A DNA stretch of 64,000 nucleotides from Paraconexibacter algicola (GTDB lineage Bacteria > Actinomycetota > Thermoleophilia > Solirubrobacterales > Solirubrobacteraceae): contig NZ_PYYB01000002.1 in the NCBI RefSeq assembly GCF_003044185.1, forward strand, positions 186,001 through 250,000. The letters run 5' to 3'. The notes beneath the pieces were generated by a model. That model had not been told where the DNA came from, searched no databases, and was given only the letters and a program-made list of their open reading frames with translations. The translations under genes were made by a program, and so were the position numbers. Numbering within the stretch: position 1 is the first letter of the stretch; every line of letters starts with the position of its first letter. This document shows positions 1 to 64,000 of this stretch, piece after piece.

Positions 1-353
1 CCGCCGCTGAACGAGGAGCCCCACAGCGCGATCCGGGCGGGGTCGACGCCGTCCAGGCGCCGGGCGAACGCGATCGCCGCCTCCCAGTCCTCGTGCTGCT
101 TGCCGATGTCCAGGAGCTGCCGTGGCTCCCCGGTGCTCGCCCCGAAGTACCGGTAGTCGAACACCACGACGACCATGCCCGCGGCGGCGAACCGCTCCGC
201 GTACTCCGGCATCCGGTCGTCGCGGGTGGCGGAGAAGCCGTGGCCCATCACCACGCAGGGCGCGTCGCCCTGCTGGTCCTCGGGCCGGTAGACGTAGGCG
301 GCGCACTGCTCGCCGCCGGACGGGAAGGTCGTGTCGATCCGCGGGTGGGCCAT
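1..353 (-). CDS. Alpha/beta hydrolase, N-terminal part (gene continues past window start)
   Basis: Only the first 117 codons are present; the rest lies before base 1. The visible part has the start of an alpha/beta-hydrolase fold: a strand followed by VMGHGFSATR (HG oxyanion-hole turn, near residue 42), a VVVFDYRYFG strand-turn, and the nucleophile elbow GSSFSGG at the truncated edge, whose Ser is the likely nucleophile. This pattern is seen in dienelactone-hydrolase-like and acyl-esterase-like proteins; the substrate cannot be told. The ATG is chosen because a -10 hexamer TAGCAT lies exactly six bases before it, matching other leaderless genes here. It is transcribed divergently from nothing close by; prmA ends 49 bases upstream in the same direction. 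Confidence 0.85.
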   Translation of the reverse strand, partial: MAHPRIDTTFPSGGEQCAAYVYRPEDQQGDAPCVVMGHGFSATRDDRMPEYAERFAAAGMVVVVFDYRYFGASTGEPRQLLDIGKQHEDWEAAIAFARRLDGVDPARIALWGSSFSG

Positions 354-359
354 GGCGCG

Positions 360-365
360 ATGCTA
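360..365 (-). promoter_or_regulatory. -10 hexamer TAGCAT of the hydrolase, leaderless spacing
   Basis: TAGCAT is followed by CGCGCC and then ATG on the minus strand. There is no purine-rich ribosome binding site. The spacing of six bases implies that transcription starts at the initiation codon. Confidence 0.55.
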
Positions 366-402
366 CCCCGCCCGACGCCGCGGATGTGGCGGATCTGCGC
401 CG

Positions 403-1257
403 TCAGGCGCGCTGCAGCAGCAGGGCGGCCCACTCGCCGCCCTCGCGGCGGTCCGCCTCGACCAGTCCCAGGCGCTGCGCGAACGCGTCCGCGACCTCGT
501 CGGCCTCCGCCCGCAGCAGCCCGGAGGCGATCAGCCGGTCCGGGACCCGGTCCTGCGCGAAGCCCTCCTGCGCGACCCGCAGCAGCAGCGGCCGCAGCAG
601 GTTCGCGAGCACCAGCGGCGCGTGCGGGGACGGCCCGTCGTAGACGAGGTCGTGGCGCTGCGCGGCGACCGCGACGCCGTTGACCGCGGCGTTCTCGCGC
701 GTGGCCTGCACCGAGGCGGGGTCGTGGTCGACGCCGACCGCCGGCCCCCAGCCGAGCGCGACCGCGGCGATCGCGAGCACCCCGGAGCCGCAGCCGACGT
801 CGACGACCGCGCCGCGCTCCACCATCGGGTCGTCGGCGAGGCCGAGCAGCAGCTCCAGGCACAGCCGGGTCGTGTCGTGCGCGCCGGTCCCGAACGCCTG
901 CCCGGGGTCGATCACGAGCTCGCGCACCGGCGGCTCCCCCGGCGCGGCGGCGTGCGGCGGGCACCACGGCGGGCGCACGTGCAGTCGCCCGCCGACGAGG
1001 ATCGGCTGGTGGAAGGCCCGCCACCGCTCGGACCAGTCGTCGGCGACCTCCGTGGTGCGGATCTCGACGAGCGCCCCGCCCGCCGCGGCCTCGAGGTCGG
1101 GCAGCTCGGGGATCTCCCCCGGCGCCCCGTAGATCGCGAACTCGACGACGTCGGCGGAGATGTCGGTCTCCTCCACCCCGGACGGCGCGAAGGTCAGGAG
1201 GTCGGCGAGCGCCAGCTCGGCGTCCGCGCGGCGGACCCGGACCGCGAGCCGGATCAC
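403..1257 (-). CDS. prmA: Ribosomal protein L11 methyltransferase
   Basis: Methylates lysines and the N-terminus of ribosomal protein L11 with S-adenosylmethionine in the cytoplasm. The 284-residue protein has the family signature DPGQAFGTGAHDTT (about residues 117-130) followed by the SAM-binding motif VVDVGCGSGVLAIAA (151-165). The usual NPP[FY]-like tetrapeptide after the motif region is replaced by ANLLRPLL, as in many PrmA proteins. The GTG start overlaps the dnaJ stop as GTGA, so the gene is probably translationally coupled to dnaJ and is the last gene of hrcA-dnaJ-prmA. Linkage of prmA to dnaJ is common in Gram-positive bacteria. Function is inferred from family membership. Confidence 0.93.
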   Translation of the reverse strand: MIRLAVRVRRADAELALADLLTFAPSGVEETDISADVVEFAIYGAPGEIPELPDLEAAAGGALVEIRTTEVADDWSERWRAFHQPILVGGRLHVRPPWCPPHAAAPGEPPVRELVIDPGQAFGTGAHDTTRLCLELLLGLADDPMVERGAVVDVGCGSGVLAIAAVALGWGPAVGVDHDPASVQATRENAAVNGVAVAAQRHDLVYDGPSPHAPLVLANLLRPLLLRVAQEGFAQDRVPDRLIASGLLRAEADEVADAFAQRLGLVEADRREGGEWAALLLQRA

Positions 1258-2393
1258 TGGCCCATGAGCCGGCGCAGCTTGCCGACCATCGTCTCGTCGT
1301 CGCGGAGGTTGTCCTCCGTGATCGTGCCGGCGAGCTGCTCCAGCAGGCGCTTCTGCTCCTTGGAGAGCCGGCGCGGGATCACGACGTTGACGACGCCGCG
1401 CAGGTCCCCCGCCCGGCCCGGACGGCGCAGGACCGGGACGCCGCGGCCGCGCACGGACAGCACCTCGCCCGGCTGCGTGCCGGCGGGCACGGTGAAGGTC
1501 ACCGGGCCGTCGAGGCCCTCGAGCTCGATCGTCGTGCCCAGCGCCGCGCGCGGGGCGGGCACGTCGAGGACGGTGACGAGGTCGTCGCCGTCGCGCAGGA
1601 AGCGGTCGTGCGGGCGGACGACCACGAGCACGTAGAGGTCCCCGGCGGGCCCGCCGAGCTCGCCCGCGTGCCCGCGCCCGCTGACGCGGATCCGCTGCCC
1701 GTCCGCGATCCCGGCCGGGATGTCGACGTCGAGCTCGCTGAGCGTCACCTCGCGGCCGCGCCCGCGGCAGGTCGTGCACGGCTGCTCGGGCACGCGACCG
1801 TCCCCGTGGCAGGTGTCGCACTCCACGGTCTGCACGACCTGGCCGAACGGGGTGCGGCGCACGGCCTGCAGCCGCCCCGCCCCGCCGCAGCGCTCGCACG
1901 CCCGGATCGGGGTGCCGGGCGTCGCGCCGTTGCCGTGGCAGGTGCTGCAGGTCCCGACGACCTCGAAGCTGACCTGCTGCTTGACGCCGGTGAACGCCTC
2001 GGCGAGGTCGATCTCGACCTGCACCGCGACGTCGCCGCCCGCGGCCGGACCGCCGCGCCCGCCACCGCCGCCGAACGGGCCGCCGCCCCCGCCGAAGAAC
2101 GCGTCGAAGAGGTCGCTGATCGAGCCGAAGCCGTCGAAGTTCGGGGCCGCGCCCGCCCCGCGCAGGCCGTCGTGGCCGTAGCGGTCGAACGTCGCGCGTC
2201 GCTCGGGGTCGGAGAGGATCTCGTAGGCCTCCGCGGCCTCCTTGAACTTCTCCTCGGCCTGCGGGTCGTGCGCGTTGACGTCGGGGTGCAGCTCGCGGGC
2301 GAGCCGGCGGAAGGCCTTCTTGATGACCGTCTCGTCCGCGTCGCGCGCGACCCCGAGGATCTCGTACGGGTCGCGCTTGGTGGAACTGCTCAT
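1254..2393 (-). CDS. dnaJ: Molecular chaperone DnaJ
   Basis: Co-chaperone that delivers unfolded clients to DnaK and stimulates its ATPase. The 379-residue protein has a J domain (residues 7-72) with HPD at 36-38, a Gly/Phe-rich linker (about 78-120) rich in GGGG, four CxxCxGxG zinc-binding repeats (CSTCHGNG, CERCGGAG, CDTCHGDG, CTTCRGRG; residues 149-213) and C-terminal client-binding domains. It is therefore a full-length type I DnaJ. ATG overlaps the hrcA stop as ATGA and its own stop overlaps prmA, so three genes form a coupled unit. dnaK and grpE are not in this window, so this may be the second dnaJ of an actinobacterium that also has a dnaK-grpE-dnaJ operon. Confidence 0.96.
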   Translation of the reverse strand: MSSSTKRDPYEILGVARDADETVIKKAFRRLARELHPDVNAHDPQAEEKFKEAAEAYEILSDPERRATFDRYGHDGLRGAGAAPNFDGFGSISDLFDAFFGGGGGPFGGGGGRGGPAAGGDVAVQVEIDLAEAFTGVKQQVSFEVVGTCSTCHGNGATPGTPIRACERCGGAGRLQAVRRTPFGQVVQTVECDTCHGDGRVPEQPCTTCRGRGREVTLSELDVDIPAGIADGQRIRVSGRGHAGELGGPAGDLYVLVVVRPHDRFLRDGDDLVTVLDVPAPRAALGTTIELEGLDGPVTFTVPAGTQPGEVLSVRGRGVPVLRRPGRAGDLRGVVNVVIPRRLSKEQKRLLEQLAGTITEDNLRDDETMVGKLRRLMGQ

Positions 2394-3421
2394 TCGTAGA
2401 CCTCTTCGATGAAGCGGGAGAGCTGGAAGGCCGCCTCGCGGACGGTGTGGATCGCGGCGCCGTAGTCCATGCGGACCGGGCCGATCACCGAGACGGTGCC
2501 GAGCTTGCGGGCGGGCAGGCCGTAGCCGGAGGCGACCACGGCGAGCGAGCGCAGCGCCGGCGTCTCGTTCTCCTGGCCGATGCGCACGAGCACGTCGCGC
2601 TCCCCGAGCGCGGACTGCAGGACGCCCAGCAGCGACACGCGCCGCTCGAGCATCGTCAGCAGCTCGTTGATCTGGGTGAGGTCCTGGACGCCGTGCTCGG
2701 CGAGCAGCCGGGCGGCCCCGTCGACGTAGAGCGTGTCGTCGGCGGTGGCGGCGAGATCGGTGAAGACCGGGCTGAGCGCCTGCAGGAACGCGCGCTCGCC
2801 CGGCCCGAAGGACGGGTCGTTGAGGCGCTGCGCGAGCATCCGCGCACCGAGGCCCATGCCGACCAGGCGGCCGTTGAGCTCGTCGGCGGCCCAGGAGACG
2901 AGGCCGCTGTCGACGGGCGCGTCGAACGAGAACAGCCGCTTGGTGACGCCGCCGGTGCTGGTGATGACGACGACCATCAGCACGGTCGGCTGCAGCGCGA
3001 GCACCTCGATGTGCCGGATCGTCGCGGTGTCCAGCGGCGGCGCGGAGACGATCGCCAGGAGGTTCGTGACCTGGCTGAGCGTCTCGGTGGTGACGCGCAT
3101 CGCCTCGTCGACCTCGCGGCGGACGAGCTGGAGCTCGAGCGGCTCCTGCGGCGCGGGCAGCGGCAGCTGGCCGCCGAGGAGGCGGTCGACGACGTAGCGG
3201 TGGCCCGCCTCGGTCGGGACGCGGCCGGCGGAGGTGTGCGGGTGCGCGAGCAGGCCGTGCTCCTCGAGCAGCGCGAGCTCGTTGCGGATCGTGGAGGGCC
3301 CGCAGTCGAGGTCGGGGTCGGCGGCGAGCGCCTTGGAGCCGACGGGCGCGGCGGACACGAGGTACGCGTCCACGACCTTGCGCAGGATCGTCTCTTGGCG
3401 GGGGCTCAGCACCACCCCCAC
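2390..3421 (-). CDS. hrcA: Heat-inducible transcription repressor HrcA
   Basis: Winged-helix repressor that normally binds CIRCE operators upstream of chaperone genes. The 343-residue protein starts with the typical region LSPRQETILRKVVDAYL and the helix-turn-helix GPSTIRNELALLEEHGLL, with the conserved TSAGRVPT segment after it, then a GAF-like dimerization region. The longest GTG start is given (3421). A -10-like TACCAT at 3422-3427 sits six bases before an in-frame GTG at 3415, so translation may really begin two codons later. I searched the 42 bases upstream and saw no CIRCE repeat, so autoregulation through CIRCE is not supported here. First gene of hrcA-dnaJ-prmA. Confidence 0.95.
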   Translation of the reverse strand: MGVVLSPRQETILRKVVDAYLVSAAPVGSKALAADPDLDCGPSTIRNELALLEEHGLLAHPHTSAGRVPTEAGHRYVVDRLLGGQLPLPAPQEPLELQLVRREVDEAMRVTTETLSQVTNLLAIVSAPPLDTATIRHIEVLALQPTVLMVVVITSTGGVTKRLFSFDAPVDSGLVSWAADELNGRLVGMGLGARMLAQRLNDPSFGPGERAFLQALSPVFTDLAATADDTLYVDGAARLLAEHGVQDLTQINELLTMLERRVSLLGVLQSALGERDVLVRIGQENETPALRSLAVVASGYGLPARKLGTVSVIGPVRMDYGAAIHTVREAAFQLSRFIEEVYE

Positions 3422-3427
3422 ATGGTA
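3422..3427 (-). promoter_or_regulatory. -10 hexamer TACCAT of hrcA
   Basis: TACCAT on the minus strand abuts the annotated GTG at 3421 and is six bases from the in-frame GTG at 3415. The six-base spacing matches other leaderless genes in the window and favours 3415 as the true start. Confidence 0.45.
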
Positions 3428-3463
3428 GGAGACGTCGCGGAGCGTGCGGGCCCCGGACGCCGC

Positions 3464-3856
3464 TCAGCGCAGGTCGAGCTCGGCGACCGCGTCGCGGACG
3501 ATCGGGCGGTCGGCCTGGGTGGCGACGGCGTCGACGGTCGCGATCCCGTCCTCGACGGTGCGGACGGTCCCGGTGACCGTGATCTCCTGCTCCGGGAGCC
3601 CCATGCCGCGGAACTGCACCGCGAGGCTCCGCAGCGTCGCGGGGCCACCCGCCGCCTCGGTGTGGGCGCGCGCGACCTGCGCCATCGTCCAGAGCCCGTG
3701 GAGGATGCGTCCGGGCAGGCCGACGGCGCGCGCGAACTCCTCGTCGACGTGGATCGGGTTGAAGTCGCCGGAGGCGCCGGCGTAGCGGACGGGCAGGAGC
3801 TTGTCCGGGGTGACGACGAGCTCGGGGAGCGGCTCGCCGGGCTGCAGGGCGCTCAC
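3464..3856 (-). CDS. MaoC-family dehydratase (hot-dog fold), HadB-like
   Basis: The 130-residue protein has the MaoC/R-hydratase pattern YAGASGDFNPIHVDEEFAR with the catalytic Asp and His (D-x4-H: D31, H36), followed by the ILHGLWTMA helix. Such proteins hydrate or dehydrate 3-hydroxyacyl thioesters. It is preceded, three bases away, by another hot-dog-fold gene (3860-4300); paired genes of this kind encode the two subunits of (3R)-hydroxyacyl-ACP/CoA dehydratases such as mycobacterial HadAB. Here the catalytic motif is in this downstream subunit, as in HadB. GTG start. Whether the substrate is an ACP-bound or CoA-bound acyl chain cannot be decided from the sequence. Confidence 0.85.
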   Translation of the reverse strand: MSALQPGEPLPELVVTPDKLLPVRYAGASGDFNPIHVDEEFARAVGLPGRILHGLWTMAQVARAHTEAAGGPATLRSLAVQFRGMGLPEQEITVTGTVRTVEDGIATVDAVATQADRPIVRDAVAELDLR

Positions 3857-3859
3857 GGG

Positions 3860-4300
3860 TCAGGCCTCGCGGACGACGTTCGTCCACGTGCCGACGCAGA
3901 CGATCTCGTCGCGCTGGTTCGTGGAGGTGGACACGAAGGTGTAGAAGCCGCGACCGTCCCGCTCGGTGATCTCGTGCACGGTCACCGTGGTCGCGATCTC
4001 GTCGCCCGCCACGACGAGCGGTCCCCAGCGGAACTCCTGGCCCGCGTGGACCATGTGCGCGAAGTCGATGCCGACCTCGGGGTCGAACAGCGCGGGGCCC
4101 AGCGCAGGGGCGGCGTAGACGGCGACGAACATCGGGGGCGCGACGAGGTCGGCGTAGCCCGCCCTGCGCGCCGCCTCGAGGTCGTGGTGCAGCGGGTCGG
4201 TCTCTCCCACGGCCAGCGCGTACTCGCGGATCTTCTCGCGGCCGACCGCGTAGGTGGCCGCGGGGAAGGTCCTGCCGACGGCGCGGGTGGAGACGGGCAC
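3860..4300 (-). CDS. MaoC N-terminal-like (FAS1-type) dehydratase subunit, HadA-like
   Basis: The 146-residue protein has the FAS1_DH/MaoC N-terminal fold: GRTFPAATYAVGREKIREYALAVGETDPLHHD, then PPMF and a FAHMVHAGQEF segment typical of HadA and of N-terminal MaoC domains. The catalytic Asp-His dyad of the partner is not clearly conserved, so it is probably the substrate-binding subunit of a heterodimer with the gene downstream (stop and next start separated by three bases). Start GTG is fixed by a -10 hexamer TAGGGT six bases upstream. That hexamer includes the stop codon of the EamA gene. Likely role: dehydration step of fatty-acid elongation or modification (inferred). Confidence 0.82.
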   Translation of the reverse strand: MPVSTRAVGRTFPAATYAVGREKIREYALAVGETDPLHHDLEAARRAGYADLVAPPMFVAVYAAPALGPALFDPEVGIDFAHMVHAGQEFRWGPLVVAGDEIATTVTVHEITERDGRGFYTFVSTSTNQRDEIVCVGTWTNVVREA

Positions 4301-4306
4301 GCCCCG

Positions 4307-4312
4307 ACCCTA
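4307..4312 (-). promoter_or_regulatory. -10 hexamer TAGGGT of the dehydratase pair, overlapping the eamA stop codon
   Basis: TAGGGT lies six bases before the GTG at 4300. Its first three bases are the TAG stop codon of the upstream EamA gene, so the promoter is embedded in the end of that gene. Confidence 0.55.
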
Positions 4313-5341
4313 GCCCACGGCGCGGTCCGCCCGGCCGTGCGGGTGCCCGCCGGCCGCCGGTGCGGCGGGCACCGGGCGGGGCGACCGGCCGGGCCCCGAG
4401 GCGACCGCGACGGCGGCCGGGACCGGGGTGGGCGGCGGGATCCGCTCGACGCGGGCGCGCTGGGTGGCCACGACGCAGGCCAGGACCCCCAGCGCCGCGG
4501 CCGCGGTGCCCGGGCCGACGGCCTCACCGAGCACGAGCGCCGACCAGCCGAGCCCGAGCAGCGGCTGCGCGAGCTGCACCTGCCCGACCTTCGCGACACC
4601 GCCCCGGGCGAGCCCCGCGTACCAGGCGAAGAAGCCGAGGAACATCGAGAAGACCGAGACGTACGCGAATCCCGCCCAGGCGGTCCCGGGGACGCCGGAG
4701 ACGGGCGTCGAGGCGAGCGACGCCGCGGCGATCGCGGCCGTGAGCGGGAGCGCGAGCACGAGCGCCCAGCAGATCGTGCGCGCCCCGCCGAGCTCGCGCG
4801 CGAGGGCCCCGCCCTCCGCGTAGCCGAGCGCGCAGACCACGGTCCCGAGGAGCATCAGGCCGTCGGCGCGGGTGGGGGCGCCACCGCTGGTGGCGAGCGC
4901 GAAGCCGCCGACGATCAGCAGTCCGGCGGCGGCCGCCAGCCAGAAGCGGCCCGACGGCCGCTCGCCCGCGCGCAGGACCGCGAACGACGCGGTCAGCGCG
5001 GGCAGGACGCCGATGACGACGATCCCGTGCGCCGCGGTCTCGGTCTCGAGCGCCAGCGAGGTCGCCAGCGGGAAGCCGACGACGACCCCGGCGGCGACGA
5101 CCAGCAGCCGCCGGGTCTGGGGGCCCGTGGGCCGTGGAGCACGCCCGACGGCGAGCACGGCGACGGCTAGCAGGGCGGCGACGGTGGCGCGGCCGAAGGC
5201 GACGAGCCACGGGTCGAGCCCGCCGTCGACGGCGACGCGGGTCGCGGGCAGGGAGAACGAGAAGGCCACGACGCCGAGCGCTCCGAGGAGCAGCCCTTGC
5301 GTTTCTCGACCGGGCGCAGTAGCGTTACTGTCATCTCTCAT
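4310..5341 (-). CDS. EamA/DMT-superfamily membrane exporter
   Basis: The 343-residue protein has about ten hydrophobic helices in two five-helix halves, starting with QGLLLGALGVVAFSFSLPAT and including AHGIVVIGVLPALTASFAVL and FLGFFAWYAGLARGGVAKVG, which is the EamA arrangement (drug/metabolite exporters such as RhaT, YdcZ, RarD types). The last 40 residues are a Pro/Ala-rich cytoplasmic tail. The ATG lies in the same CATG as the ATG of the divergent MocR regulator, and a -10-like TATCGT is five bases upstream on its strand. Divergent MocR plus EamA pairs usually mean the regulator controls the transporter. The substrate is unknown; amino-acid or PLP-related compounds are plausible because MocR senses such ligands. 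Confidence 0.87.
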   Translation of the reverse strand: MRDDSNATAPGRETQGLLLGALGVVAFSFSLPATRVAVDGGLDPWLVAFGRATVAALLAVAVLAVGRAPRPTGPQTRRLLVVAAGVVVGFPLATSLALETETAAHGIVVIGVLPALTASFAVLRAGERPSGRFWLAAAAGLLIVGGFALATSGGAPTRADGLMLLGTVVCALGYAEGGALARELGGARTICWALVLALPLTAAIAAASLASTPVSGVPGTAWAGFAYVSVFSMFLGFFAWYAGLARGGVAKVGQVQLAQPLLGLGWSALVLGEAVGPGTAAAALGVLACVVATQRARVERIPPPTPVPAAVAVASGPGRSPRPVPAAPAAGGHPHGRADRAVG

Positions 5342-5373
5342 GCACAACGATAACACCGAGCACCGCGTTATCG
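5317..5373. promoter_or_regulatory. Bidirectional leaderless promoter region with two inverted repeats between mocR and eamA
   Basis: Start codons of the two genes share CATG at 5339-5342. On the plus strand TACTGT (5326-5331) is eight bases before the mocR ATG and lies in the inverted repeat CAGTA-N4-TACTG (5317-5330). On the minus strand TATCGT (5347-5352) is five bases before the eamA ATG and lies in the left arm of CGATAAC-N12-GTTATCG (5348-5373). Each repeat thus covers one -10 element. Binding by the MocR protein is inferred. Confidence 0.5.
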
Positions 5374-6746
5374 AGGACGTGAGGGCGGCTGCGAGGCTCC
5401 TCCCACCTGGCAGCCGCCTTCCGTCCGTGCGGGAGCTGACCGCCCGCCACCGCGCCTCCCCCGTGACCGTCCAGCGCGCGATCACCCGGCTGGCCGCCGA
5501 GGGCGTCGTCGACCCCCGGCCCGGCAGCGGCACCTTCGTCGCCGAGCGCGCGGCCTCCCCCGCCGCTCCGTCGTCCGGCGACGGTCCCGCCGACCTCTCC
5601 TGGCAGGAGGTCGCGCTCGGCGGCCGCCCCACCCACGCCGGCGCCCTCGACGAGCTGCTGCGCCTCGCCGGGCCCGGCGAGCTGCCGCTGAGCACCGGGT
5701 ACCTGGAGCCCGCGCTCCAGCCGCGAGGCGCGCTGGCGACCGCGCTGGCCCGCGCCGGGCGCCGCGAGACCGTCTGGGACCGCGGCCCGACCGCCGGCCT
5801 GCCCGAGCTGCGCGCCTGGTTCGCGCGCGACGCCGGCGGCGCGTTCACCGCCGACGACGTGCTCGTCACCGCGGGCGGGCAGGCGGCGCTCGCCACGACC
5901 TTCCGTGCGCTCGCCCAGCCCGGCGAGCTGCTGCTCGTGGAGTCCCCCACCTACCTCGGGGCGCTCGCGGCCGCCCGCGCCGCCGGCCTGCGCGTGGTGC
6001 CCGTCCCCAGCGACCGCGACGGCGTGCGCCCCGACCTCCTCGCCGACGCGTTCAGCCGCACCGGCTCACGGCTGTTCTACGCGCAGCCGACGTACGCCAA
6101 CCCGCACGGGGCCGTGCTCGCGCCCGACCGGCGCGCCGCCGTCCTGGACGTCGTCGCCGCGGCCGGGGCGTTCCTCGTCGAGGACGACGCGGCGCGCGAC
6201 CTCGCGATCGACGGCGACCCGCCCCCGCCGCTGGCCGCCGACGACCGCCACGGCCACGTCGTGCTGCTGCGCTCGCTGACGAAGTCGGTCGCCCCGGGCC
6301 TGCGGGTCGGGGCGATTGCCGCGCGCGGGCCCGCCGGCAGCCGGCTGCGCGCCGCGCGGCTGCTCGACGACTTCTACGTGTCCGGCCCGCTGCAGCAGAC
6401 GGCCGTCGACCTCGTCGGCTCACCGACCTGGCGGCGACACCGCAAGCAGCTGCGCAGCGGCCTCGCCGCCCGGCGCGACGCGCTGCTGGCCGCCCTGGCC
6501 GCCACCCTCCCCGATGCCGTGCCCCTCGGTCGGCCCGCCGGCGGCTTCCACGTCTGGGTGCGCCTGCCCGACGGCGTCGACGACGTGCAGCTCGCGCTCG
6601 CCGCACGCGCCGCGGGCGTCGTCGTCAGCCCCGGTCGCCCGTGGTTCGCCGCCGAGCCCCCCGCCCCGTTCCTGCGCCTCACCTACGCCGGCGCCCCACC
6701 CCGCGACCTCACCGAGGCCATCACCCGCCTCGCCGCCCTCATCTAG
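5340..6746 (+). CDS. MocR/PdxR-type regulator: GntR winged helix fused to aminotransferase-like PLP domain
   Basis: The 468-residue protein has an N-terminal GntR winged helix (residues 1-70; PSVRELTARHRASPVTVQRAITRL and a RPGSGTFV wing) followed by a type I aminotransferase fold. The PLP-binding lysine is K315 in SLTKS, with upstream TAGGQAALATTF and FYAQPTYANPHG motifs of the fold. MocR proteins use PLP or a PLP-amino acid adduct as an effector rather than as a catalyst. It is divergent from an EamA exporter with start codons overlapping, so it very probably controls both genes. The ATG at 5340 is preferred because a TACTGT -10 lies eight bases upstream; longer forms would run through the exporter gene. 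Confidence 0.9.
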   Translation: MHNDNTEHRVIEDVRAAARLLPPGSRLPSVRELTARHRASPVTVQRAITRLAAEGVVDPRPGSGTFVAERAASPAAPSSGDGPADLSWQEVALGGRPTHAGALDELLRLAGPGELPLSTGYLEPALQPRGALATALARAGRRETVWDRGPTAGLPELRAWFARDAGGAFTADDVLVTAGGQAALATTFRALAQPGELLLVESPTYLGALAAARAAGLRVVPVPSDRDGVRPDLLADAFSRTGSRLFYAQPTYANPHGAVLAPDRRAAVLDVVAAAGAFLVEDDAARDLAIDGDPPPPLAADDRHGHVVLLRSLTKSVAPGLRVGAIAARGPAGSRLRAARLLDDFYVSGPLQQTAVDLVGSPTWRRHRKQLRSGLAARRDALLAALAATLPDAVPLGRPAGGFHVWVRLPDGVDDVQLALAARAAGVVVSPGRPWFAAEPPAPFLRLTYAGAPPRDLTEAITRLAALI

Positions 6747-6790
6747 CGGCCGAACAGGGAGAACGTCGGCTCCACGGCGAACTTCTCCAT
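6743..6790 (-). other. Possible 15-codon micro-ORF after the SDR gene
   Basis: Ten bases after the SDR stop codon an ATG opens a 15-residue frame, MEKFAVEPTFSLFGR, ending at TAG inside the last codons of mocR on the other strand. There is no clear ribosome binding site, so it would rely on read-through from the SDR transcript. It overlaps an imperfect inverted repeat. Translation is not established. Confidence 0.2.
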
Positions 6791-6795
6791 GTTCG
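6751..6795. repeat. Imperfect inverted repeat between convergent mocR and SDR genes
   Basis: CGAACAGGGAGAA at 6751-6763 and TTCTCCATGTTCG at 6783-6795 pair over 12 of 13 positions with a 19-base loop. It sits just after the mocR stop and before the SDR stop, so it may act as a bidirectional transcript end, but there is no T-run. Confidence 0.4.
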
Positions 6796-6800
6796 ACCGC

Positions 6801-7595
6801 TTAGAGGATGGTGGCGACGGCGCCGCCGTCGACCGACCAGGCGGCGCCCGCCACGCTCGCGGCGCGCTCGCTGCAGAGGAAGACGACGACGTCGGCGATC
6901 TCCGCCGGGGTCGACATGCGGCCCAGCGGCGCCTTCGCCGCGCGCGCCGCGATCGCCTCCTCGCGGGTGCCGCCGTCGCGGCCCGCGAGCTGGTCGGCCA
7001 TCCCGCCCTCCCCGACCCACAGCTCGCTGGCCGTGATCCCCGGGGCGACCGCGTTGACGAGCACCCCGCGCGCCGCGTAGGCGTCCGCGAAGGCCCGCGA
7101 GAGCGACAGCTGCCCCGCCTTGCTCACCGCGTAGGCGGCGTTCATCGGGGACGGGCGCTTGCCCGCCGAGGAGGTGACGTTGACGATCCGCCCCCAGCCC
7201 CGGTCGGCCATCCGGGGCGCCAGCGCCTGCATCAGCCGCATCGGGGCCATGACGTGCAGCTCGTGGTTGCGGTGCCAGTCCTCGTCGGTCAGCTCCTCCA
7301 GCGCCCGCACGTAGGACGTGCCCGCGTTGTTGACGAGGACGTCGACCGCCCCGAAGGCGTCGTGCGCGGCGTCCAGCACCCGCGCGGGCGCCGCCGGGTC
7401 GGTCACGTCCGCGACGCACGGCACCACGCGGCCCGGCCCGGACGCCGCCTGCGCGACCGCGCCCAGCGCGTCCTCGCGGCGGGCCACGACGAGCACGTCG
7501 GCGCCCTCCGCAGCCAGCCGCAGCGCGATCTCGCGGCCGATCCCCTGGGAGGCGCCGGTGACGACGCACGCACGGCCGGTCAGTCCGAGGTCCAT
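6801..7595 (-). CDS. Short-chain dehydrogenase/reductase (SDR)
   Basis: A classical SDR of 264 residues: cofactor-binding TGASQGIG (13-20), NNAG (89-92), catalytic Ser in VTSSAG (142-143), and Y155-x3-K159 in YAVSK. The Arg at VVARREDAL after the second strand suggests NADP(H) preference. Ends WSVDGGAVATIL, like 3-oxoacyl-ACP reductase (FabG)-type enzymes. The actual substrate cannot be told. ATG start supported by TAGGCT seven bases upstream with no ribosome binding site. It is divergent from the MOSC gene (66 bases between starts) and convergent with mocR. Confidence 0.9.
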   Translation of the reverse strand: MDLGLTGRACVVTGASQGIGREIALRLAAEGADVLVVARREDALGAVAQAASGPGRVVPCVADVTDPAAPARVLDAAHDAFGAVDVLVNNAGTSYVRALEELTDEDWHRNHELHVMAPMRLMQALAPRMADRGWGRIVNVTSSAGKRPSPMNAAYAVSKAGQLSLSRAFADAYAARGVLVNAVAPGITASELWVGEGGMADQLAGRDGGTREEAIAARAAKAPLGRMSTPAEIADVVVFLCSERAASVAGAAWSVDGGAVATIL

Positions 7596-7602
7596 GGGCG
7601 GG

Positions 7603-7608
7603 AGCCTA
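7603..7608 (-). promoter_or_regulatory. -10 hexamer TAGGCT of the SDR gene, leaderless spacing
   Basis: TAGGCT then seven bases then ATG on the minus strand, no purine-rich ribosome binding site between. Confidence 0.55.
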
Positions 7609-7661
7609 CGAGGACCCCGTCGCGGGCCGGCCCGCCCGCCCGGTCTGCCAGCATCCCGTCC

Positions 7662-8294
7662 GTGTCCGGCACGGTGCTCAGCGTCAACGTCGGCCGCGCC
7701 CGTGAGCACGGCGCAAGCCGCGGGCGCCCGGTGCGCAGTGCGATCCGCAAGGCCCCGCAGCCGGGCCGCGTCGCGCTCCACGGCGAGGCGCTCGCGGGCG
7801 ACGAGCAGGTCGAGCGCCGCTACCACGGCGGCCCCGACCAGGCCGTCTACGCGTACGCGTCGGAGGACCTCGCCTGGTGGGCGACGGAGCTCGGGCTCGA
7901 CGCGATCTCGCCGGGCACGATCGGGGAGAACCTCACGACCCGGGACGTCGACCCCAACGGCGCGGTGATCGGCGAGCGCTGGCGGGTCGGCCCGGTGCTG
8001 CTGGCGGTGACGGCGCCGCGGATCCCGTGCGCGAAGCTCGGGCGCGTCTTCCCGGGGACCGGCATCGTGCGGCGGTTCGCACACGCGGGCCGCACCGGGG
8101 CGTACCTGCGCATCCTCGAGCCCGGGGACGTCGGTGCCGGCGACGCGGTCACCGTGGTCGACCGGCCGGCGCACGGCGTCACGGTCGCGGACGTCGCGCG
8201 GATCGTGCAGCACGAGCGCCACCGGGCCGCCGAGCTGCGTGCGGTCCCGGAGCTCGCGTCGCGCCTGGCCGCCTGGGCGGCCGACGCGGACTGA
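7662..8294 (+). CDS. MOSC domain protein, YiiM-like
   Basis: The 210-residue protein has the MOSC (molybdenum cofactor sulfurase C-terminal) hallmarks of the YiiM family: HGGPDQAVYAY (residues 55-65), SPGTIGENLTT (83-93), and the conserved cysteine C123 in APRIPCAKL, followed by the C-terminal helical region. YiiM-type proteins bind molybdenum cofactor through this Cys and reduce N-hydroxylated compounds such as 6-N-hydroxylaminopurine; activity here is inferred. GTG at 7662 starts the conserved SGTVLSVNVG strand; CAGCAT seven bases upstream is a weak -10. Divergent from the SDR and convergent with lepA. Confidence 0.88.
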   Translation: MSGTVLSVNVGRAREHGASRGRPVRSAIRKAPQPGRVALHGEALAGDEQVERRYHGGPDQAVYAYASEDLAWWATELGLDAISPGTIGENLTTRDVDPNGAVIGERWRVGPVLLAVTAPRIPCAKLGRVFPGTGIVRRFAHAGRTGAYLRILEPGDVGAGDAVTVVDRPAHGVTVADVARIVQHERHRAAELRAVPELASRLAAWAADAD

Positions 8295-8330
8295 CGGGCC
8301 CGCGTCGCGCGGCGCCCGCCGACGGCGCGA

Positions 8331-10142
8331 CTACTTCGCGTCGCCGAGCTCGAGGACCGCGAGGAACGCCTCCTGCGGCACCTCGACGCGGCCGACCTGC
8401 TTCATCCGCCGCTTGCCCTCCTTCTGCTTCTCCAGCAGCTTGCGCTTGCGGGAGATGTCGCCGCCGTAGCACTTGGCGGTGACGTCCTTGCGGAAGGCCT
8501 TGACGGTCTCGCGGGCGACGATGTGGGAGCCGATCGCCGCCTGGATCGGCACGTCGTACTGCTGGCGCGGGATCTTCTCGCGCAGCTTCTCGGTGAGCGT
8601 GCGGCCGACGCCGTAGGCCTTGTCCTTGTGGACGAGCATGCTCAGCGCGTCGACGACGTCGCCGGCGAGCAGCACGTCGAGCCGCACGAGGTTCGAGGCC
8701 TTCATGCCGGTGACCTCGTAGTCCAGCGACGCGTACCCGCGGGTCCGCGACTTCAGCTGGTCGAAGAAGTCCATGACGATCTCCGACAGCGGCAGGTCGT
8801 ACATCATCTGCACGCGGTCGGCGGACAGGTAGGTCATGCCGTCGTGCTCGCCGCGCTTGTCCTGGCAGAGCTCCATGATCGTGCCGACGTACTCCTTCGG
8901 CGTGATGATCGTGGCCTTCACGTACGGCTCGCGGATCTCCTTGATCCGGGCCGGCTCGGGCATGTCGGACGGGTTGTAGACGTGCAGCTCCTCGCCGTTG
9001 GTGAGCGAGACCTCGAAGCCCACCGAGGGCATCGTGCACATGAGGTTGAGGTCGTACTCGCGCTCCAGCCGCTCGCGCACGATGTCCATGTGCAGCAGAC
9101 CGAGGAAGCCGCAGCGGAAGCCGAATCCCAGGGCGTCGGAGGTCTCGGGCTCCCAGTGCAGCGCCGCGTCGTTGAGCGTCAGCTTCTCGAGCGCGTCGCG
9201 GAGGTCGCCGTAGTCGTCGGCCTCGATCGGGAACATGCCGCAGAAGACGACCGGCTGCACGTCGCGGTAGCCGGGCAGGGCCTCCTCGGCCCCCGCGCGC
9301 TTCGTCGTGATCGTGTCGCCGACGCGCAGCTTCGTGACGTCCTTGATGCCGGTGATGACGTACCCGACCTCCCCGACCGTGAGGTGGTCGGCGCTCGTCA
9401 TCGCCGGGGTGAAGTAGCCGATGTCGTCGATGTCGGCCTCGGTGCCGGTCGCCATCGCGCGGATCGCCTCGCCCTTGCGGAAGGTGCCGTCGACGACGCG
9501 GATGTAGGCGACCACGCCGCGGTACTGGTCGAACTCCGAGTCGAAGATCACCGCGCGGGGCGCCGCGTCGGGGTCCCCCTCCGGCGGCGGGACCTTCTCG
9601 ACGAGCTCCTCGAGGACCTCGAGCACGCCCTCCCCGGTCTTGCCGCTGATGCGCTTGATCGCGTCCGCGGGCTCGCCGAGCAGCTCCGCGACCTCGGCGG
9701 CGACGCGCTCGGGCTCGGCGCCCGGCAGGTCGATCTTGTTCAGGCACGGGATCAGCTCGAGGCCCGCGTCGACCGCGAGGTACGTGTTGGCGAGCGTCTG
9801 GGCCTCGACCCCCTGCGACGCGTCGACGACGAGCAGCGCGCCCTCGCACGCCGCCAGCGACCGCGAGACCTCGTAGGTGAAGTCGACGTGGCCGGGGGTG
9901 TCGATGAGGTGGAACTGGTAGGTCTCGCCGTCGCGCCGGGAGGTGAAGTAGACGCGCACCGCCTGCGACTTGATCGTGATGCCGCGCTCGCGCTCGAGCT
10001 CCATCGAGTCGAGCAGCTGCGCGCGCATCAGCCGGGGGTCGACCGTCTGCGTCAGCTCGAGGATGCGATCGGCCAGCGTCGACTTCCCGTGGTCGATGTG
10101 GGCGATGATCGAGAAGTTCCGGATCTGCGACTGGTCGGCCAT
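8331..10142 (-). CDS. lepA: Elongation factor 4 (LepA), ribosome back-translocase GTPase
   Basis: The 603-residue translational GTPase has G1 AHIDHGKS (14-21), the switch I region [11 protein letters not shown]3 DTPGHVDF, G4 NKID, then domains II-V and the LepA-specific C-terminal region with [24 protein letters not shown]. Full-length for the family. The ATG at 10142 is at the conserved start of [20 protein letters not shown]; a longer in-frame GTG-type start seven codons upstream is less likely. A TGCGATCCT extended -10 lies 11 bases before the ATG. It follows murJ by 70 bases in the same direction and converges on the MOSC gene. Confidence 0.97.
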
Positions 10143-10212
10143 GGGCGGCACACAGGATCGCACGCGGCCCCCGGCGGCCGCGTGCCGAGGCGCCCCGCGG
10201 CCCCCGCCCGGG

Positions 10213-11844
10213 TCAGCGGCCGCGTCGCAGGCGGCCGGCCAGCAGCCGCTGGATCTGCGCGGCCTCCCGCACGTCGAGCAGCAGGACGATCCCCACGTAG
10301 ATGATCGTGCCGGCGGTCAGCGCGCTGCCGACGCTGACGATCTGGGCGGGGATGCTGCGCCCGAGGACCTCGTCCAGGCCCCACCACGTCCAGTAGGCCA
10401 GCAGCCCGAACGCGACGGCGGCCCCGACGATCTTCGCGATCGCCACCGCGGTCTCGCGGACCTCGAGGCGGTTGTCGAGCTCGCGGCGCAGGCAGTACAT
10501 CTGCGCGGCGGTCATGAACGCGCTCGACGCGACCGTGCCCGCGACGATCCCCGGGATCCCGAACGGCCCGTAGAGCGCGGCGCTGACGACGACGTTCACG
10601 AGCAGGTTCAGGCCCGCGAGCTTCGTGGTGATCCAGGGCCGCTGCAGCGAGAAGAACGTCCGCGTCAGCAGCAGGTTCACGCCGCTGAACGGCAGGCTGA
10701 ACGAGAACCAGAACAGCGCGCTGGAGACGAGCTTCGTGGAGTCCGGTCCGAACTCGCCGTGCTCGTAGACCAGCCGCGTGATCGGGGTCGCGAGCGCGAT
10801 CGTCGCCGCGGCCGCGGGCACGAGCAGCAGGAAGATCTGGCGGAAGCCGTTGGCGGTCAGCGCGCGCAGGCCGTCGTGGTCGCGGCGCGCCGCGAAGCGG
10901 CTGAGGGCCGGGTACAGCACGGTCGCGACCGCGACGCTGAACATGCCCTGGGGCAGCATGTAGATGCGGAACGCGGCGTCGATCGCGCGCGGCGCCTGCT
11001 CGCTGACCAGCGCCCCCAGGAACGAGTTGATGAGCAGGTTGAAGTTGATCAGCCCGAGCCCGATCGTCACCGGCAGCATGAGCTTCAGCACCTGGCGGAC
11101 CCGCGGGTCGCGCCAGCGGAAGTTCGGGGCGATGTTGAAGCCCATCCGCCGCAGTGCCGGGACGGCCATGGCGACCTGGACGACCGTGCCGACGAGGACC
11201 CCGATCGCGTACGCGTAGAGCTCGTCGTCGCCCGCGAAGAACGGCTTCGTCGCGACGAGGAGGACGAGGATCACGATGTTCCAGATCAGCGGCGACAGGG
11301 CCTGGATCGAGAACTGGTCGTAGGCGTTGAGGATCCCGACGAGCAGGCCGTTGATGCCCAGCAGCAGGACGATCGGGAACAGGACGCGGCTGAGGCCGAC
11401 CGTCAGCTGGTCCAGCTCGCTGGTGAACTCGCCGCCGGTGAACAGCGGCATCAGCCACCCCGCGCCGAGCATGAACAGCGCGGTGATCGCGCCGAGGACG
11501 CTGAGCACGAGCCAGAACAGCGTCGACGCGAGCCGGAACGCGTCCTGCTTGCGGTCCTGCTCCAGCAGCTCGGTGAACACCGGCACGAAGGCCGCGCTGA
11601 GCGCCGCGTCGGCGAAGAGGCTGCGCACGACGTTCGGGACCTGGAAGGCGATCGTGAACGCCGAGAAGGCGCCACTGGTCGCGAAGTAGCTGGAGGCGAC
11701 GATCTCGCGGATCAGGCCGGCGATGCGCGACAGGCCCGTCAGGGCGCTGAACAGCAGCGTGTTGAGGGCCATGGCGCGACCGCCGCCGCCGGGCTTGGCG
11801 GGGCTCGGCGGGGGACCGTCCTGTGCGGGGACCTGGGGCGTCAC
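10213..11844 (-). CDS. murJ: Lipid II flippase MurJ (MviN family)
   Basis: Integral membrane protein of 543 residues with about 14 hydrophobic helices, flipping the peptidoglycan precursor lipid II across the cytoplasmic membrane. Family features include [20 protein letters not shown] near the start, the [21 protein letters not shown] segment with conserved Arg and Asp, and central PLLTRAFFSLQ-like [15 protein letters not shown] short Pro/Gly-rich cytoplasmic leader (about 23 residues) precedes the first helix. GTG start; TAGTCT -10 lies eight bases upstream. Divergent from rpsT (40 bases between starts) and upstream of lepA. Confidence 0.95.
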
Positions 11845-11866
11845 GCGCCGGGAGACTACGGACCGC

Positions 11867-11872
11867 TATCAT
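11867..11872 (+). promoter_or_regulatory. -10 hexamer TATCAT of rpsT
   Basis: TATCAT lies 12 bases before the rpsT ATG, implying a leader of about five or six bases. The divergent murJ -10 (TAGTCT, 11853-11858) is only eight bases away on the other strand. Confidence 0.5.
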
Positions 11873-11884
11873 CCGCCGCCGCCC

Positions 11885-12154
11885 ATGGCCAACATTCACT
11901 CTCAGAAGAAGCGCATCCTGCGCGCCGAGCGGGAGCGTCTCGAGAACCGTCGTTACACGACGAAGATCAAGACCTACTTCCGTCGCCTCGAGGCCGCCGT
12001 CGCCGCCGGTGACGACGCGACCGCCGACACCGAGCACCTCGAGCTCGTCCGCACGATCGACAAGGCCGTCAAGCGCGGCGCGCTGCACAAGAACACCGGC
12101 GCGCGCAAGAAGAGCCGCGCCGCCCGCACCCGCGCGGGCCAGCCCGCCGCGTAG
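11885..12154 (+). CDS. rpsT: 30S ribosomal protein S20
   Basis: Binds 16S rRNA in the body of the small subunit. The 89-residue, strongly basic protein begins MANIHSQKKRILRAERER and has the conserved IKTYFRRLEAAV and DKAVKRGALHKNTGARKKSR segments; all-helical, as S20 should be. Single-gene unit: divergent promoter with murJ upstream, and an intrinsic terminator downstream at 12189-12213. Location next to holA is conserved in many bacteria. Confidence 0.97.
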   Translation: MANIHSQKKRILRAERERLENRRYTTKIKTYFRRLEAAVAAGDDATADTEHLELVRTIDKAVKRGALHKNTGARKKSRAARTRAGQPAA

Positions 12155-12188
12155 CGCACCCCGGTCGCCCCGCGCGATCGTCGGTCCA

Positions 12189-12213
12189 GGCCCGCCCCAC
12201 CGGCGGGCCTTTT
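12189..12213 (+). terminator. Intrinsic terminator of rpsT
   Basis: GGCCCGCC (12189-12196) pairs perfectly with GGCGGGCC (12202-12209) around a five-base loop and is followed by TTTT. It lies 35 bases after the rpsT stop. The reverse strand has only AAAA, so it may also halt holA transcripts less well. Confidence 0.85.
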
Positions 12214-12230
12214 CGCGTTCCCGGACCGCC

Positions 12231-13226
12231 TCAGGCCGCCCGGCCGGTGATCCGGCCGATCGCCAGCAGCGCCGAGGTCTCCTGGTCCAGCGTGCTGCCC
12301 CCGCGCGTGTCGAGCTCGAGGTCGGCGAGCGTCTCCAGCGCGACGCGCAACCGGTCGGGGTCGGCGCCGCGCGCCTCCTTGATCCGCTTGTCCGCCGCCC
12401 ACGGGCTGCCCTTGAAGCCGGCCTTCACCTGCGCCGGCGAGGCGCCGGCGGCGAGCTGCTGCGCGATCCCCAGCACCTCGCGGATGCGCTTGGCGATCAT
12501 CGGGACGAGCCGCGGCAGCGATTCCCCCTGCTCGCGCAGCGCGAGGTACTCGCGGACCGCGCGGCGACCGTCCCCGCCGGCGACCGCGTCGACGAACCCC
12601 CAGATCTGCGTCTCCGAGGAGGAGGCGGCGAGGACGCGGACATCGTCCTCCCCCAGGCGCGCGCCGCGGCCGTGGTAGAGCGCGAGCTTCTCGAGCTCGC
12701 GGACGAGACGCTGCTGGCGCTCCCCGACCTCGCCGACGAGCGTGGCGGCGGCGACCCCGTCGAGCTCGATGCCGTGGCGGCCCGCCTCGCCGCGGACCCA
12801 CGGGATCATCTCGCGGCCCTTCACCGCGGTCTCCGCGCGCACGACGCCGCCGGCGGCGGCGACCGCCTTGCCGAGCGACGCCGGGACCTTCGCGCGACCG
12901 TCCTCGCGGCCGAAGAACGCGACCGTGGTGTCCGGGCCGATCGCGGCCAGGACGGGCACGAGGTGCCGCTTGACGGCGTCGTCCTTCCAGCGCTCGACGC
13001 CGTCGACGACGAGGAAGCGACGGCCGGTCGCGAACGTCATCGCGCAGAGGGCGCCGGCGACGACCTCCGGCTGGGCGTCGTCGCCCTCGTAGAGCTCGAT
13101 GCCGCCGCTGTCGGACTCCGCCTCGGCGCGGGCCCGCAGTCCGGAGCGGCGCTCGGTGATGCGACCGTGGTCGTCCCCGTGGATGAGGTAGGCGGGCTTC
13201 CAGACGGCGGCGGCGGGGGTGCTCAC
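12231..13226 (-). CDS. holA: DNA polymerase III subunit delta
   Basis: Clamp-loader wrench subunit that opens the beta clamp. The 331-residue protein has the delta layout: YLIHGDDHGRI near the N-terminus (degenerate P-loop region), FLVVDGVERWK and TTVAFFGRE strands, a helical lid domain, and the C-terminal collar region RLVPMIAKRIREVLGIAQQLAAGASPAQVKAG that typifies HolA. GTG start with TATCCT seven bases upstream. It lies after comEC in the same direction with 41 bases between them, a conserved comEA-comEC-holA arrangement. Confidence 0.93.
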   Translation of the reverse strand: MSTPAAAVWKPAYLIHGDDHGRITERRSGLRARAEAESDSGGIELYEGDDAQPEVVAGALCAMTFATGRRFLVVDGVERWKDDAVKRHLVPVLAAIGPDTTVAFFGREDGRAKVPASLGKAVAAAGGVVRAETAVKGREMIPWVRGEAGRHGIELDGVAAATLVGEVGERQQRLVRELEKLALYHGRGARLGEDDVRVLAASSSETQIWGFVDAVAGGDGRRAVREYLALREQGESLPRLVPMIAKRIREVLGIAQQLAAGASPAQVKAGFKGSPWAADKRIKEARGADPDRLRVALETLADLELDTRGGSTLDQETSALLAIGRITGRAA

Positions 13227-13233
13227 CGCTCCC

Positions 13234-13239
13234 AGGATA
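13234..13239 (-). promoter_or_regulatory. -10 hexamer TATCCT of holA, leaderless spacing
   Basis: TATCCT, seven bases, then GTG. The intervening GGGAGCG could instead serve as a ribosome binding site in a read-through transcript from comEC. Confidence 0.5.
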
Positions 13240-13267
13240 GGCCGCGCCCCGGATGCGCCGCCGGGCG

Positions 13268-15493
13268 TCAGCGCAGCGTGCGGACCAGCGGCCCGCCGGC
13301 GCGCACGTCGACGACGACGGTGCCGTCGCGGTCGGTGCGGCGGACCGCCAGGCCCGGCCGGGCCGCGAGCGCCCGGACGGTGTCCGGGTGCGGGTGCCCG
13401 AAGCGGTTGCCGCGGCCCGCGCTGACGACGGCCAGGTGCGGGTCGACGCGCTCCAGCAGGCGCGGAAGGGCGTCGTCGGCGCTGCCGTGGTGGCTGACCT
13501 TCAGCACGTCGGCGGCCCGCAGGTCGGGCAGCCCGAGCAGGACCGCGGACTCCGCGTCGGCGGGCAGCAGCGCGCGGAACGCGCCGGCGACGAGCTCGAG
13601 CACGATCGCCCGGTCGTTGGGGTCCTCGCCCGCGTGGCGCGCGGCGGGCGCGGCCACCGGGGAGAGCACCCGCAGCGTGATCGGCCCGGCGCGCACGAGC
13701 TGGCCGCGGTCGGGTGGGCGGCGCGGCACGTGGCGGGCCCGGGCGGCCGCGACGAGCCGCGGCCCCTGGGCGGAGGACTGTCCGTCACGGCCGTCGAGCA
13801 CGAGCCCGACCGGCAGCGCGTCGAGCACGGCGGGCGCGCCCCCGTCGTGGTCGTCCTGGGCGTGCGTCACCACGAGGACGTCCAGGCGCCGCACCCCGAG
13901 CTGCGCGAGCCGCTCGACCACGCCCCCGTCGGGCGGTCCGGCGTCGACGAGGATCGCGTGGTCCCCGTGCTGGACGAGCGTCGCGTCGCCCTGCCCGACG
14001 TCGAGGAACGCGAGGCGCAGCCCGGCGGGCCGCGCGAGCACCGCCTCGGGGCGCGGGGCGAGCGCCAGGCCGAGCGCGACGAGCGCGAGCAACAGGCCCG
14101 GCGTGGCGGCGCGCACCCGCGGCCAGCGGATCGCGGCCAGTCCCAGCCCGCACACGGCGGTGACGAGCGCAGCCGGGACGGCGGCGGTCGCCCCGGGGAT
14201 CGCGGCGGCGCGCACGCCGACGGCGACGAGCAGCTCCAGCGGCAGCGCCGCGAGCGACGCGACCTGCGCGCCGATCGCGGGCAGGCCCTGACCGAGCGCG
14301 GCGGCGACGAAGCCCGTCCACATCACCGGGGCCACGAGCGGCGCTGCCAGGACGTTCGCCGGCAGCGTGACGAGCGACGTCTGACCGAAGGTCAGCGCCA
14401 GCAGCGGGGCGGTCGCCAGGGTCGCGGCGACCGTGGTGGCGAGCGCGTCGGCGAGCGGCCCGGGGACGCGGCGGCGCACGAGCGCCGCGCGCAGCGGCGG
14501 CGCGGCGACCAGCAGGCCCAGCACGGCCAGGAACGACAGCCGCCAGCCGACGTCGCCGGTGGCGCGCGGGTCGAGCACGAGCGTCGCGGCGGCGGCCAGG
14601 AGGACCGCGTACCAGCGCGACGCCGGGCGGCCCGCGAGCGCCGCCACGAGGCCCGCGGCCCCCATGACCCCGGCACGCTGGATCGAGGGCCCGGCGCCCG
14701 CGAGCGGCACGTAGAGCGCGACGAGGACCAGGGCGACCCCGAGGCGCGCGGACAGCGGCAGCCCGAGCGCGGCCCCGACGAGCAGGACGAGCGTGGCGAG
14801 CAGCACGACGTTCTGGCCGCTGGCCGCGACGAGGTGCGCGAGCCCGGCGTCGCGCAGCGCGTCCCGCAGCCGGTCGGGCAGGCCGCTGTCGTCGCCGAGG
14901 ACCATGCCGCGCAGCAGCGCGCCCGCGTCGGGACGCAGCGCGGCGACCAGCGCGTCCTGCGCGCGATCGCGCACGCGGTCCAGCGCGCCCGGCACGCCAC
15001 CGCGGCGGCGTCCGGTCGGCGCGACCGTCGTGGCCCGCAGGACCGCGTGGGCGCGCAGCAGGCGGGCGTGCCGGTCCGCCGGGGCCAGCCGCCCCCGGAT
15101 CGCGAGGACCGTGCCGACGGTCGGCGCCGGCCCCTGCGCCGGCCCCGGCAGGCGCAGCAGCACGGGCTCGCCGCGCAGCCGCACGAGCGCGGTGCGCGAG
15201 CCGCGCGCCCCGGTCCGCACCGGGGCGAGCAGGACGACGTCCTGCACGACCGTGACCCCGGCGCGCGCCGGCCCGGCGAGCGCGGTGCGCTCGAGCGCCG
15301 CCGTGCGCGCCTGGGCGACCCAGGCCCCGCCGAACGCCGCCACCACGACGAGGGCGACGAGCGCCCGCCGTCCCGCGAGCAGTGCGGCGAGGACGACCGC
15401 CGCGACCGCGGCGGCGAGCGGGCCGCCGGCCAGTCCCGAGACGACGGCGAGCAGCGCGACGTGCCGCGGGTGCGCGAGGAGCGCCGCCCGCAT
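13268..15493 (-). CDS. comEC: ComEC/Rec2 DNA-uptake channel protein
   Basis: The 741-residue protein combines an N-terminal membrane/OB region, a central competence domain of many helices beginning around LLRGMVLGDDSGLPDRL and LAHLVAASGQNV (the conserved HLLAISG-like motif), and a C-terminal metallo-beta-lactamase-like domain: LAFLDVGQGDATLVQ, then THAQDDHDGG (HxxxDH zinc ligands), and SHHGS. This is the complete three-part ComEC, the inner-membrane channel for single-stranded DNA in natural transformation. The ATG shares one base with the comEA stop (TGATG), so translation is coupled. Competence has not been shown for this group; the intact gene suggests the ability or an ancestral function. 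Confidence 0.94.
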   Translation of the reverse strand: MRAALLAHPRHVALLAVVSGLAGGPLAAAVAAVVLAALLAGRRALVALVVVAAFGGAWVAQARTAALERTALAGPARAGVTVVQDVVLLAPVRTGARGSRTALVRLRGEPVLLRLPGPAQGPAPTVGTVLAIRGRLAPADRHARLLRAHAVLRATTVAPTGRRRGGVPGALDRVRDRAQDALVAALRPDAGALLRGMVLGDDSGLPDRLRDALRDAGLAHLVAASGQNVVLLATLVLLVGAALGLPLSARLGVALVLVALYVPLAGAGPSIQRAGVMGAAGLVAALAGRPASRWYAVLLAAAATLVLDPRATGDVGWRLSFLAVLGLLVAAPPLRAALVRRRVPGPLADALATTVAATLATAPLLALTFGQTSLVTLPANVLAAPLVAPVMWTGFVAAALGQGLPAIGAQVASLAALPLELLVAVGVRAAAIPGATAAVPAALVTAVCGLGLAAIRWPRVRAATPGLLLALVALGLALAPRPEAVLARPAGLRLAFLDVGQGDATLVQHGDHAILVDAGPPDGGVVERLAQLGVRRLDVLVVTHAQDDHDGGAPAVLDALPVGLVLDGRDGQSSAQGPRLVAAARARHVPRRPPDRGQLVRAGPITLRVLSPVAAPAARHAGEDPNDRAIVLELVAGAFRALLPADAESAVLLGLPDLRAADVLKVSHHGSADDALPRLLERVDPHLAVVSAGRGNRFGHPHPDTVRALAARPGLAVRRTDRDGTVVVDVRAGGPLVRTLR

Positions 15494-16134
15494 CACACGC
15501 GGACCCGGTCGCGCAGCGCCTCGAGCCGCTTGGGGCCGATGCCGGGCACGTCGCCGAGGTCCTCGACGCTGCGGAAGCCGCCGCGCCGCGTCCGCTCGTC
15601 GACGATCTTCTGGGCGGTCGCCGGACCGACCCCGTCGAGCGTGTCGAGCTGCTCGAGTGTCGCCGTGTTGAGGTTCAGCGGCACCCCGGGCGCCGTTCCC
15701 GCGGGCCCGGTCGCCGCCGCCACGCCGGCCGCGGCGGTGCCCGCGCGGGCGGGCACGAGCACCTGCTGGCCGTCGGTGACCTTCGCGGCGAGGTTCACCT
15801 GGTCGAGGTCCGCGCCCCCGCGACCGCCGCCCGCGCGCCGGACCGCGTCCCCGACGCGGTCGCCCTCGCGCAGCCGGTAGACGCCCGGCCGGCGCACCGC
15901 CCCGGCGACGTGCACGACGACGCGGCGACCGGCCGGCGTGCGCACCGCGGGCTCGGCGGACGACGTCTCCGCGCTGTCCGACGGGTCGCGGCCGCCGGCG
16001 GTCGCCGGGGCGGCCGGGGCCGCGGGGTCCGGCAGGACCTGCGGGCGCAGCGCCCGGGCCCCGAGCAGCGCGACCGCGGCGACGACCAGGACGTACAGCA
16101 CGACCTGCGTTCGCGGCACCTCGGTCACGCGCAC
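15493..16134 (-). CDS. comEA: ComEA-like DNA-binding protein with SLBB and helix-hairpin-helix
   Basis: Membrane-anchored DNA receptor for uptake. The 213-residue protein has one N-terminal transmembrane helix (VVLYVLVVAAVALLGARAL), an Ala/Pro/Ser-rich linker, a SLBB domain (VVVHVAGAVRRPGVYRL), and a C-terminal tandem helix-hairpin-helix (LNLNTATLEQLDTLDGVG ... VPGIGPKRLEALRDR). The longest GTG start is given; TAGCGT at 16137-16142 lies eight bases before an alternative in-frame GTG at 16128, which may be the real one. Coupled to comEC downstream; leuS is upstream in the same direction, with a hairpin between them. Confidence 0.92.
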   Translation of the reverse strand: MRVTEVPRTQVVLYVLVVAAVALLGARALRPQVLPDPAAPAAPATAGGRDPSDSAETSSAEPAVRTPAGRRVVVHVAGAVRRPGVYRLREGDRVGDAVRRAGGGRGGADLDQVNLAAKVTDGQQVLVPARAGTAAAGVAAATGPAGTAPGVPLNLNTATLEQLDTLDGVGPATAQKIVDERTRRGGFRSVEDLGDVPGIGPKRLEALRDRVRV

Positions 16135-16164
16135 GCACGCTAGGCGCGACCGTGTGACGGCGCA

Positions 16165-16189
16165 GCACGGGACCGTGACGGTCCCGTGC
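16165..16189 (-). terminator. Strong hairpin after leuS, no U-tract
   Basis: GCACGGGACCG and CGGTCCCGTGC form an 11-bp perfect stem with a TGA loop, four bases past the leuS stop. It lacks a T-run, as many actinobacterial terminators do. It would separate leuS from comEA. Confidence 0.55.
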
Positions 16190-16193
16190 CGGT

Positions 16194-18665
16194 TCAGCGC
16201 ACGACGATGTTCACGAGCTTCCCGGGGACGACGATCTCCTTGACGATCGTCTTCCCCTCGAGGTACGGGGCGAGCTTCTCGGAGCCCAGCGCGAGCGCCT
16301 TCAGCTCCTCGGGCGTCGCGCTCGACGGCGCCTGGAGCCGGTCACGGACCTTGCCCTGCACCTGGCAGACGAGCTCGAACGTGTCCTCGTCGAGGAAGTC
16401 CGGGTCGGCGGCGGGCCACGGCTCCTCCCACACGCGATCGCCCGTCAGCCGCTCGTAGGCGTCCGAGGCCGTGTGCGGCGCGAACGGGAACAGCAGCGAC
16501 GCGGCCGTCGCCAGCGCGAACCGCAACGGCCCGGGCGACGGCGAGCCGACGTTGTAGGCCCGCGAGCACTCGTTCGTCAGCTCCATCACGGCGGCGATCG
16601 CCGTGTTGAACGCGAACCGGCCCGCCATGTCGGCGGTGACCTTCTCGATCGCCCAGTGCGCCTTGCGCATCAGCGCCAGGTCGTCCCCGGACAGCTCGTC
16701 GGGCACCGGGTGGTCGGGCAGCTCCTGCGCGACCGTGGCCGACAGGCGCCAGAGCCGCGTGAGGAAGCGGTGGACGCCGCCGACGCCCTCGATGTCCCAC
16801 TTGGCGTCCTGGTCGGGCGGGCCGATGAAGAGGACGTAGCAGCGGGCCGTGTCGACGCCGAACTCCGCCGCGATGTCCCGCGGCGAGACGACGTTGCCGC
16901 GCGACTTCGACATCTTCTCGCCGTCCTCCCCCAGGATCATGCCCTGGGTGAACAGCCGCGAGAACGGCTCGTCGTGGGAGACGTGGCCGAGGTCGTGCAG
17001 CGCCTTGACGAAGAACCGCGCGTAGAGCAGGTGCAGGATCGCGTGCTCGACGCCGCCGATGTACTGGTCGACCGGGGACCACTGGGCGACGATCCGCGGA
17101 TCCCACGCGGCCTCGTCGTTGCGCGGGTCGCAGTAGCGCAGGAAGTACCAGGACGAGTCCACGAACGTGTCCATCGTGTCGGTCTCGCGGCGGGCCGGAC
17201 CGCCGCACGTCGGGCAGGTCGTCGCGACCCAGTCCTCGGCCGCCGCCAGCGGCGACCTCCCCTTCGGCGCGTAGTCCTCGACGTCGGGCAGCTCGACCGG
17301 GAGCTCGTCCTCCGGGACCGGCACGATCCCGCAGGCGTCGCAGTGCACGATCGGGATCGGGCAGCCCCAGTAGCGCTGGCGCGACAGCAGCCAGTCGCGC
17401 AGCCGGTAGTTCACCGACTGGTGGCCCTTGCCCTCGCGGTCCAGCCAGTCGACGATCGCGCGCAGCGCCTCGCGGTTCGGCGTCCCGTCGAAGTCCGGAT
17501 GCGAGTTCACCAGCGGACCGTCGCCCGGGTAGGGCAGGCCGTGCTCGTCACCGCCGTCCTCGGGCGCGCCCTCGACGACGCGACGGATCGGCAGGTCGTA
17601 CGCGGTCGCGAAGTCGTAGTCGCGCTGGTCGTGCCCGGGGACCGCCATGATCGCGCCAGTCCCGTACTCCATCAGCACGTAGTCGGCCACGTACATCGGC
17701 AGCTGCTCGCCGTTGACCGGGTTGGTCACGGTGCGGCCGAGGAACACGCCCGTCTTCTGGCGGTCGGCGTCGCCGCGCTCCTCCTTGTCGCGGGTCAGCG
17801 AGCGGTTGACGTACTCGCGCACCGCCTCCTCGTTGCCGCTGCCCTGCGCGAGCCGCTCGATGTCCGGGTGCTCGGGCGCCATCACGAAGAACGTCGCGCC
17901 GAACAGCGTGTCGGGCCGCGTGGTGAAGACCGGGTAGTCGATGCCGAGGTCCTCGCAGCGGAAGTTGACCTCGGCGCCCTCGGAGCGGCCGATCCAGTTG
18001 CGCTGCATCGTCTTGACGTGCTCGGGCCAGTCGATCGTCGACAGGTCCTCGACGAGCCGGTCCGCGTAGTCGGTGATGCGGAAGAACCACTGCTCGAGCT
18101 GGCGGATCTCGACCTCGTGGCCGCAGCGCTCGCACCTCCCGTCGACGACCTGCTCGTTGGCGAGGACGGTGGCGTCGTTGGGACACCAGTTGACGGCCGA
18201 GTCCTTGCGATACGCGAGGCCGTGGTGGAACAGCTGCAGGAAGATCCACTGCGTCCAGCGGTAGTACGTCGGCTCGTGCGTGCCGAACTCGCGCGTCCAG
18301 TCGATCGAGATGCCCCACTCGCGGAACTGCCGCTGGAAGGAGGCGATCGACTTCGCGGTGCTGTCGCGCGGGTGCTGCCCGGTCTTGATCGCGTTGTTCT
18401 CCGCGGGCAGGCCGAAGGCGTCGTAGCCCATCGGGTTCAGCACGCGCTTGCCGGCGCGGCGGTGGAAGTGCGCGACCGCGTCGCCGACCGAGTAGACCTT
18501 CAGGTGGCCGATGTGCGGCTCCCCGGAGGGGTACGGGAGCATGACGAGCACGTAGCTCTTCTCCCGGTCGTCCTCGTCGTTTCCGACCTCCCAGGTGCGC
18601 TCGGTCTCCCAGATCTCCTGCCAGCGCGGCTCGATCTCCGACGGGGTGTAGCTCAGCTCGGTCAT
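16194..18665 (-). CDS. leuS: Leucyl-tRNA synthetase
   Basis: Class I aminoacyl-tRNA synthetase of 823 residues that charges tRNA-Leu. Visible: the HIGH motif in [15 protein letters not shown] (51-54), the CP1 editing domain with [12 protein letters not shown] and [15 protein letters not shown], zinc-type Cys pairs, and KMSKS in [13 protein letters not shown] (584-588), then the anticodon-binding and C-terminal domains. Bacterial-type LeuS with normal length. ATG at 18665 ([15 protein letters not shown]) is preferred over a TTG four codons upstream. The -10 TATTCT overlaps that of the divergent hydrolase. Confidence 0.97.
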
Positions 18666-18676
18666 ACCTGCGCCCA

Positions 18677-18686
18677 AGAATAGGCT
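18677..18686. promoter_or_regulatory. Overlapping divergent -10 elements of leuS and the hydrolase
   Basis: On the plus strand TAGGCT (18681-18686) lies seven bases before the hydrolase GTG. On the minus strand TATTCT (18677-18682) lies 11 bases before the leuS ATG. They share the two bases TA, so one polymerase bound should exclude the other. Confidence 0.5.
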
Positions 18687-18693
18687 TCGCGGG

Positions 18694-19623
18694 GTGACGG
18701 ACCTGCTCTCCCCCGCGGCCTTCGACGTCCACGTCTCCGAGGTTCGGACCGGGGTCTCCCTGGCCTACGTCCGGGAAGGGGTCGGTGGGTACCCGCTGCT
18801 GCTCGTCCACGGGTGGCCGGAGACCAAGCGGATCTGGTGGCGGAACATCGCGCCGCTGGCCGCCGCGGGGTTCGAGGTGATCGTCCCCGACCTGCGCGGC
18901 TTCGGGGACAGCGGCATCCCCGACGACGGCTTCCACGACCTCGCCGCGCACGCGCGCGACCTCCACGCGCTCGTGCACGACGTGCTGGGACATCCGCGGT
19001 GCTCGACGGTCGGGAGCGACCTCGGCGGCGGCGTGATCCAGGACCTCGGGCTGCGCTTCGACGGGTTCGTCGAGCGGCAGGTCCTGTTCAACTCGATCCT
19101 CCCGATGCTGCCTGTGGAGTACGAGGCCGCGGGGCTGTCGAACGAGGTGTCGCCGCAGGTGCGGGCGGCCGCGGACTACTACGTCCGTCAGGGGCGGGAC
19201 GCGGACGGGCTCGCAGCCGAACTGGACACGCCGGAACGGCGCCGGGCGTACGTCGCGCAGTTCTACGGGTCCCGCCTGTGGGGCACGCCGGGCGGGTTCC
19301 GGCGCGCGGAGGTCGACTTCATGACCGAGCCGTTCGCGTCCGCGGAGCACCTGCGCGCCGGGTTCGGGAACTACGAGAGCGGCGTCGGGGCGCTTCGCGT
19401 CTCAGAGAAGCCGCGGTGGTTCGAGGTCTCCGACGTCCCCACCCTCGTCCTGTACGGGCCCGACGACCACGTCATCTACCCGGACTTCATGGAGCGCTGC
19501 GAAGTGGCGTTCCGCGACCTCGTCGGGCCGTTCGTGGTGCCGCGTGCCGGGCACTTCCTGCAGTGGGAGCGCGCGGACCTGCTGAACCGCACCGTGACCG
19601 CGTTCTTGCGGGATCGTCTCTGA
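18694..19623 (+). CDS. Alpha/beta hydrolase, epoxide hydrolase-like
   Basis: The 309-residue protein carries HGWPE (39-43), PDLRGFGDS, and an aspartate nucleophile in the elbow GSDLGG (D109), which is the pattern of epoxide hydrolases and haloalkane dehalogenases rather than Ser esterases. A late YGPDDHV Asp and a GHFLQWE His complete the triad. Between are helical cap-domain residues with conserved-looking Tyr ([16 protein letters not shown]) that could act as acid residues. The substrate is not predictable. Start GTG is set by TAGGCT seven bases upstream, with no ribosome binding site. Divergent from leuS; the next gene follows after 20 bases with its own promoter. Confidence 0.88.
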
Positions 19624-19631
19624 GGCGGTCG

Positions 19632-19637
19632 TACCCT
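19632..19637 (+). promoter_or_regulatory. -10 hexamer TACCCT of the coiled-coil gene, leaderless spacing
   Basis: TACCCT, six bases, then GTG at 19644. It lies in the short gap after the hydrolase stop codon. Confidence 0.55.
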
Positions 19638-19643
19638 GTGGCT

Positions 19644-20237
19644 GTGACCCAGCCGGGCGACTCCGCGAGCCTGCCTGCCCGCGTGCAGGCCATCATCGAC
19701 GCCGCCGAGCAGGCGGCCGCCCAGCTGCGCGCCGAGACCGAGCAGCGCGCAAAGGAGCGCATCGCCGAGGCGGACCGCGCGGCCCAGCACCGGGTCGACG
19801 CCGCCGAGGAGGAGGCGAAGGAGATCCTCGCCCAGGCGCGCGAGCAGGCCCGCACGATCGTCGGTGAGGCGCGCGTCGCCGCACGCGAGGTCATGGACCG
19901 CGGGGAGCGTGCCAGCCGCGAGCTCGAGGAGATGGGCGGTTCGCTGCGCCGCAACGCGCAGACGATCCTGCGCGACGTCCAGCGCACCCACCGCGAGCTC
20001 GTCTCGCAGCTCGACGCGGCGACCCCGGACGGCCCGCAGCCCGCGCGGTCGCTGCCCGCCGCCCCGGCCCGTCCCGGGATCGTCGACGCCGAGGCGCTCC
20101 AGCCGATCCGCGCCTCCCGGCGCACCCCGTCCTCCGACGACACCCCGGCGCTCGACCCGGCGGACCTGCCCGCCGAGATCGAGATCCCGGAGTTCAGCCG
20201 CGACTACACGCCGCAGCGCCACCGTCGGCGTCGCTGA
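19644..20237 (+). CDS. Coiled-coil protein (ATP-synthase-b/DivIVA-like), unknown function
   Basis: I do not recognise a specific family. Residues 12 to about 120 of 197 form one long charged helix rich in Ala, Glu, Arg and Gln (EQRAKERIAEADRAAQHRVD, EEEAKEILAQAREQARTI), a dimeric coiled coil like DivIVA/SepIVA or F0 subunit b stalks. The C-terminal 80 residues are Pro-rich and disordered-looking, ending in a basic RHRRRR tail. No membrane segment. Cytoplasmic cell-envelope organiser is a possible role by analogy. Its start is defined by TACCCT six bases before GTG. It is followed by the PHO-like box of phoD. Confidence 0.75.
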   Translation: MTQPGDSASLPARVQAIIDAAEQAAAQLRAETEQRAKERIAEADRAAQHRVDAAEEEAKEILAQAREQARTIVGEARVAAREVMDRGERASRELEEMGGSLRRNAQTILRDVQRTHRELVSQLDAATPDGPQPARSLPAAPARPGIVDAEALQPIRASRRTPSSDDTPALDPADLPAEIEIPEFSRDYTPQRHRRRR

Positions 20238-20243
20238 CGCGCC

Positions 20244-20265
20244 CTTCACATCCGCTTCACGGCGG
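20244..20265 (+). promoter_or_regulatory. PHO-box-like tandem 11-mers upstream of phoD
   Basis: Two adjacent 11-base units, CTTCACATCCG and CTTCACGGCGG, share CTTCAC. Streptomyces PhoP binds direct 11-base repeats with a conserved GTTCA/TTCAC core. The block ends 16 bases before the -10 element, i.e. it covers the -35 region, which is the usual place for activation by a PhoB/PhoP-type response regulator. Confidence 0.55.
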
Positions 20266-20285
20266 TCGCTCCCGGACCGTGAAGC
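20254..20285. repeat. Perfect 9-bp inverted repeat before phoD
   Basis: GCTTCACGG (20254-20262) and CCGTGAAGC (20277-20285) pair perfectly with a 14-base spacer. The left arm is part of the PHO-like repeat, and the right arm reaches into the -10 of phoD. It could be a second, inverted regulator half-site or a hairpin ending the upstream transcript. Confidence 0.45.
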
Positions 20286-20287
20286 AT
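20282..20287 (+). promoter_or_regulatory. -10 element AAGCAT of phoD, leaderless spacing
   Basis: AAGCAT lies seven bases before the phoD ATG. It departs from TANNNT at the first position, as expected for an activator-dependent promoter. Confidence 0.4.
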
Positions 20288-20294
20288 CCGGGGC

Positions 20295-21899
20295 ATGACC
20301 GCTCCCCCGTCCCCCGGGCTGACCCGTCGGCGGCTGCTCGTCGCCGGCGGCGCCGCGCTCGCCGGTTCCGGCGCATTCCCGCTCACGTCCGTGGCGGCGC
20401 GGGCGCGACGGAGCCCGCTCGCGCGCGCCGGGCGGTTCGGGAGCGGGGTCGCGGCCGGCCTGCCGACCGAGCGCGGTGCGCTGCTGTGGACGCGGCTGGA
20501 CGAGCTCGGCGAGCGGACCGCCCCGGGCCGCGAGCGGCTGCGCTGGGAGGTCGCCGACGACCCGGGCTTCGGCCGCGTCCTCCTCGACGGCGTGGTCGAC
20601 GCGTCGTCGCTGCGCGACGGCACCGCGCGCGTGCAGGTCGCCTCCCCGCGGCTGGAGCCCGGCCGCCCGTACTGGTACCGCTTCGCGACCCGCACGACGA
20701 GCTCCCGGATCGGACGGTTCACGACGCTGCGCCCCGCCGACAGCGCCGAGCCGGTCCGGATCGCGTTCTTCTCCTGCCAGCGCTACGAGCACGGCTGGTT
20801 CACGCCGCAGGCGCTGCTGGCCCGCGACGACGTCGACCTCGTGGTGTCACTGGGCGACTACCTCTACGAGGAGGACGCGACCCCGATCTCCCCCGAGCGC
20901 CGCGACACCTCCGGGCTGCCCAACGGGCACGTCGAGACGCTCGCGCAGTTCCGGGCCCGGCACCGGACCTACCGGTCGGACGAGCGGCTGCAGGACATGC
21001 ACGCCGCGCACGCGGTCGTGTCGATCTGGGACGACTGCGAGGTCGAGGGCAACTGGGCCGGCGAGGGCCCGTCCTCCGGGCCCTCGCCCGTCGGGGAGCG
21101 GGCCGTCCCCTTCGCGGAGAAGCGGCGCAACGGGATCCTCGCCTACTTCGAGTGGATGCCGGTCCCGCGCCCGCGCGGCGTCGACCGCTTCAAGGTCTAC
21201 CGCTCGCTGCGCCTGGGCCGGCACGCCGAGCTGTTCCTGCTCGACACCCGGCAGTACCGGGACCCGCAGCCGTGCGGCGACGTGAGCTTCGACTCCGGAC
21301 CGCCGTGCGCCACCGTCGACGCACCGCGCAAGCGCCTCGGCGACGCCCAGAAGGCGTGGCTGAAGGACCGCGTCCCCGCCTCGGACGCGACCTGGAAGGT
21401 CCTCGGCAACGCGCAGATGATGATGGCGCTCGACGTCGCGCCCGGGCTGCCCTCCCAGGTCGACGACTGGGCGGGCTACGGCGCCGAGCGCCGCGAGGTC
21501 CTCGAGCACTTCCGCGCACGCGGCGTGCGCAACCTCACGAGCATCGTCGGGGACGTGCACAGCTACTTCGCCGGCGACCTGCACACCACGGGCCGGGTCG
21601 ACGGGCGGCGCGTCGGGACGGAGTTCGTCGGCGCGTCGGTGAGCCACCGGTCGCTGACGCTGCCCGGGCTGAGCAAGGAGCAGTCCGACCTGATCACGGG
21701 CAACCTCACGCTGACCAACCCGCACCTGCGCTTCGCCGACTTCCGCCGTCACGGCTACGCGGTCCTCGAGGCCCGCGCCCAGGAGCTGCGCGTCGATTTC
21801 AAGGGCGTCTCGACGGTCCGGTCCCCGGCGGCGGACCCCGTCGCGGTCGCGTCCTTCCGCGTCGCCGACGGCCGCCCGGTGGTCGAGCGCACCGCCTGA
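20295..21899 (+). CDS. phoD: PhoD-family alkaline phosphatase/phosphodiesterase, Tat-exported
   Basis: The 534-residue protein begins with a twin-arginine signal (TRRRLLVAGGAALAGSGAF), so it is exported folded. A PhoD N-terminal beta domain (GVAAGLPTERGALLWTRL ... RPYWYRF) is followed by the metallophosphatase domain: FFSCQRYEHGW with the metal-binding Cys of PhoD, SLGDYLYEE (Asp and Tyr ligands), LLDTRQYRD, LGNAQMMMA and IVGDVHSYF with the late Asp and His ligands. Such enzymes release phosphate from esters using iron and calcium. Upstream PHO-box-like repeats suggest phosphate-starvation control. Start ATG fits the Tat signal and lies seven bases after AAGCAT. Confidence 0.92.
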   Translation: MTAPPSPGLTRRRLLVAGGAALAGSGAFPLTSVAARARRSPLARAGRFGSGVAAGLPTERGALLWTRLDELGERTAPGRERLRWEVADDPGFGRVLLDGVVDASSLRDGTARVQVASPRLEPGRPYWYRFATRTTSSRIGRFTTLRPADSAEPVRIAFFSCQRYEHGWFTPQALLARDDVDLVVSLGDYLYEEDATPISPERRDTSGLPNGHVETLAQFRARHRTYRSDERLQDMHAAHAVVSIWDDCEVEGNWAGEGPSSGPSPVGERAVPFAEKRRNGILAYFEWMPVPRPRGVDRFKVYRSLRLGRHAELFLLDTRQYRDPQPCGDVSFDSGPPCATVDAPRKRLGDAQKAWLKDRVPASDATWKVLGNAQMMMALDVAPGLPSQVDDWAGYGAERREVLEHFRARGVRNLTSIVGDVHSYFAGDLHTTGRVDGRRVGTEFVGASVSHRSLTLPGLSKEQSDLITGNLTLTNPHLRFADFRRHGYAVLEARAQELRVDFKGVSTVRSPAADPVAVASFRVADGRPVVERTA

Positions 21900-21917
21900 C
21901 GCCGTCCGCCCTCGATG

Positions 21918-21931
21918 CGAACATGTGTTCG
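21918..21931 (+). promoter_or_regulatory. LexA/SOS box over the nuclease promoter
   Basis: CGAACATGTGTTCG matches the Gram-positive and mycobacterial LexA operator pattern CGAAC-N4-GTTCG exactly. Its GAACAT part (21919-21924) also fits a -10 element six bases before the GTG at 21931, so bound LexA would block polymerase directly. Confidence 0.65.
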
Positions 21932-22431
21932 TGCATTCGGGAGACAAGGGCGCCGTCGCCGAGCTGCGGATCGCCGCCGAGGCCACGCGGCTCGGCGTGG
22001 TCGTCTCCCGGCCGCTCTCCGACGGCCGCCGCTACGACCTCGTCTTCGACGTCGCGCACCGGCTCTACCGCGTGCAGTGCAAGTGGGGCCGCCTGTGCGG
22101 GGACGTGATCGTGGTCCGGACGGGCACGTGCCGGCACTCCCCCACGCGCGGCTACGTGCGCACGACCTACGACGCGTCGGAGCTCGAGCTGTTCGCGGTC
22201 TACTGCGGAGCGCTCGATCGCGTCCTGCTCGTCCCGGTCGCCGAGGCGGGCGGCCACCACGAGCTCCGCCTGCGGATCGCACCCGCAAAGAACAACCAGC
22301 GCGTCGGTGTTAGGATGGCGGAGCAGTACGACCTGCCCGGGGCTATAGCTCAGCTGGAAGAGCGCGTGACTGGCAGTCACGAGGTCGGCGGTTCGAGCCC
22401 GCCTAGCTCCACTCGCACGAAGGCCGCCTGA
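21931..22431 (+). CDS. PD-(D/E)XK endonuclease-like protein whose frame continues through tRNA-Ala
   Basis: The 166-residue frame has a nuclease-like core resembling group I intron-associated PD-(D/E)XK endonucleases: GDKGAVAELRIAAEA (E11), a beta hairpin with RYDLVFD (D36), and YRVQCKWGR (Q49-x-K51). The region to about residue 138 looks like the real domain. From residue 137 onward the frame reads across the tRNA-Ala gene, giving the familiar tRNA-derived string AIAQLEERV...GGSSPPSS, and stops after it. GTG at 21931 is chosen because it lies at the end of a LexA box and six bases from GAACAT; a GTG at 21925 lies inside the box. No integrase is nearby. Function (DNA cleavage or repair) is inferred. 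Confidence 0.75.
   Translation: MHSGDKGAVAELRIAAEATRLGVVVSRPLSDGRRYDLVFDVAHRLYRVQCKWGRLCGDVIVVRTGTCRHSPTRGYVRTTYDASELELFAVYCGALDRVLLVPVAEAGGHHELRLRIAPAKNNQRVGVRMAEQYDLPGAIAQLEERVTGSHEVGGSSPPSSTRTKAA
22339..22411 (+). tRNA. tRNA-Ala (anticodon GGC)
   Basis: The 73 bases fold as a full cloverleaf: acceptor GGGGCTA/TAGCTCC with the G3-U70 wobble pair that identifies alanine tRNAs, D arm GCTC/GAGC, anticodon arm CGTGA-CTGGCAG-TCACG with anticodon GGC, variable AGGTC, and T arm GGCGG-TTCGAGC-CCGCC, discriminator A73. The 3' CCA is not encoded. A -10-like TAGGAT at 22311-22316 is inside the nuclease frame and could drive the tRNA alone. A 12-bp terminator hairpin follows six bases later. Confidence 0.97.
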
Positions 22432-22450
22432 ACGGGCGGCCTTCGTCGTT
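22417..22450. terminator. Intrinsic terminator after tRNA-Ala
   Basis: ACGAAGGCCGCC pairs perfectly with GGCGGCCTTCGT (22435-22446) around TGAACG and is followed by CGTT on the plus strand. The symmetric stem can also end transcripts from rsfS on the minus strand. Confidence 0.8.
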
Positions 22451-22459
22451 CCCGGCGGT

Positions 22460-22480
22460 GCCCGTCCAGGAGGGACGGGC
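22460..22480 (-). terminator. Hairpin after rsfS
   Basis: GCCCGTCC and GGACGGGC pair with a five-base loop, seven bases beyond the rsfS stop. There is no T-run; together with the next hairpin it probably ends the proA-nadD-rsfS transcript. Confidence 0.45.
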
Positions 22481-22487
22481 GCGCGGG

Positions 22488-22931
22488 TCAGGCGTCGGCG
22501 TCCGGCTCGTCCGCGGCGGGCCCGGTGCCGAGCACGGCGGGATCGATCTCGATCCGCGGCACGTCGCCCCAGAGCTGCTCGAGCCGGTAGTACTCTCGCG
22601 TGTCGGGCGTGAAGACGTGCACGACGGCGTCCCAGTAGTCCATCAGGACCCAGCGGGACTCGGTCAGGCCCTCGACCCGCCGGGGGAGCATCCGGTGGTC
22701 GTCCTTGAGGCCCTTGTGGATGCTGTCGTGGATCGCCTTGACCTGGCGGTCGGTGTTGCCGGTGCACACGACGAACACGTCGGTGAACCCGCTGACCCCG
22801 CGGAGGTCCAGGGCGACGATGTCGGTCGCCTTCTTGTCCGCGGCGAGGCCGGCGATCGCCGACGCCAGGAGCGTCGGGTCCTCGAACGGCTGGTCGTCGG
22901 TCACGGCGTTGTCGGTGCTGATGGGCGTCAC
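22488..22931 (-). CDS. rsfS: Ribosomal silencing factor RsfS
   Basis: Binds L14 on the large subunit and blocks subunit joining in starved cells. The 147-residue protein has the RsfS core: KKATDIVALDLRGVSGFTDVFVVCTGNTDRQVKAI and RVEGLTESRWVLMDYWDAVVHVFTPDTREYYRLEQLWGD, ending with an acidic tail. GTG start is one base after the nadD stop, so the two are coupled, as in most bacteria. A short N-terminal extension (about 15 residues, Asp-rich) precedes the conserved core. Last gene of the proA-nadD-rsfS unit. Confidence 0.93.
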   Translation of the reverse strand: MTPISTDNAVTDDQPFEDPTLLASAIAGLAADKKATDIVALDLRGVSGFTDVFVVCTGNTDRQVKAIHDSIHKGLKDDHRMLPRRVEGLTESRWVLMDYWDAVVHVFTPDTREYYRLEQLWGDVPRIEIDPAVLGTGPAADEPDADA

Positions 22932-22932
22932 G

Positions 22933-23553
22933 TCACCCTCCAGGGTAGGGGTTCCGCCGGTAGAACCCGCGCTCGTCGATCCGCCGCTCCACCGCGGCGG
23001 GCACGAGATGACGGACCGTGCGGCCCTCGGCGAGCCGGCGGCGCAGCAGCGAGGAGGACAGGTCCATCCGCGGGACGTCGAAGAAGCGGACCCGCTCCGC
23101 GGCGCCCGCGAGGCCCGCGACCCGGTCCAGGACGTCCTGCCGGGTGATGCCCTCCCGCTCGGCCACCGCGAGGGTCGCGAGCGCCAGCACGCCCTCGGGC
23201 TCGCGCCAGGTCGGCAGCGACTGCGCCATGTCGCCGCCGACGATGAACCAGCGCTCGTCCTCGGGACGGGCGTCCTGCAGGGCCCGGAGCGTCTCGACGG
23301 TGTAGGACGGGCCGCCGCGCTCGACCTCCAGGGCGCTGACGCGCAGCCCCGGGTCGTCGGCGACCGCCAGCCGGCAGAGCTCGAGGCGCTCCTGCGGGCC
23401 CGGGTCGTCGGTGACGGTCTTGTGCGGCGGCACGAACACCGGCATGAGCACCACGTGGTCCAGGCCGAGCTGCTCGCGCGCCGACGCGGCGCAGACGAGG
23501 TGGCCGATGTGCGGCGGGTTGAACGTCCCGCCGAGGATCCCGACGCGGGCCAC
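22933..23553 (-). CDS. nadD: Nicotinate-nucleotide adenylyltransferase
   Basis: Transfers AMP to nicotinate mononucleotide in NAD synthesis. The 206-residue protein has the nucleotidyltransferase motif GGTFNPPHIGH (8-18), PVFVPPHK, the FIVGGDM strand and the late SSSLLRRRLAEGRTVRHLVP motif (ISxxR-like). Typical length. GTG start lies 13 bases after the proA stop; rsfS follows after one base. Conserved order proA-nadD-rsfS is kept. Confidence 0.94.
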   Translation of the reverse strand: MARVGILGGTFNPPHIGHLVCAASAREQLGLDHVVLMPVFVPPHKTVTDDPGPQERLELCRLAVADDPGLRVSALEVERGGPSYTVETLRALQDARPEDERWFIVGGDMAQSLPTWREPEGVLALATLAVAEREGITRQDVLDRVAGLAGAAERVRFFDVPRMDLSSSLLRRRLAEGRTVRHLVPAAVERRIDERGFYRRNPYPGG

Positions 23554-23566
23554 GCGCGCGGCCGGC

Positions 23567-24841
23567 CTACCCGCGGACGTGGCCGTCGCCGGTGACGACG
23601 TACTTGAAGGCGCAGAGCTCGCGCAGGCCGATCGGGCCGCGCGCGTGGAGCTTCTGGGTGGAGTTGCCGATCTCGGCGCCCATGCCGAACTCGCCCCCGT
23701 CGGTGAAGCGGGTCGAGGCGTTCACGTACACGCAGGCGGCGTCGACGCCCAGCTCGAACGCGCGCGCCGCCGCGGCGTCGTTCGTGACGATCGCCTCCGA
23801 GTGCCCCGAGCCGTGCCGGTTGACGTGCGCGATCGCCTCGTCGACGGAGTCGACGACGCCGACCGCCAGGGTGAGGGCGAGGAACTCGGTGTCCCAGTCC
23901 TCCTCGCCGGCGTCGAGCAGGCCGGCGGCGAGGTCGGCGCCCGCGAGCGCCCGGGTGCGGCCGTCGACGCGCAGCTCGACCCCGGCGTCGCGCAGGGCGC
24001 CGAGCGCGGCGGGCAGCACGGCCGGTGCGGCGTCGGCGTGCACGAGCAGCGTCTCCGCGGCGTTGCAGACGCCGGGCCGCTGCGTCTTGGCGTTGAGGAC
24101 GATCTCGACGGCGGTCGCGACGTCGGCGGACGCGTCGACGAACACGTGGCAGTTGCCGGACGCGGCGTAGATGACGGGCACGGTCGCGACGCCCTTCAGC
24201 GCGTTCTTCAGGCCCTCGCCGCCGCGCGGGATGATCAGGTCGACGATGCCGGTCTGGGTGGCGAGCTCGGCGAGCTCCTCGCGCCCGCCGCCGGCGACGA
24301 GGCCGATCGTGCCGGCGGGCAGCCCGGCCTCCTCGGCAGCCTGCGCGGCGATCCCGGCGAGCACGGCGTTGGAGTGGGCGGCCGACGACGAGCCGCGCAG
24401 CACGATCGCGTTGCCGGACTTCAGGCACAGCGCGGCGGCGTCGATCGTGACGTTCGGCCGGGCCTCGTAGACGACGGCGACGACCCCGAGCGGGACGCGG
24501 ACCTTCTTGACGTCGAGGCCGTTGGGCAGGCGCTTGCCGTCGATGACCTCCCCGACCGGGTCGGGCAGCGCGGCGATGTCGCGGACCTGGGCGGCGATCG
24601 CGGCGACCCGGTCGGCGTCGAGCAGCAGCCGGTCCAGGAGCGCGGCGTCCAGGCCGTTCTCGCGGCCGGCGTCCATGTCGCGGCCGTTGGCCTCGAGGAT
24701 CTCCGGCGTGCGGGCCACGAGCGCGTCGGCGATCGCGTGCAGCGCCCGGTCCTTGGTGGCGCTGTCGGTCGCGGCGAGCTGCCGCGAGGCCTCCTGCGCC
24801 GCGAGGCAGATGTCGGTGACGCTGCTGGTCGTCGTGGCCAT
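23567..24841 (-). CDS. proA: Gamma-glutamyl phosphate reductase
   Basis: NADPH-dependent second step of proline synthesis, reducing glutamyl-5-phosphate. The 424-residue aldehyde-dehydrogenase-fold protein shows VYEARPNVTIDAAALCLKSGNAIVLRGS, the catalytic Cys in QRPGVCNAAETLL, and the C-terminal FTDGGEFGMGAEIGNSTQKLHARGP signature. Full length. The ATG is set by TACCCT six bases upstream without a ribosome binding site, so proA has its own promoter although proB lies upstream in the same direction, separated by a 3.4-kb gene. Confidence 0.96.
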   Translation of the reverse strand: MATTTSSVTDICLAAQEASRQLAATDSATKDRALHAIADALVARTPEILEANGRDMDAGRENGLDAALLDRLLLDADRVAAIAAQVRDIAALPDPVGEVIDGKRLPNGLDVKKVRVPLGVVAVVYEARPNVTIDAAALCLKSGNAIVLRGSSSAAHSNAVLAGIAAQAAEEAGLPAGTIGLVAGGGREELAELATQTGIVDLIIPRGGEGLKNALKGVATVPVIYAASGNCHVFVDASADVATAVEIVLNAKTQRPGVCNAAETLLVHADAAPAVLPAALGALRDAGVELRVDGRTRALAGADLAAGLLDAGEEDWDTEFLALTLAVGVVDSVDEAIAHVNRHGSGHSEAIVTNDAAAARAFELGVDAACVYVNASTRFTDGGEFGMGAEIGNSTQKLHARGPIGLRELCAFKYVVTGDGHVRG

Positions 24842-24847
24842 GCCGGA

Positions 24848-24853
24848 AGGGTA
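24848..24853 (-). promoter_or_regulatory. -10 hexamer TACCCT of proA, leaderless spacing
   Basis: TACCCT, six bases (TCCGGC), then ATG on the minus strand. Confidence 0.55.
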
Positions 24854-24886
24854 CGTCACCGGCCCCGGGCGGCCCGTGCGGTGCGC

Positions 24887-27800
24887 CTACCGCACGCGCA
24901 CGGTGCTCGCGCGCCCGAGGCGGCCGCGCCGGTCGCGGCCGGTCACGGTGACGGTGAGGCGGCCGTCGTCGGCGCTGACGCCGGTGATCCGGACGCTGCG
25001 GGAGCGGCTCCCCAGGACGCGGGCGAGCGTGCGGCCGGAGCTGCGCCCGCGCACGCGCACGACGTAGCCGGTGGCGCGGGCCGCGGCGCGCCAGCGCACC
25101 GTGACCGCCCCGCTGGTGCGCCGCGCGCGCACGCCGCGGACGGTCGCGGGCCGCTGCGGTGCGGGCGCGGTGTAGGTCGCGACGACCGGGGCGCTCAGCG
25201 GCAGGTCGCCGCGGCTGACGAGCGCGACGATCTGCCGGCGGCCGCCCGGGCCGTCGGCCGGGGTGAACGTCAGCGTGCCGCGGTCCCCGGTCGCCGTCCC
25301 GAGCGAGGCGACCGCGGCGCGCGCGCCCTGCTCGGAGAAGCGCACGACCGCCCCGCCGCGGTCGGCGATCCGGTAGCGCAGGACGCGGCGGGCGCCGCGC
25401 CGCGTGACCGTGGCGGTCACCTTCACCGGCTTGGCGTCCCGGGCCACGAGCAGCTCGGTGATCGCCGGGGAGTCCGGGGCGGGCGCGACCGTCCAGACGC
25501 CGGGCTTGGGGTCGTTCAGGACGACCAGGGTGCGGGCCGCGTCGGGCAGCGGCAGCACGACGGCGGGACCGGCGAAGGAGCCGGTGGTGCGCGCGTCGGC
25601 CGGTGTGACCGTGGCGCCGTCGGGCCCGATCAGCGTCACCGCCGGGCTGCCGGCCGTGGCGTTCAGCTCGACGTTCTGGATCTTCGTGCCCGCCGTGACC
25701 GTGAACGTGCGGCCCCCGGGGACCTGCCGCGGAGCGAGCCGCAGGCCGGGCCGTTCGATCGTGAACGCCGTCAGGTCACAGCCGACGCCGATCCGCACGC
25801 CGGAGGGGATCGGCTTGTCGAACAGGTAGCCGACGTAGGCGCCGGCGCCCGCCACCGAGTAGCAGGCCCCGAACCCCTTGTTGGAGATCGCGGCGCGCGA
25901 GCCGGTCGCCGGGAGGAACCCGGCGAGCTCGACGTCGGCGCTGCCCTTCGCGCCGAACTGCCCGCGGCGGCCGTCGAGGAACCCCTCGATGCTGCCCTTG
26001 ACGCGGACGGCCTTGAGGTCGACGTCGTAGCCGGCGGTGAGGTCCGCGTACCCGTCGGTGGTGGCCTGCAGCGCCGCGGTCGCGAGCGAGATCCCGGCGA
26101 TGCTGCCGCGCCCGTCGAAGCGCAGCAGGACGCTGCCGCCGTCGATCGTGAGCGTGAGGTCGCCGTCGACGCCGACGGTGTAGGTGGACGGGGGCGCGAT
26201 CGGGAAGGCGCCGAAGGAGGCCCCGACCTTGATCTGCACGGGGTCGAGCGCGAAGCCGCCGCGAACCTCGGTGAAGTACGTGTTCGGGGCGATGAGCACC
26301 CCGGGGAACGGCGGGCGGACACGGAAGTCGCCCATCGTGAAGCGGCCGCCGACGAACGTGACGTCCGCGCCGAGCGCGGCGCCGCCGGGCAGGACGACGA
26401 GCGCCGCCCCGCGCCAGGTCTCGGTGCCGCCGCTGTAGGAGATCAGCAGGTCGCGGACCTCGAGCGGTCCGACCGGCGCCCGCTTGACGGCGAGCTTCAC
26501 GCTGTCGAGCGTGACGCCCTTGCCGAGCTCGGCCAGGAGCGTGGCGTCGCCGGTGATGCCGCCGAAGGCGCCGGGGAGCGAGAGCTGGATCGGGATCCGC
26601 ACGCCGGTCCTGGTCAGCAGGACCTTGATGCGCCCGGAGATCGGGAAGCCCGCGAGCTTCACGTCGGCGGGGTCGAAGTCCAGGAGCGTGCCGCCCTCGC
26701 GCGTGTCGGGGAACTGGATGTGCAGCTCCTCGTGCAGCAGCGTGACCTCGAGGCCGGCGCCGCGCAGCAGCACCCGCACCTTGCCGGTCGTGTCGAGGCG
26801 GGCGCGGCGCGGGTCGAGCAGGATCCGCACGCCGGGGTCCGGCCGCAGGATCAGGCCCATGAGGTCGACCTCGCCCTCGGAGACGGACGCCCCCGGGTAC
26901 TTCGGGTCGACGCTCGGCAGCAGGCAGCCCTGCTGGGGGCGGATCTGCAGGTCGCCGACGCGCACGCCGTCGCAGCCCGCGGTCGCGCCGGGGATGCCGC
27001 CGCCGGCGAGCGCCCCGAGGCCGGGCACCCCGGTCGGGGAGAGCGTCCCGAAGGCGCTGAGGCCGATCGTGCCGCTGGTCAGGCCGGTCGGGTCCTTGCG
27101 GTACACGGTGACCCCTCCCCCGTCGGCGGCGGCCGCGGAGCGCAGGCCGTCGAACGCCCCCTGCGCGATCGCCGCGGTCCGGGGCGGCGACCAGGAGCGG
27201 CCGCCGTCGGTGGAGTCGCTGGCCAGCAGCGTCGTGCCGATCGCGTCGGCGAAGACGGCGTGGAGCGCCCCGGCCGGGTCCTGGGCGAGCTCGCGCTGGC
27301 TGCCGGTGGCGAGGTCGGGCAGCGCCAGCGGGACGGGCGCACCGACCGCACCGCCGGTGAGCGGGCGGACCTCGTAGGGGGCGCGCAGGCCCGCGCGGCT
27401 GAGGAGGAACGGCCCGCGGGGACCGCTCGCCAGGCGCGGCTCCTCGGCGCCCGGCACGACGGTGCTGGTCCAGGCGGCGGCGTCGGCGGGGTCGGCGCCC
27501 GCGGGCAGGCGGCGCACGATCGTGTTGCCGGACAGGTCGGCGAACGCGGCCACCGGCTGGTCGCCCTCGAGCGCCAGCGACCCGTCGTAGGCCTGGTCGC
27601 CGGGCCCGAGCAGCGCGGTGGCCCGCGAGTACTGGCCGGGGACGACCGACTGGAAGACCGTGCCGCCGGTCTGGGTGTCGGAGATGACCCCGAGCCGCGG
27701 TGCGGCCCCGCCGAAGACGACGGCGTCGCCCGACGCCTCCTGCGTGCCGACGATCGTCGGCGGGCTCCACGTCTGCCCGCCGTCGGTGGAGGTGTACGCG

Positions 27801-28315
27801 TAGAGCGTGCGGTCGCTGGTCTGTCCGTCCGGGTGCTGCACGACGGCGGGGTAGCGGGAGGTGAGGACGACGAGCCCGTCGCCGACCTGGAGGATCCGCG
27901 GACCGGCGAAGTCCGCCGACGGCGTGAGGGCCGGGTCGAACGGCGTCGTGTTCGGGTTCGCGCAGGCGGTGGCGCCGCGCGGGAGCCGGCAGTAGGAGAT
28001 CTGGTCGTTCCCGGGCGCCGGCGCGTTGGTGACCCAGACGACGTGGGCGGTGCCTGCCGCGTCGACGAGCACGTCGGGCTTCCAGCCGTCTGCGGAGAGC
28101 GCGACGGACGGCGGCGCGGGTGCGGGACCGGTGCGCGGGAGCGTCCGCGTGCCCTTGTACCCGGGGGTCGAGTAGACGCCGCCCTTCTGGACCGGGCGCT
28201 TGGCCGGTGTCCGCTGCGCGTCGGCGGCCGGGACCACGCAGGCGGCTGCGGTCGCAACGGCGAGGAGGACACCCGGGAGACGGCCGCGCCCGCGCGCCGT
28301 CGTGCGCTCGATCAT
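24887..28315 (-). CDS. Large exported protein with Asp-box propeller and C-terminal FnIII-like domain, function unknown
   Basis: The 1142-residue protein starts with basic residues and a hydrophobic signal (LPGVLLAVATAAACVVPAADA). Residues about 70-420 look like a beta-propeller with sialidase-type Asp boxes (STDGGQTWSPP near 175, STDGGRSWSPP near 368). Residues about 470-860 are a Gly/Asp-rich all-beta region of repeated strand pairs (VDLMGLILRPDPGVRILLD, VRVLLRGAGLEVTLLHEEL) I cannot assign. A further beta region follows, and residues about 1055-1140 resemble fibronectin type III (TSGAVTVRWRAAARATGYVV). No catalytic sialidase residues are evident. It sits between proB and proA, normally adjacent. 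ATG lies eight bases after TAGGCT, so it probably has its own promoter. Confidence 0.72.
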   Translation of the reverse strand: MIERTTARGRGRLPGVLLAVATAAACVVPAADAQRTPAKRPVQKGGVYSTPGYKGTRTLPRTGPAPAPPSVALSADGWKPDVLVDAAGTAHVVWVTNAPAPGNDQISYCRLPRGATACANPNTTPFDPALTPSADFAGPRILQVGDGLVVLTSRYPAVVQHPDGQTSDRTLYAYTSTDGGQTWSPPTIVGTQEASGDAVVFGGAAPRLGVISDTQTGGTVFQSVVPGQYSRATALLGPGDQAYDGSLALEGDQPVAAFADLSGNTIVRRLPAGADPADAAAWTSTVVPGAEEPRLASGPRGPFLLSRAGLRAPYEVRPLTGGAVGAPVPLALPDLATGSQRELAQDPAGALHAVFADAIGTTLLASDSTDGGRSWSPPRTAAIAQGAFDGLRSAAAADGGGVTVYRKDPTGLTSGTIGLSAFGTLSPTGVPGLGALAGGGIPGATAGCDGVRVGDLQIRPQQGCLLPSVDPKYPGASVSEGEVDLMGLILRPDPGVRILLDPRRARLDTTGKVRVLLRGAGLEVTLLHEELHIQFPDTREGGTLLDFDPADVKLAGFPISGRIKVLLTRTGVRIPIQLSLPGAFGGITGDATLLAELGKGVTLDSVKLAVKRAPVGPLEVRDLLISYSGGTETWRGAALVVLPGGAALGADVTFVGGRFTMGDFRVRPPFPGVLIAPNTYFTEVRGGFALDPVQIKVGASFGAFPIAPPSTYTVGVDGDLTLTIDGGSVLLRFDGRGSIAGISLATAALQATTDGYADLTAGYDVDLKAVRVKGSIEGFLDGRRGQFGAKGSADVELAGFLPATGSRAAISNKGFGACYSVAGAGAYVGYLFDKPIPSGVRIGVGCDLTAFTIERPGLRLAPRQVPGGRTFTVTAGTKIQNVELNATAGSPAVTLIGPDGATVTPADARTTGSFAGPAVVLPLPDAARTLVVLNDPKPGVWTVAPAPDSPAITELLVARDAKPVKVTATVTRRGARRVLRYRIADRGGAVVRFSEQGARAAVASLGTATGDRGTLTFTPADGPGGRRQIVALVSRGDLPLSAPVVATYTAPAPQRPATVRGVRARRTSGAVTVRWRAAARATGYVVRVRGRSSGRTLARVLGSRSRSVRITGVSADDGRLTVTVTGRDRRGRLGRASTVRVR

Positions 28316-28363
28316 GGGCGCGCAGCCTACTCGCGACAGACGTCGCCGGAAAGGGGTGGATCC

Positions 28364-29458
28364 CTATCCGAGGACGAGGTAGTCCCGGTGGACCGCCTCG
28401 TCCGCGGCGCCGCCGAGCCGCTCGCGCACCGTCGCGGTCTTCTCCCCGGCGACCGCGGCCAGCTCGTCGCGGCTGAACGTGCTGATCCCCTTGCCCACCG
28501 GCTCGCCGGCGCGCGTGACGATCTCCACGGCGTCCCCGGCGTCGAAGCTGCCCTGCACCGCGACGACCCCGACGGGCAGGAGCGAGGCGGCGCCGTCACG
28601 CAGCGCGCGGGCCGCGCCGTCGTCGATGACCACGGTGCCGCGCGTCGGCTTGGCGTACTTCAGCCAGAGCTTGAACGAGGAGTAGCGGGCCGGCCGGGCG
28701 GCGAACCGCGTGCCCGCCCCCTCGCCGGAGAGGACGGCCTCCAGCGCGCCGGGCAGGATGCCGCTGCAGATCGTCGTCGGGATCCCGGCGGCGGTCGCCA
28801 TCTCGGCGGCGACGACCTTCGACCGCATCCCGCCGGAGCCCAGCGCGCTCGTCTCGTGCCCGATCGACAGCGCCTCGAGGTCGGCGACGTCGGCGACCTC
28901 GCGCACGAGCGAGGCGTCGGGGTCGATCCGCGGGTTGGCGGTGAATAGGCCCTCGATGTCGGTGCACAGGACGAGCTCGTCGGCCCCGACGAGCACCGCG
29001 ACCTGGGCGGCGAGGAAGTCGTTGTCGCCGAAGCTGATCTCGTCGGTCGTCGTGGTGTCGTTCTCGTTGATGACCGGCAGCACGCGCCACTCCAGCAGCT
29101 TGCGCAGCGTCTGGCGGGCGTTGAGGTAGTGCAGCCGCGCGCTCATGTCGAAGAACGTCAGCAGCACCTGCGCGGTCGTCACGTCGCGCTCACGCAGCAG
29201 CTCGTCGTAGACGCGGTAGAGCTTGCCCTGCCCGACCGCGCTGGCGGCCTGCAGGTCCTCGATCGCGGTCGGCCGGACCGGCAGGTCCATGATCCGCATC
29301 CCGCGGGCGATCGCGCCGCTGGTGACGAGCACGACGTCGTCCCCCGCCGCGTGGCGGTCCGCGAGGGCGGTGCAGATCCGCGCGATGACCTCCGCGCGCA
29401 GGGTTCCGTCGTTCTCGGCGACGACGCTGGATCCGAGCTTGACGACGGTGCGGGCCAT
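28364..29458 (-). CDS. proB: Glutamate 5-kinase with PUA domain
   Basis: First enzyme of proline synthesis, feedback-inhibited by proline. The 364-residue protein has the amino-acid kinase domain (VVKLGSSVV at 5-13, LVTSGAIARGM, INENDTTTTDEISFGDNDFLAAQVA, SGGMRSKVVAAEMATAAGIP) and a C-terminal PUA domain (about 275-355). ATG fits the conserved ARTVVKLGSS start; a longer form is unlikely. TAAGCT lies 11 bases upstream, so the leader is short. It follows obg by 37 bases in the same direction, the usual obg-proB order, and is separated from proA by the large exported protein. Confidence 0.96.
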   Translation of the reverse strand: MARTVVKLGSSVVAENDGTLRAEVIARICTALADRHAAGDDVVLVTSGAIARGMRIMDLPVRPTAIEDLQAASAVGQGKLYRVYDELLRERDVTTAQVLLTFFDMSARLHYLNARQTLRKLLEWRVLPVINENDTTTTDEISFGDNDFLAAQVAVLVGADELVLCTDIEGLFTANPRIDPDASLVREVADVADLEALSIGHETSALGSGGMRSKVVAAEMATAAGIPTTICSGILPGALEAVLSGEGAGTRFAARPARYSSFKLWLKYAKPTRGTVVIDDGAARALRDGAASLLPVGVVAVQGSFDAGDAVEIVTRAGEPVGKGISTFSRDELAAVAGEKTATVRERLGGAADEAVHRDYLVLG

Positions 29459-29495
29459 GGGCGGCCGCAAGCTTACGGACCGGCCGGGTCGGGCC

Positions 29496-30839
29496 TCAGC
29501 CCGGGTCGAGCTCGAACACGACGCCGCCGATCTCGACGTCGTCGCCGGGCTCGAACCCCTGCTCCTCCAGGGCGCGGATCACGCCCATGCGGTGGAGCTT
29601 GCCCTCGACGTGGTGCAGGGCCTCGTCGTTCTCGAGGTCGTGCCGGAGGATCAGCCGGTCGACCGCGTCGCCGCTGACCCGCCACTCGCCCTCGCCGATC
29701 TCCTCGACGGTCCAGCCCTTGTTGCGCGCCGGCCGGAAGACGCGGTGCTCGGCGAGGTCCTGCGCGTCGGCGAGCCCGAGGTCGGGCGCGGTCTCCGGGG
29801 CGGCGAGCGGGACCCGGCGGAACAGCTCCTTGGCGAGGTCGTCGAGCCCGAGGTGGGTCGCCGAGGACGTGATGACCACCGGGGTGGCGACCTGCGGCGG
29901 CCGGTCGTCCCACTCCTCGCGCTCGGGCAGCTCGGCGGCGAACCGCTCGCGCCACAGCTCGGCGACGACCTCGGCGTCCTCGGGGGCGACGAGGTCGGCC
30001 TTCGACAGCGCGAGGATCCGCGGCAGCCGCGCCAGGCGCGGGTCGTGCAGGGCGAGCTCGCGCTCGATCGTCTCGTAGTTCGTCTCCGGGTCCGAGCCGT
30101 CGAGCGGCTCGAGGTCGAGGACGTGCACGAGCAGGCGCGTGCGCTCGACGTGCGCGAGGAAGTCGTGGCCGAGGCCGACGCCCTCGGAGGCGCCCTCGAC
30201 GAGCCCGGGGATGTCGGCGAGGATCAGCTGCCGGCCGTCCGCCTCGATCGTCCCGAGCTGCGGCTCGAGCGTCGTGAACGGGTAGCTGGCGATCTTCGGC
30301 GCGGCGCGCGTCATGACGCTCAGCAGCGAGCTCTTGCCGGCGTTGGGGACGCCGACGAAGCCGACGTCGGCCAGCAGCTTCAGCCGCAGGTCGATCCAGC
30401 GCTCCTCCCCGGGCAGACCGAGCTCGGCGAACCGCGGCGACTGGCGGGTGGAGGACTTGAAGCGGCGGTTGCCGCGCCCGCCGAGCCCGCCCTCGGCGAC
30501 GACGACGCGCCGTCCGGGGACCGTGAGGTCATGCATCGTCCCGTCGTCGAGCCGGACCTCGGTGCCGGGCGGCACGCGGACCTCGAGCGTCGGCCCGTCG
30601 GCCCCCTCCCGCTGGGAGCCCTCGCCGTGTCGGCCGCGCTGCGCCTTGTAGTGGGCGCTGCGCTTGAACACCTGCAGGTCGCGCAGCGAGTCGTCGCAGA
30701 CGAGCACGACGTCCCCGCCGCGGCCGCCGTCGCCGCCGTCGGGCCCGCCCTGGGGCACGTGCGCCTCGCGGCGGAAGCTCATGCAGCCGTTGCCGCCGTC
30801 GCCGGCGTGAACGTGGATGCGGGCCTTGTCGTAGAGCAT
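29496..30839 (-). CDS. obg: Obg/CgtA GTPase of ribosome assembly
   Basis: Essential 50S assembly and stress GTPase. The 447-residue protein has the Gly-rich Obg fold (KARIHVHAGDGGNGCMSFRREAHVPQGGPDGGDGG), the G domain with GVPNAGKSS (P-loop), FTTLEPQLGT, DIPGLVEGAS and SKADL, and a C-terminal OCT domain (RPARNKGWTVEEIGEGEWRVSGDAVDRLILRHDLEN). Full length. Normally follows rpmA; here an SDR gene on the opposite strand and a small membrane gene lie between. No clear TANNNT hexamer is seen just upstream. Confidence 0.96.
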   Translation of the reverse strand: MLYDKARIHVHAGDGGNGCMSFRREAHVPQGGPDGGDGGRGGDVVLVCDDSLRDLQVFKRSAHYKAQRGRHGEGSQREGADGPTLEVRVPPGTEVRLDDGTMHDLTVPGRRVVVAEGGLGGRGNRRFKSSTRQSPRFAELGLPGEERWIDLRLKLLADVGFVGVPNAGKSSLLSVMTRAAPKIASYPFTTLEPQLGTIEADGRQLILADIPGLVEGASEGVGLGHDFLAHVERTRLLVHVLDLEPLDGSDPETNYETIERELALHDPRLARLPRILALSKADLVAPEDAEVVAELWRERFAAELPEREEWDDRPPQVATPVVITSSATHLGLDDLAKELFRRVPLAAPETAPDLGLADAQDLAEHRVFRPARNKGWTVEEIGEGEWRVSGDAVDRLILRHDLENDEALHHVEGKLHRMGVIRALEEQGFEPGDDVEIGGVVFELDPG

Positions 30840-30905
30840 TGCGGGTAGAGGAGGATCCGCTCGGGCGGACTTCCCCGCCCCATCGTGACACGACGAAAGG
30901 TCCCC

Positions 30906-31601
30906 ATGGCTTCCGACAAGGTCTTCCTCATCACCGGCGCGAGTTCCGGCATCGGCGCCGAGACCGCGCGCCTCGCCGCCGCGGCCGGCTACCGGCTCGT
31001 GCTCGGCGCGCGCTCCACCGACAAGCTCGAGGCGCTCGTGGAGGAGCTCGGCGGCACCGACCGGGCGATCGCCGTCGGCGTCGACGTGACCGAGTGGGAC
31101 CAGGTGCAGGCGTTCGCCGCCGCGGCCCGCGACACGTTCGGCCGCATCGACGTCGTCTTCGCGAACGCCGGCTTCGGAGCGGCGCGCGGCTTCCGCAACG
31201 AGACGCCCGAGCACTGGAAGTCGATGGTGCTCACGAACGTCTACGGGTGCGCGCTGACGATCCGGGCGACGATCGATGACGTGGAGGCCAACCGCGGCCA
31301 CTTCCTGCTGACCAGCTCGATCGCCGGGCGGCGGGCGCTCCAGGGCAGCCTCTACAGCTCGACGAAGTGGGCGGTCACCGGCATGGGCGAGTCGCTGCGC
31401 CAGGAGCTCAACGGGACCGGTGCGCGCGTCACGCTGATCGAGCCCGGCATGGTCGACACGCCGTTCTTCGACAACGGCGCCCCCGGCCAGGACCCGCTGC
31501 AGGCGGTCGACATCGCCAACGCGGTCATGTACGCGGTGACGCAGCCGCCGCACGTCGACGTCAACGAGATCCTCGTGCGGCCGACCGCCCAGGAGGGCTG
31601 A
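30906..31601 (+). CDS. Short-chain dehydrogenase/reductase
   Basis: A 231-residue classical SDR: TGASSGIG (10-17), FANAG in place of NNAG (VVFANAGFG), catalytic Ser in LLTSSIAG, and Y-x3-K in YSSTKWAV. The tail EPGMVDTPFF matches the substrate loop of many SDRs; substrate unknown. Unlike most genes here it has a ribosome binding site, GAAAGG, seven bases before ATG. It reads opposite to its neighbours and splits the usual rpmA-obg pair; divergent from obg, convergent with the DUF4267-like gene (18 bases between stops). Confidence 0.9.
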   Translation: MASDKVFLITGASSGIGAETARLAAAAGYRLVLGARSTDKLEALVEELGGTDRAIAVGVDVTEWDQVQAFAAAARDTFGRIDVVFANAGFGAARGFRNETPEHWKSMVLTNVYGCALTIRATIDDVEANRGHFLLTSSIAGRRALQGSLYSSTKWAVTGMGESLRQELNGTGARVTLIEPGMVDTPFFDNGAPGQDPLQAVDIANAVMYAVTQPPHVDVNEILVRPTAQEG

Positions 31602-31619
31602 GCGGCCGCGCGGCGGCGG

Positions 31620-31997
31620 TCAGGCGCGCTTGAGCGCGCCGGCGAGCGCGAAGCTCGCCGCCGCCGCGCCGCCCGCGACGGCGATCATGGCGGGGTACTG
31701 GCGCGGCAGGCCGTCGCGCGCGGCGACGGTCGCGGCGCAGTCGACGAGGTCCGCGACCCCGCACGTGGCGACCCAGCGCGGGCCGACCTCGGGGTGCTCC
31801 AGGGTGTGCAGCGTGATCGCGCCGAGGATCGCGTCGCGGATCCCGAGGGCGCGGACGGCGACGTGGCCGCCCGGCGTGTCGGCGACGTCGCCGAGCCAGG
31901 CGCCGGTCGCTCGGCCGGGCGCGGCGACCATCGCCAGCCCGAGCGCGAGACGGCCCGCGGCGATGCCGCGGGCCAGGGTCTTCGGGGACAGCGCCAC
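31620..31997 (-). CDS. Small membrane protein, DUF4267-like
   Basis: The 125-residue protein has about three or four hydrophobic segments and the pattern GRLALGLAMVAAPGRATGAWLG ... RALGIRDAILGAITL, which resembles the DUF4267 family of unknown function. It follows rpmA by 14 bases in the same direction, so it is probably on the rplU-rpmA transcript. GTG start. Role unknown. Confidence 0.68.
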   Translation of the reverse strand: MALSPKTLARGIAAGRLALGLAMVAAPGRATGAWLGDVADTPGGHVAVRALGIRDAILGAITLHTLEHPEVGPRWVATCGVADLVDCAATVAARDGLPRQYPAMIAVAGGAAAASFALAGALKRA

Positions 31998-32011
31998 GGC
32001 GCCGGTCCTCG

Positions 32012-32272
32012 CTACTCGGCGGCGGCGGGCTGGACGCTGACGACGCGGCCCTTGCGACCGACGTCGAAGGACACGGTGCCCGCGGCGCGCGCGTACAGCG
32101 TGTCGTCCTTGCCCATGCCGACGCCCTCGCCGGCCTTGAAGCGGCTGCCGCGCTGGCGCACGATGATCTCGCCACCGGTGACGGTCTCACCGGCGAACAC
32201 CTTCACGCCGAGGCGCTTGGCGTTGGAGTCGCGGCCGTTCTTGGAGGACCCGAGGCCCTTCTTGTGTGCCAT
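32012..32272 (-). CDS. rpmA: 50S ribosomal protein L27
   Basis: The 86-residue basic protein begins [20 protein letters not shown], the highly conserved N-terminus that reaches the peptidyl-transferase centre, and keeps [20 protein letters not shown] and [13 protein letters not shown]-like strands. There is no Firmicutes-type N-terminal extension needing cleavage. GGAG 12 bases upstream of ATG serves as ribosome binding site. Follows rplU by 12 bases. Confidence 0.97.
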
Positions 32273-32284
32273 CTCGTAACGCTC

Positions 32285-32593
32285 CTACTTGGCCTTGATG
32301 CCGGTGATCTCGATGCGGGTCAGGTCCTGCCGGTGGCCGTTCTTGTTCTTGTAGCCGCGCTTGGGCTTGAACTTGAACACCACGAGCTTCGGACCGCGGA
32401 CGTGCTCGACGACCTTCGCCGAGACGGACGCCTTCTCGAGGCCGGCCTTGTCGAACACCGACTCGTCACCGCTGATCAGGAGCGGCTGGAGGGCGACGGT
32501 GTCCCCGGGCTCACCGGCGAGCTTCTCCACGAGCAGGGTCTGGCCCTCTTCCACGCGGTACTGCTTGCCACCGGTCTTCACGACTGCGTACAT
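32285..32593 (-). CDS. rplU: 50S ribosomal protein L21
   Basis: The 102-residue protein has MYAVVKTGGKQYRVEEGQ at the start and KPKRGYKNKNGHRQDLTRIEITGI at the end, the signatures of L21, which binds 23S rRNA. The ATG at 32593 gives the conserved N-terminus; a GTG four codons upstream is less likely. It starts eight bases after the rne stop, so it is at the end of the long mre-rne transcript or has an internal promoter I do not see. Confidence 0.97.
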   Translation of the reverse strand: MYAVVKTGGKQYRVEEGQTLLVEKLAGEPGDTVALQPLLISGDESVFDKAGLEKASVSAKVVEHVRGPKLVVFKFKPKRGYKNKNGHRQDLTRIEITGIKAK

Positions 32594-32601
32594 AAGAAAA
32601 T

Positions 32602-34530
32602 TCACTCCGACGAGGACGTGTCCGCCGCCTTGGCAGCGGAACGGCGCCGTCCGCCTCTGCGGCCACGGCGCCTACGCTTCGATGGTACGGCATCGCCGTC
32701 CGGGCTGCCTTCCGCCCCCGGCTCGACCGCCGGGAGGTCGCTCTCGTCGACGAGGACCGCGGTCGCGGCGGTGCGCCCGGCGTCCTCGATGCGCACGAGG
32801 CGCTTCTCCCCCACCAGCCGGCCGGCGCGGCGGATCGAGACGATGTAGCCGTCGATCTTCGCGACCGCGGCGTCGGCGTCGTACATGTGCGGCTCGACGA
32901 TCTGGACGAGGACCTCCTCGCCCGGGCGGAACGGGACCGCCTTCTCCTCGACGTCGGCCTGCGACCCCTCCATCGTGATCTGGAAGTGGTCGAGCGGCAG
33001 GCCCTCGGAGCCCTCGAAGTGGAAGAGCTTGCCGGTCTCGGCCTCCAGCGCGCGCAGCACGCGGCCGCCGTCCCCGGTGAACTCGGCGGTGACCTTCGGG
33101 TTGATCTGCACGAGGTAGGCCTCGGTCGAGCGCGGGGCGCGCGAGGCGATCTCGCGCAGCTGGCGCTCGATGTCGATCGCGATCGTCTCCTCGGACCGCA
33201 CGACGCCGTCGCCGTGGCAGGTCGGGCACTCGCGGGAGATGATCTCGCGCACGCCCTCGGTGACGTTCTGGCGGGTCATCTCGACGAGGCCGAGCTTCGA
33301 GATCTCGGCGGTGAACGTCTTCGTGCGGTCCTCGCTGAGCGCCTTGCGCAGCTGCTTCAGCACGGCGTCGCGGTTGCGCGCGCGGGCCATGTCGATGAAG
33401 TCGATGACGATGATGCCGCCGATGTCGCGCAGCCGCAGCTGGTTGACGACGGCCTCGGCGGCCTCGAGGTTCGTCTTCGTGATGACGTCCTCCAGGCGGG
33501 CCTGCTTGCCGCGACCGACGTAGGAGCCGGTGTTCACGTCGATGACGGTGAGCGCCTCGGCATAGTCGATCATCAGGTAGCCGCCCGACGGCAGGTCCAC
33601 GCGCTTGGAGAACAGGCCGTCGATGACCTTGTCGACGCCGTAGCGCTCCATCAGCGGCTGGCTGTCCTGGTAGAGCTCGACGCGGTCGACGAGCTCGGGC
33701 GCGGTGCGGGTGAAGAACGACACGAGCCGCTGGTGCTGCTTCTCGTCGTCGACGACCGCGCGCTCGAAGTGGTCGCTGAAGATGTCGCGCACGACGCGCA
33801 CCGAGAGGTCGGCCTCCTGGAAGACGAGGCCGGGCGCGGGGGTCGTCTCGACGCGGTCCTGGAGGACCTCGTGGAGCTTGTAGAGGTACTCGACCTCGCG
33901 CTCGAAGTCCGCCCGCCTGGCGCCGTGCGCGGCGGTGCGCACGATCGCGCCACCGCCCTTGAGGTCCAGGCCCTTGACCTCCTTGCGCAGGCGGTCGCGC
34001 TCCTTGTCCTCCAGGCGCTTGGAGACGCCGACGCCCTCGCCGGTCGGCGTGTAGACCATGTAGCGACCGGCGACGGTGAGCTCCATCGAGAGCCGGGCGC
34101 CCTTGGTCTTCAGCGGGTCCTTGACGACCTGGCAGACGATCTCCTGCCCGGGCTTGATCAGATCGGTGATCTTCTTGCCGGAGCCGTCGCCGCGCCCGCG
34201 GCGGACGGTCTCCACCCCGGGGATGACGATCTCGTCGACGTGCAGGAAGCCGTTCTTGTCCAGGCCGATGTCGACGAACGCGGCCTCCAGGCCGGGCAGG
34301 ACGTTGTCGACCTTGCCCTTGTAGATGTTGCCGACGATCGAGCGGTTGCCGCGGCGCTCGAAGTACAGCTCGGCGACGCGGTAGCCGGGCGCCGGGTCGG
34401 GACGGCCGCCACGGGCGCCGCGGCCGCGCCGCTTGGGGGCGCCGGGCGCCGCCTCCGACGAGGTGACGGACTCCATCAGCGCGACCCGGGTCTCCCCGCG
34501 GTCGACGCTGACGAGCACTTGCTTCTTCAC
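32602..34530 (-). CDS. rne: Ribonuclease E/G
   Basis: Single-strand endoribonuclease for mRNA decay and rRNA maturation. In 642 residues: an N-terminal RNase H-like part with a Pro/Arg-rich insertion (about 25-48), an S1 domain (GNIYKGKVDNVLPGLEAAFVDIG), the 5'-sensor region, and the catalytic core with the magnesium Asp in LTVIDVNTGSYVG and IIVIDFIDMA. CPTCHG provides the zinc-link cysteines for dimerization. The C-terminal 60 residues form an extra OB/TRAM-like strand region and a basic Arg/Lys tail. GTG start with AGAGGA ribosome binding site. The gene lies 16 bases after rodA and before rplU. Confidence 0.94.
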   Translation of the reverse strand: MKKQVLVSVDRGETRVALMESVTSSEAAPGAPKRRGRGARGGRPDPAPGYRVAELYFERRGNRSIVGNIYKGKVDNVLPGLEAAFVDIGLDKNGFLHVDEIVIPGVETVRRGRGDGSGKKITDLIKPGQEIVCQVVKDPLKTKGARLSMELTVAGRYMVYTPTGEGVGVSKRLEDKERDRLRKEVKGLDLKGGGAIVRTAAHGARRADFEREVEYLYKLHEVLQDRVETTPAPGLVFQEADLSVRVVRDIFSDHFERAVVDDEKQHQRLVSFFTRTAPELVDRVELYQDSQPLMERYGVDKVIDGLFSKRVDLPSGGYLMIDYAEALTVIDVNTGSYVGRGKQARLEDVITKTNLEAAEAVVNQLRLRDIGGIIVIDFIDMARARNRDAVLKQLRKALSEDRTKTFTAEISKLGLVEMTRQNVTEGVREIISRECPTCHGDGVVRSEETIAIDIERQLREIASRAPRSTEAYLVQINPKVTAEFTGDGGRVLRALEAETGKLFHFEGSEGLPLDHFQITMEGSQADVEEKAVPFRPGEEVLVQIVEPHMYDADAAVAKIDGYIVSIRRAGRLVGEKRLVRIEDAGRTAATAVLVDESDLPAVEPGAEGSPDGDAVPSKRRRRGRRGGRRRSAAKAADTSSSE

Positions 34531-34546
34531 GATGGTTCCTCTGGAT

Positions 34547-35749
34547 CTAGAAGCCGAGGACGCGGCCCTTCATCGCTGCCGATGCGCGCGCCTGCGCGTA
34601 GATCGACTGAAGGAGGCCGACGGCCAGGAAGGTGGAAAGGACGGAGGATCCCCCGTAGGTCATGAGGGGCAGGGGGATCCCGGTGATCGGCATGATCCCC
34701 ACGTTCATGCCGACGTTGACGAACACCTGCGTGAGGAGCATCGCGACGATGCCGCCGGCGATCAGCGCTCCGAGCAGGTTCTTCGCCATGGTGAGGATGC
34801 GTATCGCGCGCCAGACCAGCAGCGCGTAGAGCGACAGGACGAATCCGGCTCCGACGAAGCCCCAGCGCTCGCCGACCGTCGCGAAGACGAAGTCGGTGTG
34901 GTCCTCGGGGAGGAACCGCAGCGTGGACTGGGTGGAGCGATCGCCGCGTCCGGTCTTCTCCCCGGAGCCGATGGCGATCTTGGACTGGCCCTGCTGGTAG
35001 CCCGCGTCGCCGGGGCTCGCGGAGGGTTGCAGGAACGAGGTGAGGCGGTCCTTCTGGTACCCCTCGAGGACGGTCACGCCCATCGCCGGTGCGGCGACGA
35101 GCACGACCACCACGCCGGTGACCCCGAGCGCGATGATCGCCGAGAGGTGCCGGCCGGGGGTCCCGGCCAGGAACAGCATGGTGAGGCCGATCGCGATGTA
35201 GACCAGGCCGGAGCCGAGGTCCTGCGCGATCACGAGACCCGCGGGGATCAGCGTGAGGAGCATGATCCGCGCCGTGGTGTCCCGGTCCTGCAGACGCCGG
35301 GCGCGGTCCACGACGAAGCCCGCGAGGGCGACGACGAGAAGGATCTTGCCCAGCTCCGAGGACTGGAAGCTGAAGAACGGCAGCTGGATCGCGAGGCGGG
35401 AGCCGCGCGTCACGGAGCCGAACGCGAAGACGAGCAGGATGATCCCGATGAGCAGCGCGTAGAGCCCGATCTTCAGCTCGCGCAGGCGGGAGTAGTCGAC
35501 GAACGCGGCGACGAGCGCGAGCACGCCGCCGACGGCGAAGTAGAGCGCCTGCCGCTTGACGTAGGTGTTGGGGTCGACGAGCCCGTCGCCCTCGCTGGCG
35601 GCGCCGATCGCCATCAGCGACCAGACGCACAGGCCGATGACGGCGAGCAGCAGGATCGGGTCGAACGGCAGCGACAGCCCCGCGGGACGCGAGCGCGCCG
35701 CGGGCTGGGAGCCCTCGGAGGGCCGGCTGACGGTCGGCGCGATGCTCAC
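34547..35749 (-). CDS. rodA: SEDS peptidoglycan glycosyltransferase RodA
   Basis: Polymerises glycan strands for cell elongation together with PBP2. The 400-residue membrane protein has ten helices and the SEDS signatures SFQSSELGKILLVVALA, IAQDLGSGLVYI, and LPEDHTDFVFATVGERWGFVG, ending GIMPITGIPLPLMTYGGSS. The GTG start overlaps the mrdA stop as GTGA, so the two partners are translationally coupled. A Ser/Pro-rich cytoplasmic leader of about 25 residues precedes the first helix. Upstream chain mreB-mreC-mreD-mrdA fits the elongasome. Confidence 0.95.
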   Translation of the reverse strand: MSIAPTVSRPSEGSQPAARSRPAGLSLPFDPILLLAVIGLCVWSLMAIGAASEGDGLVDPNTYVKRQALYFAVGGVLALVAAFVDYSRLRELKIGLYALLIGIILLVFAFGSVTRGSRLAIQLPFFSFQSSELGKILLVVALAGFVVDRARRLQDRDTTARIMLLTLIPAGLVIAQDLGSGLVYIAIGLTMLFLAGTPGRHLSAIIALGVTGVVVVLVAAPAMGVTVLEGYQKDRLTSFLQPSASPGDAGYQQGQSKIAIGSGEKTGRGDRSTQSTLRFLPEDHTDFVFATVGERWGFVGAGFVLSLYALLVWRAIRILTMAKNLLGALIAGGIVAMLLTQVFVNVGMNVGIMPITGIPLPLMTYGGSSVLSTFLAVGLLQSIYAQARASAAMKGRVLGF

Positions 35750-37806
35750 AGCGTCGTCGACTCCCCGACGCGGAACTTGCCGACCCGGCCGAAGTAGAAC
35801 TGCTCCATGATCTGGCGGACCACGGGCGCGGCGGCCGCGGCGCCGTAGCCGCCCTTCTCGACGGTCGCGACGACGACGATCGGCCGCTTGGGGTCGGGCA
35901 CGTAGGCGGCGTACCAGGACTGCTCGAACTCGCCCTGCGCGTTCTTGATCACCGCGGTGCCGGTCTTGCCGTGGACCGGGAAGCGGGCGTGCGGCCAGCC
36001 CTGGAAGACGTCGACCGACGTGCCCTCCGGGCCGCTGGCGGCGAGGCGCAGGCCCTCGCGCACGGCGGCGAGGGCGCCCTGGTCGATGTCGTAGCGCTTG
36101 GTCGACGGCTTGGACAGCGTCTGCAGCTCGCGGCCCTGGTCGTCCTCGACGCGCGCGGCGAGCTGCGGCCGCACGATCTTGCCGCCGTTCTCGATCGCCG
36201 CGTAGGCGACGGCCATCTGCAGCGGGGTGGCGCCGACGTCGCCCTGGCCGATCGCCAGGTTGAGGTTGTCGCCGAAGGTCCACGGCCGCATGTCGGAGAT
36301 CCCGCAGGAGGGGACCTTGCGCCGCTTGCGGCAGTCGGCCTCCTCCTCGCCGACGCGCTTGCGCCAGGCCCGGTCGGGGACGCGGCCCTCGGCCTCGCCG
36401 AAGATGTCGATCCCGGTCCGGTGGTCGAGCCCCAGGCGCCGGGCCCACTTCTGCAGCGGCTCGGCGGTGCTGTCGAGCCGCTGGCCGAGCAGGTAGTAGT
36501 AGATGTTCGAGGACACCTCGAGCGAGCGCGCCATGTTCACGGCGCCGTGCACCGCCTTGTTGGCGTTGCAGCGCTCCTCCTTGTTGGCGCCGACCTCGAT
36601 GCAGCCATTGTCGTTGATGACCTCGCCGGGCGTGATCTTCCCCGCCTCGACGCCGGCGATCGCGGTGATCGGCTTGAAGATCGAGCCGGTCGGATACAGC
36701 GCCTGGGTGGCGCGGTTGAACAGCGGCTTGTCGCCGTCCTCGCTGAACAGCTCGTCGTAGCGCTGGTCGCTGATCGGCCGGGCGAGCTCCGCCGGGTCGT
36801 AGGAGGGCAGCGAGCCCATCGCGAAGAGGTGGCCGTTGCGCGGGTCCATCGCGACGAACGCCCCGGCGCGCGAGCCCTTGCCGGCGGCGCTGTCGATGCC
36901 GCGCTGCAGCGCGGCCTCGGCGGCCTTCTGGAGCTTGATGTCGAGCGTCAGCCGCACGGTGCGGCCGACCTGCGGGGCGCGCGAGGTCGCCTGCCCGCGG
37001 TTCTCGCCCTGGGCGTTGACGACGATCCGCTCCTGGCCGTCGCGGCCGCGCAGGAACTCGTCGTAGGCGTACTCGAGGCCGGACTGGCCGATCACGGTGC
37101 CCTGCGCGACGCCGCGGTAGCGCTCCTTGTCCTCGAGCTGGCCCGGGCTGATCTCGCCGGTCGTGCCGATGAGCTGCGCGGCGAGCGAGCGGTCGGGGTA
37201 GTCGCGCAGGTAGCGCTCCCCCACGTCCACGCCGTCGAACTGGTCGATGCGCTCCTGGATGAACGCGCTCTGCGCCTGCGTGACGTCGGCCTTCAGCGTC
37301 ACGCGGGCGTAGGGCACCTGCGCGATCGAGCGGACGGTGCGGCGCTGCAGTTCGCGGACCGAGATCCCGATGATCGGGCTGAGGCGCTCGAACAGGCGCC
37401 GCATCTGCGCGGTCTGCACGGGCGGGATCGGGACGCCGAAGCGGCCGCGCTGCCCCTTGGGGCGCTGCAGCCGGGCGGTGACGCGCTGGCCCCACTCCAG
37501 GGCGGCGGTCTTCTCCTCCTCGGGGATCTTCTCCGGGTCGAGCTGGATCAGGGTCGCGACGCGGTTGCCGACGAGCGTGCGGCCCTCGCGGTCGACGATC
37601 GTGCCGCGCGGCGCCTGCACGCGCTCGACGCGCACGCGGTTGCTCTGCGCCTGCGCGAGGTAGCGGTCCCCGTCGAGGACCTGTAGGTACCAGAGGCGGA
37701 AGAAGACGATCCCGAACAGGATGAAGGCGAGACCGCCGACGACCGCCACGCGCAGCGCGAGCTGCGGGGTGATCGGGGGGCGTCGGTCGTTCATGGGTTC
37801 CATCAT
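35746..37806 (-). CDS. mrdA: Penicillin-binding protein 2 (transpeptidase, elongasome)
   Basis: Class B PBP of 686 residues: one N-terminal membrane helix (VAVVGGLAFILFGIVFFRLWYLQ), the PBP dimer domain with QAPRGTIVDREGRTL, and the transpeptidase domain with SxxK in PTGSIFKPITA, SxN in VSSNIYYY, and KTG in VHGKTGTAVI. An insertion with Cys residues (RCNANK, EADCRKRRKVPSCG) between motifs may form a disulphide or metal site. Start ATG at 37806 overlaps the mreD stop (ATGATG; either ATG is possible). Operates with RodA. Confidence 0.95.
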   Translation of the reverse strand: MMEPMNDRRPPITPQLALRVAVVGGLAFILFGIVFFRLWYLQVLDGDRYLAQAQSNRVRVERVQAPRGTIVDREGRTLVGNRVATLIQLDPEKIPEEEKTAALEWGQRVTARLQRPKGQRGRFGVPIPPVQTAQMRRLFERLSPIIGISVRELQRRTVRSIAQVPYARVTLKADVTQAQSAFIQERIDQFDGVDVGERYLRDYPDRSLAAQLIGTTGEISPGQLEDKERYRGVAQGTVIGQSGLEYAYDEFLRGRDGQERIVVNAQGENRGQATSRAPQVGRTVRLTLDIKLQKAAEAALQRGIDSAAGKGSRAGAFVAMDPRNGHLFAMGSLPSYDPAELARPISDQRYDELFSEDGDKPLFNRATQALYPTGSIFKPITAIAGVEAGKITPGEVINDNGCIEVGANKEERCNANKAVHGAVNMARSLEVSSNIYYYLLGQRLDSTAEPLQKWARRLGLDHRTGIDIFGEAEGRVPDRAWRKRVGEEEADCRKRRKVPSCGISDMRPWTFGDNLNLAIGQGDVGATPLQMAVAYAAIENGGKIVRPQLAARVEDDQGRELQTLSKPSTKRYDIDQGALAAVREGLRLAASGPEGTSVDVFQGWPHARFPVHGKTGTAVIKNAQGEFEQSWYAAYVPDPKRPIVVVATVEKGGYGAAAAAPVVRQIMEQFYFGRVGKFRVGESTTL

Positions 37807-38372
37807 GCGCGAGAGAGCGGCGACAGACCGCCGGTCGTGTACGCCCGGCGGCGGCGCCGGCGGGGGTCGTCGGGCAGGGCGGGCAGCAACCAGCGTCGCA
37901 CGAACGCGTGGACGGGGACCGCCACGATGACGTTCACGACGACGGTGAGGAGCACCTGGCCGAGCAGCAGGAAGCTCACGGGCGCGTCGACGCCCAGCAG
38001 GAACTGCAGCAGCGCGTAGCCGCCGACGCCGATCGCGGTGGCGGCTCCGCCGACGGCCATCGGGATCGCCGCGCCCTGCGGGTCGCGCATCTCGCGCAGC
38101 CGCCCGGCGAGGTACCCGACGGTCAGCAGCAGCAGCGAGTTGACGCCGAGCGTCTGGAACAGGGCCATGTCGACGAACAGGCCGGCGAAGAAGCCGAGCG
38201 CGGCGCCGTTGAGCGAGCCGCAGAGCAGCCCGACCGAGGCGACGGTCAGCGGCACGATGTCGGCGTTGACGCCGACGATCTGGATCTGCGTGACCGCGGA
38301 GACCTGGAGGATCACCGCGACGACGCCGAGGAGGGTGAGCCGGATGGCGAGCTGGGGGCTGACGCCGATCAC
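37803..38372 (-). CDS. mreD: Rod-shape-determining protein MreD
   Basis: The 189-residue membrane protein has five or six hydrophobic helices and matches MreD by position and features (QVSAVTQIQIVGVNADIVPL, SLNGAALGFFAGLFVDM). It links MreC and the synthesis machinery in the membrane. GTG start overlaps the mreC stop as GTGA. The C-terminal tail is Arg-rich (DDPRRRRRRAY). Confidence 0.9.
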   Translation of the reverse strand: MIGVSPQLAIRLTLLGVVAVILQVSAVTQIQIVGVNADIVPLTVASVGLLCGSLNGAALGFFAGLFVDMALFQTLGVNSLLLLTVGYLAGRLREMRDPQGAAIPMAVGGAATAIGVGGYALLQFLLGVDAPVSFLLLGQVLLTVVVNVIVAVPVHAFVRRWLLPALPDDPRRRRRRAYTTGGLSPLSRA

Positions 38373-39241
38373 GACGGAGGCCGGTTCCCGTCCGCCGCCT
38401 CGGTGAGCACCTGCACGAAGTCGATCCGCCCGACGTCGACGTAGGGGCGCAGGTGCACCTCCTGGGTGTCGGAGCCGGGCTCGTCGACGCGGGTGACGCG
38501 CCCGATCTGGATGCCGGGCGGGTAGAGCGACTGCAGGTCGTCGTCCTGGGTGCGGGTGCCCGCGGTCATGATCATGTCGCCGCGGTCGACGCGGTCGGAG
38601 GCGCGGGTGCCCTTCATGATCAGCTCGCGCGGGTTGCCGACCGCGGTCTGCACGACGCCGGTCTGGCCCTTCGCGGTGATCGCGGAGACGCGCACGCGCG
38701 GGTCGGTGATGAGACGCACGACGGCGTAGCCGCGGCCGACGACCGCGACCTTGCCGACGAGCCCGGCGCTCGTGACGACCGGCTGGTCGACGCGGATCCC
38801 GGCGCTCGAGCCCTTGTCGATGTTGATCGTGGCGGTCAGCACGAGACCCGAGCGCGTGTTCACGCGGGCGGTGACCGGCCGGTAGCGCGCCAGGTCGGCC
38901 TCCTGGTCGAGCTTCAGCAGCCCACGCAGCGTGCGGTTCTCGATGATCGCGGTCTTGCCCTGCGCGACCTGCGCGAGCAGCTCGTCGCGCTCCTTGCGCA
39001 GCTCCTCGTTCTCGCCCTTGGCGTCGGCGGTGTCGCCGACCCAGCCGAAGAGGTCGCGGAACGGCTTCAGCGCGCGGCTCGCGCCCTCCTGGATCGGGGA
39101 CACGACCTCGACGACGCCCCGCTGGATCGAGGTCAGCGGTCCGCCGCTCTCGCCGAAGGAGGCGGTGAGGAGGATCAGCGAGCTGACGACGAGCAGCCCG
39201 AGGACCGCGCGTCGTCGGCGAACCGTCTTGGCGTCGTACAC
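38369..39241 (-). CDS. mreC: Rod-shape-determining protein MreC
   Basis: The 290-residue protein has a short cytoplasmic start, one membrane helix (AVLGLLVVSSLILLTASFG), a coiled coil (GENEELRKERDELLAQVAQG) and two beta-barrel domains with the conserved VITSAGLVGKVAVVG-like VVTSAGLVGKV segment. It is the periplasmic/extracytoplasmic scaffold of the elongasome. GTG start; gap of 61 bases after mreB; stop overlaps mreD. Confidence 0.94.
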   Translation of the reverse strand: MYDAKTVRRRRAVLGLLVVSSLILLTASFGESGGPLTSIQRGVVEVVSPIQEGASRALKPFRDLFGWVGDTADAKGENEELRKERDELLAQVAQGKTAIIENRTLRGLLKLDQEADLARYRPVTARVNTRSGLVLTATINIDKGSSAGIRVDQPVVTSAGLVGKVAVVGRGYAVVRLITDPRVRVSAITAKGQTGVVQTAVGNPRELIMKGTRASDRVDRGDMIMTAGTRTQDDDLQSLYPPGIQIGRVTRVDEPGSDTQEVHLRPYVDVGRIDFVQVLTEAADGNRPPS

Positions 39242-39302
39242 GGGAAGAAGTACTCCAAAGCGTGAGGGGAATTGCGCCGGTCGGCGTGCTGGCGGTGCAC
39301 GG

Positions 39303-40505
<1,203 letters not shown>

Positions 40506-40570
40506 TCAGGTCGAGGTCGAGGCCCTGTCCCCGTCGGGTCCGGGAGTTTCGTGGGTCCGGATCGCCTCCG

Positions 40571-40599
40571 CAAAAGATCCCTCGACCCGGGGTCGAGGG
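40571..40599 (-). terminator. Intrinsic terminator of the maf transcript
   Basis: On the minus strand CCCTCGACC and GGTCGAGGG form a nine-base stem with a CCG loop right at the maf stop, followed by ATCTTTTG. This separates ndk-maf from mreB. Confidence 0.75.
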
Positions 40600-41160
40600 T
40601 CAGTGCAGGAGGCCGGGACGGCGGTCCAGGAGCAGGCTGACGGGCAGGCCGACGACGTTCTGGTAGTCGCCCTCGATGCTGCGCACGAGCGCGCCGCCGG
40701 CCTCCTGGATGGCGTAGCCGCCGGCGCGTCCGCGCCACTCGCCGAGCGCCAGGTACCAGTCGATCGTCGCCGGGTCCAGGCGGCGGAACGTGACGCGGGT
40801 GACCGCCGTCGCCGCCTCCACGACGTCGCCCTGCACCAGGGCGAGCCCGCTGACGACGTCGTGCGTGGCCCCCGAGAGCGCGCGCAGGGTCGCCCGCGCG
40901 TGCTCCTCGTCGGTGGGCTTGCCGTAGATGACGCCGTCGAGGGCGACGAGCGTGTCGACGCCCAGGACCAGCGCGTCCGTCTCCGGCGGCGCGAGCGCCG
41001 CCGCGACGGTCCGCGCCTTCAGCAGCGCGTTCTCGCGGGCGACGGCGTGCGGCTCCCCCGCGGCCAGCTCCTCGACGTCCGCGGGCCGGACGTCGAAGGC
41101 GACGCCCAGCCGTGCCAGGATCGTGCGGCGCTGCGGGCTGCCGGAGGCGAGGACGAGCAC
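40600..41160 (-). CDS. maf: Maf-family nucleotide pyrophosphatase
   Basis: House-cleaning pyrophosphatase for non-canonical dNTP/UTP/dTTP. The 186-residue protein has LVLASGSPQRRTIL near the start (Maf loop), ENALLKA, VLGVDTLVALDG (catalytic Asp), GKPTDEEHARATL, and GEWRGRAGGYAIQEAGG. Within the family, Gln at SGSPQRR is a common variant. GTG start. It lies 22 bases after ndk in the same direction and ends at a terminator hairpin. Confidence 0.93.
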   Translation of the reverse strand: MLVLASGSPQRRTILARLGVAFDVRPADVEELAAGEPHAVARENALLKARTVAAALAPPETDALVLGVDTLVALDGVIYGKPTDEEHARATLRALSGATHDVVSGLALVQGDVVEAATAVTRVTFRRLDPATIDWYLALGEWRGRAGGYAIQEAGGALVRSIEGDYQNVVGLPVSLLLDRRPGLLH

Positions 41161-41182
41161 GAACGGCGGCGGGGCCGCGGTC

Positions 41183-41590
41183 CTACAGCTCCGGGAACCA
41201 GATGCCGATCTCGCGCTCCGCGGACTCGGGCGAGTCGGAGCCGTGCACCATGTTCTCGCCGACGAGGGTGGCGAAGTCGCCGCGGATCGAGCCGGTCGCG
41301 GCCTCCAGCGGGTTGGTCGCGCCGATCAGCTGACGCGACGCCTTGATCGCGTCGTTGCCGCTGAGGATCGCGGCCACCAGCGGCCCGGAGGTGATGAAGT
41401 CGACGAGCTCGCCGAAGAACGGGCGCTCGGCGTGCTCGGCATAGTGCGTCTCCGCGGTCTCCCGCGGCGTGTGCACGAGCTTCAGCGCCTCGATCGTGAG
41501 GCCCTTGCGCTCGAAGCGCGCGAGGATCTCGCCGGTGAGGTTGCGCGCGAAGGCGTCGGGCTTGACGAGGATGAGGGTCTTCTCGGCCAT
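41183..41590 (-). CDS. ndk: Nucleoside diphosphate kinase
   Basis: Balances NTP pools by phosphotransfer through a His. The 135-residue protein has [20 protein letters not shown] at the start and the active-site His H116 in [18 protein letters not shown]. Normal length and fold. ATG start with TAGGGT nine bases upstream, so the leader is a few bases long. Zinc-ribbon gene upstream (12 bases), maf downstream. Confidence 0.97.
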
Positions 41591-41602
41591 AGTGGCCCGA
41601 CC

Positions 41603-42127
41603 CTACTGCGGTCCGGCCGCCTGCTGCTCCGTGGGCTCGTTCAGCGACTGCCGGCGGCGACGGCGCGTCGGGGTCTTCCCCGGGATCTCCGTCTCGCAGT
41701 AGGGGCAGATCTTCCACTCGGGGTCCAGCGGCTTGCTGCAGGTCGTGCACGCGTCCTTGAGCTTGCGCAGGCACGACGGGCAGCGCAGGAACTCCTTCTC
41801 GACCTCGTAGTCGCAGTGCGGGCAGAGGAAGTAGTTCAGCTGGTGCAGCCGCGCCTCGGCCGCCTGCATCTCGAGCTCGCGCTCGCGCACGTCGTCGAGG
41901 TACTCCGGCGGCCGGACGATCATGTAGACGATCGTCCCGACGAACGGGAACAGCGACGCGGCGGTCGCGCAGCCGATGACCATCGGGTCGGCGATCCGCC
42001 GGCGCGCGTCGGAGTAGGTGTAGTAGACGAGCGCGAGCCAGGTGACGAAGAGGAAGAGGATCGTCAGGTTGGCCGCGGTGTTCAGCGGACCGGGATCGAT
42101 CCCGAAGACGGCGAGCTGGGTGTGCAT
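41603..42127 (-). CDS. Membrane protein with double zinc ribbon
   Basis: The 174-residue protein has two N-terminal hydrophobic helices (NLTILFLFVTWLALVYYTY and ATAASLFPFVGTIVYMIV) and a cytoplasmic tail with four CxxC pairs: CPHC, CPSC, CTTC, CPYC. Together these form a double zinc ribbon, of the kind used in protein or nucleic-acid contacts. The last 30 residues are basic and Gln/Pro-rich. ATG start, TAGGCT ten bases upstream. Adjacent to ndk in the same direction. Function unknown. Confidence 0.82.
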   Translation of the reverse strand: MHTQLAVFGIDPGPLNTAANLTILFLFVTWLALVYYTYSDARRRIADPMVIGCATAASLFPFVGTIVYMIVRPPEYLDDVRERELEMQAAEARLHQLNYFLCPHCDYEVEKEFLRCPSCLRKLKDACTTCSKPLDPEWKICPYCETEIPGKTPTRRRRRQSLNEPTEQQAAGPQ

Positions 42128-42153
42128 GACTGGTGAAAGCCTATCCGGGGCGC

Positions 42154-42270
42154 TTACAGGAACTGCCGGCCGAAGCCGTAGCCGATCCCGAAGAACACCA
42201 GGATGACCAGGGCGACGAGCACCGCGACGGCGGCGATCATCGCCAGGACGGAGGGGCCTTCACGGTTCAC
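42154..42270 (-). CDS. 38-residue single-helix membrane peptide
   Basis: A short frame starting at GTG (NREGPSVLAMIAAVAVLVAL...) has one strong hydrophobic helix and ends in YGFGRQFL. Its start is supported by TACGCT nine bases upstream, the same promoter spacing as ndk and valS. It is below normal gene-finder length and lies between the zinc-ribbon gene and the delta-60 protein gene, all in the same direction. No known family is recognised. Confidence 0.55.
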   Translation of the reverse strand: MNREGPSVLAMIAAVAVLVALVILVFFGIGYGFGRQFL

Positions 42271-42316
42271 GACCCCGGGAGCGTACCCGCTGGAGCGGGC
42301 GGTGAGCGGCGCCGAC

Positions 42317-43990
42317 TCAGCGCAGCGTCGCGGGGGCGCTGCCCGCCCCGGTGGTCCCGACGACGTCGCGCAGCTCGTGTCCGACGACGATCGGGGTGCG
42401 CCGCCCGCGGGCCAGCAGCCGCCGTCCCTGCGCGCCGACCGGCACGCGCACGGTGACCGTCCCCGCCCGGTAGAGCGGCGCGACGGTCTGCCCCAGCACG
42501 CGGCCCGCGCGGTCACGGACGCGCAGGAGCAGCAGGCCCGGCGCCGTGGCCCGGACGCGCACGCGGATGCGGCGCGTCTGCGCGCCCCCGGTCGCGCGCT
42601 GCGCGGGCACGCGCACGCGCACCACGGTCGGTCGCGGCGGGCCGCCGAACGCCGGGTCGGGCTGCAGTGCCGGGGTCAGGCCGGCGACCGCGAACCAGGC
42701 CCGGCTCGCCCCGCGGCCGCGGGTGACGAAGCGGATGACGCGGGTGCCCCCGACCGCGAGGACGCCGCCGTCGGGGCGGCGCACGAGCGTGGAGGCGACG
42801 AAGCCGTCCTGGGCGACGCCCCCGAGCAGCAGCCGGCCCGAGCGGCCCGGGCTCGCGTAGCCCCCGCCGAACCCGAGGGGCGGGGCGGCCACGGGATCGA
42901 CGGTCCCGTCGCGGCCGACCCGGCGGACGGTGAGACCCGGGTCGGTCGCCAGGCGCGGCTCGAGCGCCGCCGGACGGGCGACGAGCGTCGTGCCGGCCGC
43001 CCCCGCGAGCATCCTCGGGCGCGGGGCGAGCGCGCCGCCGCCGGGGATCGGCACGGTGCCCGTGCCGCCGAACGCCGGGTCGGGCCGGCCGTCGGGCGTC
43101 AGGCGCGTGAGCGTCGCCGCCCCGAGGACGTCGACGCTGCCGTCCTCGCGGACGAGCAGGCTGCCGTCCGGGCCGTCGTCGAGGCGCCGCGCGCCGCCGT
43201 CGGCGAACCCGGGATCGGGCAGCCCGGCGGCGGTGAGCGCGCGGACGAGCAGCCGTCCGTCGGTCCCGCGGGCCAGGACGACGATCCGCCCCGTGGCGGT
43301 CGCGGCCACGGCGACGACGCCGGCCTCCCCGCCCCCCGCGGCCTCGGCGACCGCGGCGCGCCCGGTCGCGCCGAAGCCCGGGTCCGGTCGGCCGTCGGGA
43401 TCGAGCCGCACGACCGCGCCGACGCCGCCCGCGACCCCGCCGACGACGGTCGAGCCGTCGGGCAGCAGGGTGGCGGCGCCGCAGCCGCCGCAGTCGACGC
43501 GCAGCCCCGGGTCGGCGACGCCGTCCGTCCCGAACGCGGGGTCGGGACGGCCGTCGGCGGTCAGGCCGCGCAGGCGCAGCGACCCCGCGGCCGGGTCGAT
43601 CGCGAGGGCCAGGAGCCGACCGTCCTGGCGGCGCAGCAGCTGCCCGACGAGCGGGCCGCCGGGCACCGCGAGGCGCCGGACCCCGCCGGGCCCGAAGGTC
43701 GGGTCGGGCGCGCCCGTCAGGCCGATCCGGGCGAGCAGCAGCCCGCGGCCGGGGTCCGTGCCCGCGAGGACGGCGCCACCGTCGGGGAGCGCGACCGCGG
43801 CGGTCGCGCCACCGGTCTCGGCGTTCGGGCCGGCCGCGACCGCGGTGCCGGTCAGGACCGTGCGCCCGGGCGCGGTCAGCGCGGACGTGTCGTCGGCCGC
43901 GTGCGCCCCGGCCGGGGATCCGGCGAGGAGCGCGAGCAGCGACAGGAGCGCCGGCGCGGCGGCGGACGGTGCGCGGAGCGGACGGGACAT
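42317..43990 (-). CDS. Exported delta-60-repeat protein
   Basis: The 557-residue protein has a Sec signal (APALLSLLALLAGSPAGAHA) and at least five repeats ending in the delta-60 pattern PDPxFGxxG (PDPTFGPGG, PDPAFGTDG, PDPGFGATG, PDPGFADGG, PDPAFGGTG, PDPAFGGP), about 50-60 residues apart, which should form a beta-propeller. The C-terminal 110 residues are an Arg-rich beta region that could anchor it. Likely secreted or surface-attached; ligand and role unknown. ATG start. Downstream of folC with 83 bases between. Confidence 0.82.
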   Translation of the reverse strand: MSRPLRAPSAAAPALLSLLALLAGSPAGAHAADDTSALTAPGRTVLTGTAVAAGPNAETGGATAAVALPDGGAVLAGTDPGRGLLLARIGLTGAPDPTFGPGGVRRLAVPGGPLVGQLLRRQDGRLLALAIDPAAGSLRLRGLTADGRPDPAFGTDGVADPGLRVDCGGCGAATLLPDGSTVVGGVAGGVGAVVRLDPDGRPDPGFGATGRAAVAEAAGGGEAGVVAVAATATGRIVVLARGTDGRLLVRALTAAGLPDPGFADGGARRLDDGPDGSLLVREDGSVDVLGAATLTRLTPDGRPDPAFGGTGTVPIPGGGALAPRPRMLAGAAGTTLVARPAALEPRLATDPGLTVRRVGRDGTVDPVAAPPLGFGGGYASPGRSGRLLLGGVAQDGFVASTLVRRPDGGVLAVGGTRVIRFVTRGRGASRAWFAVAGLTPALQPDPAFGGPPRPTVVRVRVPAQRATGGAQTRRIRVRVRATAPGLLLLRVRDRAGRVLGQTVAPLYRAGTVTVRVPVGAQGRRLLARGRRTPIVVGHELRDVVGTTGAGSAPATLR

Positions 43991-44073
43991 CGCTCCCGTA
44001 GAACGCGCGCGGGGACGCCGTGTTGTGGGGTTGCCCGGCCGGGACGCGCGGCGGCGGTCCGCCACGGCGGCGG

Positions 44074-45330
44074 TCAGAACCGCGAGCGGTTGGCGATCGC
44101 GCCGGGGGCGTGCAGCTCGCGCACGAGCGAGGTCGTGCCCGTCACGAGCACCGCGCCGTCCGGCCCCGCGGCCGCACGCGCGAGCGCCAGGGCCTGCGAC
44201 GGCGTCGCCGCCTCGTGGGCCGTCGCGCCGTGGGCGCGCGCGGTCCGCGCGACCGCGGCCGCGGGGAGCGCGCGCGGGCTGTCCGTGGTCGTGGCCACGA
44301 ACGAGTCGCAGCGCTCCGCCAGGAGCGCGAGGATGCCCGAAGGGTCCTTGTCGTCGAGGAAGGCGACGACCGCGACGGTCGGCCGTCCCTGCGCGACGCC
44401 GTCGAACGCGGCCAGCAGGGCGCGCGCCGCCTGCACGTTGTGCGCCGCGTCGACCACCACGAGCGGCTGTCGGCCGACGACCTCGAGCCGCCCGCGGATC
44501 GGCAGCCGGTCCTCCCCGGCCGCGACGAGCGCGGCGTCGGTGACGGACCGGTCGGCGTGCGGGACGCGCGCGAGGACGGCGCGCGTCGCCGCGAGCGCCA
44601 CCCCGAGGTTCTGCCGCTGGAACGGGCCGACGACCGCCGGGTCGCGGACCGCGGACTCCGGGACGGCCTCGGCCCGCACCACGGTGGCGTCCCGCTCGGC
44701 GGCGATGCCGGTGGCGAGCGCCAGCACGGTCGGCGTCAGGCCCGGGGCGAGCACGAGCGTGCCGCCCGGCTCGACCACCGCGAGCTTCTCCAGCGCGATC
44801 TCCTCGACGGTGTCCCCGAGCCAGCGCTGGTGGTCCAGGCCGACGCTCGTGAGGACCTGGACGTCGGAGCGGACCGCGTTGGTGGCGTCCAGGCGCCCGC
44901 CGAGCCCCGCCTCGAGCACCTGGACGTCGGCGCCGTCGCGGGCGAACGCCAGCAGCGCGATCGCGGTCAGCGCCTCGAACTGACCCGCCCCGTCGGGCAG
45001 CGTCGCGACCGCCGCGCGGACCTCGCCCGCCAGGCCCCCGAACGCGGCGTCCGTCAGCGGCGCGCCGCCGACGTGGATCCGGTCCGCGAACGACTCCACG
45101 TGCGGGCTGACGTACGCGCCCGCGCGCAGGCCGGCGCGCTGCAGCATCGCCGCGCACAGCAGCGTCGTCGACGTCTTCCCGTTGGTCCCGACGAGATGGA
45201 CGGTGGGCCGGTCGGGCAGCGCCAGCGCCGCGAGCAGCGCGGACATCCGGTCCAGGCCGGGCCGGATGCCGAAGTTCTCGAGCGCCAGCAGCCAGCGCTC
45301 GGCGTCGGCCGCGGCGGCCGACGCGCTCAT
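44074..45330 (-). CDS. folC: Folylpolyglutamate synthase/dihydrofolate synthase
   Basis: Adds glutamates to folates (and may make dihydrofolate). The 418-residue Mur-ligase-like protein has the P-loop GTNGKTST (48-55), YVSPHVESFADRI, LEAGLGGRLDATN, IRGRLEVV and VVDAAHN signatures. Full length. ATG overlaps the valS stop (ATGA), the usual valS-folC arrangement, with translational coupling. Confidence 0.95.
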   Translation of the reverse strand: MSASAAAADAERWLLALENFGIRPGLDRMSALLAALALPDRPTVHLVGTNGKTSTTLLCAAMLQRAGLRAGAYVSPHVESFADRIHVGGAPLTDAAFGGLAGEVRAAVATLPDGAGQFEALTAIALLAFARDGADVQVLEAGLGGRLDATNAVRSDVQVLTSVGLDHQRWLGDTVEEIALEKLAVVEPGGTLVLAPGLTPTVLALATGIAAERDATVVRAEAVPESAVRDPAVVGPFQRQNLGVALAATRAVLARVPHADRSVTDAALVAAGEDRLPIRGRLEVVGRQPLVVVDAAHNVQAARALLAAFDGVAQGRPTVAVVAFLDDKDPSGILALLAERCDSFVATTTDSPRALPAAAVARTARAHGATAHEAATPSQALALARAAAGPDGAVLVTGTTSLVRELHAPGAIANRSRF

Positions 45331-47933
45331 GCCCCGCCGAGGTCCGCGAGCTCGGCCTGCAGGCGCGCGAGCTTCTCGCGCTCGGCTGCGACGACCGCCT
45401 CGGGCGCCTTGGCGACGAAGCCCGCGTTGCCGAGCTTGCCCTCCGCGCGCGCGATCTCCTGCCGCAGCTCGGCGATCCGCGCGTCGCGCTTGGCCGCCTC
45501 CTTGGCGGGGTCGACGTCGTCGGAGGCGAGGATCTCCACGAGCCCGCCCGGCACGGGGACGGCGGCCGCGGCCTCGCCCTCCTCGGTCCACGCCAGGCGC
45601 GCGAGCCGCGCGATCAGCGCCGCCGCCCCGTCGGGCAGGTCGGCCCGCAGCCGCGCCGGCAGGAACGCGCCCGGCTTGATCTGCGCGCCGTCGCGCCAGC
45701 CACGGACCGCCTGGACCGCCCCGATGACCGCGGCGATCGCGGCGTCGGCGTCGGGGTCCCGGCGGGCGAGGTCGGCGGCCGGCGCCTCGGCGGCGGCGAG
45801 CAGGCCGTCGGCGCCCGGCACGTGCGCCCACAGGTCCTCGGTGACGAACGGGATGAACGGGTGCGCGGTCGCGAGCGTCGTGCGCAGCACGTGCGCGAGC
45901 AGCGCCGAGAGGTCGGCGTCGACCTCGCGGGCCTTGATCAGCTCGAGGTACCAGTCGCACAGCTCGCCGTAGACGAAGTCGTAGAGCCCGAGCGCCGCCT
46001 TCGAGAAGTCGAACGCGCGCAGGTGCTCGTCGGTCTGCTCCTGGAACGCGGTGAGCCGCGAGAGGATCCAGCGGTCCTCGAGCGTCACCGGTGCGGGCGG
46101 GTGCTCAGCCGGGGCCTCGCCGACCTTGGAGAGCACGAACCGCGTCGCGTTGAAGAGCTTGTTCGCGAGCTGCTGGCCCTGCTGGACGCGCTCCTCGCTG
46201 AAGCGCACGTCCTGCACCGAGGACATCGCCAGCAGGCCGAAGCGCACGGCGTCCGCCCCGTAGGCGGGGAACTCGCCCGGGTCCTCCCCCGGCTTCTTCG
46301 CGAAGACCGGCGGGCGCGGGCCGCCCTCGATCAGGTCGAGCGGGTTGATGCCGGTGCCCAGCGACTTGCTCATCCGGCGGCCGTCGGGCGCCTGGATGAC
46401 CGAGTGGATGTACACGTCGCGGAACGGCACGTCGCCGGTGAACCGCAGGCCCATCATCACCATGCGGGCGACCCACAGGAAGAGGATGTCCCGCGCGGTC
46501 GAGAGCACGTCGGTCGGGTAGAACGCGGCGAGCTCGGGCGTCTCGTCGGGCCAGCCGAGCGTCGCGAACGGCCACAGCGCCGAGCTGAACCACGTGTCGA
46601 GGACGTCGGGGTCGCGCTCCCAGCCCTCCCCCTCGGGCGCCTCGAGCCCGGCGTGGACCTCGTCGCCGCGGTACCAGACCGGGATCTGGTGGCCCCACCA
46701 CAGCTGCCGGCTGATGCACCAGGGACGGATGTTCTCGAGCCACTCGACGTAGCGGCGGGCCTGCGTCTCGGGGTGGATGCGCACCGTGCCGTCGCGCACG
46801 ACCTCGATCGCCGGCGCGGCGAGCTCGTCCATGCGCATGAACCACTGGAGGCTGATGAGCGGCTCGATCCGCTCGCCCGAGCGGTGGCTGAAGGGCACGG
46901 TGTGCGTGTAGGGCTCCTCGGCCCGGACGAGGCCCTGCGCGCGCAGGTCGGCGACCATCGCCTCGCGCGCCTCGAGCGCCTTCAGGCCCGCGTAGGGGCC
47001 GCCGAGCTCGGCGACGATCCGGCCGTCCTCGCCGATCGCGGTGAGCTCCTGCAGGCCGTGGCGGCGGCCGATCTCGAAGTCGTTGGGGTCGTGCCCGGGC
47101 GTGATCTTCAGGCAGCCGGTGCCGAAGTCGGTCTTGACGTAGTCGTCGGCGATGATCGTCAGCTCGCGGTCGGTGAGCGGGAGCCGCACCGTCCGCCCCA
47201 CGAGGTGCGCGAACCGCTCGTCCTGCGGGTTCACCGCGACCGCGGTGTCGGCGAGCATCGTCTCCGGCCGCACCGTCGCCACGACGACCTCGCCGCTGCC
47301 GTCCGTCAGCGGGTAGGCGATCGAGTAGAGCGTGTCGGTGACCTCGCGGTCCTCGACCTCGAGGTCGGAGATCGCCGAGCCGGAGCCCGGGTCCCAGTTG
47401 ACCATGTAGAGGTCGCGGTAGATCAGGCCCTGCTCGTAGAGGTCGACGAAGACCTTCAGGACGGCGCGCACGTACTGGTCGTCGAGCGTGAAGCGCTCGT
47501 CGTCGTAGTCGCAGGAGGAGCCGAGCCGCTCGAACTGGCCGACGATCGTGCCGCCGTACTGCTCGCGCCACTCCCAGACGCGGCGCGTGAACTCCTCGCG
47601 GCCGACCTCCTCGCGGCTCGTGCCCTCGCGCACGAGCAGCTTCTCGACCTGGGTCTGGGTGGCGATGCCCGCGTGGTCGGTGCCGAGGATCCACTTCGCC
47701 AGGCGCCCGTGCATCCGCTGCCAGCGCACGAGCGTGTCCTGGATCGCCCCGTTGAGGGCGTGGCCCATGTGCAGCGCGCCGGTGACGTTCGGCGGCGGGA
47801 TCGCGATCGAGTAGTTCGACGCGGACGTGCCCTGCGGCTCGGGGTGGTGCAGGCCGGCGGCCAGCCACGCCTGCGTGATGCGGGGCTCGACCTCCGAGGG
47901 CTCGAAGCGCTTGCGGTCCTGAAGGGCGGTCAT
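45327..47933 (-). CDS. valS: Valyl-tRNA synthetase
   Basis: Class I synthetase of 868 residues: HMGH in PPPNVTGALHMGHALNG, editing domain with TVRPETMLADTAVAVNP, the KMSKS-equivalent RMSKS in GRRMSKSLGTGINP (near 518), anticodon-binding region, and C-terminal coiled-coil arm (AEREKLARLQAELADLGG). Bacterial type. ATG start; TAGACT nine bases upstream. Coupled with folC. Confidence 0.96.
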   Translation of the reverse strand: MTALQDRKRFEPSEVEPRITQAWLAAGLHHPEPQGTSASNYSIAIPPPNVTGALHMGHALNGAIQDTLVRWQRMHGRLAKWILGTDHAGIATQTQVEKLLVREGTSREEVGREEFTRRVWEWREQYGGTIVGQFERLGSSCDYDDERFTLDDQYVRAVLKVFVDLYEQGLIYRDLYMVNWDPGSGSAISDLEVEDREVTDTLYSIAYPLTDGSGEVVVATVRPETMLADTAVAVNPQDERFAHLVGRTVRLPLTDRELTIIADDYVKTDFGTGCLKITPGHDPNDFEIGRRHGLQELTAIGEDGRIVAELGGPYAGLKALEAREAMVADLRAQGLVRAEEPYTHTVPFSHRSGERIEPLISLQWFMRMDELAAPAIEVVRDGTVRIHPETQARRYVEWLENIRPWCISRQLWWGHQIPVWYRGDEVHAGLEAPEGEGWERDPDVLDTWFSSALWPFATLGWPDETPELAAFYPTDVLSTARDILFLWVARMVMMGLRFTGDVPFRDVYIHSVIQAPDGRRMSKSLGTGINPLDLIEGGPRPPVFAKKPGEDPGEFPAYGADAVRFGLLAMSSVQDVRFSEERVQQGQQLANKLFNATRFVLSKVGEAPAEHPPAPVTLEDRWILSRLTAFQEQTDEHLRAFDFSKAALGLYDFVYGELCDWYLELIKAREVDADLSALLAHVLRTTLATAHPFIPFVTEDLWAHVPGADGLLAAAEAPAADLARRDPDADAAIAAVIGAVQAVRGWRDGAQIKPGAFLPARLRADLPDGAAALIARLARLAWTEEGEAAAAVPVPGGLVEILASDDVDPAKEAAKRDARIAELRQEIARAEGKLGNAGFVAKAPEAVVAAEREKLARLQAELADLGGA

Positions 47934-47974
47934 CGGGGGCGGAGTCTACGTTCCGCCCGCGCCCCGCCGCGCGC

Positions 47975-48244
47975 TCAGCGCCGCTTGCCGCGCCGCGCCT
48001 TCAGCGCGAACGGGACGAGCTCGCGGGCCAGGGAGCCGACCTCGAGGCGCCCGAGCAGCAGCCGCAGCTCCTCGCGCTCGCGCGGCGTCAGGTTGGCGGG
48101 CAGGCCCTTGGACTTCTTCAGGAGCTGCGCGATCCGCTCCCGGTCCCCGACCGGGAGGGTCTTCCAGTGCTTGTTGGCCGTCAGCCCGGCCTGCGCGAGC
48201 AGGAGCCAGGGGACGGTGCGGACACGGCTGAGTTTCGACGCCAC
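47975..48244 (-). CDS. Small basic protein upstream of valS, unknown function
   Basis: The 89-residue protein is Leu/Arg/Lys-rich, predicted helical, without membrane segments or signal (WLLLAQAGLTANKHWKTL, LTPREREELRLLLGRLE, ending LKARRGKRR). I recognise no family. GTG start lies nine bases after TACGAT. It precedes valS by 41 bases in the same direction and is divergent from the four-helix protein gene (48287). Its basic tail could contact nucleic acid; this is only a guess. Confidence 0.6.
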   Translation of the reverse strand: MASKLSRVRTVPWLLLAQAGLTANKHWKTLPVGDRERIAQLLKKSKGLPANLTPREREELRLLLGRLEVGSLARELVPFALKARRGKRR

Positions 48245-48273
48245 TGCCCGTGAATCGTAGAAGGTCGCTCCGG

Positions 48274-48279
48274 TAGGAT
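48274..48279 (+). promoter_or_regulatory. -10 hexamer TAGGAT of the four-helix membrane gene
   Basis: TAGGAT, seven bases, then ATG at 48287. This favours the ATG over the GTG one codon upstream. The opposite strand holds TACGAT for the small basic gene about 20 bases away. Confidence 0.55.
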
Positions 48280-48286
48280 CGCCGTG

Positions 48287-48697
48287 ATGACGACCGCGCA
48301 CCGCTGGGGCGTCGCGCTCCTCGCCGTGGCCGGCGGTCTGCAGGTGGTCTACGGTCTCGCCGCCGTGTCGGGCTACGGCCCGTTGCGGGAGAGCGTCCGC
48401 GACATCGAGTCGAACCCCAACTACGGCAAGCTCTACTTCAGCCTCGCGGTCTGGGGCGTGCTGCTGCTGCTCGTCGGCTCGGCGTGCGTGTGGTCGGCCC
48501 GCAAGCTGCAGCACGACGCCCGTCACGCCCGGATGGGCGGGCTCTGCGCGGCGCTCGTCGGGCTCGGGCTCGCGTTCTTCACGCTGGCGATCTTCCACGT
48601 CGCGTCGCTGGTGTCCGTCGTGCTGCTGCTGATGACCCTGTACGTGCTCTCCTACCGGGTCGAGGACCCGCCGGACACGCGCGGGCCGTTCGGCTAG
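48287..48697 (+). CDS. Four-helix membrane protein, DUF7144-like
   Basis: The 136-residue protein has four clear helices (ALLAVAGGLQVVYGLAAV, LYFSLAVWGVLLLLVGSACV, GLCAALVGLGLAFFTLAIF, VVLLLMTLYVLSY) and the layout of actinobacterial DUF7144 proteins, often near stress genes; role unknown. Single gene: divergent from the small basic gene and convergent with the sigma/anti-sigma-like gene (seven bases between stops). Confidence 0.75.
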   Translation: MTTAHRWGVALLAVAGGLQVVYGLAAVSGYGPLRESVRDIESNPNYGKLYFSLAVWGVLLLLVGSACVWSARKLQHDARHARMGGLCAALVGLGLAFFTLAIFHVASLVSVVLLLMTLYVLSYRVEDPPDTRGPFG

Positions 48698-48704
48698 GCG
48701 GGTC

Positions 48705-49625
48705 CTAGCGCGGCACGACGCCGCGGAGCACGACGGTGCCGGGGCGACGCGGGAACGCCGCGGCCGACGTGCTCCCGTCGCCGAGCCGCTCGACCTCGCG
48801 CTGCAGCCGCGACAGCCGCCCGGCGTCGGCGGCGAGCAGCTCGATCGCGCGGCTGCGACCGAGGACCGGCGCGAGCGCCGGCGGCAGGTCGTAGCGGCGG
48901 GCGAACCGGCCCTGCCCGCCGGCGTCCTCGACCCCGACCGGGAGCGGGAAGCCGCGCCCCTCCCCCGTGTCCGCCCACAGCAGGAAGACGCGCCCGCGCG
49001 GCGCGGCCGGGAGATCGTCGAGCTCGAGGTCGAGGTAGGGCTCGAACCGCACGGTCGAGCCGATCGTGGCGCGCCCCGCGTCGGCGGTCGCCCCGGGCGC
49101 GCGGAGCGCGATCAGCACGGGCGCCGGGGTCGCGGCCGGGTCCGGTCCCGCCGCCCGCTCGGCGTCGTCACCGCCCGCCAGGCGACCGGTCGCCGCGAGG
49201 ACGACGAGCACCGCGGCGACGACCGCCCCGCCGACGAGCGCCCAGGTCCAGGTCCGGCTGCCCGGCCGGGGCGCCGGCGCACGGCCGCCGTCGGCGCCGA
49301 TGCCGGGCTCGGGCAGGTCGGGCGCGACGTAGCCGGGCCAGCCGACCTGGAGGGTCTGCGCGATCCGCGCGGCGCGCTCCCGCGCGACGGGGTCGGCGGC
49401 GAGCGCCGCACGGGCCCGCCGCCGGGCGTCGGGCGTGGCGTGGCCGAGCAGCAGCGCGGCGACGTCCTCCCCCGGGTCGGCGTCCCCGATCGCCGCGAGC
49501 GCCCCGTGCGCCCGGGCGCGGACGTCCGCGACCGGCACCCGGGTGAGCTGCGCGATCCGGTCGAGGTCCAGGCCCCGCCCGAGGAGCAGGTCGAGGACCG
49601 CGCGCTGCTCGCCGCTCAGCGCCAC
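48705..49625 (-). CDS. Membrane protein with sigma-region-4-like HTH and anti-sigma-K-like domain
   Basis: The 306-residue protein begins with a sigma-70 region 4-like helix-turn-helix (LSGEQRAVLDLLLGRGLDLDRIAQLTRV PVADVRARAHGAL pattern), followed by a helical stretch, one membrane helix (WTWALVGGAVVAAVLVVLAA, about 130-150) and an extracytoplasmic beta domain (RGRVFLLWADTGEGRGFPL) like the C-terminal part of anti-sigma factor RskA. That suggests a membrane-tethered regulator or sensor. GTG start is 22 bases after the last Mce gene in the same direction, so it may belong to the Mce transcript. No CxxC zinc motif. Confidence 0.62.
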   Translation of the reverse strand: MALSGEQRAVLDLLLGRGLDLDRIAQLTRVPVADVRARAHGALAAIGDADPGEDVAALLLGHATPDARRRARAALAADPVARERAARIAQTLQVGWPGYVAPDLPEPGIGADGGRAPAPRPGSRTWTWALVGGAVVAAVLVVLAATGRLAGGDDAERAAGPDPAATPAPVLIALRAPGATADAGRATIGSTVRFEPYLDLELDDLPAAPRGRVFLLWADTGEGRGFPLPVGVEDAGGQGRFARRYDLPPALAPVLGRSRAIELLAADAGRLSRLQREVERLGDGSTSAAAFPRRPGTVVLRGVVPR

Positions 49626-49647
49626 CGCGCGATCCCGCCCGCGGGCG

Positions 49648-50982
49648 CTACCGGCACGGCGCCTTCGGGGTGCTCCGGGGCGGCACCGTGCACGGCACGA
49701 TCCGCGGGTAGTCGCCCGTGAACGGCTTGGGGTCGAGCGCGTCGTCGGGTCCCGGGTACGGGTTGCTCGCGCCGGTCTCCGGCCCGTCCGCCGTCTCGTT
49801 GAGGTCGATGCCGAAGCCGACCCGCGCGTAGCGACCGCCCGCGTCCCGGTTCTTCAGGGCGCCGGCGAGCAGCGCGTAGCCCGTCGCGATCGACTTCGAC
49901 CGCGGCGTCAGGTACTCGAGCGCGGGGACGAGGTTCCGCGCACCGGGCACGCCCGCCTGGACCACGGGGAGCAGGTCCTTCAGCAGCGGCTCGAGGCGCC
50001 GCAGCGTCGGCTGCGCCTCGGCGTTCAGCGGCTTCAGGCCGCGGAGGATCGCGTTGAGGTCGTCGACGACGTCCCCGAGCGGGACGCGGGCCTTCGGATC
50101 CAGCGCCCGGGCGAGCGCCGGGGCGGCGTCGCTGAGCTTGAGGAACACCGGGCGCGCCTCGGTGAACAGCGGCTGCAGCCGCGTCAGGGAGGTGCGGCCG
50201 CTGTCCAGCAGCCGGGGCAGCTCGTCCAGGCCGCGCTCCAGCGAGGCGGTGTTCGAGCCGAGCGCCTCGAGCGTGCTGCGCCCGCCGGTGACGATCCGGC
50301 GGATCGACTGCTCCCGGTCCCCGAGCGTCGTGAGCACCGTGTTGGCGCTGCGCACGAGCTCCGCGATCTGCGGCTCCTGGCCGCGGACGGTCTTCGTCAG
50401 CGTGTGCAGCTCGTTCACCGTCCGCGAGACCCCGGCGAGCGTGCCGTTCAGCCGCTCCCCGTTGCCGGGCGCGTTGGTGGCCTGCGCGACGGTGGTGATG
50501 AGCGAGCGGACGCGGCGGCGGCCCTCCTCGTCCAGGAAGGCGAGCGCCTCGTCGAAGTCGACGCTCGTCTCGGTCCGCTCCACGATCTCCCCGGAGCGCA
50601 GCTCGCGCGCCCCGGCGCTGCCGCGCGAGTCGACCGCGAGGTACGGGTCGCCCAGGAGGCTCCGCGCCCCGATCCGGATGACCGCGTCCTGCTTGAGGCG
50701 GAAGTCGGGGTCCAGCGTGAACGTCACCACCGACTCGCGGCGGCCGCGGTCGTAGTCGACGCGCGTCACGGTGCCGACGTTGATGCCCCGGAACAGGACG
50801 GGCTGCTTGGTCGGCAGCGTCTTGTTGTCGGTGAAGCGCGCCTTCAGCTCGTAGGGGTTGCGCAGGAACGCGGTCGGGTCGGGGCCCTGGAACCGCTGGT
50901 TGAGGAAGATGAAGGTCAGCAGCGCCCCGAACGCGAGCAGGATCGAGATGACGACGCCGACCTTGGGGATGCGATGGTCCAC
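49648..50982 (-). CDS. Mce-family lipid-transport protein (sixth of the cluster)
   Basis: The 444-residue protein has an N-terminal membrane helix (VGVVISILLAFGALLTFIFL), one MCE domain (ELKARFTDNKTLPTKQPVLFRGINVGTVTRVDY, about 40-120) and a long helical region that in mycobacterial Mce proteins forms the hydrophobic tunnel through the envelope. GTG start one base before the previous gene's stop. Mce subunits assemble as a heterohexamer with YrbE permeases and an ATPase to import lipids or sterols; the substrate is not predictable. Confidence 0.9.
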   Translation of the reverse strand: MDHRIPKVGVVISILLAFGALLTFIFLNQRFQGPDPTAFLRNPYELKARFTDNKTLPTKQPVLFRGINVGTVTRVDYDRGRRESVVTFTLDPDFRLKQDAVIRIGARSLLGDPYLAVDSRGSAGARELRSGEIVERTETSVDFDEALAFLDEEGRRRVRSLITTVAQATNAPGNGERLNGTLAGVSRTVNELHTLTKTVRGQEPQIAELVRSANTVLTTLGDREQSIRRIVTGGRSTLEALGSNTASLERGLDELPRLLDSGRTSLTRLQPLFTEARPVFLKLSDAAPALARALDPKARVPLGDVVDDLNAILRGLKPLNAEAQPTLRRLEPLLKDLLPVVQAGVPGARNLVPALEYLTPRSKSIATGYALLAGALKNRDAGGRYARVGFGIDLNETADGPETGASNPYPGPDDALDPKPFTGDYPRIVPCTVPPRSTPKAPCR

Positions 50983-50983
50983 G

Positions 50984-52420
50984 TCAGCCTCCCGTGCCCG
51001 TCCGCGGCTTCAGCTGCGCGGTCCGCGGCAGCCCCGGGAGCTGGAAGCGCAGCCCGCACGCCGAGCGGCTGCCGTCGCGGCAGCTGTACTCGAGCATCTT
51101 CGCGAGCATCACCCCGAGCCGGGTGCTCGACCCGACCCGCTGGCGTGCCTGCGCCGCGGTCAGGCCCAGGCCCCCGGCGGGCAGCTCGAGCTTCACGATC
51201 TTCACGTTCGCGGCCGGGCCCGCGTTGCGGACGGTGGAGACGGCGCCGCTGAGGTTCACCGCGGTCTGCACGATCCCGTTGCGGTAGTCGAACAGCAGCT
51301 GCGACAGGCGACCGAGCTCCTGCAGGGCCGGGATCTGGTCGCGTCGCACCCGCGCCTCCTGCCCGCGCAGGCCCTCGGCGAGCTGGCCGACCGGGGTCGC
51401 GCCGACGTCGATGACGCGCTTGCCGGAGGCGAGGAAGCGGTCGAGCTCGGGCGTGAGCGCCCGGAGCTTGTCGGCCGTCGGGGCGAGCTTGCCGGTGACG
51501 GGGTTGAGCGCGTCGAGCGCCGGGACCAGCGAGCCGGCGAGCCGCCGGGTCGACGCGAGCGTCGCCTGCGTCTGGCGGAGCGTCGGCGCGAGCTCGCGCG
51601 TGGTCTGCTCGAGCTCGGGGGCGCGCCGCTGCGTGACCGCGAGCGTGCGGCTGCCGAGGTCGACGGCGGCGGCGAGCTGGCGGCCGCGGTCCCCGGTCGT
51701 GCGCGTGAGCTTCTCGAGGTTGACGGTCAGCGACGAGAGCAGCCGGCGGCGCTCGGCGAGGGCCTGGGCCAGCGGCGTCACGCCGTCGGTGAGGCGGCCG
51801 AGCTTCGTGAAGATCCGGCGGATCTCCTTCTCGCGGCCGCCGAGCGCGTCGGCCGCCTGGTTGAGCACGACCTGGACCTGCGCCTGGGTGCCGGGGTCGA
51901 GGATGCCGGTGAGGTCGTCGATCGCCACGAAGCCGCCGGTGCGCGACGCGGGGATCACCTGGTCGTCGGGCAGCGCGCCGGTCCGCGGGTCGCCCGGGGA
52001 GATGTTCACGATCAGCGTCTGCAGGATGCTCGTCGGGCGGACGAACGCGCTGGCGTTGCGGAAGATCTTGCCCTTGAGCTGCGGCTCGAGCCGCAGCCGC
52101 AGCCGCGCCTGGCCGTTCTCGACGGTCGCCTTGACGACCTTGCCGACCGCCACCCCGGCGACGCCGACCGCCGGCTCCTTGCTGGGGAGCAGGCCGCGCG
52201 CGTCGGGCATGACCATCTCGACGTAGTAGGGCTCGTCGGTGAACGGCAGCTGCACGTTCTTCTTCACCAGCGTGTAGCCGACGAACACGCAGGCCGCGGC
52301 GACGAGCATGAGGAACATCGTCCGCGTGAGCGGGATCCGCCCGGCCTTCAGCTGCGGGTCGATGAACGACCACGCGCCGCGGGCGAGGCGCACCGGCAGG
52401 GATCCGCGCGACCGGCTCAT
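50984..52420 (-). CDS. Mce-family lipid-transport protein (fifth)
   Basis: The 478-residue protein has one membrane helix after a 33-residue cytoplasmic leader (MFLMLVAAACVFVGYTLV), an MCE domain (PYYVEMVMPDARGLLPSKEPAVGVAGVAVGKVV), then a helical tunnel region and a Pro-rich tail with a Cys pair (CRDGSRSACG). Translationally coupled with the fourth gene (ATGA overlap). No lipobox, so it is not an LprK-type lipoprotein. Confidence 0.9.
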   Translation of the reverse strand: MSRSRGSLPVRLARGAWSFIDPQLKAGRIPLTRTMFLMLVAAACVFVGYTLVKKNVQLPFTDEPYYVEMVMPDARGLLPSKEPAVGVAGVAVGKVVKATVENGQARLRLRLEPQLKGKIFRNASAFVRPTSILQTLIVNISPGDPRTGALPDDQVIPASRTGGFVAIDDLTGILDPGTQAQVQVVLNQAADALGGREKEIRRIFTKLGRLTDGVTPLAQALAERRRLLSSLTVNLEKLTRTTGDRGRQLAAAVDLGSRTLAVTQRRAPELEQTTRELAPTLRQTQATLASTRRLAGSLVPALDALNPVTGKLAPTADKLRALTPELDRFLASGKRVIDVGATPVGQLAEGLRGQEARVRRDQIPALQELGRLSQLLFDYRNGIVQTAVNLSGAVSTVRNAGPAANVKIVKLELPAGGLGLTAAQARQRVGSSTRLGVMLAKMLEYSCRDGSRSACGLRFQLPGLPRTAQLKPRTGTGG

Positions 52421-53748
52421 CGGCAGCCTCCCGCCGCGCGGACGACGGCGACCGCCTCGGGCGAGACCCGCCGGACCTGCTCGCAGGCGGCGGCGCCACG
52501 GGTCGCCGCCCCGCCGCCCAGGAGGTCGAGCAGGCCGGTGGTGACCGCGTCGTCGCCGCCGTTGACGTTGACGCGCAGCCGGTGCCCGGGCGCCGACGGG
52601 TTCTGGGCCGGGGTCTGGAAGCTCGACACCGCGCCGTCGAGCGCGGTGAACGCGCCCGCGACGAGCTGGAACGCCCCCGAGGACGCCCCGAGCGACGTGC
52701 GGGCGTTGAGCGCCTCAAGGGTCGGCGGGAACGTCTTCAGCGCCGGCTGCAGCGCGTCGAGCATCTCGGTCAGGCCCCCCTTGGCGGCGGCCAGGCGGCC
52801 CGCGACGAGGCGCGCGTCGCGCACGACGGGCGTGCCGTCCTTCAGGATCGGCGCCGAGCGGGTGAGGATCGGCGTCGTGGCCTTCAGGGCGCGCGCGACG
52901 GCGCGCGGGGCGGTGGCGCCCAGGCGCGAGCTGAACGTCGCGAGCCGGCGGACCGCGAGGTCGAGCGCGGGAGCGTCGCCGTTCAGCCGCTCGAGCGTCG
53001 CCGGGAGCTCGGCGAGCGCCGCGTCCAGCGGCGCGCCGCCGTCGACCGACAGAGCGGCCATCGTCGCGTTGACCCGGCGGGTCAGCGGGATCAGCTGGTC
53101 GCGCTCGGACGCGAGCGCGTCGGCGGTGCGGGCCAGGCCGCGGATCGAGCCGACCAGCTCGCGGCGCTGCGGGCCCTGCGCGGCGCGCATGGCGGGCGCG
53201 AGCGCCCGGGCCATCGCCGGAGCGTTCTTCAGCGTCGTCTGCAGGCCGGTGATCGCCTCTCCCCGGAGGGTCTCGCCGCCAACGCGGGCGAGCCGTCGCA
53301 GATCGGTGCGGATCTCGGGCCGCAGGACGCGCAGCGCCTTGTCGAGCGTCACGTAGTTCGTGGTCTGCCGGACCGGGATCTCGCCGCCGTCGCGCAGCAG
53401 CGGGGCGCTCGGGCTGCCCGGGGCGAGGTCGATGAAGTTGGAGCCCTCGAACAGGGTGTGCGGCCGCATGTCGGCGCGGGCGTCGGTGTGGACCGGGTAG
53501 TCCTCGCTGAGCTTCAGCTCGACGCGGACGTCGTCGCCGACGCGCTCGACCTTGCCCACCTCGCCGAGCTTGACCCCGGCGATGCGGACGTCGCGGTCGA
53601 TGGCGCCCAGTCCGTGGACGGTGTCGAACACCGCCCAGTAGCGGTAGGTGTCCTTGACCGGGTTGGGCTTCGTCACGCCGAGCACGATCGTGAGGCTGAT
53701 CACCACGAGCAGGGCGACGCCCGCGAGCCGCTGCACCCCGAGGCTCAT
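52417..53748 (-). CDS. Mce-family lipid-transport protein (fourth)
   Basis: The 443-residue protein starts MSLGVQRLAGVALLVVISL with one membrane helix, then an MCE domain (KDTYRYWAVFDTVHGLGAIDRDVRIAGVKLGEVGKVE), a long helical region and a Cys-containing C-terminus. ATG overlaps the third gene's stop. Same family and role as its neighbours. Confidence 0.9.
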   Translation of the reverse strand: MSLGVQRLAGVALLVVISLTIVLGVTKPNPVKDTYRYWAVFDTVHGLGAIDRDVRIAGVKLGEVGKVERVGDDVRVELKLSEDYPVHTDARADMRPHTLFEGSNFIDLAPGSPSAPLLRDGGEIPVRQTTNYVTLDKALRVLRPEIRTDLRRLARVGGETLRGEAITGLQTTLKNAPAMARALAPAMRAAQGPQRRELVGSIRGLARTADALASERDQLIPLTRRVNATMAALSVDGGAPLDAALAELPATLERLNGDAPALDLAVRRLATFSSRLGATAPRAVARALKATTPILTRSAPILKDGTPVVRDARLVAGRLAAAKGGLTEMLDALQPALKTFPPTLEALNARTSLGASSGAFQLVAGAFTALDGAVSSFQTPAQNPSAPGHRLRVNVNGGDDAVTTGLLDLLGGGAATRGAAACEQVRRVSPEAVAVVRAAGGCR

Positions 53749-55130
53749 CGTCCGCACCCCGTCGCGGTCTGGGCGTCGTTCTGGGCCTCGCCGGGGGCGG
53801 GCAGCGGGTTGCGGCACGGGTGCGCGGTGAGCACCGGCACGAGCCGCAGCGCCGGGGCGCCGGGCTTGCTGCCGGAGTTCGGCCGCGTGCTGGTGGCCTC
53901 CTGCAGCCAGAGGCCGGCCTGCCGGATCTCCGGGAGGTACGGGTCGATCGTGGCGAGCAGCTGGTCGAGCGAGCGGTTCAGCGGGCCGACCGCGGTCTGG
54001 ATGCCGAAGAGGTCACGGACGACCGGCCGGGCGGCGATGAGGACCTTCTCGGTGATGCCGTCGGCCGCGCCGACCGCGCCGCCGCTGCCGCCGACCCCGC
54101 CGCCGCCCGCGCCCCCGGCCCCGCCGCCCAGGAGCGCGGCGAAGCCGTCCCGCAGCTGGTCGCCGCGACCGGCGAGCTCGGTGAGCCCCGGGAGCTGGGC
54201 GTTGAGGTTGCGGACCGCGGGGGTGAACGCGGTGGCGCCGCGGGAGATCGCGTCGAAGGCACGGGTCGCGCTCGGGGTCGTGCGCAGGACCGCGTCCTCG
54301 AACGGCCGCAGGAGCTCGATGGTGCGGCCGAGCGACGCGCTGCGCCGCGCGGTCGCGCCGAAGGTGCGGCTGCCGCCCGCGATCAGGCCGGCGAGGTCGT
54401 CGCCGCCGTCGCCCTTCAGACCGCGGGCGGTGTTCGCCGCGCCGAGCACGAGCCCGCCGAGCGCCCCGTCGGTGCTCGTGGCGGCGCGCAGCTGGTCGCC
54501 GAGGTAGCTCGCGGTGGCGGGCAGGTCGCGCAGGGCGCCGTTGAGCTCGACGCCGCGACCGGCCACGCCGAAGCCGGTGTTCACGAGCGTCTTGGAGAGG
54601 TTCTCCCGGGCGGTCCGGTCGAACAGCTGGACGACCTCGAGCAGGTCGGTCCCGGAGGTCGCCTCGGCGCGCAGCGTGTCGCCGTCCTTCAGCGTCTGCT
54701 TCGAGGTGCCCGGGGTCAGCGCCAGGTAGGTGACGTAGACGATCGACTTGACGCGCACGAACGCGGTGGTGTCGACCGGCAGCGGCTTGTACTTGCCCTT
54801 GCTGATGCTGATCTCCACGAGCGTGCGGTCGTTCGCGGGGTCGGGCTCGACCTTCTGGATCAGACCGGCGAGGGAGCCGCCGACGCGCACCGCCTGCCCC
54901 TTGCGCAGGGAGGGGGCGTCGCTGGGGACCTTGACGGTGATCCGGTACTTCGGCAGGAACGGCGGGCCGGTGGTGGCCTTGAACGCGGTGTAGCCGAGAA
55001 AGGCGACGACGGCGAGGACCGCCAGTCCCAGCGGCGTGCGGTAGCGGTCGATCCGCTCGCTGGCCCGCGAGACCAGGGCGCTCATGCCTCCGCCGAGCGT
55101 GCGGCGCGGGGTGCGGGTCGGGCCGGCCAT
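53745..55130 (-). CDS. Mce-family lipid-transport protein (third), with poly-Gly linker
   Basis: The 461-residue protein has a basic leader, a membrane helix (TPLGLAVLAVVAFLGYTAF), an MCE domain (PKYRITVKVPSDAPSLRKGQAVRVGGSLAGLIQKVE) and a helical region interrupted by a Gly-rich loop (GGGAGGAGGGGVGGSGGAVG) not seen in its neighbours. The ATG at 55130 shares one base with the second gene's stop; an internal ATG at 55085 is less likely. Ends with Cys residues in HPCRNPLPAP and TATGCGR. Confidence 0.9.
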   Translation of the reverse strand: MAGPTRTPRRTLGGGMSALVSRASERIDRYRTPLGLAVLAVVAFLGYTAFKATTGPPFLPKYRITVKVPSDAPSLRKGQAVRVGGSLAGLIQKVEPDPANDRTLVEISISKGKYKPLPVDTTAFVRVKSIVYVTYLALTPGTSKQTLKDGDTLRAEATSGTDLLEVVQLFDRTARENLSKTLVNTGFGVAGRGVELNGALRDLPATASYLGDQLRAATSTDGALGGLVLGAANTARGLKGDGGDDLAGLIAGGSRTFGATARRSASLGRTIELLRPFEDAVLRTTPSATRAFDAISRGATAFTPAVRNLNAQLPGLTELAGRGDQLRDGFAALLGGGAGGAGGGGVGGSGGAVGAADGITEKVLIAARPVVRDLFGIQTAVGPLNRSLDQLLATIDPYLPEIRQAGLWLQEATSTRPNSGSKPGAPALRLVPVLTAHPCRNPLPAPGEAQNDAQTATGCGR

Positions 55131-56716
55131 CAGCGCAGGAGGTAGTCCAGGAGGGAGGTGATCGTGTCGCCGCCGGGGGCGTCGCCGCGACCGCCGGCCG
55201 GGGCGCCCTGCCGGCCGCCGAGCACGCCGAGCGCCTCCTTCACCGGAGCGAGGAGGTCGGGGCCCGTGGAGCCGGTGCCCGAGCCGCCCGAACCGGCGGC
55301 GGGGCGTCCGCCGTCGCCGGTCGCGGGCCGCGTCGGCGACGGCAGCTTCACCGTCGGCAGCTTCGGGAGCTTCGGCAGCGGGGTCGTCTGCTGCTCGGCG
55401 CGCTGGGCGCGCTCGGCGCGCTGGAGCAGGCCGGCGAGGCAGCCGGGGCCGTTGGTGCCGCCGAACGCCTCGCAGTTCAGCAGCGCGGTCACGCGCAGGA
55501 ACTTGCGGTCGGTCCAGTCGGCGGGGAAGCCGGGCTGGTTGCCCGGCTCGGTGGTCGCGGCGCCGAGGCCGAAGCCGTAGCCGGGCCGGCTCTCGGGACC
55601 GCCGTCCTTCTCGTCCCCGAAGAACGCGCGGATCGTCTCGTCGCCGCCGAGGATGCCCTTGAGCAGGTTCGACACCGCGGGTGCGAGGTCGAAGGCCCCG
55701 GTGACGACCCGCTGCGGGTCGGCGGCGATCGTCGGCGCCCCGGAGACGAGGAGCTTGCGGGTCAGCTCGAGCGTCGGGCCGCTCTGGCGCAGCGCGAAGC
55801 GCAGGTCGTCGAGGAAGCCGGGGGCGCGGTCGAGCAGCCGGCCGAGCCCGGGAGCGCCGGCGCGCAGCTGGTCGGCCAGCGGGCGGGTCTCGTCGGCGGT
55901 GCGCCGCAGGCTCGCGAGCATCGTGCGCAGCTGCCGCTGGGTCTCGGGGAGCGCCTGCAGGCCGCGGTCCAGCGCCCCGGTGCGGGCGGCGGTCGTGTCG
56001 AGCGTGCGTGCGAGCCCGTCGATCAGCGTGCCGAGCTCGCGGCTGCGGGAGGCGCCCTGGCGGCTGACGTCCTCCATGTCGGTGATGAGCCGCTTGAGCG
56101 CCGCGTTCTGCCCGTTGACCTCGGCGAGCGCCTTGTTGGCGGCGTCGAGGGTCGGCACGAGCCGCAGGGCCGCCCGGTTGACGTCCGCGCCGCGGCCCTC
56201 GAGCGCCTGCGAGAGGCTCTCGATGATGAGCTTGACGCCGGCCTCCTCGGGCGGGCCGAACGCGTTGATGAGGTCGTCCAGGCGCGGCGCGGCGAGCGTG
56301 TTGGTGCACGGCGCGCCGGGCTCGGGCGCGTCGCAGGTGACGGTCGGCTCGCCGTCCTTCTCCCGCAGCGGCTCGGGCGCGGTGCCCGGGTCGAAGCTGA
56401 TGTAGCTGTCGCCGGTGCTGTCGAACTGGCGGATCGTCGCGGTCGCGTCGGCCCGGGGCGCGGGCAGGTCCTTGTCGAGCAGCAGCGTCACGCGGGCGAG
56501 GCCCTCGTCGTTGACGGTCGTCTTGCCGACGGAGCCGGCCGGCGCCCCGTTGCTGCGGACCGCCATGCCCTCGAGGATCGGGAAGGCGTCGCGGAACTCG
56601 GCGACGACCTGCCGGGAGTCCGACGGCGGCCGGGAGGTGATGACGAGCACGCCGATCACGCCGACCAGCAGGCCGCCCATGATCACCGCCATCGCGCGGG
56701 CGAGGACGTCGGGCAT
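55130..56716 (-). CDS. Mce-family lipid-transport protein (second)
   Basis: The 528-residue protein has a membrane helix (AVIMGGLLVGVIGVLVITS), an MCE domain (QVVAEFRDAFPILEGMAVRSNGAPAGSVGKTTV), an insertion with Cys pair (VTCDAPEPGAPC), the helical tunnel region and a long disordered Gly/Pro/Ser tail (about 450-510). ATG shares one base with the first gene's stop. Largest Mce protein of the set. Confidence 0.9.
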   Translation of the reverse strand: MPDVLARAMAVIMGGLLVGVIGVLVITSRPPSDSRQVVAEFRDAFPILEGMAVRSNGAPAGSVGKTTVNDEGLARVTLLLDKDLPAPRADATATIRQFDSTGDSYISFDPGTAPEPLREKDGEPTVTCDAPEPGAPCTNTLAAPRLDDLINAFGPPEEAGVKLIIESLSQALEGRGADVNRAALRLVPTLDAANKALAEVNGQNAALKRLITDMEDVSRQGASRSRELGTLIDGLARTLDTTAARTGALDRGLQALPETQRQLRTMLASLRRTADETRPLADQLRAGAPGLGRLLDRAPGFLDDLRFALRQSGPTLELTRKLLVSGAPTIAADPQRVVTGAFDLAPAVSNLLKGILGGDETIRAFFGDEKDGGPESRPGYGFGLGAATTEPGNQPGFPADWTDRKFLRVTALLNCEAFGGTNGPGCLAGLLQRAERAQRAEQQTTPLPKLPKLPTVKLPSPTRPATGDGGRPAAGSGGSGTGSTGPDLLAPVKEALGVLGGRQGAPAGGRGDAPGGDTITSLLDYLLR

Positions 56717-58017
56717 CAGCGGCCCCGCTCCACGCCGACGTTCGTGGACGCCGCGTCGGCCCACGGCTGGCAGGCCAGGGTGCCGGGCAGCCGCGTGTAC
56801 GGCTTCTCCAGCGAGCCGGGACCGCAGTCGCCGGGCCCGAGCCGCTTGCCGGTGCTGCCGGGCGGCGTCGGGAACAGGCCGACCCCGAGGGTCAGCACGT
56901 GCCCGTTGGCGTCGTAGGTCCCCAGCGTCGAGCCGAGGTTCTGGAAGAACCCGACGGTCTCGGGGATGTACGCGCGCAGCGCGTTGCCCAGCGGCAGGAT
57001 CTCGTCGATCAGCGGGGCGAGCGGCGGCGCGACGCGCGAGGCGCTGCGGATGATCGGCCGGAAGGCGCGGAGGTTGCCGGGTGCCTGGCGCACGAGCCGG
57101 CGGGTCTCCACGAGGAACGGGCCGGCCGCCTCCAGCGCGGGCGGCAGCGCCTTCGCGAACGGCTCGATCTCCCGGGCGACGGGCTCGAGTCCCTGCACGA
57201 GCGTGCGCAGGCGCGGCGTGGCGGTGGCGAGCGAGGCGAGCGCGGTGCGGCCGCGCGCGAGCGACGGGCCGAGCAGCTGCGTGCTGCGCCGCAGCTCGGC
57301 CTGGCGGCCGGCGGTCACCGACAGCAACGTCGCGGTGCGGTCGGCGGCGGCCCCGAGGTCGGCGGGGCTGGCCGCCAGGGCGGACGTCACGCGGCTGCCC
57401 TCGCGCACGAGCGTGCGGACGGCCTGCCCGTCGCTGTTGACCTGCGCGAGCAGGTTCGCGGTCTCGTTGAGCGCCGGGGCGCTGCGCCGCAGCGTGCGGT
57501 CGATGTCGCGCCCGCGGCCCTTCAGCGAGCGGTCGAGGCCGACGAGGAACGCCTTGATGTTCGCGCGGGTCGGCGCGTCGAGCGTCTCCGCGGCGTCGTC
57601 GAAGTTCACCGGCTGGTCGGTCTGCGGGCCGCGCAGGACCGTGCCCGCGCGCAGGCGCGGCTTCGTCGGGTCGCCGATCGTGAGCTCGATCGTGCGGTTG
57701 ACCGCGCCGGCGTTGGAGAACAGCTGGATGTCGGCGGTGGCGCCCTCGCGCAGCACGTAGTCGTCGTCGATCTCCATCGTCACGACGGGCCGGTCGCCGA
57801 CGAGCTCGACGCGCTTGACCGTGCCGACCGGGACCGCCGCCGCGCGCACCGCGCCACCGGGGATGAGGCCGCGGACGTCGTCGAACTGCGCCTTGATCTC
57901 GTAGCTGCCGCGGGTGCCGCCGAGGATCGACGCGACGGCGATCGCGGCGAGCGCGAGCGCGAGGATGGCGATGATCCGGCTGGAGTGCTGCCGGAGGCGT
58001 TCGATGACGATCCGCAC
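56716..58017 (-). CDS. Mce-family lipid-transport protein (first)
   Basis: The 433-residue protein has a membrane helix (RIIAILALALAAIAVASIL), an MCE domain (SYEIKAQFDDVRGLIPGGAVRAAAVPVGTVKRVELV), a helical region and a C-terminus with Cys (GPGDCGPGSLEKPYT, GTLACQPW). GTG start six bases after the second permease. First subunit of the six-gene Mce series. Confidence 0.9.
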   Translation of the reverse strand: MRIVIERLRQHSSRIIAILALALAAIAVASILGGTRGSYEIKAQFDDVRGLIPGGAVRAAAVPVGTVKRVELVGDRPVVTMEIDDDYVLREGATADIQLFSNAGAVNRTIELTIGDPTKPRLRAGTVLRGPQTDQPVNFDDAAETLDAPTRANIKAFLVGLDRSLKGRGRDIDRTLRRSAPALNETANLLAQVNSDGQAVRTLVREGSRVTSALAASPADLGAAADRTATLLSVTAGRQAELRRSTQLLGPSLARGRTALASLATATPRLRTLVQGLEPVAREIEPFAKALPPALEAAGPFLVETRRLVRQAPGNLRAFRPIIRSASRVAPPLAPLIDEILPLGNALRAYIPETVGFFQNLGSTLGTYDANGHVLTLGVGLFPTPPGSTGKRLGPGDCGPGSLEKPYTRLPGTLACQPWADAASTNVGVERGR

Positions 58018-58023
58018 GGTGGC

Positions 58024-58851
58024 CTACGCGATCGGCAGCCGCGGGTTGAAGCCGAAGAACAGGAACGTCATCGTCATGTTCAGGACGGTCACGAGGATCA
58101 GGTTCACGGCCATCGACTGCGCGGTCGCCGTCCCCACCTCCACGGGACCCCCGCGGACGCGGTAGCCGAAGTAGAGCGCGACGGTCACGACTCCGGCGCT
58201 GATCACGAGCCCCTTGATGAACGAGAAGACGATGTCCATCGGGTTGGTGACCGTGTAGTAGACGAACTCCCAGGTGCCCTGCGAGACCGTCTGGCTGCGC
58301 ACGTACGAGCCGATCCAGGAGGCGCCCTCGGCCGCCCCGAGCGAGATGAGATAGAGGATCGGCAGGACGATCGCGGAGGCGAGCATCCGGGTGGAGACCG
58401 TGAAGGCCAGCGACGGGATGCCGATGATCTCCATCGCGTCGACCTCCTGGTTGACGCGCATCGCGCCGAGCTGGGCGACGATGCCGCCGCCGACCTTCGC
58501 GGCGAGGATGAAGCCGAAGAGGAACGGCACGATCTCGCGGTTCACGCAGAACGAGCTGAAGATCGGCCCGGTGACGCTCGCGCCGATCGCCTGCCCGATC
58601 GACTCGGCGGCGATGCCGCACGCGGCGCCGACGATGAAGCAGATGAAGATGATGACGAGGGCGCTGCCGGCGACGAGGAAGCCGACCTGGCGCAGCACCT
58701 CGGCGGTGAACTTCGGCAGGTGGCGGAACGCGGCGATCGCGCGGACGACGAACGTCGCGTACTCGCCCGCGGCGTCGATCACCGGGATCTTGCGCGGCTT
58801 CTCGATCGCCTTCATCAGCGGCGAGCGGGGCGGCTCCGGGGTGACGCTCAT
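58024..58851 (-). CDS. YrbE/MlaE-type permease subunit B of the Mce transporter
   Basis: The 275-residue permease has the MlaE fold: about five hydrophobic helices, GFILAAKVGGGIVAQLGAMRVNQEVDAMEIIGIPS (the coupling-helix region EVDALEVMGI-like) and NMTMTFLFFGFNPRLPIA at the end. ATG overlaps the stop of the first permease (ATGA). Pairs with the other YrbE to form the membrane channel. Confidence 0.94.
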   Translation of the reverse strand: MSVTPEPPRSPLMKAIEKPRKIPVIDAAGEYATFVVRAIAAFRHLPKFTAEVLRQVGFLVAGSALVIIFICFIVGAACGIAAESIGQAIGASVTGPIFSSFCVNREIVPFLFGFILAAKVGGGIVAQLGAMRVNQEVDAMEIIGIPSLAFTVSTRMLASAIVLPILYLISLGAAEGASWIGSYVRSQTVSQGTWEFVYYTVTNPMDIVFSFIKGLVISAGVVTVALYFGYRVRGGPVEVGTATAQSMAVNLILVTVLNMTMTFLFFGFNPRLPIA

Positions 58852-59675
58852 ATGAGGAAGTTCACCTCCGGGAAGAACGCCTCGAAGAGCGTCGTGTAGA
58901 CGAGCGTCACGACCCCGACGACGACCAGCGACGAGACGACGGACTCGTTGACCGCCTTCCCGACGCCCTCGGCGCCGCCGCCGACCTGCATGCCCTTGTA
59001 GGCGGCGATCAGGCCGATGAGGATGCCGAAGAGCGTGAGCCGCACGACGCTGCCCCACAGGTCGAGGAAGTGGGTCAGCAGCAGCAGCTGGTCGAAGAAC
59101 GCCTGCGTCGTGTTGCCGTACAGGAACACGGTCGCGCAGTAGGTGCCGGCGACGCCGGCCCAGAACGTCAGCAGCGCGAGCACGGGCATCCACAGGGCGA
59201 GGCCGACGACGCGCGGCATGATCAGGTTGCGGATCGGGTTGACCCCGAGCACCTCGAGCGCGAGCAGCTCCTGGCGGATCTTCCGCGCCCCGATCTCGGC
59301 GGTGATCGTCGCGCCCAGCGTGCCGGCGACGATCGCGGCGGTGAGGATCGGCCCGAGACCGCGCAGGAACGCGATCGGCGCCGCGCCGGAGATCCGGTCG
59401 ACCGCGCCGAACGCGGCGGCCAGCGAGCCGCCCTGGATGCCGATCGTCGAGAAGCCGACGACGAACGAGACGATCATCGCGGGCAGCAGGGTCGCCTGGA
59501 AGGCGAACACGTACTGGCGCACGAACTCCGTCCGCCACGAGAGACCGGGCGTGAAGATCTGCGCGGCGACCTTGATCCCGAGCGCGGCGGTGCCGCCCGA
59601 GTTCTGCACCCACGATCCGGGTGGGATGTCCGTGCGCGTGAACGCCTTCCTGGCGGCCGCGACCGGACCGGTCAT
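58848..59675 (-). CDS. YrbE/MlaE-type permease subunit A of the Mce transporter
   Basis: The 275-residue permease has the same fold: VGFSTIGIQGGSLAAAFGAVDRISG, GTLGATITAEIGARKIRQELLALEVLGVNPIRNLIMPR (coupling helix) and late helices. ATG start with GGGGAG ribosome binding site (one of few real ones here). It is the first gene of the permease-Mce operon; a -35/-10 pair lies at 59700-59729. Confidence 0.94.
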   Translation of the reverse strand: MTGPVAAARKAFTRTDIPPGSWVQNSGGTAALGIKVAAQIFTPGLSWRTEFVRQYVFAFQATLLPAMIVSFVVGFSTIGIQGGSLAAAFGAVDRISGAAPIAFLRGLGPILTAAIVAGTLGATITAEIGARKIRQELLALEVLGVNPIRNLIMPRVVGLALWMPVLALLTFWAGVAGTYCATVFLYGNTTQAFFDQLLLLTHFLDLWGSVVRLTLFGILIGLIAAYKGMQVGGGAEGVGKAVNESVVSSLVVVGVVTLVYTTLFEAFFPEVNFLI

Positions 59676-59699
59676 GCCTCTCCCCTGAGCACGGCGAGC

Positions 59700-59729
59700 A
59701 TCCTAGACACTTGTGTACATACGACGCAA
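59700..59729 (-). promoter_or_regulatory. Promoter of the yrbE-mce operon with palindrome in the spacer
   Basis: On the minus strand TTGCGT (59724-59729), an 18-base spacer, then TAGGAT (59700-59705). The spacer holds the palindrome ACAC-TT-GTGT. This is a conventional leadered promoter, predicted start near 59693. Confidence 0.6.
59706..59720. promoter_or_regulatory. Operator-like palindrome shared by the two Mce promoter regions (site 1)
   Basis: GACACTTGTGTACAT includes the 13-base string CACTTGTGTACAT, which matches CACTGGTGTACGT at 61181-61193 in 11 of 13 positions. It lies between the -35 and -10 of yrbE-mce, an ideal place for a repressor. The binding protein is not identified. Confidence 0.5.
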
Positions 59730-59757
59730 CGTGGACGTGTCACCGCGGGTCGCGGAC

Positions 59758-59763
59758 TATGCT
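59758..59763 (+). promoter_or_regulatory. -10 hexamer TATGCT of the small envelope gene
   Basis: TATGCT, six bases, then GTG at 59770, again a leaderless spacing. Confidence 0.55.
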
Positions 59764-59769
59764 CGGACG

Positions 59770-60177
59770 GTGAGCGAGCCGAACCCCGAGTGGCTGATCC
59801 TGGCGATCACGCTGATCGCGCTCGCGATGGCGCCGCTGGCCTCCAAGCTCGTCCGTGACGTCGGCGACCGCGTCTCCGGCGAGTCCGGAGGCGGAGCCCC
59901 GACCGACGAGGCGGCCGAGCGGCGCGCCCGCGACGAGGAGATCGGCCAGATGCTCGAGGCGCGCGCCTACATCCGCGCGCGCCGCGGCGAGCAGGACTGG
60001 ACCGCCCAGGACGCCGTCGCGCCTCCCGCCGCCGACGACGGGCTGCGCGAGGAGGTCCGGCAGGTGGTCGTCGCCGGGAACGAGCGGCGGGCCCGGATGG
60101 GCGAGCCGCCGCTGGACGTCGAGGCCGAGGTGGAGCGCCGGCTGGCGCGACTGCTCGGCGGCGCCGACGCGGGCTGA
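59770..60177 (+). CDS. Small single-helix membrane protein next to the Mce permeases
   Basis: The 135-residue protein has one N-terminal helix (WLILAITLIALAMAPLASKL), then a charged cytoplasmic or periplasmic tail predicted helical (EEIGQMLEARAYIRARRG, DVEAEVERRLARLL). No known family is recognised. Divergent from yrbE-mce and convergent with the Mce ATPase, so it is between two parts of the Mce system; a role as an accessory is likely but inferred. GTG start set by TATGCT; a longer frame back to 59713 is rejected. Confidence 0.7.
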   Translation: MSEPNPEWLILAITLIALAMAPLASKLVRDVGDRVSGESGGGAPTDEAAERRARDEEIGQMLEARAYIRARRGEQDWTAQDAVAPPAADDGLREEVRQVVVAGNERRARMGEPPLDVEAEVERRLARLLGGADAG

Positions 60178-60197
60178 CGCCCGCGTCCCGGCGGCGA

Positions 60198-61100
60198 TCA
60201 GTCCATCGCCAGCGGCCCGGTGGGCGCCGCGTTGAGGAACTGGTGCACGAACGGGTTCTCGGACTCGAACAGCTCGTCGGCGGGCCCGGACTCGACGATC
60301 CGGCCGCGCCACAGCACCGCGATGTAGTCGGCGACGGTGCGCGCCGTGCCGAGGTGGTGGCTGATGATCACGTAGCAGCCCTTGTTCTCGGCGTGGATCT
60401 CCTGCACGAGCTCGCACAGCAGCGCCGTGCGCACCGGGTCCAGGCCCGAGTCGGGCTCGTCGAAGAAGACGATGTCCGGGTCGAGCACGAGCGCGCGCGC
60501 GAACCCCGCGCGCTTGCGCATGCCGCCGGAGAGCTCGTTGGGCATCTTCTCCGCGGCGTGCCCGAGCCCGACCTCCTTGAGGCGGCGGTTGACGATCGCG
60601 GCGATCTCGTCCTCCCCCTTGTCGGTGTGCATCCGCAGCGGGAAGGCGGTGTTGTCGTAGATGTTCATCGAGCCGAACAGCGCGCCGTCCTGGAACAGCA
60701 GGCCGAAGCGCTTGCGCAGCTCCAGCAGCTCGTCCTCGCGCATGTTCGGGACCGACTGCCCGTGCACGAGGATGTCGCCCGCGTCGGGGCGCATGAGGCC
60801 GACGATCAGGTTGATGAGGACCGACTTGCCGGTGCCGGAGGGGCCGAGCAGCATCGAGACCTGGTCGTCGGGGAACGCGAGGTTCAGCCCGTTCTGGATT
60901 CGCATGCGCCCGAACTGCTTGACGACGTCGACCACCTCGATCGCGTCGCGGCCCGTGTGCTTGCGCTTGGCCCCGGTGTGCCACGAGTACGGGTTGGCGT
61001 CACCCGGCTCGATGCCCGGCACCGTGTAGTCGACGTGCAGGCGCGTGCCCGGGATCGGCTCGTAGTAGGCGCCGGAGTCCTCTTCGTGCTGCTCAACCAC
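60198..61100 (-). CDS. Mce-associated ABC ATPase (MlaF/MceG-like)
   Basis: The 300-residue ATPase energises Mce lipid import. Walker A GPSGTGKS (86-93), Q-loop LFQDGALFGSMN, signature LSGGM (190-194), Walker B with DEPDSGLDP (214-222), and the switch ISHHLGTARTV. The first 50 residues are an acidic extension not seen in MlaF (EQHEEDSGAYYEPIPG). DEPDSGLDP and the SGGM signature fit MlaF and MceG rather than other exporters. GTG start with GGGGAGGA ribosome binding site. Encoded apart from the yrbE-mce operon, separated by a gene on the other strand. Confidence 0.93.
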   Translation of the reverse strand: MVEQHEEDSGAYYEPIPGTRLHVDYTVPGIEPGDANPYSWHTGAKRKHTGRDAIEVVDVVKQFGRMRIQNGLNLAFPDDQVSMLLGPSGTGKSVLINLIVGLMRPDAGDILVHGQSVPNMREDELLELRKRFGLLFQDGALFGSMNIYDNTAFPLRMHTDKGEDEIAAIVNRRLKEVGLGHAAEKMPNELSGGMRKRAGFARALVLDPDIVFFDEPDSGLDPVRTALLCELVQEIHAENKGCYVIISHHLGTARTVADYIAVLWRGRIVESGPADELFESENPFVHQFLNAAPTGPLAMD

Positions 61101-61153
61101 TTCCCTGTCCTCCCCGGACGACGAAACGGCCGCGCGGATGCGCGATCGCGCAG

Positions 61154-61182
61154 ACGATACCCGAACCCTCCGTCGATGTTCA
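61154..61182 (-). promoter_or_regulatory. Promoter of the Mce ATPase gene
   Basis: TGAACA (61177-61182), a 17-base spacer, then TATCGT (61154-61159) on the minus strand; predicted start near 61147 gives a 47-base leader with a ribosome binding site. Confidence 0.5.
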
Positions 61183-61194
61183 CTGGTGTACGTT
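61179..61194. promoter_or_regulatory. Operator-like motif shared by the two Mce promoter regions (site 2), overlapping two promoters
   Basis: CACTGGTGTACGT (61181-61193) matches site 1. It overlaps the -35 of the ATPase promoter on the minus strand and the -10 TACGTT (61189-61194) of the divergent lipoprotein gene. Confidence 0.5.
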
Positions 61195-61202
61195 AGGCCG
61201 CG

Positions 61203-61901
61203 ATGCGGGAGCGAGCGGGAGAGCGCGGCGCCGGTCGGGGAGCGGTCCCCGGGGTCGTCGCGGCCGTCGGCTGCCTGGTGCTCGCCGGCTGTGGCGCGCA
61301 GCCCAGCGGGGACGTCGACGAGCGCGCGGCGACCTACGAGGTCGAGGTCGTGCGGGCCTCCTTCCCGGAGCAGCAGCGCGTCTCGCTGACCTCCGATCTG
61401 GTGCTGACGGTCCGCAACCGCGGCGACCGCGACCTGCCCGAGCTCGCCGTCACGGTCTGGACCGGGAACGCCGGCGTCGAGGCGCCCAAGCCCGAGAAGC
61501 CGTTCTCCCTGCCGGCCGCCGACGCCCGCGCGGGCGATCGCGCGGTCGCGGTGTGGGTGCCGACCCCCGGCTTCCCGAAGATCCGGCCCGCGGGCGCGGC
61601 GGACGACGCCGCGCTGGCGCGCCGGCCGGACGGCGGCGCCGAGATCGCGCAGACCGACACGTTCGCGTTCGGGCCGCTGGCGGCCGGGGCGACCCGCACG
61701 GTCGTCTGGCGGGTCACCGCGGTCCGGGCCGGGCGCTACCGCCTGAACTACGCGGTCGCCGCCGGCCTCGCCGGCCGTGCCCGCGCGGTCGACGCCACCG
61801 GCGCCACGCCCGCGGGCCGGCTGCCGGTCCGCATCACCGCCGCACCGTCGGGCTGCGTGGTCGACGACCGCGGACGCACCAGCGGCGACTGCGACGACTG
61901 A
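61203..61901 (+). CDS. Lipoprotein with CARDB-like beta domain, divergent from the Mce ATPase
   Basis: The 232-residue protein starts with a basic leader and a hydrophobic stretch ending in the lipobox LAGC (GCLVLAGCGAQ), so it is an anchored lipoprotein. The body has strands typical of CARDB/adhesion-like domains (SLTSDLVLTVRNRGDRDLPELAVTVW). ATG lies eight bases after TACGTT. Because no Mce protein here is a lipoprotein and it shares the operator-like site with the ATPase, it may be an accessory of the transporter (inferred). A late Cys pair (SGCVVDDRGRTSGDC) may be disulphide-linked. Confidence 0.8.
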   Translation: MRERAGERGAGRGAVPGVVAAVGCLVLAGCGAQPSGDVDERAATYEVEVVRASFPEQQRVSLTSDLVLTVRNRGDRDLPELAVTVWTGNAGVEAPKPEKPFSLPAADARAGDRAVAVWVPTPGFPKIRPAGAADDAALARRPDGGAEIAQTDTFAFGPLAAGATRTVVWRVTAVRAGRYRLNYAVAAGLAGRARAVDATGATPAGRLPVRITAAPSGCVVDDRGRTSGDCDD

Positions 61902-61950
61902 CCGGGCAGCCGCGACCGACGCGGCGACACGACGGCGGGTGAACGGCTCC

Positions 61951-62424
61951 TCAGGTCGTGCGCACCACGAGCACGTTGCACGGCGCGTGGTGGGTGATCT
62001 TGTTCGGCACGCTGCCCAGCAGGAAGCGCGCCGCGCCGGTCATGCCCTTGTTGCCGACGACGATCAGGTCGGCCCCCTGCTCGTCGGCGATCCTCAGGAT
62101 GGCGTCCGCCGCCTCGCCCTCGCGCGCCAGCGGCGTCACGACCGGGATGTCGTACTCGGCGACGCTCGCCACGTCGGCCTCGAGGCCGGCGAGCGCGTCG
62201 CCGCGCGGGCCGACCGGGCGGGCGACGTCGGCGGGCAGGCCCGCCGGGCTGCGGTCCTCGAGCGTCGGCTCGTACGCGGTGGCGGAGTCCCGGGGCTCCT
62301 TGCCGTAATAGGCGCGGACGATCAGCAGCTCGGCCCCGGTCACGGCGGCCAGCTCGGCGGCCTCGCGCACCGCCTCGCGCGCGGTGGGCGACCCGTCGGT
62401 CCCGACGACGATCTTCTTCGGCAT
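61951..62424 (-). CDS. Universal stress protein (UspA family), ATP-binding type
   Basis: The 157-residue protein has KKIVVGTDGSPTAREAVREA at the start and the ATP-binding motif GNKGMTGAARFLLGSVPNKI (G-x2-G-x9-G-[ST]) near residues 125-144, so it belongs to the ATP-binding Usp group like M. jannaschii MJ0577. ATG is fixed by TAGGGT six bases upstream without ribosome binding site. It is next to clpX but separate; convergent with the lipoprotein gene. Confidence 0.93.
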   Translation of the reverse strand: MPKKIVVGTDGSPTAREAVREAAELAAVTGAELLIVRAYYGKEPRDSATAYEPTLEDRSPAGLPADVARPVGPRGDALAGLEADVASVAEYDIPVVTPLAREGEAADAILRIADEQGADLIVVGNKGMTGAARFLLGSVPNKITHHAPCNVLVVRTT

Positions 62425-62430
62425 GGCGCA

Positions 62431-62436
62431 ACCCTA
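62431..62436 (-). promoter_or_regulatory. -10 hexamer TAGGGT of the Usp gene, leaderless spacing
   Basis: TAGGGT, six bases (TGCGCC), then ATG on the minus strand. Confidence 0.55.
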
Positions 62437-62492
62437 CCCCCGGCCCGCAGGCCGGGATGAGAGCCGCGTCACAGGCCGCCCGCGGGGCGGCG

Positions 62493-63764
<1,272 letters not shown>

Positions 63765-63806
63765 GCTCTCTCTCCCTCGCGGTGACGGCGGGCGGGTGCC
63801 CCGGAG

Positions 63807-64000
63807 CTAGTGCTCCGAGATCACCCGGTCGATGATCCCGTAGGCGGCGGCCTCTTCGGAGGACATGAAGTAGTCGCGCTCGGTGTCGTTCTTCACCTTC
63901 TCCAGGCTCTGCCCGGAGTGGTGGGCGATGATCTCGTCGAGCTTCGCGCGCAGGTCGATGACCTCCTTCGCGTGGATCTCGATGTCGGTCGCCTGGCCCT
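63807..64000 (-). CDS. clpP: ClpP protease, C-terminal part (gene continues past window end)
   Basis: Only the last 64 codons are present: [20 protein letters not shown], then [25 protein letters not shown] and [11 protein letters not shown], which match the C-terminal handle and catalytic-Asp region (DTERDYFMS) of ClpP serine proteases. The stop TAG lies 42 bases before clpX. The catalytic Ser and His lie beyond the window. Confidence 0.95.

What the first reader, a model, noticed from the sequence alone, without database searches (positions are those of the whole stretch)
21918..21945. LexA-type SOS box on a PD-(D/E)XK nuclease promoter
CGAACATGTGTTCG fits the Gram-positive LexA operator (CGAAC-N4-GTTCG) perfectly. 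It spans a -10-like GAACAT and ends on the GTG start. A DNA-damage-controlled nuclease next to a tRNA suggests a repair, homing or element-mobility function that is not obvious from the family name.
Basis: partly seen in the sequence, partly recalled or inferred. Interest (0 to 1): 0.6.

Follow-up and report, generated by a model that had tools for sequence, protein, structure and literature searches.

The report
DNA-damage-controlled nuclease fused to tRNA gene
A small DNA-cutting gene switched by the bacterial DNA-damage (SOS) repressor is welded to the front of the cell's only alanine-GGC tRNA gene, and the same nuclease family sits against tRNA genes throughout these actinobacteria, which looks like a selfish 'homing' gene that targets tRNA genes and carries its own altered, probably cut-proof copy.

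Summary
CGAACATGTGTTCG lies at 21918-21931; the genome has 17 exact CGAACN4GTTCG sites versus 2 for the reversed control, including at lexA, dnaE2 and dinB, with a near-match at recA. lexA promoters of 17 other genomes of the class carry the box, 16 exactly. So this is very probably a real LexA operator. The gene is a free-standing I-Ssp6803I-type (PDDEXK_5) endonuclease. The tRNA is the main story: 67 of 75 family matches across Actinomycetota lie within 250 bp of a tRNA gene (chance about 2%), and tRNA type follows the nuclease tree. Here the ORF runs through tRNA-Ala(GGC), whose probable -10 box lies inside the nuclease's last codons (11/11 abutting loci, 0/10 controls). Same-locus empty alleles exist. 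Beside a nuclease the anticodon arm is hypervariable (6.8 of 17 positions within genera, versus 2.5 between empty genomes) while the first 26 nt barely change. Best reading: a DNA-damage-induced free-standing homing endonuclease aimed at tRNA anticodon-arm DNA, linked to a resistant tRNA allele. Cleavage and homing are inferred, not shown. An HNH nuclease shows the same pattern at tRNA-Asn.

The parts
21904..21908 (+). GTCCG element, at the position of the -26 element of PafBC-type damage promoters
   Evidence: CCG-N10-TANNNT in 25 of 49 class loci (spacing sharply peaked); shared by lexA promoters; here the -10 position reads GAACAT
21918..21931 (+). LexA (SOS) operator CGAACATGTGTTCG
   Evidence: same box at lexA, dnaE, dinB and at lexA of the class
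21931..22431 (+). PDDEXK_5 nuclease ORF (GTG 21931 or 21925; stop 22429-22431), reading through the tRNA gene; catalytic domain 21934-22335
   Evidence: PDB 2OST E 5e-6; model pLDDT 90.8, Foldseek 2OST E 2.7e-10
22311..22316 (+). TAGGAT, probable -10 of the tRNA promoter, inside the codons of the conserved nuclease C-terminus
   Evidence: TANNNT at -21 to -29 from the tRNA in 11/11 abutting Ala loci, 0/10 nucleases without a same-strand tRNA downstream
22339..22412 (+). tRNA-Ala(GGC), the only match to the GGC pattern in the genome
22365..22381 (+). anticodon arm CGTGACTGGCAGTCACG, proposed target region (here in a variant form)

Best explanation
[quoted passage not shown] It is inserted immediately 5' of the single-copy tRNA-Ala(GGC) gene. 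Proposed mechanism: after DNA damage LexA is cleaved and the nuclease is made while RecA recombination is active. It cuts the anticodon-arm DNA of tRNA-Ala(GGC) alleles that lack the element, on DNA exchanged with other cells. Repair from the occupied allele copies the nuclease together with the adjacent, altered (resistant) tRNA. The 3' end of the ORF supplies the tRNA's -10 box and runs into the tRNA, so insertion leaves the essential tRNA expressed and the pair stays tightly linked. Shown by sequence: LexA box and regulon, family and fold, tRNA linkage, empty alleles, embedded -10 motif, arm hypervariability. Inferred: induction, cleavage of the arm, resistance of the linked tRNA, homing.
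For: LexA box and regulon. Family: PF11645 (7), 2OST by sequence and fold; E13, D38, Q51, K53 invariant in 28 sequences. tRNA linkage: 67/75 matches within 250 bp and 31/33 named-genome loci at tRNA-Ala(GGC), the other two lying near a contig end. tRNA type follows nuclease clade, 9 changes against at least 23 shuffled; both Arg clades keep the tRNA but change side and orientation, which points to the tRNA itself as target. No group I intron in 20 loci. Empty leuS / tRNA-Ala / rsfS alleles, including genera with both states. Broken or truncated copies. Arm: arms common among empty genomes in 4/33 occupied versus 31/45 empty, p 6e-7, genus-deduplicated 2e-5; within-genus arm differences 6.8 versus 2.5, first 26 nt 0.7 versus 0.4, p 0.005 for the arm. 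[quoted passage not shown] Independent replicate: HNH nuclease at tRNA-Asn (47, 48, 50, 77, 81).
Against: No cleavage, induction or transfer data exist. The arm of this window also occurs in an empty genome (G145), and some occupied genomes carry arms common among empties (G053, G092, G141; also G100, whose nuclease has a stop codon); the strictest within-family permutation gives only p 0.02. Outside the own order most nuclease genes lack a LexA box although their lexA has one. The own tRNA-Tyr copy has no box. Many loci are draft or metagenome-assembled genomes.
Confidence: 0.65

Rival explanations
1. A domesticated, damage-induced nuclease that defends the cell: it cuts tRNA genes on incoming phage or plasmid DNA while the resident tRNA carries a protected arm.
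For: DNA-damage control, altered resident arm, conserved catalytic residues.
Against: Patchy distribution (33/150 genomes), degraded copies and same-locus empty alleles fit a homing cycle better; no defence genes among the neighbours identified.
Confidence: 0.15
2. An old vertically inherited gene beside a tRNA, kept because its 3' end contains the tRNA promoter; now a passenger under decay.
For: Embedded -10 motif; remnants that keep only the C-terminal part next to the tRNA (L078); conserved tRNA-Ala clade.
Against: Several tRNA types, sides and orientations, both states within genera, invariant catalytic residues and arm hypervariability are not expected.
Confidence: 0.12
3. Debris of an integrase-type element that used the tRNA as attachment site.
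For: tRNA genes are common attachment sites (general knowledge).
Against: The nuclease is at the 5' side, no integrase was recognised among the neighbours and there is no repeat of the tRNA 3' end nearby.
Confidence: 0.03
4. The box is a chance palindrome, not a LexA site.
For: One exact hit is possible by chance; 2 control hits occur in the genome.
Against: Same box at lexA, dnaE and dinB and at the same position in many orthologous nuclease genes.
Confidence: 0.03

Closest known systems
I-Ssp6803I (PD-(D/E)XK homing endonuclease, tRNA-fMet group I intron of Synechocystis)
   Same: Family PF11645, fold (Foldseek E 2.7e-10), catalytic D, Q, K; tRNA gene target, anticodon region
   Different: Here no intron; the ORF abuts and overlaps an intact tRNA, several tRNA types are used across the family, LexA-controlled, linked tRNA has a variant arm
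SegB of T-even phages (GIY-YIG free-standing homing endonuclease; PMC13096335)
   Same: Free-standing, co-located with tRNA genes, cuts within tRNA genes, favours inheritance of the tRNA region
   Different: Phage, other superfamily, a wide range of tRNA isotypes without preference, no SOS control described
LexA/SOS regulon of Gram-positive bacteria and the PafBC damage response
   Same: Operator CGAACN4GTTCG; promoter architecture close to tTGTCRgtg-N8-TannnT (PMC5656591)
   Different: The controlled gene is a putative homing nuclease; the -26 element reads CCGTCCG; PafBC control is inferred
Free-standing HNH homing endonucleases
   Same: An SOS-box HTH-HNH gene abuts tRNA-Asn in the same genome
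   Different: Chromosomal, tRNA-linked

Membership tests
LexA (SOS) operator | CGAACN4GTTCG at lexA and other SOS genes of the same genome | tested here: met
   recA only a near-match
LexA (SOS) operator | Binding by LexA and induction after damage | not testable with these tools
   needs gel shift and RNA-seq
PDDEXK_5 / I-Ssp6803I endonucleases | Profile match and fold | tested here: met
   98.5 bits against cut-off 26.1; 2OST the only fold match with E below 0.001
PDDEXK_5 / I-Ssp6803I endonucleases | Active-site residues conserved | tested here: met
   E13, D38, Q51, K53 invariant in 28 sequences; D, Q, K align with 2OST, the E position is a Q in that chain
Group I intron-encoded endonuclease | Lies in a group I intron | tested here: not met
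   only tRNAs reported by Rfam in the window and in 20 loci
Free-standing homing endonuclease | Same locus exists without the gene in relatives | tested here: met
Free-standing homing endonuclease | Target absent or altered in the occupied allele | tested here: inconclusive
   anticodon arm differs strongly but not without exception
Free-standing homing endonuclease | Cuts the empty allele and is copied into it | not testable with these tools
   needs biochemistry and a recombination assay
PafBC-dependent promoter | tTGTCRgtg-N8-TannnT and a PafBC regulator | tested here: inconclusive
   spacing met in 25/49 loci but the element is CCGTCCG; fused PafBC-type WYL protein present; in the window the -10 is not TAnnnT

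The most novel reading that the evidence does not exclude
A tRNA-gene drive: two unrelated nuclease families (PDDEXK_5 and HNH) in Actinomycetota spread as DNA-damage-induced homing genes that cut tRNA genes at the anticodon arm, each carrying an immune tRNA allele (whose promoter can lie inside the nuclease ORF), and this conflict makes the anticodon stems of essential single-copy tRNAs evolve far faster than the rest of the molecule.
Probability: 0.5. Interest if true: 0.85.

Novelty: new variant of a known kind. Interest (0 to 1): 0.7.

Why it matters
It would show that cellular tRNA genes are targets of free-standing homing endonucleases in bacterial chromosomes, that such selfish genes can be wired into the host's damage response, and that anticodon-stem evolution can be driven by nuclease conflict and not only by decoding. 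It also explains why PD-(D/E)XK endonuclease ORFs of this kind end in tRNA-derived peptide sequence. I found no earlier description in the open-access library searched; most subscription papers are not in it.

Tried and rejected
Integrase-type element: no tRNA 3' repeat. Group I intron in the tRNA: none. Simple exclusive rule 'occupied means non-canonical arm': exceptions exist. The idea that every nuclease of the family has a LexA box: false outside the own order, although lexA there has one. recA with a perfect box: only a near-match. Searching genome contigs with the single window protein found nothing; a five-sequence alignment gave 33 loci; the 23-sequence alignment was too diverse. Some exact CGAACN4GTTCG sites (for example in L002, inside a coding stretch) look like chance hits and were not assigned.

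Full report
Observation. The box CGAACATGTGTTCG is at 21918-21931. The genome (4.74 Mb, 6 contigs) has 17 exact CGAACN4GTTCG sites against 2 for the reversed pattern. Genes directly downstream include lexA, dinB, a DnaE-type polymerase and a radical-SAM protein; recA has CGAACACGTGTTtc. In 17 other genomes of the class the lexA promoter carries the box, 16 exactly and one with one mismatch.

Gene. The ORF starts at GTG 21931 or 21925. Its domain matches Pfam PDDEXK_5 (E 4e-28). The only solved relative by sequence is I-Ssp6803I, PDB 2OST, and the AlphaFold model (pLDDT 90.8) has 2OST as its only fold match with E below 0.001 (E 2.7e-10, next entry 2e-3). E13, D38, Q51 and K53 are invariant in 28 sequences.

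tRNA linkage. The domain match ends 3 nt before tRNA-Ala(GGC) and the frame stays open through the whole tRNA. All three PDDEXK_5 genes of this genome sit at tRNAs: Ala(GGC), Arg(CCG) and Tyr(GTA). In 150 genomes of the class 33 have the family, and all but one of the 49 matches examined lie by a tRNA. With 396 genomes of the phylum added, 67 of 75 matches are within 250 bp of a tRNA, where about 2% is expected (an estimate using 60 tRNAs per 3 Mb). Most exceptions are weak or partial profile matches. In 33 named-genome loci, 31 abut tRNA-Ala(GGC) and two show none, both lying near a contig end; they include Svornostia abyssi J379 and metagenome-assembled Solirubrobacteraceae, Thermoleophilaceae and Gaiellaceae. 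On the nuclease tree the tRNA type changes 9 times for 9 types, against 23 or more in shuffles. The Arg(CCG) and Arg(TCT) pairs keep the tRNA while changing side and strand, so the tRNA itself, not a fixed neighbourhood, is the constant.

No intron. Rfam finds only tRNAs in the window and in 20 such loci, so this is not an intron-encoded enzyme.

Empty alleles. The same neighbourhood (leuS, tRNA-Ala, rsfS) without nuclease is found in G145 and G023 and, with leuS, in others; several genera hold both states: g4, g13, g14 in the own family, and g30, g35, g41, g44, g49, g68 in family f7. In G053 and G196 the nuclease follows a DivIVA-like gene directly; in the window a phoD gene lies between. Several copies are truncated, frame-split or carry stops, as a homing cycle predicts, though draft assemblies may add some.

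Embedded tRNA promoter. In abutting Ala loci a TANNNT hexamer lies 21-29 nt upstream of the tRNA, inside the codons for the conserved C-terminal motif of the nuclease (11/11), while ten nucleases with the same motif but no same-strand tRNA downstream have none (Fisher 3e-6). Most empty loci have a comparable hexamer upstream of the tRNA. In this window it is TAGGAT 22311-22316. That this hexamer is the promoter is inferred. In several loci the ORF's stop codon is the conserved TAG at tRNA positions 8-10 (offset -9).

Anticodon arm. In the class sample the arms common among empty genomes occur in 31/45 empty and 4/33 occupied tRNA-Ala(GGC) genes (p 6e-7; genus-deduplicated 2e-5; within-family permutation p 0.02). 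Within genera, occupied and empty tRNAs differ at 6.8 of 17 arm positions and 0.7 of the first 26 positions; empty pairs differ at 2.5 and 0.4 (genus-level p 0.005 for the arm, 0.36 for the rest). The T arm was not part of this count. [quoted passage not shown] This is why I place the target in the arm; cleavage is not shown.

Regulation. Beside the LexA box, 25 of 49 class nuclease loci have CCG-N10-TANNNT, with three or fewer at other spacings apart from N14, which is explained by the first CCG of CCGTCCG. lexA promoters share the element. This matches the spacing of the damage promoter tTGTCRgtg-N8-TannnT (PMC5656591); PafBC acts at such promoters through a -26 motif with the housekeeping polymerase (PMC11804915). 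The genome encodes a fused PafBC-type protein. In the own order exact or one-mismatch LexA boxes are frequent; in family f7 they are mostly absent. In the window the hexamer at the -10 position is GAACAT, a poor -10.

Second system. An HTH-HNH ORF with an exact SOS box abuts tRNA-Asn(GTT) at G000:C4:51379-51948 (the HTH is a Pfam call; the HNH is my reading of the sequence). In all, 13 loci of the class show the tRNA-Asn arrangement, and three carry a partial 5' tRNA copy before the intact tRNA. The common ATTCG stem occurs in 9/12 empty and 1/8 occupied genomes of the family (p 0.02). That an unrelated nuclease shows the same pattern supports a general process.

Judgement. The LexA-type box and the tRNA linkage are close to certain as sequence facts. 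Homing with a linked resistant tRNA is the best mechanism but untested. The kind (free-standing homing endonuclease near tRNAs) is known from phage SegB (PMC13096335); the chromosomal, damage-wired, promoter-embedding form appears undescribed in the open-access literature searched.

Noticed in passing
G000:C4:51379-51948 (L014, L034, L162): HTH-HNH ORF with exact SOS box CGAACTAGTGTTCG abuts and overlaps tRNA-Asn(GTT); same tRNA-Asn arrangement in 13 loci of the class.
   Followed up: partly
L167, L169, L170: Partial copies (about 15 nt) of the tRNA-Asn 5' end directly before the intact tRNA, possible scars of cutting and repair in the tRNA.
   Followed up: no
G000:C1:2467381 (L006) and C4:155699 (L015): Two similar small ORFs (105 and 114 aa, no Pfam match) with exact SOS boxes; one is next to the second PDDEXK_5 gene.
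   Followed up: no
L046, L047, L050, L051: In family f7 nuclease promoters have other palindromes around the -10 (GTTCTC-N6-GAGAAC, CGTTTCC-N6-GGAAACG), perhaps sites of another repressor.
   Followed up: no
window 20295-21899: phoD gene lies between the DivIVA-like gene and the nuclease, unlike relatives (G053, G196) where the nuclease follows the DivIVA-like gene directly.
   Followed up: no
G000:C1:1505000-1517000 (L184:5634-7685 -): Fused PafB-PafC-type WYL regulator.
   Followed up: partly
L130, L131, L132: A clade of the family lies about 450 bp downstream of tRNA-Pro(GGG) in other actinobacterial families.
   Followed up: no

What the first reader, a model, noticed from the sequence alone, without database searches (positions are those of the whole stretch)
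48705..49625. Sigma-region-4-like helix-turn-helix joined by a membrane helix to an RskA-like extracytoplasmic domain
An apparent DNA-binding sigma-type domain and an anti-sigma-type sensor domain occur in one chain, so it could be a one-component membrane regulator. It is 22 bases from the end of the Mce operon and may sense the envelope state or lipids and control Mce.
Basis: inference. Interest (0 to 1): 0.5.

Follow-up and report, generated by a model that had tools for sequence, protein, structure and literature searches.

The report
Membrane-bound sigma/anti-sigma fusion protein
This gene encodes a membrane protein that joins the promoter-reading piece of a sigma factor to most of an anti-sigma factor in one chain; it is a stray second copy of a protein found across one order of actinobacteria, and its place beside lipid-transport (Mce) genes was seen in this genome only.

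Summary
The gene (48705-49625, minus strand, 306 aa) starts 22 bases after the last Mce gene and encodes a sigma-region-4-like helix-turn-helix (HTH), one membrane helix and an RskA-like outer domain. The chain is thus a sigma/anti-sigma fusion without sigma region 2. It belongs to a family spread through what is, by record titles, the Solirubrobacterales; no full-length match was listed outside the order in the samples searched. The usual copy sits at a conserved locus beside a divergent thioesterase gene, and this genome has that copy too. The window copy is a second, divergent one; none of 12 other Mce loci examined carries the family nearby, so control of Mce is not supported beyond likely co-transcription. 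AlphaFold2 predicts HTH and ASD as one compact unit. The second half of the recognition helix lacks the basic residues common in the genome's own sigma factors, while the slot facing ASD helix 1 is hydrophobic in 61 of 62. I judge the HTH more likely an ASD-bound sigma mimic than a free DNA-binding head. The listed paper searches found no description of this architecture.

The parts
48705..49625 (-). whole gene, 306 aa, GTG start, last gene in line after the Mce genes
49485..49619 (-). residues 3-47: sigma region 4-like helix-turn-helix (H5-16, H21-28, H32-47)
49341..49469 (-). residues 53-95: three helices homologous to the anti-sigma domain of RskA-type factors (taken as helices 1-3); the Asp-aromatic pair of helix 1 kept by the other members is absent in this copy
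49185..49247 (-). residues 127-147: membrane helix
   Evidence: hydropathy; helix 131-146 at low confidence
48711..49127 (-). residues 167-305: RskA_C-like outer domain, predicted Cu,Zn-SOD-like beta sandwich without histidine
49648..50982 (-). Mce (MlaD-domain) gene directly upstream; its stop ends 22 bases before the start of the fusion gene
50984..61100 (-). rest of the Mce gene cluster: five more open frames with MlaD domains, two with MlaE (58024-59613 and 58848-59675) and an ABC ATPase (60198-61100); mechanical open frames, true starts not settled
48284..48697 (+). convergent DUF7144 gene, ends 7 bases from the fusion gene's end

Best explanation
It is a membrane-anchored fusion of a sigma region 4-like domain with an RskA-type anti-sigma factor, lacking sigma region 2. 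Shown by sequence: sigma-4 HTH, ASD helices, one membrane helix, RskA_C-like outer domain; family spread across the order; window copy is a second copy outside the usual locus. Predicted: HTH and ASD form one compact unit. Inferred: the ASD holds its own sigma-4 in cis, as in sigma/anti-sigma complexes; the fusion arose from an ECF sigma/anti-sigma gene pair by loss of sigma-2; an envelope signal on the outer domain, by proteolysis or conformational change, opens the cis pair; and the output is mainly by partner exchange (the sigma-4 mimic or the freed ASD competing with a true ECF sigma factor) rather than by classical -35 DNA reading. The window copy is probably co-transcribed with the Mce genes, so its amount would follow Mce expression; whether it regulates Mce is unknown.
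For: Family-wide domain matches. Separate profiles of HTH, middle and outer parts against 1,924 open frames from 48 loci: the middle profile, after the window gene itself, ranks first the six anti-sigma genes of L128, L129, L130, L132, L134, L136 (E 2.8e-7 to 4.5e-3, next 0.048); the outer profile hits the same six and others; the HTH profile hits L133, L135 and then sigma-factor frames. By eye each of the six stands beside an ECF-like sigma gene; in four (L128, L129, L132, L134) the called frames overlap. N-terminal model 1-105: pLDDT 93.5, pTM 0.83. PMC7406223 (passages): ASD helix 1 binds sigma-4 through a charged or a Leu-Leu contact, helix 4 binds sigma-2, and the sigma-4 residues contacted also touch the -35 element. 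In the family the matching slot (residue 43; my mapping, gapless alignment) is L, V or I in 61 of 62, the type the paper gives for SigK/RskA. No sigma-2 is present, and the window model has no helix between residue 95 and the membrane helix. Recognition-helix charge: family mean 0.02, own-genome sigma-4-type domains 2.83; not above zero in 43 of 62 against 0 of 30; basic residues at 41, 43, 44, 45 in 1, 0, 2, 0 of 62 against 21 of 30, 14 of 29, 11 of 28, 10 of 26. The HTH is the most conserved part.
Against: No binding, complex or membrane experiment exists. Two recognition-helix positions stay basic (36: 58 Arg and 1 Lys of 62; 38: 61 Arg of 62), which fits DNA contact as well. The window copy has net charge +2 there and lacks the Asp-aromatic (or His) pair of ASD helix 1 that the other 61 of 62 keep (58 by regular expression, three more read from its printed misses), so its cis pair may be weak. 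24 of 39 rows outside f3 (f1 plus one f2) carry an E..EA..AL motif before the membrane helix that could be ASD helix 4 (0 of 22 in f3), so loss of that helix is not family-wide. Fold comparison of the N-terminal model gave Z up to 7.0 and Foldseek E of 0.64 or more, so the ASD fold is not confirmed by structure. HMMER's own alignment of the family to AlgU opens a three-residue insertion in the recognition helix, so my gapless mapping of residue 43 is not certain. In an f4 genome (label) the protein at the usual locus lacks HTH and ASD. The charge statistics use related sequences.
Confidence: 0.45

Rival explanations
1. One-component membrane transcription factor: the HTH binds DNA directly (as ToxR-like regulators do) and the RskA-like domain senses the envelope; the ASD-like helices serve as linker or mask.
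For: HTH is the best conserved part; positions 36 and 38 nearly always basic; the usual copy is transcribed divergently from a thioesterase gene across a short gap (-14 to 116 bases in the 15 adjacent pairs measured, starts taken mechanically), a layout common for local regulators (general knowledge); window copy recognition helix +2.
Against: 43 of 62 recognition helices have no net positive charge against 0 of 30 sigma-4-type domains of the same genome; no operator was identified, the element seen by eye before the start codons looks like a plain -10 box.
Confidence: 0.27
2. A working anti-sigma factor in trans for an ECF sigma factor encoded elsewhere, with the fused sigma-4 only as an intramolecular competitor that sets its affinity.
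For: ASD and RskA_C parts are homologous to ECF-adjacent anti-sigma factors; possible helix 4 motif in 24 of 39 members outside f3; an ECF-like sigma gene family (c20) lies in 7 of 30 fetched regions, in this genome about 2.8 kb upstream of the usual copy (L160 at G000:C4:318046).
Against: No ECF sigma gene directly adjoins the family gene in either copy of this genome; f3 members and, by inspection, the window copy lack the helix 4 motif (one search counted f3); the helix 1 Asp-aromatic pair is missing in the window copy.
Confidence: 0.18
3. A lipid or envelope sensor dedicated to the Mce transporter beside it.
For: 22-base gap and same strand.
Against: 0 of 12 other Mce loci carry the family nearby; the usual copies lie at a conserved non-Mce locus.
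Confidence: 0.05

Closest known systems
RskA-type class I anti-sigma factors (Mycobacterium SigK/RskA; Pfam PF10099)
   Same: anti-sigma domain helices, membrane helix and RskA_C-like outer domain
   Different: carries its own sigma-4 HTH at the N-terminus and has no directly adjoining ECF sigma gene
ECF sigma factors fused to membrane anti-sigma parts (ECF48, ECF52 with SCO4117, ECF53; PMC8999054, passages seen)
   Same: sigma domain, anti-sigma part and membrane helix in one chain
   Different: those are sigma factors with a zinc-finger anti-sigma extension; here sigma-2 is missing and no cysteine is present
PhyR-type sigma mimics (PMC5830050, start of abstract in the listing; one member gives a weak PhyR_sigma-like Pfam hit, E 0.36)
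   Same: a sigma-like domain serving protein contact
   Different: PhyR joins a response regulator domain to a sigma domain; here the partner domain is an ASD and the protein has a membrane helix
ToxR-like membrane one-component regulators (recalled, no call)
   Same: cytoplasmic HTH, membrane helix, outer domain
   Different: HTH is of sigma-4 type and is followed by an anti-sigma domain

Membership tests
RskA-type class I anti-sigma factor | anti-sigma domain helices | tested here: met
   middle-only profile ranks six ECF-adjacent anti-sigma genes first; the window copy is itself degenerate in helix 1
RskA-type class I anti-sigma factor | RskA_C outer domain after one membrane helix | tested here: met
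   12 of 21 members match PF10099 at E<=1, best 1.1e-9; window protein alone gives no hit; outer-part profile links it to anti-sigma genes
RskA-type class I anti-sigma factor | gene next to a cognate ECF sigma gene | tested here: not met
   window neighbours are Mce and DUF7144; usual locus has thioesterase, NAD synthetase and MerR genes by eye, with an ECF-like gene somewhere in 7 of 30 regions but not adjacent
RskA-type class I anti-sigma factor | inhibits an ECF sigma factor | not testable with these tools
   needs an experiment
ECF sigma factor (group 4) | sigma-4 domain | tested here: met
ECF sigma factor (group 4) | sigma-2 domain | tested here: not met
   the HTH begins at residue 3 and no sigma-2 match appears; the upstream part of the open frame has no start codon
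ECF sigma factor (group 4) | basic recognition helix for -35 DNA | tested here: inconclusive
   43 of 62 members at or below zero net charge, window copy +2
ECF48/52/53-type sigma/anti-sigma fusions | complete ECF sigma factor fused to a zinc-finger anti-sigma extension with membrane helices | tested here: not met
   no sigma-2 match, no cysteine
Cu,Zn superoxide dismutase | metal-binding histidines | tested here: not met
   fold alike (1pzs, Z 11.3, 115 residues, 3.0 A) but the only histidines are residues 40 and 62, outside the domain

The most novel reading that the evidence does not exclude
A signalling type in which a sigma/anti-sigma pair has collapsed into one membrane protein that keeps only the sigma-4:ASD half of the interface: a cis-locked sigma-4 mimic, kept through a whole bacterial order, that transmits envelope state by releasing or capturing sigma-4 contacts without ever being a sigma factor.
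Probability: 0.33. Interest if true: 0.65.

Novelty: new variant of a known kind. Interest (0 to 1): 0.45.

Why it matters
If the cis pair is real, it gives a natural single-chain model of the sigma-4/anti-sigma contact and shows a sigma-derived domain kept for protein contact instead of promoter reading. It would also suggest a function for a protein conserved through an order of actinobacteria for which neither Pfam nor NCBIfam offered a model of its own.

Tried and rejected
Mce-specific regulator: rejected as main reading after 12 other Mce loci showed no family member nearby. Operators at the usual locus: looked at by eye only; TANNNT boxes about 6-7 bases before start codons, read as leaderless -10 elements, no statistics run (in 4 regions the script found no divergent thioesterase start). 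The solved-structure sequence search listed no match to the ASD or outer domain. The N-terminal fold search was led by LuxR-type HTH chains at Z 5.4-7.0, which may be only a common arrangement. The first genome-contig scan with the single protein found nothing. A transferred Mce cluster plus fusion gene from an f3-like donor: the fusion gene groups with f3 (100/99, but branch length 1.94 and unusual letter make-up) and the Mce protein is 51% identical to that of f3 genome G038 against 33-34% in two genomes of the same genus, but G063 of the same family also has 51% and neither has the fusion gene beside Mce, so left open.

Rows left out: A1 used 21 of the 30 family proteins extracted (without L012, L013, L014, L016, L017, L018, L019, L028, L030). 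The structure alignments used 20 of the 22 loci (without L107, runs of N, and L116, weak partial match). The 62-sequence set is what remained of 138 open frames matching at 1e-12, overlapping loci included, after asking for profile coverage from position 12 or less to 300 or more, merging identical stretches, and removing L133 and L135, which have no ASD. The 30 comparison domains are the 30 best of 54 Pfam PF08281 hits in the genome; I took four as non-ECF by their upstream text, and without them the lowest charge is still +1.

Literature: listings; passages of PMC7406223, PMC8103513, PMC8999054 and PMC12655853; abstract and outline of PMC7509140. None of what I saw describes a sigma-4-only fusion with an RskA-type anti-sigma factor; most subscription papers are not held, so this is weak evidence of absence.

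Full report
What is there. The open frame 48705-49625 on the minus strand reads 306 residues from a GTG start and begins 22 bases after the stop of an MlaD-domain (Mce) gene. Upstream on the same strand lie open frames with an ABC ATPase domain, two with MlaE and six with MlaD in all; downstream is a convergent DUF7144 gene. The gene is probably the last of the Mce transcript (inference from spacing and strand). Third-position G+C of 0.97 and matching relatives show that it is a real gene.

Domains. Alone, the protein matches Pfam Sigma70_r4 only weakly (E=0.02) and RskA_C not at all; NCBIfam gives a weak anti-sigma-E hit over residues 57-230 (E=0.011). Relatives settle it: of 21 members scanned singly, 19 match Sigma70_r4, 18 Sigma70_r4_2 and 12 RskA_C at E<=1. 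The family profile finds ECF sigma region 4 chains in the PDB (1.4e-4; one designed repeat protein ranks higher through five weak repeats). A profile of the middle part alone, run against 1,924 open frames from 48 loci, ranked directly after the window gene the six anti-sigma genes that stand beside ECF-like sigma genes (E 2.8e-7 to 4.5e-3; next 0.048). These six loci had been picked with the full-length profile, so the set is not independent, but the middle part was tested on its own. Hence the chain is sigma-4, ASD helices, membrane helix, RskA_C-like domain.

Structure. AlphaFold2 on the window protein with 20 relatives gave mean pLDDT 83.4; HTH, ASD and most of the outer domain are confident, residues 118-133 and 147-152 are not. 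Residues 1-105 alone gave pLDDT 93.5 and pTM 0.83, which I read as one compact unit; no coordinates or error matrix were seen. The outer domain resembles Cu,Zn superoxide dismutase (1pzs, Z 11.3, 115 residues, 3.0 A; Foldseek's best E was 7.1e-3) but has no histidine, so the resemblance is of fold only. The N-terminal unit matched sigma-4 structures such as SigW domain 4 (TM-score by target 0.81, rmsd 1.4) but with Foldseek E of 0.64 or more, and the leading VIA-align rows, up to Z 7.0, were mostly LuxR-type HTHs; the ASD arrangement is not confirmed by fold comparison.

Distribution. With the single protein, 29 of 61 genomes (the own one included) match. With the profile, 230 of 232 genomes of the order have a match at E 1e-3, a figure that includes partial matches to what may be ordinary anti-sigma factors. 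In samples of the class (33 of 149 genomes at 1e-12) and phylum (7 of 149) no listed match from outside the order starts before profile position 40, so none covers the HTH. Of 22 named loci found, 15 are titled Solirubrobacterales, the rest Conexibacter, Thermoleophilia or broader labels; the order's name rests on these titles.

Genome context. Thirty regions were fetched. Of the 27 in which my gene caller found the family gene (the window region among them), 19 have a PaaI-like thioesterase gene directly upstream and divergent, 24 a MerR gene and 20 a NAD synthetase gene (names by eye); the window region shares no multi-genome gene cluster with the others except this one. The window's genome has the usual copy as well (G000:C4), with an ECF-like sigma gene about 2.8 kb upstream of it. 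In the tree of 62 proteins the window copy joins the f3 proteins (100/99) on a long branch of 1.94, while the genome's other copy lies among f1 proteins; the program warns that long rows and rows of unusual make-up are unsure, and the window copy is both. None of the 7 other genomes of the genus, several of them incomplete, has a copy close to the window type (E 1e-9). G122 also has two full-length copies, one of them without the usual neighbours by eye.

Mce link. The neighbouring Mce protein has ten further matches at 1e-30 in the 61 genomes and two more at 1e-60 in the order. None of these 12 loci, in 11 genomes, has the family in the 1.4-1.5 kb held downstream. So the Mce position is, in this sample, a single event.

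How it may work. In sigma/anti-sigma complexes ASD helix 1 binds sigma-4 and helix 4 binds sigma-2, and the sigma-4 residues contacted also touch the -35 element (PMC7406223, passages). The fusion keeps sigma-4 and three ASD helices and lacks sigma-2. The slot that in that paper is Arg178 of RpoE or Leu177 of SigK corresponds, by my gapless alignment, to residue 43, which is L, V or I in 61 of 62: the SigK/RskA contact type. HMMER's alignment to AlgU instead opens three residues there; the hydrophobic pattern at 35, 39, 42 and 46 speaks for the gapless one. Basic residues of the second half of the recognition helix are nearly gone (positions 41, 43, 44, 45: 1, 0, 2, 0 of 62, against 21 of 30, 14 of 29, 11 of 28, 10 of 26 in sigma-4-type domains of the same genome), while positions 36 and 38 stay basic (59 and 61 of 62). 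I read this as a sigma-4 kept for contact with its own ASD, not as a free promoter reader. Against: the two kept basic positions, the +2 charge of the window copy, its loss of the helix-1 Asp-aromatic pair that the other 61 keep, the possible helix 4 in 24 of 39 rows outside f3, and the f4 protein that does without both cytoplasmic domains. How the signal passes, and to which partner, is inference.

Verdict. The thing is a new variant of RskA-type anti-sigma factors or, equally, of sigma/anti-sigma fusions; strict membership in either fails on one defining feature (no adjoining sigma gene; no sigma-2).

Noticed in passing
L133:3694-4518 (minus) and L135:3384-4643 (plus): Two other proteins with a sigma-4-like HTH and an RskA_C-like domain, apparently with a membrane helix, but no recognisable anti-sigma domain; further fusion types may exist in the order.
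   Followed up: partly
L131:about 3825-4355 (plus): In an f4 genome the protein at the usual locus has only the membrane helix and outer domain; HTH and ASD are missing.
   Followed up: partly
usual locus, e.g. L052 about 9628-9725: Short divergent gaps with TANNNT boxes about 6-7 bases before start codons, suggesting leaderless transcripts of the fusion gene and perhaps the thioesterase gene (by eye).
   Followed up: no
window 49648-50982: This Mce protein is 51% identical to genes in G038 (another family) and G063, but 33-34% to those of two genomes of the same genus; the genome has a second Mce locus at G000:C5:32939-34219.
   Followed up: partly
L137:9925-11016 (minus): One of two full-length family copies in genome G122, beside a gene resembling a peptidyl-prolyl isomerase and near hisS- and aspS-like genes, so apparently another displaced copy (names by eye).
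   Followed up: no
window 48705-49625: G+C of the fusion gene is 0.815, above the other ten genes measured in the window (0.67-0.76).
   Followed up: no
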